Below the pieces are notes generated by a model. The model made no database searches. It was given only the letters and a program-made list of their open reading frames with translations, and had not been told where the DNA came from. The position numbers and the translations under genes are program-made. From Nostoc commune NIES-4072 (GTDB lineage Bacteria > Cyanobacteriota > Cyanobacteriia > Cyanobacteriales > Nostocaceae): DNA of 34,879 nucleotides. Below, piece after piece: positions 1 through 34,879 of the stretch. How positions within the stretch are numbered: position 1 is the stretch's first letter; every line of letters begins with the position of its first letter. Location of the stretch: contig NZ_BDUD01000008.1 of assembly GCF_003113895.1 (NCBI RefSeq), positions 1 through 34,879 on the forward strand, read 5' to 3'.

Positions 1-149
1 GCCTGCCCCCCCTGCCTATTTCACGAGGATCTCACTTTTTCGCGTTGCTCCCATAGAAAAACTGCTTGCACAACTGGAGAGGTTGACAAATGTTGAATAA
101 CCTAATAACGTCCGCCGCAACAAGGTTCTTACGCCGCGCTGACTATTTG

Positions 150-563
150 TTATACTCGCTCAAAAACTTCATCTTTTTCCCAATTTACTGATTCTTCCAT
201 TGTTCCAAGCTCTGCGAAAGCTTTGGCAGCTTTAAGGGTTGTATTCAAGTCAACGCAGGACTTAGCCGGATAAACACCTTCTTGTCCCCCAACTATCACG
301 AATTCATCTATATCTGATTTAGATGGGTCAACAAGATAATGAAAACTTTCATTATCAAAAGTCAAATACACTATATATTTTCCTAACCCACCACCCACCG
401 CCATGTGAGTTTCGCTATCTGTTTCTAAGGTTATAAGTGTTTTGTGATGTCCGTCTAACTCTCTAATAGCTGATTCTATTTCTTGCCAACTATGCGCTTG
501 CTCGACACTTCCCTTGTTCTGATTACCAATCCAATCTTCAACTGAAACTTTTGTTATAAACAT
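150..563 (-). CDS. Imm1-family immunity protein (antidote to the adjacent deaminase toxin)
   Basis: This acidic 137-residue cytoplasmic protein resembles the Imm1 immunity family, which neutralises toxin domains, often nucleic-acid deaminases. Family-like features are an early tryptophan (VEDW), an alternating strand pattern (TLITLETDSE), a glycine-rich turn (AVGGGLGKY), and a C-terminal FVIVGGQEGVYPA segment followed by a helix. I place the start at the ATG at 563, because GAGG lies six bases upstream. An ATG four codons earlier (575) overlaps the toxin stop as ATGA but has no better ribosome site. The deaminase gene is immediately upstream on the same strand, so toxin and antidote are probably co-translated. 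Family membership is from memory of the pattern; the pairing supports it. Confidence 0.75.
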   Translation of the reverse strand: MFITKVSVEDWIGNQNKGSVEQAHSWQEIESAIRELDGHHKTLITLETDSETHMAVGGGLGKYIVYLTFDNESFHYLVDPSKSDIDEFVIVGGQEGVYPAKSCVDLNTTLKAAKAFAELGTMEESVNWEKDEVFERV

Positions 564-571
564 AATTAACC

Positions 572-1279
572 TCATATCAGTGTAATTGTTTGACGACCGC
601 TAGGGCTAATAACTTCTATTTCTTCTATACCAAGCTGTCTAGCCATTCCTTTCACACCTCCGTTTTGACCACACGCTCTACAAAGATCCCGGTCAACTGT
701 TAAACGGGCTTTTCCTCCTCTTAATCCTGCATCAAAGGCTTGTTGAAAGGCATCAGCTTCAGCGTGTGTGCGACTAATTGGATTTACTTTAAGTGTAATC
801 TTTCTGCGATTGGGATTACTGCCTGCACTGATACCAAAAAATACGCTACCACCTATCTCTAACTTTGCGATTGTAGCGCGGTCATCTTCACTACCTGCTG
901 GAGTCAGGCCAAGCTGTTGTCTATACTGTGCTAATTCTTCAAAAATAAGCTTATATATAAGCTGTTGCATCTCCAACGCTGGAGCTAAAGTGTTTATATC
1001 TGAATTTTTTACTACCTCTTCTGAGCCAACAGGACAGCTATAAACTACGTAAGTCCATATTCCTGGATTACCTGCTTCAGCACTTTCACCTTCATAAAAA
1101 GTAACCGTTCCATCTTCTTCGCACACATAATAAGCTGAGTAAACATCTTCCCAATCGCAATCTGAGTTTTCTAGCACCCATCGAATTTTAGCTAATACAC
1201 CAGCAATATGATGAGGTTCAGTTTCTCTCTGGACTAAACGCTCTCCTTCCCACTCAAAGTTGTGTAACTCAAGAGGCAT
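572..1279 (-). CDS. Nucleic-acid deaminase-fold toxin (polymorphic-toxin type)
   Basis: The last ~100 residues carry the zinc-site signature of the cytidine-deaminase fold: His172-Ala-Glu174 (THAEADAF), then Cys200-x-x-Cys203 (LCRACGQNGG), preceded by a glycine-rich strand (IGGSVFFGIS) and followed by a predicted strand EEIEVISPSG. This matches toxin deaminases of the SCP1.201/MafB19/DYW-like group, which deaminate cytosine in DNA or RNA. The first ~125 residues (many Trp, Tyr, Glu) are unrecognised and show no signal peptide, RHS, VgrG or haemagglutinin trafficking domain, so the protein is either cytoplasmic or the detached tip of a larger toxin. The Imm1-like gene follows on the same strand. 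A housekeeping cytidine deaminase is less likely, because the partner is an immunity gene. The exact substrate cannot be read from sequence. Confidence 0.78.
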   Translation of the reverse strand: MPLELHNFEWEGERLVQRETEPHHIAGVLAKIRWVLENSDCDWEDVYSAYYVCEEDGTVTFYEGESAEAGNPGIWTYVVYSCPVGSEEVVKNSDINTLAPALEMQQLIYKLIFEELAQYRQQLGLTPAGSEDDRATIAKLEIGGSVFFGISAGSNPNRRKITLKVNPISRTHAEADAFQQAFDAGLRGGKARLTVDRDLCRACGQNGGVKGMARQLGIEEIEVISPSGRQTITLI

Positions 1280-1503
1280 TGCAACAAAGCCTTTAAACAG
1301 AATTAAATTCCAGTTTAGGGAACCTAATTAATAGCCTAATGCCTAATGTCCACCAAGTAATCTCAAAATTACTGTTGTAGCAAGGCACAAGAGAGCGAAA
1401 ACAATGCTCAGATGGGGCGTGAAATGCCAACCCTTAAGGCTTTTCACAGATAACAGGTAGCCTTCGCCTGCGGTGCGTCATCGCTCAGTTGGTGCTTTCG
1501 CCC

Positions 1504-1535
1504 CCATGTCGTCATAGCTCCTTATGACGACATGG
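1504..1535. terminator. Perfect 13-bp inverted repeat (possible terminator or foldback)
   Basis: CCATGTCGTCATA and TATGACGACATGG are exact reverse complements separated by GCTCCT. There is no T-run on either side, so a simple intrinsic terminator is uncertain. It lies in the 316-bp gap between the divergent deaminase and small-gene promoters, where a terminator is not obviously needed. The rest of that gap (1280-1503) holds only weak imperfect inverted repeats and no credible gene. Confidence 0.4.
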
Positions 1536-1595
1536 AATTCTAACTCTCTGGAGGGAACACTATAGTAATAAGGATAAAAATAAAGGAGTTTTTAT

Positions 1596-2027
1596 ATGTT
1601 TAATTTAAACATATTACAATTAGCTGAAATTAATTCAATAGCTTGCTTTGTAGAAAAATGGTTCCCTAACCATATACAGGCTTTTTATGAACGATTAAAA
1701 AATATTCAAGACCAAATTAATACTAAATTAAAAAATCGTAATTATCTGGAAATTTCTCAATCTGAGCAACAGAGTATTATTGATATCTTATTACAAGATG
1801 CTTGGCAGTATATTGATTTTTCAATAGTAAGTGAATCAGAATTTTACCAAAATAAAAGTGTTGATGAAATTGAGTACAGTTTATGGTCAATTTTTAAAGC
1901 TGCTGAAAGGTTATTAGTTATTTCAACCCAAGATGAATTTTTAAAGAAAGCTATAGAAACAAGCACTGAAAAAGCCCTTCAATTGAGTTTATCTTATTTC
2001 AAAAAAGAATACTTGGAGCGAAAGTAA
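1596..2027 (+). CDS. Hypothetical helical cytoplasmic protein
   Basis: I do not recognise this 143-residue protein. It starts at an ATG with a strong AAGGAG seven bases upstream, which makes it a credible gene. It is largely predicted helix, rich in Glu, Lys, Gln and aromatic residues (FVEKWFPNHIQAFYERLKNI; AWQYIDFSIVSESEFY), with no membrane segment and no cysteine motif. It is much more AT-rich than its neighbours and sits alone between the toxin-immunity pair and the recombinase, which suggests recent acquisition. An unrecognised immunity or phage-related function is possible, but there is no direct evidence. Confidence 0.6.
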   Translation: MFNLNILQLAEINSIACFVEKWFPNHIQAFYERLKNIQDQINTKLKNRNYLEISQSEQQSIIDILLQDAWQYIDFSIVSESEFYQNKSVDEIEYSLWSIFKAAERLLVISTQDEFLKKAIETSTEKALQLSLSYFKKEYLERK

Positions 2028-2257
2028 TACTTTTTAATATTAAATAATTGGAATCGTCATCCTCAAGCACTTCCGTTCCTGTAGTAAAAATTCTTAAACA
2101 AAGAAAAATGCCATCAGAGCAAAATAAAAAAGCTCCCGCAAGCTCTAAGCTTTATAGAGCATAGGTTAGAGCCGTTTTCAATACTGCGATGGCGTACACG
2201 CCCGCCGTATCAGTCTTATAACAAGTTCATCTACTGGTGTAGAAGACAGTATAGAAT

Positions 2258-2809
2258 CTAAAACCCAATCACCGAAACGGCCTTTCGCTTCTGCTCCGGC
2301 GTTACCTCCAGATAACGCTGCAATGTCCCCAGGTCGCTGTGACCAGAGATTTCTTGAATAGTTCGCAAAGGTATCCCGGCGCTCGACATTTGCGTGAGGG
2401 CAGTTCGCCTAAACGAATGAGTGCTGACTCCCTCAACTCCAATCCGCTTGCAGGCATCCCGTAAAATCTTGTCTGCCATGAATCGGGTCAAACGTTCAGT
2501 TACGCCGCGCATACCGGGGAACATTGCCCCCGATTTTAGTTGGTATTCGCCCAGCATTGCGGCTAGCCCTGGTGGGATGTCCACAATCCGGGTTTTATGC
2601 TTTCCTTTGGTGGTAGACTTGCGGAAAGTGATAGCACCAGATTTGATATCAGTCGTCTGGAGAGCTAGCGCTTCACTTACGCGACAACCAGTAAACAGGC
2701 AGATGCCAAACAGAGCGCGATCGCGGGGAGTGAGAAATCCCTCCGTGAATAATCGCTTTAATTCCTCTTGGCTTAGTATTTTGCCTTGTCCGTTGCCGCT
2801 AACCTTCAT
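2258..2809 (-). CDS. Small tyrosine recombinase / integrase (catalytic domain only)
   Basis: The full catalytic set of the lambda-integrase/Xer family is present: Arg43 (TGCRVSEAL), a Lys in the beta-hairpin (TTKGKHKTR, Lys68/70), His131-x-x-Arg134 (HSFRR), His157 (SGHSD) and nucleophile Tyr166 (LQRYLEV). At 183 residues it lacks the N-terminal core-binding (SAM-like) domain of typical 300-residue integrases. It should therefore be a stand-alone catalytic domain that cuts and rejoins DNA via a 3'-phosphotyrosine. It could resolve plasmid multimers, invert a segment or integrate the element. An 11-6-11 bp inverted repeat with Xer-type geometry lies 20 bp upstream of its start. The ribosome site is weak (AGAAAG). 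Confidence 0.88.
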   Translation of the reverse strand: MKVSGNGQGKILSQEELKRLFTEGFLTPRDRALFGICLFTGCRVSEALALQTTDIKSGAITFRKSTTKGKHKTRIVDIPPGLAAMLGEYQLKSGAMFPGMRGVTERLTRFMADKILRDACKRIGVEGVSTHSFRRTALTQMSSAGIPLRTIQEISGHSDLGTLQRYLEVTPEQKRKAVSVIGF

Positions 2810-2828
2810 GTTTTCTACTTTCTAGGGG

Positions 2829-2856
2829 ATTACACGTTATCAATGTAACGTGTAAT
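2829..2856. repeat. 11-6-11 bp inverted repeat, candidate recombination core site
   Basis: ATTACACGTTA (2829-2839) and TAACGTGTAAT (2846-2856) are exact reverse complements around the spacer TCAATG. Two 11-bp arms around a 6-bp spacer is the architecture of dif/cer-type sites cut by tyrosine recombinases. The right arm matches 7 of 11 positions of the E. coli XerD half-site TTATGTTAAAT, as I recall it. It lies directly upstream of the recombinase gene, so it could also be its operator. Confidence 0.55.
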
Positions 2857-3107
2857 TGATGACCCAAAGTATTGTAACTCCGTTGGCGACACGAAAGCGA
2901 TCGCTCCTCATCAATTCCAACTTATCAATCGCAATCGCTACAACCCGCATCCCAGCGTTGGCTGATAAAACCTGCTTATGATTGCAACGCGATGACCAAG
3001 AACAGGTATAATCTCCGCTAAAAAGCGACCGCATTTTTATCGAAATTACTACAGATTTGATATTGGCTAATTTGAAAATCGCAGTTTAACAGGTAGGGGG
3101 GCGCAAG

Positions 3108-4031
3108 ATGAGACAGTCATCTCAAGTCGGAAAAACTCTTTTATTAAAAGTAATTGGAGTTAGTTTTGCTGCAAGTCTTGCTTTGTTTGTTGGCTTCAGT
3201 GTATTTGGTAAGAAACCTGAATCAAATGAAGTAAAAGTGCGGGTATCTTTGTTGCAAACAAGCATCATTGAGGATAGTTCGGAGTTTATCGCTAGCGTAG
3301 TCTCACGTCGTCTAGCAACTCTCCAGCCACCAATCGAGGGTCATATAACTGGAATATTTGTTAGAGCGGGAGATACAGTTGCAGTTGGAGAAAAAATTAT
3401 GGAATTAGTACCTACCAAACGACAAAAACAACTCCAGCACTTCAAGATTTCGGCTCCCCTAGCTGGCATTGTTGACGACATCCCGGTAAAAGAAGGTGAA
3501 TTAGTTAATACTTCTCGTCAACTTACCCAGATTGTTCAAAACCAACCTTTGGAGGTGAATATCGCTGTACCAACTCAGGAAATATCTAAATTGTATAAGG
3601 GAATGCCAGTGAATTTGATGGGCACACAAGGTCGGAGCTTTGGTATCGCTAAGGTATTTTTTATTTCTCCTAGCGTCAACAATAATAGCCAAACAGTACT
3701 TATCAAAGCACTGTTTGATAACTCCAAAGGTGAGTTGCGAACAGGTCAACAAGTAATGACTAGAGTGATCTGGGACAAGCGTCCGGGATTTTTAATTCCA
3801 GTTACAGCAGTATATCGCTTGGGTGGAGAGACTGGTGTTTTTGTGGCTCAAGCACCGGAAAAACCGCAACCTGGAGCGCTGACGCTGGTGGCTGTACAAA
3901 AGTCTGTAAAATTAGGAGCTATTCAGGGGAATAATTATCAAGTTCTCTCAGGACTGAAGGCTGGTGATAAAATCGTTGTCTCAAGTATTCTCAATTTAAC
4001 TAATGGTACTCCTATCATTCCTGAACTATAA
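3108..4031 (+). CDS. RND-type efflux periplasmic adaptor (membrane fusion protein), hairpin-less
   Basis: An N-terminal hydrophobic anchor (residues ~11-32) is followed by the two halves of a biotinyl-lipoyl domain (ATLQPPIEGHITGIFVRAGDTV and FKISAPLAGIVDDIPVKEGELV), a beta-barrel domain (VNIAVPTQEISKLYKGMPV) and a membrane-proximal domain ending GLKAGDKIVVSSILNLTNG. Such adaptors bridge an inner-membrane RND pump and a TolC-like channel. The usual ~100-residue alpha-helical hairpin between the lipoyl halves is absent: LVPTKRQ runs directly into KQLQHFKISAP. The protein is therefore about 307 residues, where cyanobacterial relatives are usually well over 400. No pump or TolC gene is next to it. 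Start: ATG after a purine-rich AGGGGGG stretch. Confidence 0.82.
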   Translation: MRQSSQVGKTLLLKVIGVSFAASLALFVGFSVFGKKPESNEVKVRVSLLQTSIIEDSSEFIASVVSRRLATLQPPIEGHITGIFVRAGDTVAVGEKIMELVPTKRQKQLQHFKISAPLAGIVDDIPVKEGELVNTSRQLTQIVQNQPLEVNIAVPTQEISKLYKGMPVNLMGTQGRSFGIAKVFFISPSVNNNSQTVLIKALFDNSKGELRTGQQVMTRVIWDKRPGFLIPVTAVYRLGGETGVFVAQAPEKPQPGALTLVAVQKSVKLGAIQGNNYQVLSGLKAGDKIVVSSILNLTNGTPIIPEL

Positions 4032-4505
4032 GGCGTAAAAATAGCGAACAGAAACGTCGGGCGATCGCTCTCCCTTGATGCGCCTGTTATGCTACCACCA
4101 ACCACAAAGTAGATAACACCCGCTAGTAGTCTGGCTTTAGGCGACAGTAGCTTACTGCGGTAAGGGGCTTTAGTTTACTAATAAACTATAAGTATATTAA
4201 AGCAACTAAATTTTTTAGATAATTATCTGACTATACCTTAATTTATTTGCTGCTGTAATTTACTTAATTGATAATAGCTCAAAACTGCTTACCTTATTTA
4301 GTCTAAGTCAGATACTCATTGCTGTTTAGACGGTTATAGTCAGACAATTTTAAATTTTAGTAACTTACTTTAATTTTCTTAACTTAATGCAGTAAGCTGC
4401 CAAACGCAATTAGTAAATTACTATTAACACAACAGTATCTTACAATAATATTGTTTTAAATTTAACGTAACTGACTTTAAATTACCCATACAGATATAGC
4501 AATAT
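4032..4505. other. AT-rich 474-bp intergenic region with inverted and related short repeats
   Basis: No credible gene is present. After a HIP1 octamer near 4062 the sequence becomes very AT-rich. TCTGACTATA (4226-4235) and TATAGTCAGA (4335-4344) are exact reverse complements 100 bp apart, and a related GTCTAAGTCAGAT (4301-4313) lies between them. The region precedes the gene for an RHH/HTH DNA-binding protein at 4506, so operator or partition/replication sites are plausible but unproven. Confidence 0.4.
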
Positions 4506-5114
4506 ATGGCTACTAAAGACTGGTTAGACAATCACGCTAAAGTCACAGCATACCTTGACTTCAGCCTCTACGCTAGTTTAGAGAAGTGGATGAAAACACA
4601 CAAAATCAAGAAAGCGTCTCAAGCTCTCACAATTATACTGGAGCATTATTTAGAGGGCAATATCCCGATTGAAGTGATGCCAGAGAACCTTGAACTTGAG
4701 GTAAAGCAGCTTAAGGTTAAAGCCACCGAAATCGATGGTCTTGAGGCAACCGTAGCCGAGCAACAAAGGGAATTCAATGATGAGATTAACTCGCTTAGAA
4801 CAGAAATCGATGGGCTACGGCAAGCTCTAATAAACGCGGGGTTATCATCGCTCAGAGAGAGGGTAGAGGACATCCCCAGAGGCAAAATCAAATTCTCATA
4901 TTCTGATCATGATGCTAAACAGGGGCTAACCAAGACTGATCTGTGTGAGCGGATAAATATCAACGGCAGTCAAATCAATCAATGGGCAACAATGCTCAAT
5001 CTTGACCCTGATGAGTACCTGTTTGAGTTGACTGGGTGGAAGAAGCCCCTTAATGCTCGGCGGTACTTCCCGGTATTGGAGAACGAGCAAAAACAAGCTG
5101 CCAAAACTAGTTAG
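4506..5114 (+). CDS. Plasmid DNA-binding protein: RHH-like N-terminus, coiled coil, C-terminal HTH
   Basis: Three parts are visible. Residues ~10-50 (VTAYLDFSLYASLEKWM, then SQALTIILEHYL) have the strand-helix-helix pattern of ribbon-helix-helix proteins. Residues ~58-115 form a Glu/Lys-rich coiled coil with heptad character. Residues ~140-190 (TKTDLCERININGSQINQWATMLN) resemble a helix-turn-helix ending in a conserved-looking YLFELTGW. This build suits a dimeric or oligomeric site-specific DNA binder such as a plasmid regulator or segregation accessory. There is no Shine-Dalgarno, so the start at 4506 is chosen by ORF and domain fit. The repeat-bearing gap upstream may contain its target. 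Exact function is unknown. Confidence 0.62.
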   Translation: MATKDWLDNHAKVTAYLDFSLYASLEKWMKTHKIKKASQALTIILEHYLEGNIPIEVMPENLELEVKQLKVKATEIDGLEATVAEQQREFNDEINSLRTEIDGLRQALINAGLSSLRERVEDIPRGKIKFSYSDHDAKQGLTKTDLCERININGSQINQWATMLNLDPDEYLFELTGWKKPLNARRYFPVLENEQKQAAKTS

Positions 5115-5302
5115 TAGAAGGCGATCGCCGATCTAACGGTACACAGAAAGGAATTTTCCAATACCACACACATTATCTAGCACAGGGGGCCTGGATATTG
5201 GGGTTTTGCTCCTGTTGCGGCCGAATTGTCTATACTCCTTCTATACCCCTGGTTGATAAGGGAGTTGCTATCAATAATTGCTCAATTGGTGGACGCTAAC
5301 AT

Positions 5303-8300
5303 TTAAGAAGCACGGCAAGATACAGGGTTTTGCCATGAACCATGAGGTGTGCTGGGTGCATTCGCTGTAAGTTCCAACTCCCCTTTTGCATTCATCACCC
5401 ACCCAGTAGCTTCCACAATCGGTTTTGGTGTAGCAGTAGGTTTGATGGTAACAGGTGGACTCTTGCTGTTTCTGGTGCTGGGATTAAGAGTAATCAAATC
5501 TACTTGCACTGCATCAGTGTTGAGGGCATCGCCTGGGTTAGGTGGCAAGCCGCCGCGTCCAGTGATTGTAAAACTGCTCTTAGCTAAATTTCCACCAGCT
5601 TGACAGGTCTGTGCTACTTGGGTGTCAACTGGTATCGTTGGCAGGTTGACTAAGCCACTGTTAGGGTCAATATCCGGCGTGTTAAGTTCTACAGTACCGT
5701 TTACACCAAATTCAGAACTAGCGGTAATATCACTCAGAGAAGTTGGGTTAGAGCGGGGTTGAATGCCATAGATACCAATGGCTCGAATATCTACTCTTCC
5801 ACCACTGCCTGTGTAAGCATTAGCAGTGATGTCGCTATTTTCGCTTGGGACAGCAACAATGAAACCCGACGGGGCATCAATATTAATGTTGCCACCATTA
5901 CCACCAGTTAGGGCTGTGCCTGCGGTGGTGGTAATTTGAGCGCCACGACGCAGAAGGAGTAAATCAGTTTGTATGTTGATGTCGCCACCATTTCCCGATT
6001 CAGATTGGGCGTTGAGTGTGCCACCGTTATCTAAAGTAACTCTAGGTGAGGTAACGATAATATCTCCAGCAGTACCTATTGGACTTTGGGAGTTAACGAA
6101 CAAGCCACTGGTAAAGTTGGCACTCTTGCCAGAAATAGTAAGAAAATCAGCAGCATTAACTTTGATTACACCTGCATTGCCTTGTCCAAGGGTTGAGGCA
6201 TTAAGTCGAGCGCCATCTTGTAACGAGAAAGAACCGGAGTCAATAGTAATACTACCCCCATTGCCAACTGTGCCCGTTTCCACGAAGCTGCCAATTCCAC
6301 TAACAAAACCGTTTTTCCCCCCAAAAATATCAACAGCACCAGTAACATTAACATTGACATTCCCCGCATCCCCCCGTCCTGCTGGCGCTGTTGCAGATGC
6401 TTCACGAGTACTGGTTACCAATTGAGCGCCATTAATTAATGATAGTGTTGCCGCATTGATGTCGATATTGCCACCTTTACCTACACCCCCAGATTCCACC
6501 GTGCTGAAGATATAAGCATTATCTGCAAGAGAAACAGCATTTCTTGCACGTACTGTCACATTCCCCGCATTTCCTTGTCCACGGGTTTCGGCAGTAAGTT
6601 CAGCGCGATCTGCTAACGACAAAGAACCAGAATCGATAGTAATATTACCCCCATTGCCAACTGTTCCAGTTTCCACCCTGCTGCGAATCCCACTAGCAAA
6701 ACCATTTTTCTCTCCAGTAATATTAACAGCACCAGTAACATTAACATTGACATTCCCCGCATCCCCGCGTCCTGCTGGCTGGTTCCCAGATGCGCCGCGA
6801 GTAATGGTTGCTAATTGAGCGCCATCAAGAAGTGATAATGTTGCCGCATTGATATCGATATTGCCACCTTTACCTACACCCCCAGATTCCACCGTGCCGA
6901 AGATATAAGCATTATCTGTAAGGAAAACAGCATTTCTTGCACGTACTGTCACATTCCCTGCATTCCCTTGTCCACCGCTTGAGGCAGAAAGTTGAGCGCG
7001 ATTGCGTAACGAGAAAGAACCAGAGTCAATAGTAATAGTACCCCCATTGCCAACTATTCCAGTTTCCACGAAGCTGGCAATCCCACTAACAAAACCGTTT
7101 TTCTCCCCAGCAATATCAACAGCGCCAGAGACTTTCACATTAACATTCCCCGCATCCCCCCGTCCTGGTGGCTGGTTCCTAAATGCACCGCGAGTAGCGG
7201 TTAGCAGTTGAGCACCATCAGTTAGTGATAGTGTTGCCGCATTGATGTCGATATTGCCACCTTTACCGACACCCCCAGATTCCACCGTGCCGAAGATATA
7301 AGCATTATCTGTAAGAGAAACAGCATTTCTTGCACGTACTGTCACATTCCCTGCATTCCCAAGTCCCGAAGTTGAGGCAGTAAGTTCAGCACCATTGCTT
7401 AACGACAAAGAACCGGAGTCAATAGTGATATTACCCCCATTGCCAACTGTTCCAGTTTCTACGCTGCTGTAAATCCCACTCAATAAACCATTTTTCTCCC
7501 CAGCAATATCAACAGCACCAGTAACATTAACATTGACATTCCCTGCATCCCCGCGTCCTGGTGGCTGGTTCCCAGATGCACCGCGAGTAATGGTTAGCAA
7601 TTGAACGCCATCAGTTAGTGATAGTGTTGCCGCATTGATGTCGATATTGCCACCTTTACCGACACCCCCTGATTCCACCGTGCTGAAGATATAAGCATTA
7701 TTTGCAAGAGAAACAGCATTTCTTGCACGTACTGTCACATTCCCCGCATTCCCAAGTCCCGAAGTTGAGGCTTCAAGTTGTGCGCGATCGCCTAACGAGA
7801 AAGAACCGGAGTCAATAGTAATATCACCCCCATTGCCAACAGCCCCAGTTCCCACGAAGCTGGCAATCCCACTCAATAAACCATTTTTCTCCCCAGCAAT
7901 GTCAACAGCACCAGTAACATTAACATTGACATTCCCCGCATCCCCACGTCCTGGTGGCTGGTTCCCAGATGCATCGCGAGTAAGGGTTAGCAATTGAGCG
8001 CTATCAAGAAGTGATAGTGTTGCCGCATTGATGTCGATATTGCCACCTTTACCGACACCCCCTGATTCCACCGTGCTTAAGATACTAGCATCTGCAAGGG
8101 AAACAGTATTTCTTGCACGTACTGTCACATTCCCCGCATTCCCAAGTCCCGAAGTTGAGGCAGAAAGAGAAGCGCGATCTGATAATGACAAAGAACCGGA
8201 GTCAATAGTAATATTACCCCCATTGCCAACAGTCCCAGTTCCCACACTGCTTAAAATCCCACTCAATAAACCATTTTTCTCCCCAGCAATGTCAACAGCA

Positions 8301-9634
8301 CCAGTAACATTAACATTGACATTCCCCGCATCCCCACGTCCTGGTGGCTGGTTCCCAGATGCATCGCGAGTAAGGGTTAGCAATTGAGCGCTATCAAGAA
8401 GTGATAGTGTTGCCGCATTGATGTCGATATTGCCACCTTTACCGACACCCCCTGATTCCACCGTGCTTAAGATATTAGCATCTGCAAGGGAAACAGTATT
8501 TCTTGCACGTACTGTGATATTCCCCGCATTCCCAAGTCCCGAAGTTGAGGCAGCAAGAAAAGCATCATCTCGTAATGAGAAAGAACCGGAGTCAATAGTA
8601 ATATTACCCCCATTGCCAAGTGACCCCAAACGCACATTATTAACAACTAGGCTCCCACCTGCAACTTTGATTTCCCCAGTAGCATTAAGCGTAATATCTC
8701 CTGAAACAGTTTCAGGCACCCCTAAACCTTGTCCAATCCCAGCACTTAGGAAACTTCTCTCTATCTCTATATTCCTGGCATTGACTGCAATATTACCGCC
8801 ACCAGCCCCAGTTACAATTACGTATGAACTATTAGTTAGGGATACCGAAGTTCGCCCAACATTCTCAGGAAATCTCAAGCTGAGACTATCGCCATCTACA
8901 CCCAGCGCTACACTACCAGCTTGGGCCAATCCTCCTAACTCAACACGCCCGCCATTGGCATTTAATTCTCCCCCATCCATGCTGACATTCCCACCCACCA
9001 GCAGTAAACTCTTACCATCTGGTACTCGTAAACCAAATGCATCAAAGCCTGCTGGATCTATTCCTGCAAATGCAATTGAGTTATTTTGAATCACTGCGTT
9101 TTGATTAATCTGATTAAACAGCAATGCTGAAGGATTAATAGTCAACAACGGTGAAGGGATATTTTTCTCAGTAGCGCTAAAAAATCCAATATTTCCAAAT
9201 TGCAGTGCGTTCGCTGTAGTCGCTACAAAGGAACCACCAATATTTAGCGAAGCATTTTGACCAAAAATAATCCCCGACGGATTAATCAGAAACAAATTAG
9301 CTGTGCCGTTAGCGCGAATTAATCCATCAATATTAGAACCTGACCCACCCGTAACTCGACTAATGATATTTTGAATATCTACAGCATTATTAAAAGAAGC
9401 AGTGCCACCAATAGGCACAGAAAACTCGCCAAAGCTGTGAAACAAGTTACCACCAGATTGCGTTCCTCCAGTTATATTGAGGGTGTTGCCATCTGGTGTA
9501 ACGATGGAATTATTAGGCAAGGTGCTATCTGGGGTAATTTGGGCAAAGACATGCTCTTGCAAAGAAGCAACTAACACGCCTCCCATCACCAAACTAGTAC
9601 ACCAACGCCGCAAATCTTGAGTTATTCCTGACAT
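5303..9634 (-). CDS. Two-partner-secretion exoprotein / filamentous haemagglutinin-type adhesin (TpsA)
   Basis: From the ATG at 9634 (GGGGAG just upstream) the protein has 1443 residues. An alternative upstream start would add 71 residues with no signal-like character. A Sec signal (WCTSLVMGGVLVASLQEHVFA) precedes the TPS domain, with the hallmarks GGNLFHSFGEFSV, NIISRVTGG and LINPSGIIFGQNASLNIGGSF. TPS proteins cross the outer membrane through a TpsB pore and fold as a right-handed beta-helix. Six tandem ~130-residue repeats follow (GNAGNVTVRARN..., GGVGKGGNIDINAATLSL..., GRGDAGNVNVNVTGAVDI). The C-terminus (ATGWVMNAKGELELTA) is typical of cyanobacterial members. No TpsB gene is in the window. 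Likely roles are surface adhesion or cell contact; a toxin tip is not apparent. Confidence 0.9.
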   Translation of the reverse strand: MSGITQDLRRWCTSLVMGGVLVASLQEHVFAQITPDSTLPNNSIVTPDGNTLNITGGTQSGGNLFHSFGEFSVPIGGTASFNNAVDIQNIISRVTGGSGSNIDGLIRANGTANLFLINPSGIIFGQNASLNIGGSFVATTANALQFGNIGFFSATEKNIPSPLLTINPSALLFNQINQNAVIQNNSIAFAGIDPAGFDAFGLRVPDGKSLLLVGGNVSMDGGELNANGGRVELGGLAQAGSVALGVDGDSLSLRFPENVGRTSVSLTNSSYVIVTGAGGGNIAVNARNIEIERSFLSAGIGQGLGVPETVSGDITLNATGEIKVAGGSLVVNNVRLGSLGNGGNITIDSGSFSLRDDAFLAASTSGLGNAGNITVRARNTVSLADANILSTVESGGVGKGGNIDINAATLSLLDSAQLLTLTRDASGNQPPGRGDAGNVNVNVTGAVDIAGEKNGLLSGILSSVGTGTVGNGGNITIDSGSLSLSDRASLSASTSGLGNAGNVTVRARNTVSLADASILSTVESGGVGKGGNIDINAATLSLLDSAQLLTLTRDASGNQPPGRGDAGNVNVNVTGAVDIAGEKNGLLSGIASFVGTGAVGNGGDITIDSGSFSLGDRAQLEASTSGLGNAGNVTVRARNAVSLANNAYIFSTVESGGVGKGGNIDINAATLSLTDGVQLLTITRGASGNQPPGRGDAGNVNVNVTGAVDIAGEKNGLLSGIYSSVETGTVGNGGNITIDSGSLSLSNGAELTASTSGLGNAGNVTVRARNAVSLTDNAYIFGTVESGGVGKGGNIDINAATLSLTDGAQLLTATRGAFRNQPPGRGDAGNVNVKVSGAVDIAGEKNGFVSGIASFVETGIVGNGGTITIDSGSFSLRNRAQLSASSGGQGNAGNVTVRARNAVFLTDNAYIFGTVESGGVGKGGNIDINAATLSLLDGAQLATITRGASGNQPAGRGDAGNVNVNVTGAVNITGEKNGFASGIRSRVETGTVGNGGNITIDSGSLSLADRAELTAETRGQGNAGNVTVRARNAVSLADNAYIFSTVESGGVGKGGNIDINAATLSLINGAQLVTSTREASATAPAGRGDAGNVNVNVTGAVDIFGGKNGFVSGIGSFVETGTVGNGGSITIDSGSFSLQDGARLNASTLGQGNAGVIKVNAADFLTISGKSANFTSGLFVNSQSPIGTAGDIIVTSPRVTLDNGGTLNAQSESGNGGDINIQTDLLLLRRGAQITTTAGTALTGGNGGNINIDAPSGFIVAVPSENSDITANAYTGSGGRVDIRAIGIYGIQPRSNPTSLSDITASSEFGVNGTVELNTPDIDPNSGLVNLPTIPVDTQVAQTCQAGGNLAKSSFTITGRGGLPPNPGDALNTDAVQVDLITLNPSTRNSKSPPVTIKPTATPKPIVEATGWVMNAKGELELTANAPSTPHGSWQNPVSCRAS
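6231..8612. repeat. Six tandem 390/393-bp coding repeats in the adhesin gene
   Basis: The anchor sequence CC(A/G)TTTTTC recurs at 8271, 7881, 7488, 7095, 6702 and 6309, giving a period of 390 or 393 bp. The 3-bp difference is one codon in the (N)NAYIFSTV versus ANILSTV segment. A long stretch around 7890-8075 is repeated essentially unchanged around 8280-8465, which indicates recent duplication or gene conversion. Confidence 0.88.
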
Positions 9635-10274
9635 ATCACTCCCCAATAAATTCACCGTGTGGCTAGTCTTTTTTCCCGACGTTGTAATACTGTGAAATGG
9701 GCTTCCCAGCAATGTTTTGCAGCAAACTGCATTGAATTGAATTAACCCAATTATTTTATCAAAGCCCCTTTGATTGATTTGGCACTCCAAAAGGGGAGCT
9801 AACTTTGCTATCTTTAGCTCTGGCTTAATCAGGCGAGTTTTATGCAAAAGGGAATTATTTTTACAAGACTTTACATAATGAAATGCTCAATTTCACTACT
9901 GAGAAATCCGGGTAGCGAGTCAGGTTAACGGCAAAAGAATACAGCTTGAAACGCGATGGCGTTTGCGATGGTTATCAGAACTGTGGTTCTGGTAAGCCAA
10001 ATTCTCATAAGTAAAAAAAGGATGGCTCGTGCCACCCGTTGACCTATTAAAAAGCTTACTCAGGAGTATTTTGGCAGGTCGATTAGGGAACAATGCCCGA
10101 CTGAATCTTCTCCATGTCTTCAAATTTCCATGCTTCATTAACGACTGAGGAATAGTCAAGATAACCAAGCATTGAACCTTAATTAATTTGGGGAGAAGGT
10201 CAAAAGCGTTAGATGAATATGACTTAGAAACCACCACTCCCCGACTAAATCCTTTCGCTCTCCTCACCAATACA
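9635..10274. other. 640-bp intergenic region between adhesin and response regulator
   Basis: It should contain the adhesin promoter. A 120-codon open frame on the minus strand (9920-10282) begins in the regulator's last codons, but its product is rich in Arg, His and Ser with no domain pattern. I do not count it as a gene. Inverted HIP1-like words (AACGCGATGGCGTTTGCG) lie near 9950. No other structure was seen. Confidence 0.4.
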
Positions 10275-10946
10275 TCATTCATTCATAATCAAGTTATAGT
10301 CGATATAACCAAGCATCGCCCCTCTTTTTATCGCCTCATAACGGTTCTTGACGTGCCATTTACTGTACAAATCGCTGGCATAATGTTTGACTGTACTAAC
10401 AGAGAGAAACATTTCTCTGGCAATCTGTTCAAAAACTAAACCCTGAGCCAGTAATCGCAGGACTTGTATTTGCCGCTCGGTGGGAGAGTCAAGCAAGTTT
10501 TTGTCAGCAAAACTAGGGTCGATATATCTGTTTTGATAAAGGCTTTCTAACAGTTTTTTAGCCAGCTTCGGGTCAAGTAGACATTCATTAAAGTAAGCTC
10601 TCTTGATGGCTAGTTCAATCAATTCTATATCAGCACTTTTGAGCATATAAGAATCAGCCCCATGACGGAAAGCTGAGTTAATAAAGTCTGAATGAGTTTG
10701 ATTAGTAAAAATAACTACTTTACTATTAGTATCCCTTTTAATTGAACGAGTAAGTTCTAGACCACTCATATCGGGCAATAGTAAATCAACTAACACAACA
10801 TCAGGATTCATCTGTTCAATTAACTGAAACCCTAGTTTTCCACTGGTAGCATCACCAGTTACTTCTATATCTGGGGATTGTGAAATAGCGCCTTTGATGC
10901 CTAAAAGAGTGAATATTTCTGGTTCAACAATTACTATTCTCAGCAT
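10275..10946 (-). CDS. NarL/LuxR-type response regulator
   Basis: The N-terminal receiver domain (1-~125) carries phospho-acceptor Asp54 (VLVDLLLPDMSG), Thr81 (VIFTN) and Lys103 (YMLKSAD). The acidic pair near residues 8-9 is Glu-Pro rather than Asp-Asp, so metal binding or phosphorylation may be altered. The C-terminal LuxR/GerE helix-turn-helix (~150-212, LLDSPTERQIQVLRLLAQG ... SVSTVKHYASDLYSKW) binds DNA as a dimer. No histidine kinase is nearby, so it is an orphan regulator. It lies downstream of the large actin/ATPase operon on the same strand, across a 220-bp gap packed with GTGTCY hexamers that could be its targets. Start: ATG with AGAGGA eleven bases upstream. Confidence 0.88.
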   Translation of the reverse strand: MLRIVIVEPEIFTLLGIKGAISQSPDIEVTGDATSGKLGFQLIEQMNPDVVLVDLLLPDMSGLELTRSIKRDTNSKVVIFTNQTHSDFINSAFRHGADSYMLKSADIELIELAIKRAYFNECLLDPKLAKKLLESLYQNRYIDPSFADKNLLDSPTERQIQVLRLLAQGLVFEQIAREMFLSVSTVKHYASDLYSKWHVKNRYEAIKRGAMLGYIDYNLIMNE

Positions 10947-11000
10947 GATTTTATTAATCCTCTAATAATTAATGGCTGTTTATTCGGTTATTTCTTATTG

Positions 11001-11162
11001 GTGTCTAGCGGACACGTTTAAGACACTTGGTGTCTGGGCGGTGTCTGGGGTAGTGTCTGCTGGTGTCTATGCTGTATAAGGGTTTTGAGCTTTGGTGTCT
11101 GTGGTGTCTGGTGTCCGATGTCCCCAAAAAAGGGGGGTTTTTGGGAGCAGACACGCGGACAC
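11001..11162. promoter_or_regulatory. Cluster of ~12 GTGTCT/GTGTCC hexamers (iteron or regulator sites)
   Basis: GTGTCY or its complement occurs at 11001, 11010, 11021, 11030, 11041, 11053, 11063, 11095, 11104, 11111, 11149 and 11157. GTGTC and GACAC at 11001-11015 form a palindrome with a 5-bp spacer. The cluster separates the ATPase gene end from the response-regulator start. It could be plasmid iterons or binding sites for the regulator. Confidence 0.6.
11122..11146 (-). terminator. Possible hairpin terminator downstream of the ATPase operon
   Basis: CCCAAAAA and TTTTTGGG pair around a G-rich loop (AGGGGGG on the + strand). It lies just after the stop of the ATPase gene and could end the nine-gene transcript. 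It sits inside the GTGTCY cluster, so it could equally be an origin-type structure. Confidence 0.35.
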
Positions 11163-11170
11163 CAAAGCGG

Positions 11171-13015
11171 CTAAATTTGATTGAGCTTGATAACACCCTC
11201 GCCTATCCAGTCCGCCAATCCTGCCCCCACAATTTCATACATCCAGCCCTTGATTTGCTCAACAGTAAATCTTTCACCAGCTACTTTAAAGTTGCCCTTG
11301 AACTCTCTTACATCAGCTTCAATTCGTTCAGTTCTGGTGAGATATTCATACAGTTTTTGCGCCATTGTTGATAGTTTTTTCGGTTCATCTTGGGTGTCAC
11401 CTGCTTTGTTACCAAGATTGAATTCCAGTTCATAGATCCGCTCTAAAGTAGCTTTATCGATGGTTGGCGGTTCATTACTGGTCAAAGGTTTATCAAACCG
11501 AAAATCAATTCGCTTGTGGTCGAGTTTAGGCAGTTCAATATCAATCCATTGCCCATGCCCAGGTAGTTTAATCTTGCCCTGACCGCTAGCTTTGGCTTCT
11601 GTCGTAATTGGGTCAATAGTTGCGATTAGTTCTACTTCTAACAGTGCCGCATCTCGAAGTTTTGATAACCCTTTAGCTTTGGCTAAAATCTCCATTGTGC
11701 GGTCGTGAGCTACGAACAAAGGAATCATTAATTGTTTGCGAGATTCAGTCATGGCACAGCGAAACCATTTACCAATAAAATCAGGGTCGGGCTTCCATTT
11801 TTCATCCTCACAATCGTCTGGCATTGGCTCAACAATGTTATCTGTCCAAGTTGTAAACTCCTCAGCGACTACACAGAAATGTTGGTTTGTGTCTCTTAAG
11901 TGTTGCGTCCATTGCTCCTCAACCATTCCACTTTCACGATAGGCTTTGTAACGGCGGCGCATTTCCGCCATGTACCATTGCATGAAGTCAGCTATCTCTC
12001 TGTAGCCAGTAATCAAATTCACCCCCCGCCATTCAACTTCTGTTCCGTGAGGGTCAAGTACAAAGATTTGATTCCAACCGGCTTGACGCTTATGCCAGAT
12101 AATCTCTCTGGTAGTCCAGGATTTCCCAGCACCCATGCCACCAAATATCAAAGTGGGGTAGCCGATGGTGTTGTTGATCCAGCGATATTTGTCACTAGGG
12201 GCAATTGCTTGGCTGTCTGCCCCAGTAACCTTGTCGTTGGGGTCAATCGTCCCTTGCAAAGTCTGACTCCCTTGTAGGTAAGGCGTTTTCATCTCGCGCA
12301 ACTGCTTAATGTAATCTGCCTTCTGTTGCTCGGTCATGCCTGCGGTTTGCGCCTCAAAGATAGCGTCGGATGCCTCCATTTGGGTAACTTCAATCTCAGT
12401 GTGGGCGTAAATCTCCGCTTTTTGGATATCCACAGTGCGATCATTGGCTATCAAATCTAAATCGGCTTGTAGTTGGACTTCTGCGATCGCAACGTCTCGG
12501 CAACTCTCTAGTAGCTCGGAACGTGCGGCCATCTCTGCCTTTGCTGCGTCCCGTTTTTGGGCGATGTCTTCAAAAACTGCTCTCTGCTTCTCCTCATTTT
12601 GACAATGGCGGAGCATCCACCCCGCAAGCGCAAACCCCAGGAATCCCCCAAACGCCCAAAACGCTTTATATGGGTTAGTCGCTTTCACCAGTCCGTTTAC
12701 CCCCATCGCTGGGTCACGCACAATCTGAGTGGGCATCCCTTCTAGCTTCCATTGCTCCCAGTAATAGGGGGTCATGCGGAATGGTCTGTTATTCTTGTCC
12801 TGACATACCAATTTTTTCTGGGGAGTCCGAAGGCAGAAATAAATGCGGTCGCTTGATTCCCCTTTCCAAGCCATTGCCGCAGAGCTAATTCCCACAGTTA
12901 AACTTAGCCCAATTGCAACAGCTTTTTTATCCATCGGCAACTGTCCGAACCACTTCATTAAACCCGATTGTTGCGACTCGGATAACTGTTTATGTTTCTC
13001 AGATAGATAGTTCAT
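11171..13015 (-). CDS. Membrane-anchored FtsK/VirD4-like DNA-translocation ATPase
   Basis: Two hydrophobic segments (~31-49 and ~119-136) anchor the N-terminus, and a charged helical region (~140-245) follows. The P-loop ATPase core has Walker A GGMGAGKS (292-299) and a Walker B-like FCVVAEEF (380-387). The C-terminal ~90 residues (KLYEYLTRTERIEADVREF ... FTVEQIKGWMYEIV) look like a winged helix, as in the DNA-reading end of FtsK. The order resembles conjugative coupling proteins and FtsK-type pumps. It is the last gene of a nine-gene operon starting with a ParM-like actin, and it overlaps the upstream membrane-protein gene by ATGA. It may push plasmid DNA across or along a membrane during segregation or transfer. 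AGGA seven bases upstream supports the start. Confidence 0.78.
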   Translation of the reverse strand: MNYLSEKHKQLSESQQSGLMKWFGQLPMDKKAVAIGLSLTVGISSAAMAWKGESSDRIYFCLRTPQKKLVCQDKNNRPFRMTPYYWEQWKLEGMPTQIVRDPAMGVNGLVKATNPYKAFWAFGGFLGFALAGWMLRHCQNEEKQRAVFEDIAQKRDAAKAEMAARSELLESCRDVAIAEVQLQADLDLIANDRTVDIQKAEIYAHTEIEVTQMEASDAIFEAQTAGMTEQQKADYIKQLREMKTPYLQGSQTLQGTIDPNDKVTGADSQAIAPSDKYRWINNTIGYPTLIFGGMGAGKSWTTREIIWHKRQAGWNQIFVLDPHGTEVEWRGVNLITGYREIADFMQWYMAEMRRRYKAYRESGMVEEQWTQHLRDTNQHFCVVAEEFTTWTDNIVEPMPDDCEDEKWKPDPDFIGKWFRCAMTESRKQLMIPLFVAHDRTMEILAKAKGLSKLRDAALLEVELIATIDPITTEAKASGQGKIKLPGHGQWIDIELPKLDHKRIDFRFDKPLTSNEPPTIDKATLERIYELEFNLGNKAGDTQDEPKKLSTMAQKLYEYLTRTERIEADVREFKGNFKVAGERFTVEQIKGWMYEIVGAGLADWIGEGVIKLNQI

Positions 13016-13560
13016 TTACTTTTCCTACCACCAAATATAAAAATCATTAATATCGCTAGAAATATGCCCACTCCTGCACCATCCATCCAACTTGAAGATT
13101 CAGCAGTTTTTGGCTGATACACCTTTTCAATTGAAGTATTAGCTGTTTGTGTGGAAGTTCTCGCTTCATTCCATTCACTAATCGGTTCGGAAAGCGCACA
13201 CAATAACGCACATGAAGCACTGCAACCAGTCATTAAATTAGTGACAAAATTATTAAACCCTTCACCTGTTGCAGTGGCAGTAAAATACAGGTGTGCAGTG
13301 CCAACAGCTAGGAACATTCCAACTGGGTGAACTTGCAATAGATGAAAGGTAAAAATAACAGCACTGTTTAAGCAACTGCCAGCGACAATTTCACAAGCAT
13401 TACCAGCACGTCTAAATGTTCTACCTCTGTTATTTTCTGGTAATGGTTGTGGTTGTTCGGGTTGTTGATGCTGCTTAGTTGATTGTGGTGTTTGTGCCAG
13501 CCCTTCATGCAAAAAAGGGCTGACGCTATGAGGATCTTCATTTCGTTTCCTTACTAGCAT
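13012..13560 (-). CDS. Small integral membrane protein of the actin-ATPase operon
   Basis: I do not recognise this 182-residue protein as a named family. The first ~50 residues are hydrophilic and Gln/Pro-rich (QQPEQPQPLPEN). Hydrophobic segments follow at ~60-95 (SAVIFTFHLLQVHPVGMFLAVGTAHLYF) and ~108-125 (NLMTGCSASCALLCAL), with a final TM helix just before the C-terminus (GVGIFLAILMIFIFGG). Its cysteines (CEIVAGSC, CSASCALLC) and three or so membrane spans suggest a channel or anchor subunit. It overlaps the ATPase gene by four bases, so the two are probably made together and may form a complex in the membrane, much as VirB10-type proteins hold a coupling ATPase. That role is inferred from position only. 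Confidence 0.68.
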   Translation of the reverse strand: MLVRKRNEDPHSVSPFLHEGLAQTPQSTKQHQQPEQPQPLPENNRGRTFRRAGNACEIVAGSCLNSAVIFTFHLLQVHPVGMFLAVGTAHLYFTATATGEGFNNFVTNLMTGCSASCALLCALSEPISEWNEARTSTQTANTSIEKVYQPKTAESSSWMDGAGVGIFLAILMIFIFGGRKSK

Positions 13561-13584
13561 CAGCCTTATCCTTTTAACTAATAG

Positions 13585-14301
13585 TTATCTCTCGCCCAAT
13601 TTGTTCCACAAGTTACCCAACATTGCACCCCAACCGCGAACTGTTCCCGTTGCTGAAACACTAGATGCTGGTGCAGAAGTTTGGCTAGTAACTGGTATCA
13701 CTTCTTGGGGGGCTTGATTGGGTTCTAATGCCCTTGAGCCGTACCGCGCACGGGCTAACAATTGTTGGCGTTTCTCTCTCAGCCCTGTTGTGATTGCTTG
13801 TCTCTCTGCTTGTACAACTTGCCTGTTTTCTATACTGCTAATCTTGTTTTCATGCCGCCACAATTCTGCTTGTAGATCATGGTGTAATTGGGCTGCAACT
13901 TCGGCTAGTCCGTGCTTACGTTTTTGGTCAATTCGCAGCAAGTCGGCTCTATCTTGGGCATCTATTTTACTCATCTCCGAATCGAACTCGGAATTAAGTT
14001 TGCGAATTTTGGCGATAGCACCCGCAACATGAGAGCCATATTGTTTACGAAGTTCGACCCAGGTGACTTGCCCTTTTGTTAACTTCTCCATCGCCTCAAA
14101 GACGACCTTGGCATTGTCCAAAAATGGCTCTAGTCTGTCAGATAATTCTTGGGCATTATTCGCATAATCAGCAAACTGTTCGAGCTTATTTATATCAGAG
14201 AGATAACCCAAAATATCAGACTCAAATCCTCCCCAAGATTGTGCTTTCTCGTCGATATGCGAACTATGACCAACTACAGGATTACGTATTGCAAAGTCCA
14301 T
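13585..14301 (-). CDS. Coiled-coil protein of the actin-ATPase operon
   Basis: This hypothetical protein of 238 residues is almost entirely predicted helix. Residues ~35-190 are rich in Glu, Lys, Gln and Ala, with long heptad-like stretches (EKLTKGQVTWVELRKQYG; AIAKIRKLNSEFDSEM; AELWRHENKISSIENRQ). A Ser/Thr/Pro linker (~200-220) leads to a short amphipathic end (GWGAMLGNLWNKLGE). A scaffold, tether or DNA/filament-binding role would fit. The start has a clear AGGAG eight bases upstream. It lies 24 bp before the membrane-protein gene and 11 bp after the preceding gene in the same operon. Confidence 0.65.
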   Translation of the reverse strand: MDFAIRNPVVGHSSHIDEKAQSWGGFESDILGYLSDINKLEQFADYANNAQELSDRLEPFLDNAKVVFEAMEKLTKGQVTWVELRKQYGSHVAGAIAKIRKLNSEFDSEMSKIDAQDRADLLRIDQKRKHGLAEVAAQLHHDLQAELWRHENKISSIENRQVVQAERQAITTGLREKRQQLLARARYGSRALEPNQAPQEVIPVTSQTSAPASSVSATGTVRGWGAMLGNLWNKLGER

Positions 14302-14312
14302 TGCGTTATCTC

Positions 14313-14756
14313 CTAATAAGGTATTAAGTCGTAGTTGATCTCACTCGACTCTTGGGGCAATTCATCCCAGTAACCCATCTCTTCAAATCGGCTATAAATT
14401 CTCGTTGCTAATTGCCGTATTGGATCATCAAAATCTTCAGAAATTAAATCAAATCTGTTGGAGCCAAACGCCAAGATATTTGCAATATCCGGGTCAATAC
14501 CATTACCCAAGAATTGACCAAATGCAGCAGAGTATGGATGGTCATCAATGGTTGAATGAGTTGCTAGAAATTCCGTCCCGGTAAAGGGTGGGTAATCTTC
14601 ACTCTCGAATATTGGTGTGTCAAGTGCCTCAATATCCGCCTCAATCATTGCGGCCCATTGTTCAGGATTTTCCGCTTTGAATTGCTCTAATCTCAAAGCG
14701 CGGTCAGTCAGAGGTGATTTGCCCCAATCGTTGGGATTTTTGTAATCAAGTGCCAT
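14313..14756 (-). CDS. Hypothetical acidic protein of the actin-ATPase operon
   Basis: I do not recognise this protein. I start it at the ATG at 14756 (MALDYKNPNDWGK), because AAGGA lies about nine bases upstream; a start at 14855 would add 33 residues and overlap the preceding gene by ATGA. The 147-residue product is acidic, rich in Asp, Glu, Phe and Tyr, with motifs such as NPEQWAAMIEADIEAL and EEMGYWDELPQESSEINYD. It has no membrane segment. It is in the middle of the operon and may be an accessory cytoplasmic factor. Confidence 0.58.
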   Translation of the reverse strand: MALDYKNPNDWGKSPLTDRALRLEQFKAENPEQWAAMIEADIEALDTPIFESEDYPPFTGTEFLATHSTIDDHPYSAAFGQFLGNGIDPDIANILAFGSNRFDLISEDFDDPIRQLATRIYSRFEEMGYWDELPQESSEINYDLIPY

Positions 14757-14854
14757 GCTGTTAAGATCCTTATGTACTTTTCGTTTTGCGGCGAGAGATA
14801 CGTCCCCTAGTGAGGCGATTGCAATGATTGGTAGTCGGTGCAATCGCTTCATCA

Positions 14855-15049
14855 TCAGTTTTCACAAAACTCAACAAGTTCAAAAACCTCCCTCTGCACT
14901 TGGTTTTGGTTTAATTCTTTGCGTCTGCCTTTGGAGTCATTGAAAATGAAAGGTGCATTGACTCTAGAATTAGAAAGGTGGCTATAGCGCAGTTGTTGAC
15001 CACGGAATTGGTACAAATGATTACGCTGTAAGGCTGTCGTTGAAAGCAT
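14855..15049 (-). CDS. Small basic hypothetical protein of the actin-ATPase operon
   Basis: The 64-residue product from the ATG at 15049 (GAGGG nine bases upstream; an alternative ATG is at 15064) is hydrophilic and has a strand-rich pattern: HLYQFRGQQLRYSHLSNSR, then APFIFNDSKGRRKELNQNQV and a C-terminal helix REVFELVE. The alternation looks like real protein rather than a shadow frame. Its 5' end overlaps the preceding gene by about 29 bp, consistent with coupled translation. The fold and function are not recognised. Confidence 0.5.
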   Translation of the reverse strand: MLSTTALQRNHLYQFRGQQLRYSHLSNSRVNAPFIFNDSKGRRKELNQNQVQREVFELVEFCEN

Positions 15050-15296
15050 AAGCTTGTCCCTCAACTTGAGAGTAGAACTCGATATTTAGAATCGCTTCGT
15101 GAATCTCCATCAAAGCTTGCACAGCATCCCCCAGACGCAGGTCATTCGATGTACTGAACCGCTCGGAAGCTTCGATTTGTTGATAATTTGGGGATGCTTG
15201 CACGAACCTTAAAGTCTGTTCGCAACCGAGGATGATGGTCATTATTTCGGTTGTTGTTAAGCTTGGTTGTGTTTGCACAGTGTCTTGGTCGCTCAT
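15021..15296 (-). CDS. Small helical hypothetical protein of the actin-ATPase operon
   Basis: This acidic 91-residue protein of unknown function has two or three predicted helices (TTEIMTIILGCEQTLRFVQ; LRLGDAVQALMEIHEAILNIEFY). It has no membrane segment. Its start overlaps the stop of the upstream membrane gene as ATGA, which argues that it is genuinely translated as part of the operon. Confidence 0.6.
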   Translation of the reverse strand: MSDQDTVQTQPSLTTTEIMTIILGCEQTLRFVQASPNYQQIEASERFSTSNDLRLGDAVQALMEIHEAILNIEFYSQVEGQAYAFNDSLTA

Positions 15297-15538
15297 GACT
15301 TCCTTCCTTTTCTTTGGGTTTTCATCGGTGTGGGTTGGGGTTCTGGCTGATTACTTGGGGCTTCTGGCTGACTCGGCTTTTGAAGTACATAGCTGATAGC
15401 CCCTGCACCTCCCACAGCTGCGGCGATGGTAAACATATTGTTTCTGCCAAGCTGCTGGACTCCGAAGTAGCCAACGGAGATCGCTGCTGCTGTTGCTCCA
15501 ATGCCTAAAACCGTGTTTCTGAATGTGGATTTGGTCAT
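15293..15538 (-). CDS. Small membrane protein with Pro/Gln-rich tail
   Basis: The 81-residue protein has a hydrophobic segment (VLGIGATAAAISVGYFGVQQL, ~10-30), a second Gly/Ala-rich hydrophobic stretch (FTIAAAVGGAGAISYVL, ~36-52), and a Pro/Gln-rich basic tail (PEAPSNQPEPQPTPMK). Two short membrane spans with a flexible tail suit a small membrane subunit. It overlaps both neighbours by ATGA, so translation is coupled. No named family is recognised. Confidence 0.6.
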   Translation of the reverse strand: MTKSTFRNTVLGIGATAAAISVGYFGVQQLGRNNMFTIAAAVGGAGAISYVLQKPSQPEAPSNQPEPQPTPMKTQRKGRKS

Positions 15539-15768
15539 GCTGCCCCCTTGAAATTAGTGACCATTGCGCTAAGTGCCGATTTATTGGGCTGTGTAGATGT
15601 TGCTGTTTCGGGTTTTGGTGATGTTTGTACATTGCCGTGTTGAAAAATCAGCTTCTCTACACCTGCCGATAATGCTTGTGTCGGTGCATCTTGGGGTAAA
15701 TCAAAAATCTTGCACAATTCAATTACTGCTAGATAGGAAATGGTTATACGCCGAGATTCGTAATTCAT
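15535..15768 (-). CDS. Small operon protein after the actin gene, possible filament adaptor
   Basis: The 77-residue protein has an N-terminal portion (SRRITISYLAVIELCKIFDLP ... ALSAGVEKLIF) compatible with a small helical or strand-helix-helix DNA-binding fold, then a Thr/Pro/Ser-rich tail. It directly follows the ParM-like gene (3-bp gap), the place where ParR-type adaptors sit in ParMRC loci. That makes an adaptor role attractive, but the sequence alone does not prove it. It overlaps the next gene by ATGA. Confidence 0.52.
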   Translation of the reverse strand: MNYESRRITISYLAVIELCKIFDLPQDAPTQALSAGVEKLIFQHGNVQTSPKPETATSTQPNKSALSAMVTNFKGAA

Positions 15769-15771
15769 TGA

Positions 15772-16887
15772 TTAGGCTCCTCTTGCAATTTGAGTTAATA
15801 GCTTTAACCCCAAGGCATTGATAAATTGGGGATTGTTCAAAATAACAAAGCCTAAACCGGCTAAGTTTTGATCCACCACTGGCTGCGAAACACCCCCACC
15901 CCAGGCGACAAGATATTTAGCGCGGTCTAGATAATTGCCAGCAGTCACAAAGTTGGCGAATTTCTCAATTCTGTTACTCCACCATTCGTCTAGACACTGG
16001 CTGTACTCTGCCTCAAACTTCTTACCTGTCAGGTGGTTGCCTCCATAAGTAAAAGTGCCTTCAATAATCCCTTGGTTAACGAGACTGGGTGAGTGCTTCA
16101 CATCCTTGGACAGCAGACTTACTCGGTCGTTTCGTTTGTCGAGAGCTTCTGCAATCATGGTATGCAGTTCACCGCAACCACCCTCTATCAGGTGACGGTC
16201 AATCACTGCACCGCTACCGTTGAACACGGTAATCAACCAAGTTGATGAACCGATATCAAGTGCGATCGCTAATTCTGAGGGGTCAAGTACTAGGGATGCT
16301 TCACCGAATAAGCAGTGGGCAATGCTTCCAAATCCTTCGGGATAAATGCCTGTGACTACAATTTCAACTGTCTTAGTGACAATAGAACGAGTTACAGGAT
16401 GCAGATGCTCAAAGGTGTGAGTCCCTTCTACTCGGCGTTTAATTTCATCTGCCCAGCGTTCTGGGTTGTGATTGCTCAAACTAATCGAAAGTTTGACTCC
16501 ATCGGGAATATTCAGAACTGCTAAGTCTGCAAGGATGCTTTCTAATGCCAGTTCTGCCTTTTTCGCCTTATCTTCGTGTAACAGGGTGTGGTCACTTTGC
16601 GCTAGAGCCGCACTGCCCCAAAAGAATTGAACATCTTTTAAGTCAAGCCGCGTTCCTTCGACATACCGCACCCATGCCCCATCTTTAGATATGGTTTCGT
16701 GGTGCATGATGTTGCGGTTGCGAACAAGTGAGTATGCGGCAGGCATCATGATCGAAAAATCACCAATGATTGCCTTGCCATACCCTGCACCTGAGTCTTT
16801 TCCGGCGATAAGGTCAGTTAGCCCTGATTGGGCTAACAAGTCTGCTTGAACTAGCCAGTTTTTGGCATTGGTGTATGTGGTTGTCAT
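15772..16887 (-). CDS. ParM/Alp-like actin ATPase, plasmid segregation filament protein
   Basis: The 371-residue protein shows actin-fold nucleotide-binding motifs: phosphate-1-like KDSGAGYGKAI (Asp31, Gly33, Lys38), phosphate-2 ALDIGSSTW (Asp211) and an adenosine motif AWGGGVSQ (~328-335). Length and order match plasmid actins of the ParM/StbA/Alp group, which polymerise with ATP to push plasmid copies apart. The Asp-x-Gly of phosphate-1 sits unusually far from the N-terminus (~30 residues of extra lead). It begins a nine-gene operon ending in an FtsK/TraD-like ATPase, which is not a standard ParMRC arrangement. The divergent intergenic region holds palindromes that could be its centromere. 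There is no strong Shine-Dalgarno. Confidence 0.8.
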   Translation of the reverse strand: MTTTYTNAKNWLVQADLLAQSGLTDLIAGKDSGAGYGKAIIGDFSIMMPAAYSLVRNRNIMHHETISKDGAWVRYVEGTRLDLKDVQFFWGSAALAQSDHTLLHEDKAKKAELALESILADLAVLNIPDGVKLSISLSNHNPERWADEIKRRVEGTHTFEHLHPVTRSIVTKTVEIVVTGIYPEGFGSIAHCLFGEASLVLDPSELAIALDIGSSTWLITVFNGSGAVIDRHLIEGGCGELHTMIAEALDKRNDRVSLLSKDVKHSPSLVNQGIIEGTFTYGGNHLTGKKFEAEYSQCLDEWWSNRIEKFANFVTAGNYLDRAKYLVAWGGGVSQPVVDQNLAGLGFVILNNPQFINALGLKLLTQIARGA

Positions 16888-17040
16888 GGTTCTGATGATT
16901 GGTAAAAGTCTTGATTTTTCTGGCTTGGTGTTGATTTTTAGGCAAATCTAGACAAATCCAGATATCCAGTTAGGGGCAAGCCATAGCATCACTTTCTGGC
17001 TTCTATTGCCTTTGTTGGGTGGCTGTTTTTGGCTTGCCTG

Positions 17041-17112
17041 TTAGTGCTATATTAGCACTAACAGCACTAATAGTGCAAATAACATCAGAGGTGTTATTAG
17101 TGTTTTAAGTGC
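17041..17112. promoter_or_regulatory. TTAGTGC palindromes: candidate centromere or RHH operator
   Basis: TTAGTGCTA (17041-17049) and TAGCACTAA (17053-17061) form an inverted repeat with a 3-bp spacer. GCACTA and TAGTGC (17064-17076) form a second one with a 1-bp spacer. A further TTAAGTGC lies at 17105-17112. Four close half-sites between the divergent ParM-like operon and an RHH gene fit a parC-like centromere that doubles as an operator. Confidence 0.6.
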
Positions 17113-17148
17113 AGATGATATCTTTAATGTGCTTGGAGAGTAAGATGG

Positions 17149-17361
17149 ATGCTGTATACAGCAATTAGTTCTGAATTAATGGCACGACCGCGAATTACAC
17201 TTACCGTGTCTGATGACGTTTATCAGTATCTTAATGAGTGGGCAGACCGAGAAGAACGACCATTAGCTAATCTTGCAGCTTACTTGCTAAGTCAAGCTGT
17301 TAGAGAACATCAAGAACAGAATGAATCTGCCAAACCAAAAAAAGGTGAGGGTACAGCATGA
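17149..17361 (+). CDS. Ribbon-helix-helix (CopG/ParR-like) DNA-binding protein
   Basis: Residues ~11-55 match the RHH pattern: a basic strand (MARPRITLTV), then SDDVYQYLNEWADREERPLANLAAYLLSQAVREHQ. Such dimers bind short palindromes. GGAGAG eight bases upstream favours the ATG at 17149; starting at the internal ATG (17179, MARPRITL) would give the more usual N-terminus of this family. It is divergent from the actin operon, with the TTAGTGC palindromes between them, so it probably represses both directions and may act as the ParR-like partner of the actin. Confidence 0.75.
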   Translation: MLYTAISSELMARPRITLTVSDDVYQYLNEWADREERPLANLAAYLLSQAVREHQEQNESAKPKKGEGTA

Positions 17362-17471
17362 CTGAATTATCAAGACAGGACGGACAACCACAAACCAGCA
17401 GGCTTGACCAGATCAAAGTGATAGTTCTGATTCACAGCCAGATAACAGCAAGCCAACACACAGGTGATTAG
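17358..17471 (+). CDS. Tiny ORF coupled to the RHH gene
   Basis: A 37-codon frame begins with an ATG overlapping the RHH stop (ATGA). The product is hydrophilic at first and hydrophobic in the middle (IKVIVLIHS). A second frame over the same bases reads as a Ser/Asp-rich tail, so this may be a decayed longer gene. It is supported only by the overlap. Confidence 0.25.
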   Translation: MTELSRQDGQPQTSRLDQIKVIVLIHSQITASQHTGD

Positions 17472-17492
17472 TGATTTAGCTATTAATTTTTG

Positions 17493-18227
17493 ATGTCGCC
17501 AATGTTGATCCTGAAAGACCCACCAAGCGATTTTCAACTCCCACCGCACAATGAAGCGGCGTTAGAGATGCTTAGGGAGGCGAAAGACTATGAATCGACT
17601 GTTGCTCTAGCGGCTAGTGGTGCTGCGCTGGCTACAGGTGGCATAGTTCATCCGTTAGGTTGGTTACTTTTTGGATTGGCTTACAAGCCTTTGGTAGCCA
17701 CTCAAAAACTGGCACGGTTGGAAAAATTAACAGCCGAACTTTTGGATGAGTTTAAAAGCGAGGGAATACAAGTCTTTCCAGTGCTAAAGGTAGAAGACAA
17801 GAACCCTATCGACTTGTTTGTGAGATTTGAGCGAAAAGTCCATCTGTTTATCTCAATTCGCTCAATAGGAGATAAGGAGATTGTCTACAACGAAACTAGA
17901 GAGGTTTTGCAGATCAAGAGGAAAGACAAACATGGACTAAAAGTTTGGAATCCTTGCCCACTGCTTGAATTGGCAGATTACGAGAAGTGGTTGAGCAAGA
18001 ACAGGGACTTGTTTGCAATGTCTTCCCGTGAAGCTACAAAAACGCCCTCAGCAAAAGTTTTGGTCTTATGGCCTCCCACCAAGGCGGCTATTGATCACAA
18101 TTCACACCTTTATTCTGAAGTTGGAAGTATGAAAATTCTAGCTCTCAGAAGAAAAGGAACTGCATTTGTAATTCAACAGGAGGAAGTTACCGAGTTTATT
18201 AAGGCTTGGTTAGCCAAGTACGAATGA
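17493..18227 (+). CDS. Hypothetical protein with hydrophobic hairpin
   Basis: This 244-residue protein (ATG at 17493; a TTG one codon earlier is possible) is of unknown family. A Gly/Ala-rich hydrophobic region at ~38-68 (STVALAASGAALATGG ... LGWLLFGLAY) could insert in a membrane as a hairpin. The remaining ~170 residues look alpha/beta (LFVRFERKVHLFISIRSIGDKEIVYNE, VLVLWPPTKAAI, SMKILALRRKG) and faintly recall restriction-endonuclease-like folds, without a certain PD-ExK motif. It lies between the segregation locus and rep on the same strand as rep. No Shine-Dalgarno was seen. A role in plasmid maintenance is only a guess. Confidence 0.6.
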   Translation: MSPMLILKDPPSDFQLPPHNEAALEMLREAKDYESTVALAASGAALATGGIVHPLGWLLFGLAYKPLVATQKLARLEKLTAELLDEFKSEGIQVFPVLKVEDKNPIDLFVRFERKVHLFISIRSIGDKEIVYNETREVLQIKRKDKHGLKVWNPCPLLELADYEKWLSKNRDLFAMSSREATKTPSAKVLVLWPPTKAAIDHNSHLYSEVGSMKILALRRKGTAFVIQQEEVTEFIKAWLAKYE

Positions 18228-18238
18228 CTAAAAACTGA

Positions 18239-18270
18239 AAACCCCGCGTCCCGGTAGGACAGCGAGGTTT
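18239..18270. terminator. Hairpin terminator between unknown gene and rep
   Basis: AACCCCGCGTCC and GGACAGCGAGGTT pair with one mismatch and a bulge around CGGTA, and the 3' arm runs into TTTT. It lies 12 bp after the stop of the preceding gene and would end that transcript before the rep leader begins. Confidence 0.65.
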
Positions 18271-18466
18271 TCCAATGGAATTGGGGTATCTGGTTTTCAC
18301 AGCCCGGATTAATATCCCTAATAGTAATCTTATCTTACATGATTGGAGTGTTAAGCCCTTGTTACACTGCACACCTAGCGACAAAAAGTAATTCAGGAAT
18401 TTTAAGTAATTTTGTGCTTATATTTCTGAAAGGTTGTATTAGAAGATTACTGCCAAAGGATAGCTC

Positions 18467-18498
18467 CAATTCCTCCACCACACATCAAGGAGGAATTG
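18467..18498 (+). promoter_or_regulatory. RNA hairpin masking the rep Shine-Dalgarno
   Basis: CAATTCCTCC (18467-18476) is the exact complement of GGAGGAATTG (18489-18498), with a 12-base loop. The right arm contains the AGGAGG ribosome site of rep (ATG at 18503), so the folded leader would hide it. This would limit Rep synthesis, and hence copy number, unless the fold is opened. Confidence 0.68.
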
Positions 18499-18502
18499 CT
18501 CA

Positions 18503-21500
18503 ATGTCACCATTACAACAGTTTAATAACTCGCTTCAGCATCAACAATTGAATAATAAACGTGCTGAAGCATTAGATGTTGAACCAGAGCTTGCTGAAGG
18601 TAATAAAATCAAGTTCGCGTTTAACGCAACTGGAAAAAACAAAGACTGGGACTTTAAGAAGCTGGCCGGTAACTTCATTGATGTAGAGGGCACTCTAGCC
18701 GATGTCCAGGAACATATTAAAGCAGGTCACGCCATCTGTGCCGGACTGTTAAACGGCAAATGGCGCAGTAAGGCCAATGTGATCGGTTCTCAGTGGCTAC
18801 TACTCGACATTGATAATTCCAATATCGCCCGTGATGCTTATGACTTGCCGATTAAAGACGAAAACGGGAATTACATCAAAGTTTACGATCACCAATTAAC
18901 CATAGAAGAAGCCTTAGCCCATCCCTTCATTAAAAAACACTGTGCTTTAATTTACACCACAGCCAGCCATAAACCAGAGTGGCATAAATTTCGGTTGGTT
19001 TTCCTTCTGCCCCAATATGTTCAGGGTGCTGATACTGTAGAAGCTTGTACACGCTTCCTCATGCAGCAATTGCCCCATGATCCAGCTTGTAAGGATGCAA
19101 GTCGTGTATTCTACGGCAGTACAGAAGCCGAATTCCCGCTAGTCAACCCTGAAGCCACTTTACCAGCAGAATGGATAAGTGAAGCGATTGCGATCGCGCA
19201 ACAGGAACGTATTGAGTATCAGCTAAGAATCCAGGAAATTGAGTCACGGCGTAAAGAGTGGCGTGAGATTTCCCTTACTGAAGGCTGGGACATTGACCAG
19301 CTAATCCAGAACGCGCTTTCATTCATCCCACCACGTACCCCAGGAAGCGGTAACTACGACGAATGCCGTCAAGTGCTAATGGCACTGGTTAACCATTATG
19401 GGGCATCAGAAGCGGAAATTATAGCCGAGCAGTGGTCGCCCAGTATCAAAGGCGATACTTGGAACATCCACGCTAAGATTCGCAGTTTTCGGCGTGGGGG
19501 AATTACGATCGGCACACTGTTTCACATTGCTAAACAGTATGGTTTTCGGTTTCCGCAACGGCAGTATGAACCCAACCTCGGCAACAAAGGAGTAATTAGC
19601 CGTGAAGAGTGGGAGCTTGGGCGAGTTAGAGAGGACTTGAGCAGCTTCCAAAATTTATTAAAGCAAGCGATTGCTCCATTTAGTTCGATATTTAAAGGAT
19701 TTAAAGCCCCATCAACACGCAAGCCCTTACCCGAAATTGACACGCCTTCGCCCAATGTAATTATTTACAAGCCCGGCAATATCCCGTTCCGAACTGACGT
19801 TACAGGCAATATCTCTATCTCCTGCCAGCCAGAGGAACATATCACCGCATGGGTAGAGGCTGTTTCTAAGGGCTGGACGCAAATTTTAGATAATTCCCAT
19901 CCCGGACTAGGTAAGTCTTACAACGCGGGGCAACTGACGGCGACCCTGTTTGGCGTTGATAAACTAATTTACCAGGATGCCAACCATAGAAACCCGTCCA
20001 CACTGCCCATTGAGACGAATTTCGTTGACTTACCAGTGCGGCACAACGGCTTTAAACTAGACCCCACCCGTAAAACTCCTACAGGTGAGGACTTTAAACT
20101 GTGGACTAAAGCGGGTGAGACTGCCGACACTGATGGCAATTGTCACAGAACTTACTTGTTTAATGCCTTCCGCAACAAGAATTTTAGCAGCCTCGATTTT
20201 GAAGAGAGCGGCATCAGCCCCATCTGTGGCGGTTGTTCCCTTAAAAATCAGTGCCGTTTCGCTAGTGGTGATGGTTTTGGCTTCCGCTTTCAAAAGCGCA
20301 CAGTTATTCAAAATTACTCCGAACTCAGAGCGCACCCAGACTCTACACCAGTCACCTTAACTAATGCTGCTGACCAAACTTTCACTGTTGGGCGGTTATG
20401 GGAAGAAGCTGGTACACTCATCAAGCCCGTGCGCTCGGTTGATGTGAACCGAGGCGATTTTGAAACTACTGTGGGCAAGCTGCTACTGTTAGAACCAAAT
20501 CTTCTATCACAGCTGCAACCTGCACTAAAAGTTTTACACCAACTGCTTACTCAGCAACTTAAGCCCACTGACCGCTACGGCTTTGATGATGCCAGCATCC
20601 GTGCGCTGCTGCCCCCTTTCCCCACAGGCTTAGATATCGAAGCCATTCGCCAAGCCTCAGAACCTGATTTGACTTTCTTAGAAGACTTGGACTCAATTGA
20701 TATTACCCAAGATAAACAACTCAAAAAAAGCTCTGCGGCTCGTTATGCTGCCAAAAAGGTAGTTAAAGACAGCGCACGAACGGCAGGCAGGGAGTTTCTT
20801 GACTTGCCTAATTACTGGTTGCCTGACTTCCTCCTCGCTTGGAAAGGTGATGGTAGTTTTCAATCTCAATGGGGTGTACTCAGCATTCACCGCCGAAATC
20901 CCAAACATACTGAATTGGCCCACTCTGCCAAATTTAATATTTACCTTGATGCCACATTCAAATCCCAGCAGTTGAAATTGAAATTGGGCATCGATGAGCC
21001 TGTGTTAGTCATCGAGCAACAACGCCCAGACTACGACAATTTAAAAGTGGTCAACGTTACGGGGCTGGGTAAACTGCCCAAAAATCGCTCTCTTCCACTT
21101 AGCGCTCGTGTTAACGCCCTCAAAGAAACCTTGAAAAAACTCTGCCCCAACCTTGGCATTATCGATTGGAAACAGATTGCAACACAAGCCGAGGGGCGCA
21201 CAGAATACGGTCACTTTGTCGATGGGCGTGGTGTTAATCGCTTTAGTGAGTGTGATGCGATCGCTTCTTTTGGCATTCCCTACCAGAACATCGGTGTTTT
21301 AGCAGCACAATATCAGGTGATGACTGGTGAAACAGTCAACCTGGAGGATAAAAACAGCACTTTCCAAAAGTATCTCACAGACCTGATCCGTGCAGAAATC
21401 ATCCAAGAGATTGGGCGATTACGCGCTCATCGTCGCCCCAATGTGGAGCTAACATTCTACTTCTGCGCTGACTATGACCTTAGTTTCCTTGATCGTGAAT

Positions 21501-22048
21501 TACCAGGAGTTAAATTAGAAAGCGTTGATGCCTGCGATTTCTGCATTGAAGCGGGTAGCCGAGATCAGCAGACGGGACACGCCATCGTCAAAGCGTTTAC
21601 CCAGCTTTGGCAGTCAAACCAGAAAATTGGACAAAAGGCGATCGCCAAAATCATAGACACTACCCAAGGATGGGTGAGCCGATTTACCCAACGCTGGGGG
21701 GGTTGGCAGCACTTTAAAAAATTATTACTCCTGCTATTAGATAGTCTTAATAGCGGTAGTAATAAAAATTTGGCTGACTTAGACGACGATGAAAAGTGGT
21801 TAGCCCATACATACTTCCCGATGTTGATTGCTGAATCAGAATCATCACTCTCAAGTGTGCAAGAAGGGGTGGCAGAAGTTGCCCAAGTTTTTGATACTAG
21901 GGCGATGCGGCGAGTTTTACACTTCTGCACGCCCCAAGTTAGGGCTTCACTGCTGATGATTGTACTGAGTTGTCTGCCCACTGAAGTTTACTCAATTTCA
22001 GTTTCTTCAATCTCTGGGTCACTCGCAGAACCTGCGCTATCACCTTGA
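18503..22048 (+). CDS. Plasmid replication initiator: primase-helicase fusion (CyRepA1-like)
   Basis: The 1181-residue protein starts after a clear AGGAGG. The N-terminus looks like an archaeo-eukaryotic primase domain: LLLDID (99-104), FRLVFLL (~163-169) and DASRVFYG (~198-205). A PriCT-like region follows (~262-348). A superfamily-2 helicase core comes next, with P-loop HPGLGKS (466-472), a degenerate motif II WEEAG, and motif VI QEIGRLRAHR (968-977). Cys547, 575, 578 and 584 are placed like the Fe-S cluster of DinG/XPD helicases. A C-terminal helix-turn-helix (~1040-1062) could read the origin. I recall this layout for the family called CyRepA1 in large cyanobacterial plasmids. The last 17 codons come from inserted DNA, and an alternative 3' end persists downstream. 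Confidence 0.83.
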   Translation: MSPLQQFNNSLQHQQLNNKRAEALDVEPELAEGNKIKFAFNATGKNKDWDFKKLAGNFIDVEGTLADVQEHIKAGHAICAGLLNGKWRSKANVIGSQWLLLDIDNSNIARDAYDLPIKDENGNYIKVYDHQLTIEEALAHPFIKKHCALIYTTASHKPEWHKFRLVFLLPQYVQGADTVEACTRFLMQQLPHDPACKDASRVFYGSTEAEFPLVNPEATLPAEWISEAIAIAQQERIEYQLRIQEIESRRKEWREISLTEGWDIDQLIQNALSFIPPRTPGSGNYDECRQVLMALVNHYGASEAEIIAEQWSPSIKGDTWNIHAKIRSFRRGGITIGTLFHIAKQYGFRFPQRQYEPNLGNKGVISREEWELGRVREDLSSFQNLLKQAIAPFSSIFKGFKAPSTRKPLPEIDTPSPNVIIYKPGNIPFRTDVTGNISISCQPEEHITAWVEAVSKGWTQILDNSHPGLGKSYNAGQLTATLFGVDKLIYQDANHRNPSTLPIETNFVDLPVRHNGFKLDPTRKTPTGEDFKLWTKAGETADTDGNCHRTYLFNAFRNKNFSSLDFEESGISPICGGCSLKNQCRFASGDGFGFRFQKRTVIQNYSELRAHPDSTPVTLTNAADQTFTVGRLWEEAGTLIKPVRSVDVNRGDFETTVGKLLLLEPNLLSQLQPALKVLHQLLTQQLKPTDRYGFDDASIRALLPPFPTGLDIEAIRQASEPDLTFLEDLDSIDITQDKQLKKSSAARYAAKKVVKDSARTAGREFLDLPNYWLPDFLLAWKGDGSFQSQWGVLSIHRRNPKHTELAHSAKFNIYLDATFKSQQLKLKLGIDEPVLVIEQQRPDYDNLKVVNVTGLGKLPKNRSLPLSARVNALKETLKKLCPNLGIIDWKQIATQAEGRTEYGHFVDGRGVNRFSECDAIASFGIPYQNIGVLAAQYQVMTGETVNLEDKNSTFQKYLTDLIRAEIIQEIGRLRAHRRPNVELTFYFCADYDLSFLDRELPGVKLESVDACDFCIEAGSRDQQTGHAIVKAFTQLWQSNQKIGQKAIAKIIDTTQGWVSRFTQRWGGWQHFKKLLLLLLDSLNSGSNKNLADLDDDEKWLAHTYFPMLIAESESSLSSVQEGVAEVAQVFDTRAMRRVLHFCTPQVRASLLMIVLSCLPTEVYSISVSSISGSLAEPALSP

Positions 22049-22230
22049 ACAGTCATAAGAACTGATTCCAGACGATAACCAGCTTCGCGGATGTAATATC
22101 CAGCTGCACCCACGTCTTCAAACACGTTGTCAAATTGGGGATGAGTTGACGGAAAAATCTTTCTCAGGCGTGAGCTGATTCCTGAGAGTTCTTGCTGAAT
22201 TGCGATTAGTTCTTGAGTATCATCATCCAT
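21988..22230 (-). CDS. Small acidic protein of the HNH cassette
   Basis: The 80-residue helical protein (DDDTQELIAIQQELSGISSRLRKIF; EDVGAAGYYIREAGYRLESVLM) has an acidic tail (DPEIEETEIE). It lies seven bases downstream of the HNH gene on the same strand, so the two form a small operon. Its 3' end overlaps the last 61 bases of rep in antisense, so rep's terminal residues are the complement of this gene's coding tail. It may be a partner or antidote of the nuclease; no family is recognised. Confidence 0.55.
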   Translation of the reverse strand: MDDDTQELIAIQQELSGISSRLRKIFPSTHPQFDNVFEDVGAAGYYIREAGYRLESVLMTVQGDSAGSASDPEIEETEIE

Positions 22231-22237
22231 GATTTAT

Positions 22238-22537
22238 TTACCACAAAGATAGTTGCCCCGGTGAAACATTTGATTTTCCACCCCTATGGTATAAAAGGTG
22301 ACAAGCACTACAAAGAGCTATAAGGTTGCCTCTGTGGTTATTTGCTGGATTTCTGTCCCAATGATGAACCTGTAAAGTGTACACTCTGCGTTTTGAGCGT
22401 GTTATATGTGATGTTTTTTCACCAGGGGGAATGCACTGTAATCCACATTTTTGACAACGCCACTGGGCTTGTTGCTTAATTGCAGTGGCAAGTTCTGACC
22501 AATTGTCTGGGTATAGAGAATAGGTGAACGTCATCAA
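22238..22537 (-). CDS. HNH endonuclease, free-standing
   Basis: The 99-residue protein has the HNH/McrA-type core: Cys28-x-x-Cys31 (RCQKCG), His58-His59 (LQVHHWDRNPANN), Asn71 (RGNLIALC) and Cys76-x-x-Cys79-His80 (CSACHLLYH). The cysteines would bind structural zinc and the histidines with Asn71 a catalytic metal, making a DNA nick or double-strand break. The size suits a phage- or homing-type HNH enzyme. It lies antisense between two copies of the rep 3' end, as expected for a mobile nuclease that recognises that site. The start is uncertain between the two adjacent ATGs (22537 or 22534), and no clear ribosome site is seen. Confidence 0.82.
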   Translation of the reverse strand: MMTFTYSLYPDNWSELATAIKQQAQWRCQKCGLQCIPPGEKTSHITRSKRRVYTLQVHHWDRNPANNHRGNLIALCSACHLLYHRGGKSNVSPGQLSLW

Positions 22538-22570
22538 TCTAATTAAACTAAAGCTTTGAGAATTGTAATG

Positions 22571-22937
22571 CTTCGAGGGCTGGGCTACGTTTGAAAAAAT
22601 ATTACTCCTGCTATTAGATAGTCTTAATAGCGATAGTAATAAAAATTTGGCTGACTTAGACGACGATGAAAAGTGGTTTGCCTATGAATACTTCCCCACG
22701 CTGATTACTGAATCGGAATCATCACCCGATGATGCCCTGAAGTATATAGCTGAAGTTGCCACAAGTGTTACTAACACTGCAATGCGGCGGATTCTGCACA
22801 GTTGCACCCCGGCTGTTAGGGCTGGCTTATTGATGATTATCCTGCGTTGCTTACCTGCCGAGGTTTACTCAGACCAATCCATTTTCAATGCTGTTACTCC
22901 GGTACAAACGGCCTGTGATTCATCTGTGACACTCTAA
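22571..22937 (+). pseudogene. Displaced second copy of the rep 3' end
   Basis: The translation from GWATFEKILLLLLDSLN through LADLDDDEKWFAYEYFPTLI to LRCLPAEVYS parallels rep residues from GGWQHFKKLLLLLLDSLN to LSCLPTEVYS. It then continues to its own stop (QTACDSSVTL). The first ~78 bases (from about 22597) differ from rep at one position; the rest has diverged. It lacks a proper start and the upstream rep body, with a stop just before it. This is probably the original rep terminus, cut off by the HNH cassette. Confidence 0.75.
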
Positions 22938-23058
22938 AATTTATCCGTTTTTAATTTCTACTGACCTATCAGTAATAAAAGATGCTCCCTTTCATGATTG
23001 CGTACTTAATCATTGAGTGAGCGTCCTGCTCAACATATCTATAGCTGTTTTGCTCTCC

Positions 23059-23155
23059 TCAATTATCACTACGCACACTACCATCGGGCATGAGGGTTTC
23101 CTCGAAAAGGCAATCTTTGAAGTTGACTCCAAAAACTCTGTCATCCCTGAATTTA
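23059..23155 (-). pseudogene. C-terminal remnant of a pentapeptide-repeat protein, truncated by a MITE
   Basis: On the minus strand the frame reads VFGVN, FKDCL, FEETL, then MPDGSVRSDN and stop. This is the five-residue periodicity and the MPDG-type end common in cyanobacterial pentapeptide-repeat proteins. The frame runs straight into the 240-bp element at 23156, and nothing similar continues on its far side. Two intact pentapeptide genes lie at 28.9-30.1 kb. Confidence 0.5.
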
Positions 23156-23395
23156 GGGGCAGATATAGCGTAACTGATACCAGGGGCAAGATAGCCTCAA
23201 ATGCTTATCTAGTAAGCTTTTTGGTGCATCAAAAGTTGATTGATGTACGACTAAATAGCGGTAGCAATGAGCGAAAAATTTTGCTGCCTTATTTTTCATA
23301 TACTTCTCTAATCCTTACCTAGCAAGGATTAGAGAAGTCGCTGTTGCCAAACGGGCGGTTGTTGCCCCTGGTGTCAGCCATGCTATATCTACCCC
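23156..23395. mobile_element. 240-bp MITE-like element, copy 1
   Basis: The ends are imperfect terminal inverted repeats of about 33 bp: GGGGCAGATATAGC on the left, GGGGTAGATATAGC on the reverse of the right, each followed within a few bases by CTGAYACCAGGGGCAA. Inside lies a perfect 14-bp hairpin (CTTCTCTAATCCTT, loop ACCTAGC, 23303-23337). It has no transposase, so it is non-autonomous. It differs from copy 2 at about one base. Confidence 0.85.
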
Positions 23396-23396
23396 A

Positions 23397-23462
23397 AATA
23401 GGAAAAAGGTTGAGATTGTACGGTTTCTACTGGATGAAGCACTTAAAGACGTAGAAAAGTAA
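23397..23462 (+). pseudogene. Possible gene tail abutting MITE copy 1
   Basis: A frame leaving the element reads NRKKVEIVRFLLDEALKDVEK and stops; it looks like a hydrophilic protein C-terminus. The same frame stays open back into the MITE but soon meets a stop. It may be the remnant of a gene interrupted by the element. Downstream, ATGCAGTAATT occurs twice. Confidence 0.25.
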
Positions 23463-23557
23463 TGCAGTAATTGATGCAGCAATGCAGTAATTAAGTAAAT
23501 AAAGATTTATGGGGCGATCGCGGGTTTGGGGTGCGATCACCTTTTCCTTTCCTCTAA

Positions 23558-23590
23558 GAAATTGCTTGCTCAACTACATTAAGCAATTTC
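23558..23590. repeat. 10-bp inverted repeat
   Basis: GAAATTGCTT (23558-23567) and AAGCAATTTC (23581-23590) are perfect complements around a 13-base loop. It may be a foldback or weak terminator in the gap between MITE copy 1 and the SLATT-like gene. Confidence 0.5.
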
Positions 23591-23672
23591 CTTGCAGGTT
23601 CATGACGTTATTCTGATGTTAAGCATGACCAAGGAAAATGTTAATTTTTAATAAGGATCGCTTGGCTCAAAC

Positions 23673-23703
23673 AAAAAGGCGATCACACTATGACCGCCTT
23701 TTT
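23673..23703. terminator. Bidirectional intrinsic terminator
   Basis: AAAAAGGCG and CGCCTTTTT form a perfect 9-bp stem around a 13-base loop, with T-runs readable on both strands. It lies just upstream of the SLATT-like gene and insulates it from read-through. Confidence 0.75.
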
Positions 23704-23757
23704 CTGTAAAAAGCTGATAGTTTTAAATACATTCTGTTACTTCAAATTATCATAAAT

Positions 23758-24345
23758 ATGACTAACAACAGTAACATTATTGAAAAAATAAAAGAATTAG
23801 AAGCAAATTCTAGACTTATTAAAACAGCGCATTATTTAGCTGTTAAACGAAAGAAGTTGACACATAGAGTTTTAGGTTTGTTAATCATAATAATAAACAT
23901 TATGATCTTTTCTCCTTTTCTGGAATTAGTTATGTCTAAATATTCTGCTGCGATTGCTGTAAAATTTTTGGCTATTCTTAGTGCCTCTTTAGCTGCAATT
24001 CAAACGCTCTTTAACTATCAAAAAGATATAGAATTACATTTAGATGCTGGAGATAAGTATACATATATTTACCGTAAAAGTGGAGTTGTTCGGTCAAAAT
24101 ATATGGATTGTTTAATTCAGCAAGATAAGTTTGTAGAAGAGTTTGATGCCTTGTTTGAGGATTATCTTGATGCAAATAATCAGTATAAAGTATGTATTCC
24201 ATCTAATAGTGACTATAACAAAGCGCAAAAAGAAATTAATAAGCGGGATGAAGAAAAAGCTTTACGAAAGTCAAAGCAGTCTGAAGAGGCAAGTCAGCAG
24301 AAGGTATTGACAAATAAAAATGGTCAATTGTCAATTGGATCTTAA
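23758..24345 (+). CDS. SLATT-like two-transmembrane protein, putative conflict-system effector
   Basis: The 195-residue protein has an N-terminal helix with a conserved-looking His (LIKTAHYLAVKRKKL), two adjacent TM helices (~38-58 LGLLIIIINIMIFSPFLELV; ~64-84 AIAVKFLAILSASLAAIQTLF) and a cytoplasmic helical region (LDAGDKYTYIYRKSGVVRSKYMD). This is the outline of the SLATT family, predicted pore-forming effectors found with SMODS or SLOG nucleotide-signalling proteins in anti-phage systems. The tail is charged and repetitive (KEINKRDEEKALRKSKQSEE). No nucleotidyltransferase, SLOG or reverse-transcriptase partner is nearby. The gene is very AT-rich, lacks a Shine-Dalgarno, and is bracketed by two identical MITE copies, all suggesting transfer. 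Confidence 0.58.
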   Translation: MTNNSNIIEKIKELEANSRLIKTAHYLAVKRKKLTHRVLGLLIIIINIMIFSPFLELVMSKYSAAIAVKFLAILSASLAAIQTLFNYQKDIELHLDAGDKYTYIYRKSGVVRSKYMDCLIQQDKFVEEFDALFEDYLDANNQYKVCIPSNSDYNKAQKEINKRDEEKALRKSKQSEEASQQKVLTNKNGQLSIGS

Positions 24346-24460
24346 GAGCAAGCAGTTTTTATTTGAGAAAGCGATTGCTCTCTACTGCAAGCAATCACCC
24401 TACTATCCTCTAATAATAATGCGATCGCAGTCAAGGTGAGGCAGCGATCGCCTTCATCCT

Positions 24461-24700
24461 GGGGCAGATATAGCGTAGCTGATACCAGGGGCAAGATAGC
24501 CTCAAATGCTTATCTAGTAAGCTTTTTGGTGCATCAAAAGTTGATTGATGTACGACTAAATAGCGGTAGCAATGAGCGAAAAATTTTGCTGCCTTATTTT
24601 TCATATACTTCTCTAATCCTTACCTAGCAAGGATTAGAGAAGTCGCTGTTGCCAAACGGGCGGTTGTTGCCCCTGGTGTCAGCCATGCTATATCTACCCC
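24461..24700. mobile_element. 240-bp MITE-like element, copy 2
   Basis: It has the same length and orientation as the copy at 23156, with about one substitution (GTAGCTG for GTAACTG near the left end). The same terminal inverted repeats and internal 14-bp hairpin are present. Neither copy has a clear target duplication of its own. TA precedes copy 1 and TA follows copy 2, which might be a shared duplication flanking the whole composite. Confidence 0.85.
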
Positions 24701-24782
24701 TAGTTGCTTAGATTTCATCATCACTGTAAAAGCTTGATACAAAAGCTAACCTGTTTGGTTTACTAGTTAGTTCTGATTTATC

Positions 24783-25211
24783 CTACTGCTCCTGTGCTAC
24801 TGGCTGTTGTTTTTTCCTCTTGTCCGTTGTGTCCTTTACAAGTGCTTCTTCAGCTTCGCTGTTTCCAACAACTGCTGACTGATTTTCAGTAGCCTCATTC
24901 TCTGACGTACTACTGCCGCCATTATCAGAAGTCTTATGACGGCGACGGCTGCTTTTCTTCAACTCACCGATTAAATATTTGATTCTGCTGCCCGTCAAAT
25001 TAATCCCCAGACCCTTCAGCATCTCTGAAACTTCATCGTAAGTGTAGCCATACTTATCAGAGGTCAGTTTCTCGATATACCTCCTCATCTTGCGAACGGC
25101 TTCTCTGTCCGATATATCCTCTCGCTCTTTTGGCTTCTGCTCCTTAAGTGCTTTGATAGCCTCATCAATCTTGCTTTTAGTAATCTGATCAGAATCTTTT
25201 AGTTCAACCAT
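24783..25211 (-). CDS. Small DNA-binding-like protein beside the mobilization region
   Basis: Residues ~1-90 of this 142-residue protein are charged helices with a helix-turn-helix-like segment (YTYDEVSEMLKGLGINLTGSRIKYLIGELKK), resembling a winged-helix or promoter-recognition motif. The remainder (~90-142) is low-complexity Ser/Glu/Asn/Gln-rich. It is divergent from mobC/relaxase across a repeat-rich 550-bp gap, the place of relaxosome accessory or regulator genes. No named family is recognised, and the ribosome site is weak. Confidence 0.58.
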   Translation of the reverse strand: MVELKDSDQITKSKIDEAIKALKEQKPKEREDISDREAVRKMRRYIEKLTSDKYGYTYDEVSEMLKGLGINLTGSRIKYLIGELKKSSRRRHKTSDNGGSSTSENEATENQSAVVGNSEAEEALVKDTTDKRKKQQPVAQEQ

Positions 25212-25296
25212 TGCTATGAAATTAAATTGATTATTATAATTCCCTTATTTTCCACTATTTTTATAAAAAGTATAACTCCAGATTCAAAGCAAGTTT

Positions 25297-25568
25297 CAGC
25301 TACGCTGATTAGAATTTTCGTTGCTGCTACGCCGTCACCATCATTTATTAGATGCTGATATATTTCTCCTGCTCAAACTATGCTGTCGGCTGTCGCTATG
25401 TTCCCCCTGACGTTGAGTGTTGCTGACTATAGCCAAATCACACCGATTATGCCGTCGTAGTAATTTAGCAAACACTGATATAATTATGACGAAACAGCTA
25501 TGCTGTTATTGTCTTTCATCCCACCCTGAATGACCCGAACCTGTCCCCCCAGCTACGCTGTCGTTTCC
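25297..25568. repeat. Six CAGCTAYGCTGTYR repeats, candidate oriT / relaxosome binding region
   Basis: Related copies occur at 25297 (CAGCTACGCTGAT), 25324 (CTGCTACGCCGTCAC), 25376 (AACTATGCTGTCGG), 25445 (GATTATGCCGTCGTAG), 25495 (CAGCTATGCTGTTATT) and 25550 (CAGCTACGCTGTCGTT). All point the same way. The 552-bp gap between the divergent 24783 gene and mobC holds no gene, and oriT commonly lies upstream of mobC-relaxase pairs. Confidence 0.5.
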
Positions 25569-25763
25569 TCGCCCCCAGTCTCTCGTTCTGCCTCCGTACA
25601 TACGTAGCACACGACACCTCGCATAACCCCGTATTTTGGCTTGAAGCCAGCCATGCCTCAAAGCTTACGCTTTGTCTCGCTGCGCTCGAACGGCAGACTG
25701 GTTCAAGTGGGGAAGCCCCCCTTGAAAAACCCCCCTCGCAATGTCCCTCAATCTTCTCGATTT

Positions 25764-26162
25764 ATGGCGAATCGCAAGCAGTCAAAAGCTCTAGTCCGAA
25801 AGCATATTTTCCCAGTCAGATTGAGCGACATCGAACTGGACTTGCTGCGAATAAAATCACTTGATGCAGGGATGTCAGCGAGTGAATTAATGAGGCGTAA
25901 TGCATTGATGCGTCCATTACCCAAACGACTGAGTAAAATTAGTCTACAAACATATTGGGAATTAGGACAAATTGGGAACAATCTAAACCAGCTTGTCAAA
26001 GCAACCAACACAGCACTCTTAGTTGGGCGAACTTTACCTACTGATCCAGAACTGCTAAGAGAACTTTTAGAACTGCTGCATCAGTGCAGACGAGACATTG
26101 CCTCGGATGATATTGAAGACGAAGATTCGGAAGAGGAAGAGGATGATTGGGAAGCAGACTAA
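25764..26162 (+). CDS. mobC: MobC-like mobilization accessory protein (RHH)
   Basis: From the ATG at 25764 the product is 132 residues. An RHH-type N-terminal half (KHIFPVRLSDIELDLLRIKSLDAGMSASELMRRNAL) is followed by the MobC signature region (YWELGQIGNNLNQLVKATN) and an acidic tail (DIEDEDSEEEEDDWE). MobC proteins bind oriT and help the relaxase melt and nick DNA. The frame stays open upstream to 25641, but that stretch reads like a translated genomic repeat, so I exclude it. The relaxase start lies inside its 3' end with a 20-bp overlap, as in many mob operons. Confidence 0.82.
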   Translation: MANRKQSKALVRKHIFPVRLSDIELDLLRIKSLDAGMSASELMRRNALMRPLPKRLSKISLQTYWELGQIGNNLNQLVKATNTALLVGRTLPTDPELLRELLELLHQCRRDIASDDIEDEDSEEEEDDWEAD

Positions 26163-27672
26163 AGGCAGAGGTTTTCGCAAGCTGCTAGATTATTTAGAAT
26201 CGCGCGAAGATGCTAAACTAATCGGCGGCAATATGAGCGGGAGAAATGCCCGTGAATTGGCGCGGGAATTTAAGCTGTCTCGACAACTAAATTCTGATGC
26301 AGACCGAGTTGTTTATCATGTTTCTCTATCAGCAGCCAAGGGCGACAAATTAGATGATGAAAAGTGGAGCGAGATTGGCTCACGCTACATGAAGGAAATG
26401 GGTTTTGATGCCAATCAGTTTGTCATCTTCCGCCACCATAACACCGACGACGACCACATCCACATTGCAGCCAGCCGAATCAGGATGGACACGGGGCTAG
26501 TAGTGCATGATTCCTGGGATTATGTACGCTCTGAGAAAGTTCTGCGGCAGATTGAAATTGATTATGATTTGGTGCAAGTGCAAGGCAGTAGAGAGAAACT
26601 TCAGCGCACACCCAGCACCGGACAAATTAGACGCATAAGGCGAGAGCAAGAAGAATTTTCACAGGGACAACGTGACTCTCCTCCACAACGCATCATCAAA
26701 GAGTCAGTTCAGCAGACAATTGACAGAGCCGGAGTTGATAATCCCCAAATGCCAACGCTGATCATGCGCTTGCAGCAAGCTGGCATTAGTGTCAGAACAG
26801 GATTTACCAGAAATGGGAAGTCTAAAGGCATTTCTTATGAGAAAGATGGGCAAGCTTTTAGTGGTACACAGTTAGGGGCAGCTTATACCTTCCCTGGTTT
26901 GCAAAAACATCTTGGCGTTGACTACCAAACAGAACGCGATGATGAACCTATTCATGAATTGCTGCTCAAACCTGTTAAACCACGAAGAGTTGAGCAGTTA
27001 GAAAAACTCTTTCAAGAAATTGAACGCAAACAACAGCCTCAGTTCACCCCACCACCAGAGGATAAAGTTGTTTGGCAAGTGTTGCACAAGTACTTAAGCG
27101 AGAAACGCTATATACCAGATTATATTGTGCAAGGATTACATAATAATCAGTTGCTTTACATGGATGAGCAACGAAATATTTTGTTTATCAAGCGTGATTT
27201 AGATGGTGAAAAAACTGGCGCATTAGTTTGGTCAAAGCCTAGAGAAAATCATTGCACTGTGGAGTACGACCAAAACACCTCTACACCTTATGGTTGGTTT
27301 TATTTGAGATTAGGAGGGCAACCAAAGTCCAAGGTAGAAAACGTCTTTTTGTGTTCTACACCAATTGATGCAATGTCAGCAGCCACCTACCTGATTTCAA
27401 GTTGCAAAGGGCTACCACCAACTAGAACCATGTTGATAGTAGCTGATGACCCGAATAACCTACCTATGGAATTTCTCAAGAGTTTCAATAGGGTTGTCGT
27501 AGCATTCAATAATGATCAAGAAGGGAATAACGCAGCTAGTGCAGTATTGGAATTGTTGCCAATTGGTAAAAGGCTCAAAACCCATAATCCTGATTGGAGT
27601 CAGGAATTAGAAGCTCATCTCAGGGAGGAGCAACAAAAGCTCTTACAGCAGGATCGTGGTTTTAGTCTGTGA
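26143..27672 (+). CDS. Relaxase / mobilization nuclease with C-terminal TOPRIM-like domain
   Basis: I take the ATG at 26143 (MIGKQTKGRGFRKLLDYLE), which has GGAAGAGG just upstream; the open frame begins earlier inside mobC. The 509-residue product shows motif I with the likely nucleophile Tyr17 (LLDYL) and the three-His motif III (FRHHNTDDDHIHI: His98/99, His105, His107) of pfam03432-type MobP/MobV relaxases. These nick oriT and stay on the 5' end. The C-terminal part (~from residue 300) contains LCSTPIDAMSAATYL and VVVAFNNDQEGN, resembling the DUF3991/TOPRIM region found in such relaxases, though the usual TOPRIM Glu appears to be Ser. No VirB-type genes are present, so transfer would need a helper. 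Confidence 0.88.
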   Translation: MIGKQTKGRGFRKLLDYLESREDAKLIGGNMSGRNARELAREFKLSRQLNSDADRVVYHVSLSAAKGDKLDDEKWSEIGSRYMKEMGFDANQFVIFRHHNTDDDHIHIAASRIRMDTGLVVHDSWDYVRSEKVLRQIEIDYDLVQVQGSREKLQRTPSTGQIRRIRREQEEFSQGQRDSPPQRIIKESVQQTIDRAGVDNPQMPTLIMRLQQAGISVRTGFTRNGKSKGISYEKDGQAFSGTQLGAAYTFPGLQKHLGVDYQTERDDEPIHELLLKPVKPRRVEQLEKLFQEIERKQQPQFTPPPEDKVVWQVLHKYLSEKRYIPDYIVQGLHNNQLLYMDEQRNILFIKRDLDGEKTGALVWSKPRENHCTVEYDQNTSTPYGWFYLRLGGQPKSKVENVFLCSTPIDAMSAATYLISSCKGLPPTRTMLIVADDPNNLPMEFLKSFNRVVVAFNNDQEGNNAASAVLELLPIGKRLKTHNPDWSQELEAHLREEQQKLLQQDRGFSL

Positions 27673-27863
27673 GCCGCGCGGAGCATACACCTGACTCGTG
27701 GGTTAAGTTCAAGAAAGAATTTTTGAAGCACAATTGCAACACAAGTGTATTATCAATTCTCAATAATTTTGAAGTTATTGAGAATGAAACAGGCGATTTT
27801 CATTGGCTGTAAGTCATTGTCAGTCAGCATTACGCCCGAAATTTTCTCTAAATGTCTTATGCT

Positions 27864-27995
27864 CAACTGGTAGCAGTAGGGCCACCGTATTGCTACCAGT
27901 TGGGGAATCATCAAATTTTCAACAACTCGCTTTTTTACTACTCAACTGGTAGCTGTGTGTCACCAGTTGAGCTACCCAACAGCTACCACTTGAGC
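27864..27995. repeat. Nested CAACTGGTAG inverted repeats
   Basis: CAACTGGTAGCA (27864) pairs with TGCTACCAGTTG (27891), a perfect 12-bp stem. CTCAACTGGT (27941) pairs with ACCAGTTGAG (27962), a perfect 10-bp stem. AGCTACCACTTGAGC (27981) is a fifth related arm. They begin about 190 bp after the relaxase stop. Confidence 0.65.
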
Positions 27996-28265
27996 AAGGT
28001 ATTTAGAACTACTATTTTAATACTTATCATCTACATAAACTCTACGTAGCAAGTGGTGTTTGCAGCATAGCTTTGGTGTAACTCACAAGTGGAGTGCAGT
28101 TGTGATACTACAAAAGTAGTTATTGAGTATTATTAGTTGACGTTGATTCAAAGTTTTTTTAGTTTTGGTTCAAAAAATGGGTTTTATTTTTTTGCGTACT
28201 GTGCGAGAGTTTTAGTCAGGAATTTTTGGCGGAGAAATCAGGGTGGTAAATGAGGTTTTTGGGGT

Positions 28266-28500
28266 CGAAATCCTTCTTATTACCTTGTGTTTACCTTGTA
28301 AATACCTTGGAGATGCCATTGCAGTACCTTATTTTTGGCAAAAAAGAGGCATTTTGTAAAAAACGGTGATTTTCAGTGTTGAAGGTGCAAATAAATCCTT
28401 ATATTTGCCATTGAGATACCATTGAAATGCCATTGCAAAACCTTATAAATGCCTTTAAAGAGAAAATCCTTGTAAATACCTTATAAATTCCATTCGAGTA
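28266..28500. repeat. Degenerate direct-repeat field (possible iterons)
   Basis: CCTTGTAAATACCTT occurs exactly at 28294 and 28468. ATGCCATTGCA occurs near 28313 and 28428, with GCCATTGAGATACCATTG between. Related ACCTTATAAAT words fill the rest. The region is AT-rich and precedes no gene closely. Confidence 0.5.
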
Positions 28501-28631
28501 AATTAATGCTTAGGGTGCGAAGTTTTTCAGAAGCCAAAAAAATTAGTATGATTTCGCCACCTGCACATAGAGCTTGAAAACCGCAGACAGCAGCAAAGAG
28601 GTTTTAGTCGGTAATATCGTGTTGAGCCGAC

Positions 28632-28758
28632 GAACTCGTTGCCGCTTCGCTCAACTCTTGCGGTGCTGGGACGGGGCAATAGTTTACTTGTGCATCAGCC
28701 TAGTTTATAAAAGCCCCGCCCAGCACTCCGCTATCGCCGCAAGAGTTGCAACGAGTTC
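28632..28758. repeat. Large cruciform-forming foldback element
   Basis: Three nested complementary blocks are present: GAACTCGTTGC/GCAACGAGTTC (outer, 11 bp perfect), CAACTCTTGCGG/CCGCAAGAGTTG (12 bp perfect) and TGCTGGGACGGGGC/GCCCCGCCCAGCA (one base bulged). The outer arm runs into TTTTTT, so as RNA it could also terminate transcription. It may be a small non-autonomous repeat. Confidence 0.72.
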
Positions 28759-28871
28759 TTTTTTCTTGGAAATAAGACTTTTTAAATCCTTTGGATATAT
28801 TAATGTTGAATTGCTGTGGCAACAAATCGCTAAATGTAGTGTTTTTAATTTAGGAGTAATTAAATTTATTT

Positions 28872-29375
28872 ATGGAAGATGAGAGAAAGTCTATTGATCG
28901 TCGAAAGTTGCTTAAGAGATACGCTGCTGGCGAAAGAGATTTTGCTGGGATTAGAATCAGTTCCTCCGGGCTGGATGGAGAAGATTTGCGCTCAATTGAC
29001 TTGAGCGGAGCCGATTTGATAGGTGTTGATTTGAGTGGCTCCAACCTGAGTCATGCGAACTTGAGTGGAGCTAACATGCTTTGTGTCAACCTGTATGCTG
29101 CTAATCTCAGTCATGCTAATTTGCGTGGGGTTGACTTGAGCGGTGCTGATTGCAGAGGAGCTAACCTCGCTTTTGCCGATCTTGACGAAGCTATCTTGAC
29201 TGCTACTGATTTCACTGGGGCTGAATTCGATGGCACAGAGATAGAAAATGCTATTTTGATTGCAACCGACTTTAGGGCTGCTCAAAATTTCAATGGCCCG
29301 GGACAAGGTTGTTTAGTCTGTAAAACTTTTTGGGCGGATGGGGAATTCTTCAAAGGCCCCGACTGGTATGAATAA
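28872..29375 (+). CDS. Pentapeptide-repeat protein A
   Basis: The 167-residue protein has about sixteen A(D/N)Lxx repeats at ~35-120 (IDLSGADLIGVDLSGSNLSHANLSG...), which fold as a right-handed quadrilateral beta-helix. The N-terminal leader RRKLLKRYAAGERDFAGIRI shares LLxxYAAGxRxFA with the next pentapeptide gene, so the two are paralogous in design. The tail is unusual, with CLVCKTFWADGEFFKGPDWYE. Pentapeptide proteins can mimic DNA or act as adaptors, but no specific function is readable. An AGGAG lies 15 bases upstream, further than ideal. Its leader contains the large foldback. Confidence 0.85.
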   Translation: MEDERKSIDRRKLLKRYAAGERDFAGIRISSSGLDGEDLRSIDLSGADLIGVDLSGSNLSHANLSGANMLCVNLYAANLSHANLRGVDLSGADCRGANLAFADLDEAILTATDFTGAEFDGTEIENAILIATDFRAAQNFNGPGQGCLVCKTFWADGEFFKGPDWYE

Positions 29376-29705
29376 ACTATTGATTAATTGAATGTGGTAT
29401 TGCACCGAGATACCAACTAAATATTAATGTGACCTTGATATAGATTTGAACCTATGCGTTGCTATGAAAAACTACTTAATTATCTATTAAAGTAGATGTA
29501 AGTAAGAAAAGCAATTAATAAAAATTTGATTACTGCCCTGAAAAGCTGTATTTATAAAGCTTTCAGCCGCCAATACTGTGCAACTTCCTTGCTCGGTCGT
29601 GCCTGCGATCGCAGTTTTGGATGTCGGGAAATAGAGGGTTTCCCGACATGGGGTAGAGGCAGCTAATTTAGAGCAATATGTAGTGATTAATGAGAAGGTG
29701 TATAG

Positions 29706-30134
29706 ATGAGTATAAACGCCGAGGAATTGTTGAGCTTCTATGCTGCTGGACGGAGAAATTTTGCTACTGCTACTATTGAGGACAAACGTGAAGGTTTTTT
29801 CAGAGGTGTTGACCTCAGTGGCATTAATCTTAAAGGTTGTTTTATTGATATCGATTTCAGTGGTGCTACTATGAGAAACGCTATTTTCAGCTATGTTAAA
29901 TGGGAGCTTGTTGTATGGGAAGATATTGATTTCAGTGGTTCCGATTTCACTGGGGTAAAAGGTATAACGGGGTCTACCTTCATTAATTGCAATTTCAGGG
30001 ATACTATCTGGGATGGAGCCAATTTGTGGCAACCCGCCTTCGTAGAGTGTACTTTTCCACATTTCGACAGCTTCAAGAATGTCCGAGTTCCTGAAATTCA
30101 CTTCCTCACTAAATCCCAATACTTCGGCTACTAG
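29706..30134 (+). CDS. Pentapeptide-repeat protein B
   Basis: The 142-residue protein begins with MSINAEELLSFYAAGRRNFATATI, matching the leader of the upstream pentapeptide protein. It continues with degenerate repeats (VDLSGINLKGCFIDIDFSG ... FSGSDFTGVKG ... INCNFRDTIWDGANLW) richer in Phe and Trp at the repeat centres, and a non-repeat tail (VPEIHFLTKSQYFGY). GAAGG seven bases upstream supports the start. It is separated from the first by 330 bp that show only a possible hairpin (CCCGACAT/ATGTCGGG, 29620-29650). Function is unknown. Confidence 0.8.
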   Translation: MSINAEELLSFYAAGRRNFATATIEDKREGFFRGVDLSGINLKGCFIDIDFSGATMRNAIFSYVKWELVVWEDIDFSGSDFTGVKGITGSTFINCNFRDTIWDGANLWQPAFVECTFPHFDSFKNVRVPEIHFLTKSQYFGY

Positions 30135-30318
30135 AGGAGAATTAAGATTTTTCTTTTCGCTCCCCTCTTTATATACTGCTACTGCTATCAATAAAAATTT
30201 AGTCTATTAAGAAAAAACCAAGAAAAAATTTTGATTATTTGGCTAATGTAGAGTACAGCATAAGGCTCTTAACAGCCAATGCTGCTTAAGATGATTGCGA
30301 AGTCGTGGCTTTCAAACA

Positions 30319-31452
30319 CTACTCACTTTCTAGCTTTAATACAATTTTTTGATAATACTTAGCTGCCATTTCTTCTGCTTTTTCATAGACCCGCAATGGG
30401 TCTTTTAGCATATCACCTGGTTCAACTTCTAAATCGCTAGTTGAAAGTGAGACTCGCCCTTTTTCAACATCAATCCAGGTAATTATTGCTCTAACCCACT
30501 CACCTACTTGAAAAACCTGCTGTGGATGCTCAACAGTTTGTTGAGAAATTGTGGTGATATGTAATAGCGCATAATATCCTCCAATATTAACGAAGACACC
30601 ATACGATTTAATTTTGTGGATAGTGCCATCTACAAGTTGACCAAGTTTAAGTGTTTTTAATCTTGCTATTGCTGAGGCACTACGATTATAAGGTGTTCGG
30701 CTTTCTATGAAGTTCTCGCGCAGTCCATATTGTTTGTTTAGCTCAATTCTTCGCTTAGAATACCAACTTGCATCAAATTCATCTAAAGCAATATCAATTG
30801 GTAAATTCTTGTATAAGCTGACAAGTGCGTAGGCTTCTGTGATTTGGCCGTTAGCTGTTAAATCGGTAGTCCATAACATTACATCATGTAGAATGACTAG
30901 CCATTGTTGTAAGGGCGTTAATTGGTTCCATACAGTTTCACGTCCGGTTTCACTAACCCTGTCACGTCCGCCCCAGTGCATTGCTAAACGTATTCGCCAA
31001 TTTTGACCAGAAATATTAGATGGTTTGAGCAAAGCTCCCCAATTTGTATTACTCAGATCATCAATGTATGACCATTGTGATGGTTGATACTCATCTTGAA
31101 GAAATTTGATGACTCCATCATGAAAAGCCTTGAGCAATTCATAACGAGAAGCAGTAATCTTGAGGCGTGTTGTAGTGTCATTCCCGCACATCCAAGGCTC
31201 AATTCTCAATTGCACAACTAGATCGCTCAAACACTCAACTATCATCTCTACTCCATGACCTTCCTCATCGATGATCATTTTGGCGGGTAGTTGTGAGTCT
31301 CGAATTTGTCCCAGCCAAATGTACAGTTCTTGATAAGGATTGAATGTAGATGATGTCCAAATTTGGGTGCAAATATGATCAGCTTCTATACGGAGCAAAA
31401 TCCATCCTCTGAGAATATCTTCATTAGAGGATTGTGTAAGGGTCACTCTCAT
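30319..31452 (-). CDS. S1 RNA-binding-domain protein with novel N-terminal region
   Basis: Residues ~269-340 form an S1/OB fold (LGQLVDGTIHKIKSYGVFVNIGG, LLHITTIS, VFQVGEWVRAIITWIDVEKGRVSLS), so the protein should bind RNA or single-stranded DNA. The first ~260 residues are not recognised. They contain conserved-looking Trp-rich segments (SYIDDLSNTNWGALLKPSNISG; LTPLQQWLVILHDVMLW) and appear globular. It is convergent with the second pentapeptide gene and downstream of the ParA/RHH pair. Cytoplasmic; may regulate translation or RNA decay, but this is inference from the S1 domain alone. Confidence 0.78.
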   Translation of the reverse strand: MRVTLTQSSNEDILRGWILLRIEADHICTQIWTSSTFNPYQELYIWLGQIRDSQLPAKMIIDEEGHGVEMIVECLSDLVVQLRIEPWMCGNDTTTRLKITASRYELLKAFHDGVIKFLQDEYQPSQWSYIDDLSNTNWGALLKPSNISGQNWRIRLAMHWGGRDRVSETGRETVWNQLTPLQQWLVILHDVMLWTTDLTANGQITEAYALVSLYKNLPIDIALDEFDASWYSKRRIELNKQYGLRENFIESRTPYNRSASAIARLKTLKLGQLVDGTIHKIKSYGVFVNIGGYYALLHITTISQQTVEHPQQVFQVGEWVRAIITWIDVEKGRVSLSTSDLEVEPGDMLKDPLRVYEKAEEMAAKYYQKIVLKLESE

Positions 31453-31775
31453 TTATTCAAAACAATATACCGCGATCGCTCACAGACAAAACCAATTTAA
31501 CACCACCAAAACCATACACAAGTTAATAAGTATTATTTTCAACATTCGGTTTTCTGCTTCTCCAGCCCCGACCGGGCAATAGAGATGCACAGCACTGGCT
31601 CTCAAAACCATTAGTATCCCTCGGCTGTAGCAACCAATTTCAGAAAACCTGTCCTGAATGATATTTAAGGATAATGCTCTGACCAATATCTTTTAATTGT
31701 GCGAAATCGGGTTTAGGAAAAACGTTTTTCCTAAATTCATTTCCATGTCTATCCTGCCGCCCCTCTCCCTCATCG
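31453..31775. other. 323-bp intergenic region
   Basis: It begins with a HIP1 octamer at ~31472. A 68-codon minus-strand frame here is not convincing. An imperfect palindrome (AAACGTTTTTCC... near 31720) and CT-rich tracts were seen. Nothing else is evident. Confidence 0.35.
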
Positions 31776-32048
31776 TTATGGTTTTCTTGCTTTCTGGCTT
31801 TCTGGTTCTCCAAACTTTTGAGTTAGCGCTTCAACAATAACTGAGGTTACAGTAATCCCTTGCTCTTTAGCTTTAGACATCCAGTAGCGACGTTGGGATA
31901 TAGGGACTTTGACACACAGATTGACCATCTGTTCAAGCTCTGGCTCTTGTGATGGTAAACCAGATGTCTGGTCTGATGTATTTATGGCTTTCTGGTTTTC
32001 TGGTTCTGTTTCTCTGGCTTTTTTAATCAAATCACCGTACTTGCTCAT
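31776..32048 (-). CDS. Partition partner of ParA (RHH protein)
   Basis: The 90-residue protein has a hydrophilic N-terminus (~1-40), then an RHH-type domain (MVNLCVKVPISQRRYWMSKAKEQGITVTSVIVEALTQKF) similar to the small ParB-type partners of short plasmid ParA proteins. The start overlaps the parA stop as ATGA, showing translational coupling. It would bind the centromere and stimulate ParA ATPase through its N-terminal tail. Octamer repeats of TTTCTGGT lie at both ends of its own coding sequence and upstream of parA. Confidence 0.75.
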   Translation of the reverse strand: MSKYGDLIKKARETEPENQKAINTSDQTSGLPSQEPELEQMVNLCVKVPISQRRYWMSKAKEQGITVTSVIVEALTQKFGEPESQKARKP

Positions 32049-32653
32049 TTCAAAATCTCCATAACTTCTTTACCTAGCGCAAGGTAATCAGCCCAAGCTG
32101 TTTTTAAACGTGAGTCATCAACATCCCGAATAGGGACACCAGCCATTGCTGCTTTCTCAAAGCCGACAGTACGCCGGATCATTGCCTGAAATACGGGGAT
32201 GCCTCCATTCAACAAATCCTGACGCAGTGTTTCGCCTTCTCTGCTGGGATAGGGAGGAACAATAGTAAGCAAGCAGCGATAGTTTGTCTCACCCAAATCT
32301 TTCACCATCAATAGCATTGGCTCAAGGCTTACAATGTCCGGTTTTGTAGGCAGTATTAAAAGGTCGCAGCCTTTAGCTAATTCCTTTAGATCATCTGAGT
32401 CAGGTCTAGCTGGGGTGTCGATGACCACAAATTGAGCATCGGCAATTACCTTTAAGGCTTGACGTTCGTCCACCGCAGGAAAGGGGAATGACCCGCGTTT
32501 TGACCACGCCAGGGCGGTACGGTTCTGGTCGCCATCTACAAGAACTGTTTTACCAAGTTCACTAAAGAAAGTTGCAAGATGCACTGCTGTAGTGCTTTTT
32601 CCGACTCCTCCCTTGTATCCAGTGATCGTTACAATTTTCTTTTGACTGTCCAT
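32045..32653 (-). CDS. parA: ParA-family partition ATPase
   Basis: The 202-residue protein has the deviant Walker A KGGVGKST (13-20), DGDQNRTALAW (switch region), FVVIDTPARPD (Walker B) and ILPTKPDIVSLEP. The short length without an N-terminal helix-turn-helix defines a type Ib partition ATPase, which forms an ATP-dependent gradient on the nucleoid and moves plasmids. Because it has no HTH, the RHH partner would regulate the operon. The operon is minus-strand; CAGAAAAC octamers lie just upstream. No Shine-Dalgarno is evident. Confidence 0.92.
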   Translation of the reverse strand: MDSQKKIVTITGYKGGVGKSTTAVHLATFFSELGKTVLVDGDQNRTALAWSKRGSFPFPAVDERQALKVIADAQFVVIDTPARPDSDDLKELAKGCDLLILPTKPDIVSLEPMLLMVKDLGETNYRCLLTIVPPYPSREGETLRQDLLNGGIPVFQAMIRRTVGFEKAAMAGVPIRDVDDSRLKTAWADYLALGKEVMEILK

Positions 32654-32655
32654 AT

Positions 32656-32698
32656 TTCTGGTAAACCATAAATCTGGTTTTCTGGTTTTCTGACTTTT
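32656..32698. repeat. 8-bp tandem repeats upstream of parA, candidate centromere
   Basis: TCTGGTTT recurs at 32673 and 32681, followed by TCTGACTT at 32689, a strict 8-bp period; TTCTGGTAAAC lies at 32656. The same octamer with the same period appears at 31791/31799 and 31989/31997 inside the RHH partner gene. Confidence 0.6.
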
Positions 32699-32725
32699 GG
32701 GCTTGGACTAAATCATACTCAACAT

Positions 32726-32974
32726 TTGTCAACGAAGTCACGTATATTTGTAGCCCACTCTTTTTTAGAACAAGCTCTTGTTCTAAACTGGTCTTTAAGC
32801 GAAATCAGACAGCGTATTAGTGAAAAGAAAGCCGCAGCCTCTACCCCAAACACCGAGTCTAACAATTACAAAGAGCGCTTTACTGCTGCGATTACTAAAC
32901 TAAGAAAATCTCATATTTGGTCAGACCCGAAGAAGCGCAAGCAAATAGAAAAAGGGAGCAATGCGATTTTGTGA
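32726..32974 (+). CDS. Small basic hypothetical protein divergent from parA
   Basis: The 82-residue frame has only a TTG start and no evident ribosome site, but its product looks protein-like: SRIFVAHSFLEQALVLNWSLSEIRQRISEKK, a linker, then a basic helix (YKERFTAAITKLRKSHIWSDPKKRKQIEK). It might be a small DNA-binding protein sharing the parA promoter region, or a truncated gene whose 5' end was lost. Confidence 0.35.
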   Translation: MSTKSRIFVAHSFLEQALVLNWSLSEIRQRISEKKAAASTPNTESNNYKERFTAAITKLRKSHIWSDPKKRKQIEKGSNAIL

Positions 32975-32978
32975 GGTA

Positions 32979-33117
32979 GGCAAGCAGGGGAGGCAGGGGA
33001 GGCAGGGGAGGCAGGGGGAGAGAAAGAAATTAAGTATACTTCAGGGTATGTCGGTAGCAAAAATTACTACTTTCTCTCTTTACTCCCCCTGCTTCCCCTG
33101 CTCCCCCTGCCCCCCCC
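32979..33117. repeat. GC-rich GGCAGGGGA tandem repeat and inverted partner
   Basis: Four near-exact 9-bp units GGCAGGGGA (32990-33020) are mirrored by CCCCTGC units (33087-33116), with GAGAGAAAG/CTTTCTCTC complementarity inside, so the whole can fold back. The window's first bases (GCCTGCCCCCCCTGCC) are similar. The IS begins immediately after it. Confidence 0.7.
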
Positions 33118-33225
33118 TCACAAGTGTAGGTTTTTTACAATCAGATCTAGAAAGAGGTAAGACTTGGAAGACTTGGGGGGAAAGTAGACAAGGAAGCTTT
33201 TTTACGCCAGAACCATTCATTGAGA

Positions 33226-34413
33226 TTAGGAAGTATTGGCAGCAGCAGCAGATGTACTGTGGTAGGGTTGTGGAAACAAACCAGTTAAAGAAATAGCCTT
33301 GCCGTTAAGTAAGTCAGCAAGAATATGAATTAAACCTTGAAGAAAACAAGAAATCTTACAAACAGTTTTTTTGGGAATATCTTGTTTTTTGTCCAGATGA
33401 TTTGGAGAAAGTTCTTTCGATAAATTATTTAGGTAATGTGGCTCTATATCAGTGCCAATTGTTATAGTCCAAAGGGTAGCTACAGCCATAGCTAACCATA
33501 CCCTTTCGGCTCTATTTGGTTCTCGTAAACGAGTTTTATGCCACTGCCAACCATCACTTTTGATATCCCGATAACTACACTCAATCCAAGAACGTAAAGA
33601 ATACCAGAGAGCATCCCCTTGTTGGGGTAGTAAATCCGTGACAATTAACCAAGGATCTTTGTAACCTTCATCCCAACGGGCAAGTATTGTGCAATTGAGT
33701 GGATTAGTTTTAAAACAGGTGACTATTCCAGACCAACTCGTCCCTGTTTTTTGTACTAGTTTATCTAAAAACTGCCATTCGGTCTCTCCTCTAATTTGAT
33801 ATGTTCCAGTATAATTAATTCGTAAAAAAGGATGCCAATTCAAAGCGCAAATTGCGTCAAACAACCAGTCAGCATAGAGTCCTCTATCTGCTGAAACAAC
33901 GACTTGCATTTCCGGAGGAACAACATCTTTCAATGATTGGAATAATTGCTGCCAATGAGGTTTCCAAGCTCCTTTTTCTGTTCCTTTGACAATTTTCCAA
34001 GCTACAGGAATGCCGCAACCCCGATAGAGAACATGAACAGAAAGAACCGTGAAGTGTTGTCCAATATTAGTGCTATCTACCGCAAGAGGAAGCCATTTTT
34101 CTTCACTGTTCCACATACTCAAAATCCATTGGAGTAGGGGAGCAAAGCACTTAGTTACATCTATAGCAGTTCTTTTTTTTCCTGTTTTGGCATCTGCTTC
34201 TTGATACCATTCTTTTAGTCTTTGTCGAACTGCATTAGTGTTCTCTTGATTAAGCCTGCCGATAAATTCTGAGACTCTGGTTAGACTACTTGAGCCTGTC
34301 ATTACTATCCCAAAGCTCCAAGTAGCTAAACCTGCTACTTCTGGCAAAGATAGATCAGGGAAATGATAACTAACAATTTTCGCCCATTCTTTGAGATACT
34401 TATTCTTTAGCAT
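33226..34413 (-). CDS. DDE transposase (IS4-like)
   Basis: The 395-residue RNase H-type transposase has apparent catalytic residues Asp113 (LAVDSTN), Asp176 (VVSADRGLYADWLF) and Glu278 (SWIECSYRDIK), in the spacing usual for IS4-superfamily enzymes with a beta-rich insertion before the last Glu. The N-terminal ~100 residues are a helical DNA-binding region (LSLPEVAGLATWSFGIVM). The C-terminus has a short alanine run (SAAAANT). The frame is intact, so the enzyme may be active. It starts three bases after the stop of the four-helix-bundle gene, so the two are probably one transcript starting near the right end. Confidence 0.88.
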   Translation of the reverse strand: MLKNKYLKEWAKIVSYHFPDLSLPEVAGLATWSFGIVMTGSSSLTRVSEFIGRLNQENTNAVRQRLKEWYQEADAKTGKKRTAIDVTKCFAPLLQWILSMWNSEEKWLPLAVDSTNIGQHFTVLSVHVLYRGCGIPVAWKIVKGTEKGAWKPHWQQLFQSLKDVVPPEMQVVVSADRGLYADWLFDAICALNWHPFLRINYTGTYQIRGETEWQFLDKLVQKTGTSWSGIVTCFKTNPLNCTILARWDEGYKDPWLIVTDLLPQQGDALWYSLRSWIECSYRDIKSDGWQWHKTRLREPNRAERVWLAMAVATLWTITIGTDIEPHYLNNLSKELSPNHLDKKQDIPKKTVCKISCFLQGLIHILADLLNGKAISLTGLFPQPYHSTSAAAANTS

Positions 34414-34416
34414 TCT

Positions 34417-34812
34417 TCAACCAATTAACCAATCTTCTGGTTGATTAATCATCTTGACTAATCCGCTTAATACTTGATTATATGCACCAGATAAATTTTT
34501 TTCCTCTTCTATCGATAAATACTGATATCTGAGAGCAAACTTCAGCCAAACCTGGGTTTCTGCTGCTTCTGCTTCACATTCGTTTAATTTAGCGATAAAT
34601 GAGGCTTTATATCTTCTTTTTCGCCAAGCCTCTGCTAAGTTGGCACAAACTGAGCGAGATGAACGACGAATTTGGTCTGTAAGAGAGTATCTTTCTTCCT
34701 CTGGGAACCGTTTTGATATCTCAAAAATAGTTATAGCTGCCTGAAATGCTTTTTGGTAGATGATTAAATCTTCGTGGGTTATAATTTTTCTGCGTTCTTC
34801 CTCCTTGTCCAC
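34417..34812 (-). CDS. Four-helix-bundle protein (S23/IVS-Avd type), IS passenger
   Basis: The 131-residue protein matches the four-helix-bundle family first seen in 23S rRNA intervening sequences and related to the Avd protein of diversity-generating retroelements: HEDLIIYQKAFQAAITIFE, ISKRFPEEERYSLTDQIRRSSRSVCANLAEAW, then FIAKLNECEAEAAETQVWLKFAL. These form basic pentamers that bind nucleic acid. It starts at a GTG (34812) with AGGAGG a few bases upstream, inside the extended right inverted repeat. No reverse transcriptase or rRNA is nearby; it travels with the transposase. Confidence 0.85.
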   Translation of the reverse strand: MDKEEERRKIITHEDLIIYQKAFQAAITIFEISKRFPEEERYSLTDQIRRSSRSVCANLAEAWRKRRYKASFIAKLNECEAEAAETQVWLKFALRYQYLSIEEEKNLSGAYNQVLSGLVKMINQPEDWLIG

Positions 34813-34879
34813 TTTCCCTCCTTGTCTACCTAGTCTTACCTCATTCTAGATGTTTTTTGTAAAAAACCTACACTTGTGA

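Follow-up and report, generated by a model that had tools for sequence, protein, structure and literature searches.

The window, i.e. the whole stretch of DNA that was analysed, is a 34,879-bp plasmid of Nostoc commune HK-02 (public record AP018331.1). Nine genes lie head to tail on its minus strand across 11171-16887. They match the nine genes annotated there in the public record, every one as 'hypothetical protein', and agree with the nine-gene operon described in an earlier note on this DNA. The features of the operon and its surroundings are as follows.

17149..17361, plus strand: divergent gene for a ParG-like RHH DNA-binding protein, 70 aa (PF07878 RHH_5, E=1.9e-15)
17038..17112, no strand: operator-like repeats from a repeat scan, candidate ParG site or part of a centromere
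16978..17036, minus strand: conserved 59-bp element 5' of the actin gene, candidate parC, leader or promoter element
15772..16887, minus strand: g1, ParM-type actin by fold comparison, 371 aa
15535..15768, minus strand: g2, putative ParR-like adaptor by co-variation with the actin, 77 aa
15293..15538, minus strand: g3, small hydrophobic protein, probably in the membrane (segments by eye), 81 aa
15021..15296, minus strand: g4, conserved small protein, 91 aa (phrog_31750, unknown function, E=3.1e-18)
14855..15049, minus strand: g5, conserved small protein, 64 aa
14313..14756, minus strand: g6, 147 aa as annotated (longest ORF, 180 aa, from 14855)
13585..14301, minus strand: g7, helical, coiled-coil-like protein (coiled coil by eye), 238 aa
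13012..13560, minus strand: g8, hydrophobic protein with two segments flagged by the hydropathy scan, 182 aa
11171..13015, minus strand: g9, membrane-anchored FtsK-superfamily ATPase (fold model, profiles and hydropathy), 614 aa
10275..10946, minus strand: LuxR-type response regulator downstream of the operon, common to some related loci

ATGA overlaps join g2/g3 (15535-15538), g3/g4 (15293-15296) and g8/g9 (13012-13015), g4 and g5 overlap by 29 nt, and gaps of 11 and 24 nt separate g6/g7 and g7/g8, respectively. The repeated ATGA coupling claimed earlier is therefore present at three junctions but does not extend to the actin, which stops 3 nt ahead of g2, or to g5/g6, where the one-base overlap of the longest ORFs is probably not real given that g6 is annotated from 14756 here and in the related locus L010. 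Measured against L010, all nine genes have dN/dS values of 0.05–0.26 (for g6, using the 180-aa ORF), indicating purifying selection throughout. Promoter and terminator scans gave signals at or below chance, and the downstream response regulator is probably outside the machine. The plasmid also encodes ParA, so the operon may not be its sole or main partition system.

PDB sequence and profile searches returned nothing significant for either the actin or the ATPase (TcpA appeared at E=0.77), making fold comparison necessary. Structure comparison identified g1 as a ParM-type actin, confirming the ParM-like nature proposed for it, and the protein also matches the partition-protein profile phrog_691. 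The nucleotide-site residues D31, G33, G35, K38, D211, G213, G330, and G331 are invariant in 35 actin sequences and presumably represent the phosphate and adenosine motifs. A short ORF starts -40 to +110 nt from the stop of 70/70 intact actin ORFs, counted over all fetched loci with duplicates included, and the 66 distinct ORFs encode 71–144 aa. This gene is common, defined as at least 60% identity over at least 60% of the length, to 167/172 locus pairs with actins at least 85% identical and to 0/1937 pairs with actins <40% identical or unalignable, noting that locus pairs in this and the exchange counts below are not independent. Proteins of the g2 type have, by eye, an RHH-like N-terminal part and a C-terminal peptide, and g2 has no Pfam or PDB profile match that identifies it as ParR. 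Together, g1 and g2 look like a ParM/ParR pair.

The small membrane proteins that the earlier note placed in the chain were recovered as g8, flagged by the hydropathy scan, and g3, whose segments were seen by eye. Two matches of g3 fall below cut-off, to a TcpD domain (16 bits vs. a cut-off of 24) and to MFS. Counterparts of g8 in several close relatives have three flagged segments, and a hydrophobic protein precedes the ATPase in most loci. The hydropathy scan found no hydrophobic segment in g7, which is well conserved (dN/dS 0.05–0.08) and shares 95–96% identity with its counterparts on the co-resident plasmids C9 and C7.

The ATPase g9 consists of an anchor and coil (~1–265), a motor (~270–510), and a C-terminal part (~550–614) read as winged-helix-like from a low-confidence model; a Pfam search with the C-terminal 86 residues gave nothing. 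One N-terminal segment was flagged by the hydropathy scan, and a second transmembrane segment may lie at ~117–136, placed by eye on a low-confidence model. The top fold match of the motor is TcpA, the coupling protein of pCW3, tied with FtsK. VirD4-type T4CPs are absent from the listed fold matches, an absence that is no evidence against them. With FtsK/SpoIIIE and HerA, g9 shares a membrane-anchored RecA-type motor and weak matches to PF01935 and PF01580 below cut-off, but it differs in being plasmid-encoded, in combining a short anchor with a long coil, and in the exchange of its motor as a module. VirD4/TraD T4CPs likewise carry an N-terminal membrane anchor and an FtsK-superfamily motor, whereas g9 has no match at E≤1 to the T4CP profiles PF02534, PF10412, and PF12696 (HMMER drops most matches >0.1). 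Among nine relative ATPases scanned, one (L059) has a PF10412 match, below cut-off at E=0.011. Weak partial matches to mad8 (E=1.4e-5) and HerA (E=0.0013) in a defence library cover the P-loop stretch. The L011 relative and several others are named by NCBI as 'type IV secretory system conjugative DNA transfer family protein'. The earlier description of g9 as FtsK/TraD-like is thus narrowed to a membrane-anchored ATPase of FtsK/HerA/TcpA-like type, with the TraD part left without a T4CP profile match.

Upstream of the operon, four relatives (L010, L011, L015, and L023) have the gene at the ParG-like site annotated as 'plasmid partition protein ParG', and the remaining relatives viewed have it as 'hypothetical' wherever one is annotated; the L010 copy has a Pfam ParG match above cut-off. 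The repeat region contains a perfect 12-nt inverted repeat (17038-17049/17053-17064) and more AGCACTAA-type copies, and it differs together with ParG between two co-resident plasmids of another genome. The 59-bp element, with one copy in the window, was found in nine other fetched loci, always upstream of the actin, and homology between co-resident plasmids starts at or near it. No parC-typical tandem repeats were found in the region upstream of the actin, and no iteron common to the loci was seen by eye in upstream 7-mer counts. An RNA element was considered and dropped, as no Rfam family reached the gathering threshold in the window, the 59-bp element included.

The earlier note had regarded rare co-occurrence of actin and ATPase in relatives as fatal to its proposal. 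Linkage was assessed in 43 actin-anchored loci, eight of them chosen by us from 53 plasmid records and 35 from a 291-genome search (41 places, minus the window, two that are L013 and L019, and three unfetched partial matches), with genes in the relatives called by a simple longest-ORF script. A motor lies within 6 kb of the actin on the same strand in 28/43 of these loci; in the remainder, nine contigs end too soon, three loci lack a motor, and three actins are broken. Counting only intact actins with enough sequence, the motor is present in 28/31. Searching from the other side, the actin is present in 24/31 motor-anchored loci whose upstream sequence reaches 5 kb or more. Co-occurrence is thus common rather than rare. 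No multi-megabase genome yielded more than six matches to actin or ATPase, which places this linkage beyond chance. It spans many cyanobacterial families, and the synteny sought on cyanobacterial plasmids was found, with gene order and strand recurring in many loci.

Within this conserved layout, four units recombine separately: ParG with its operator (module a), the actin and ParR-like gene together with the 59-bp element (module b), a membrane core of the small proteins, the coiled-coil-like protein, the membrane protein, and the ATPase anchor (module c), and the motor domain (module d). This modular exchange is a new result. Full-length ATPases at least 85% identical accompany actins <50% identical in 21/62 locus pairs, and actins at least 85% identical accompany ATPases that are <50% identical or only partly alignable in 67/157, with six duplicate loci (one contig under two names) left out of both counts. 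One breakpoint falls at a module edge, in L026 and L043, where homology runs from L026:1418 and the ParR-like ORF stops at 1421, and the N-terminal part and motor of the ATPase recombine near residue 265. Between the window and the co-resident C9 plasmid, g4–g8 and the anchor are 83–96% identical, whereas the actins share 26% and the ParG-like proteins 33% identity and the motors are different. The absence of fixed actin/ATPase partnering counts against one specific contact between the two, and the simple actin-to-pump wiring of the earlier proposal does not fit a ParM/ParR-like pair that is exchanged as one block upstream of a retained core. Near-identical actin and g2 occur on three plasmids residing together in one genome (97.6% and 96.6% for two of the plasmids), and DNA identity across the common block is 91.5–95% among the three. 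Plain partition incompatibility would disfavour this arrangement unless ParG and the operators give specificity.

In several loci, HTH-protein cassettes occupy the actin position. The actin is thus dispensable to the layout, suggesting that the membrane/motor part forms the core. On a phage contig, the operon occurs in a version lacking the actin, in which ParG-like, HTH-like, hydrophobic, and motor genes lie close to a terminase (phrog E=3.9e-117); phage records gave no actin or g4 match, and viral contigs no actin relative. A phage packaging ATPase was ruled out, since a separate terminase is encoded on the viral contig. The motor on this contig may have another role. On the L018 conjugative plasmid, a divergent operon version lies beside a canonical T4CP (PF02534, PF10412, and PF12696, all E≤2.3e-17), a relaxase, and T4SS genes. 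A PF03135 search of the Nostoc host genome gave no match. The idea of a host without a T4SS was dropped, since contig C2 carries VirB10-like and T4CP-like genes, along with relatives of a conjugative-plasmid ATPase taken for VirB4 on the basis of nearby TrbL-/TrbI-type genes rather than a VirB4 profile.

Among known systems, the type II ParMRC loci (R1 ParM, Alp7A, pCBH ParM) share with this operon the actin fold, a short co-varying ORF just 3' of the actin in the ParR position, and an RHH protein with operator-like repeats upstream. They differ in that the operon here continues with seven more genes to a membrane-anchored FtsK-type motor and that its ParR and parC are candidates. In plasmid R1, partition and transfer are separate systems, whereas actin and motor share one operon here. 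PMC4949242 describes interactions of R1 ParM with TraI, TraD, and TraC, so that a partition actin and a coupling ATPase are known to be physically linked. FcmB/FcmC form a chromosomal actin pair of filamentous cyanobacteria with a role in cell shape, as described in PMC12645912; the operon actin is instead plasmid-borne and accompanied by ParG and a motor operon. CorM of Anabaena is also among the closest known systems, and a literature search on CorM/CorR gave nothing relevant. In the open PMC literature, preprints aside, no paper among the matches listed describes a conserved operon joining a partition actin to a membrane DNA translocase.

The best explanation, held at close to even confidence, is that the operon is a putative compound plasmid-maintenance (segregation) locus with a membrane pump for plasmid DNA. 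Modules a and b would form the plasmid-specific part, in which the ParR-like protein would bind the plasmid and the ParM filament would move copies apart. Modules c and d would assemble into a complex at the cytoplasmic membrane, speculatively at the septum of the chain-forming cells. By pumping or pulling plasmid DNA, the ATPase of this complex would clear copies into the right daughter cell or keep them there. Since HTH cassettes can take the place of the ParM cassette, what all versions have in common would be the handling of extrachromosomal DNA at the membrane, each type of cassette providing its own way to recognise or move it. The filament-driven DNA machine envisaged earlier is therefore retained in its ParM fold, anchored motor, and conserved linkage, and loses its simple wiring and its required actin.

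The main rival is a role in conjugation, in which ParM/ParR would deliver the plasmid to the TcpA-like ATPase, and the ATPase would pass it, bound by the relaxase, to a T4SS encoded on a different element. This is a rather unlikely explanation, although the TcpA fold match (tied as it is with FtsK), the conjugative-transfer names given by NCBI, and the binding of TraD by R1 ParM all point towards it. Relaxases occur on 12/14 related plasmid records, as a transfer role predicts, but MOB-typed records make up about the same fraction of the plasmid search matches (32/53 actin and 33/45 ATPase records) as of a crude ParA baseline drawn mostly from other taxa (1214/1766). The 39-kb L019 plasmid carries the operon with no relaxase found by PF03432, PF01076, or MOB typing, and in the window plasmid the relaxase genes are 8.7 kb away from the operon. 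By profile, g9 is no canonical T4CP while the neighbour of the operon on the L018 plasmid is, a comparison weakened by the L018 ATPase being of a divergent type with no segment flagged by the hydropathy scan. That a conjugative plasmid keeps the operon despite its own T4CP, and that a phage, which needs no coupling protein, carries an actin-less version, both count for segregation and against the dedicated transfer role raised in the earlier note.

Since the modules recombine freely, with each found without the other and the motor domain itself exchanged, the operon could instead house two independent systems, a ParM/ParR pair and a membrane ATPase module with another role such as entry exclusion, defence, or phage/plasmid competition. 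The weak mad8 and HerA matches fit this idea, as do HerA-type ATPases in anti-phage complexes (from PDB entry titles). It is nonetheless improbable, as the linkage is kept in many cyanobacterial families despite recombination, which suggests a common task of actin and motor, and PADLOC gave no match at E≤0.1 for g2–g6, g8, the actin, or ParG, and only weak coiled-coil-type Cas13d matches for g7. Least probable, and only a slim prospect, is septum-crossing transfer of dsDNA between trichome cells, in the manner of Streptomyces TraB/Spd. A membrane-anchored motor of FtsK type accompanied by small hydrophobic proteins would suit such transfer, and the named genera among 40 motor-anchored genome loci are filamentous. 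That distribution carries a host bias, however, the query itself coming from filamentous cyanobacteria, which are plasmid-rich. Neither the phage occurrence nor the relaxases require this transfer, and no channel component was recognised.

Partition actins are well known, as are membrane DNA translocases; here a conserved operon joins the two. It is possible, though doubtful, that the segregation locus represents a class of its own among replicon-segregation machines, present in filamentous cyanobacteria and in their phages, with a dedicated membrane DNA pump, interchangeable cassettes, exchangeable ParG/operator and motor units, and a shared core serving separate plasmid identities. The operon offers a natural system to probe the partition actin–coupling ATPase link reported for plasmid R1. 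If the segregation reading is true, it would account for the recurrence of one core alongside actins with only about a quarter of their residues in common, and filamentous, multi-plasmid cyanobacteria may sort many related plasmids at once through plasmid-specific recognition cassettes on a common membrane pump.

The window is plasmid5 of Nostoc commune HK-02 (AP018331.1, circular, 34,879 bp) and corresponds to contig C8 of an 11-contig genome. The nine genes that the earlier note placed at 11171–16887 are all on the reverse strand and are likewise nine in AP018331.1, where every one is annotated as hypothetical. The repeated ATGA overlaps it described are present at three junctions, g2/g3, g3/g4, and g8/g9. 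The actin gene (g1) and g2 are separated by 3 nt and the other gaps are short, save for one of ~100 nt ahead of g6, should the start annotated for that gene (147 aa) be correct. This spacing is operon-like. Against the related locus L010, dN/dS is 0.05 for the actin and 0.07 for the ATPase (g9), with 0.26 the highest of the nine genes. A LuxR-type response regulator lies immediately downstream (10275–10946); it is annotated in L010 and L015 too, and in L045 it falls inside a 92% identical block.

Features of the plasmid
150–1279: deaminase-like protein (MafB19-deam family) and adjacent Imm1 immunity protein, resembling a toxin-immunity pair
5303–9847: large filamentous hemagglutinin-like protein, by annotation
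6192–8619: 393-bp repeat, 6.2 copies, within the hemagglutinin-like gene
11171–13015 (−): FtsK-superfamily ATPase, the motor, g9
15535–15768 (−): g2
15772–16887 (−): ParM-type actin, g1
16978–17036: 59-bp element between the actin and the 17149 gene, recurring ahead of the actin at nine further loci
17038–17112: palindromic repeats between the actin and the 17149 gene
17149–17361 (+): ParG-like gene
33226–34413: DDE transposase
34417–34812: 23S rRNA intervening-sequence/bAvd-like protein, adjoining the transposase

The divergent gene at 17149 encodes a ribbon-helix-helix (RHH) protein whose counterpart is annotated as ParG in four relatives. g2 (77 aa) occupies the position of ParR in ParM loci. 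Among all fetched loci, duplicates included, a short ORF follows 70 of 70 intact actin ORFs, starting −40 to +110 nt from the actin stop; these comprise 66 distinct sequences of 71–144 aa. Across locus pairs, which are not independent, the g2-position ORF is common to 167 of 172 with actins ≥85% identical and to 0 of 1937 with actins <40% identical or unalignable. The g2-position gene is thus inherited together with the actin. By eye, the N-terminal part of many of the proteins looks RHH-like, and a short peptide follows at the C terminus. None of the members tested is matched by a Pfam or PDB profile, so g2 is best called a putative ParR.

Actin relatives occur in 23 and ATPase relatives in 24 of the 291 genomes of the order, own genome counted. 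The motor lies no more than 6 kb away, and on the same strand, in 28 of 43 actin-anchored loci; of the others, nine lie on contigs that are too short, three lack the motor, and three have a broken actin. Searching species-level genomes with the motor as query yielded 40 loci. In 31 of them an ATPase ORF is preceded by 5 kb or more of sequence, and the actin is present in 24 of these 31. Rare co-occurrence, which the earlier note said would count against its proposal, is therefore not what is found. The gap between actin and motor is 2.1–3.1 kb across all 26 motor-anchored loci having the actin. Seven of the 31 are without the actin: a related HTH cassette of two genes (117–125 plus 187–197 aa) is present in five, a second HTH family in one, and neither HTH type in the last. 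Replacement of the actin by HTH genes is also seen in L014, L015, and L023. The named genera among the motor-anchored loci are filamentous cyanobacteria, but the query was itself taken from this group.

FcmB/FcmC, a chromosomal actin relative, has a role in cell shape, whereas the window actin is plasmid-borne; the term FtsK does not occur in the text searched (PMC12645912). Work on the replication proteins of cyanobacterial plasmids notes that several plasmids can coexist without incompatibility, and the term ParM does not occur in the text searched (PMC10899382). Among the matches listed in searches of open PMC papers, none describes an operon combining actin and motor.

That the operon acts in plasmid segregation has about an even chance of being correct. 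The ParM/ParG gene context points this way, as does a conjugative plasmid that retains a divergent version of the operon beside its own relaxase, T4CP, and T4SS genes, ParAB, and a second ParM; a scan flagged zero hydrophobic segments in the ATPase of that version. Also pointing to segregation is the phage contig L127, where genes for ParG-like, HTH-like, hydrophobic, and motor proteins lie close to a terminase. L124–L126 and L130 have ORFs of lengths equal to those of the L127 cassette, the terminase profile test covering L127 alone. On these phage contigs the actin-less cassette is close to a large terminase gene, and L126 and L130 end before the ParG position. Elsewhere on the window plasmid (32045–32653) a ParA-family ATPase is encoded next to a small gene and may represent a second segregation system.

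The rival explanation, that the operon serves DNA transfer, has about one chance in four of being correct. It draws on the predicted fold of the ATPase, nearest to TcpA (tied with FtsK), a weak TcpD-like match in g3, and the NCBI naming of ATPase relatives as 'type IV secretory system conjugative DNA transfer family protein'. Relaxases are on 12 of 14 hand-picked related records (PF03432 in 7; PF01076 in 3, one of which also has PF03432; annotation or typing for three further records). The host genome also has T4SS-type genes, and plasmid R1 offers a precedent, its ParM being reported to interact with TraI, TraD, and TraC (PMC4949242). Contig C2 of the host genome (G000) has two VirB10-like/presumed VirB4-like sets at 227362–237114 and 449457–454848 (L133–L135, L137, L138, L078), one including a T4CP-like gene; Pfam PF03135 did not detect the presumed VirB4 genes. 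The window plasmid encodes a NikA/MobC-like protein and a MobA/VirD2-type relaxase (25641–27672) and is probably mobilisable. L129, possibly a plasmid from outside cyanobacteria, has a motor relative at 7896–9314 and other ORFs that by eye resemble ParA, a MobA/MobL-type relaxase, and a TraG-like ATPase. A defence-library scan gave weak ATPase matches centred on the P-loop, weak coiled-coil type matches to g7, and nothing else.

Comparison of co-resident plasmids shows which parts of the operon are exchanged. Between the window and C9 of the same genome, g4–g8 and the ATPase anchor are 83–96% identical, whereas the actins are only 26% identical, the ParG-like proteins 33%, and the motors different. 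The stretch of homologous DNA spans 12220–15472, with one edge inside g3 and the other just short of the motor. Two plasmids of another genome have ATPases that are 96% identical and actins that are 27% identical; here homology begins at L026:1418, and the ParR-like ORF stops at 1421. Three plasmids of the genome holding L026 (C5, C10, C11) have nearly identical actin and g2. Between C5 and C10, homology is lost close to the 59-bp element that precedes the actin and regained further upstream, the dissimilar stretch containing differing ParG proteins and differing repeats. The DNA in front of the C11 actin is unlike both, and no ParG was seen there. Over 53 distinct loci, in pairs that are not independent, actins are dissimilar in 21 of 62 with near-identical ATPases, and ATPases are dissimilar or only partly alignable in 67 of 157 with near-identical actins. 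Together, the plasmid comparisons and these pair counts indicate that the operon consists of at least four exchangeable modules, without a fixed partnership between actin and motor.
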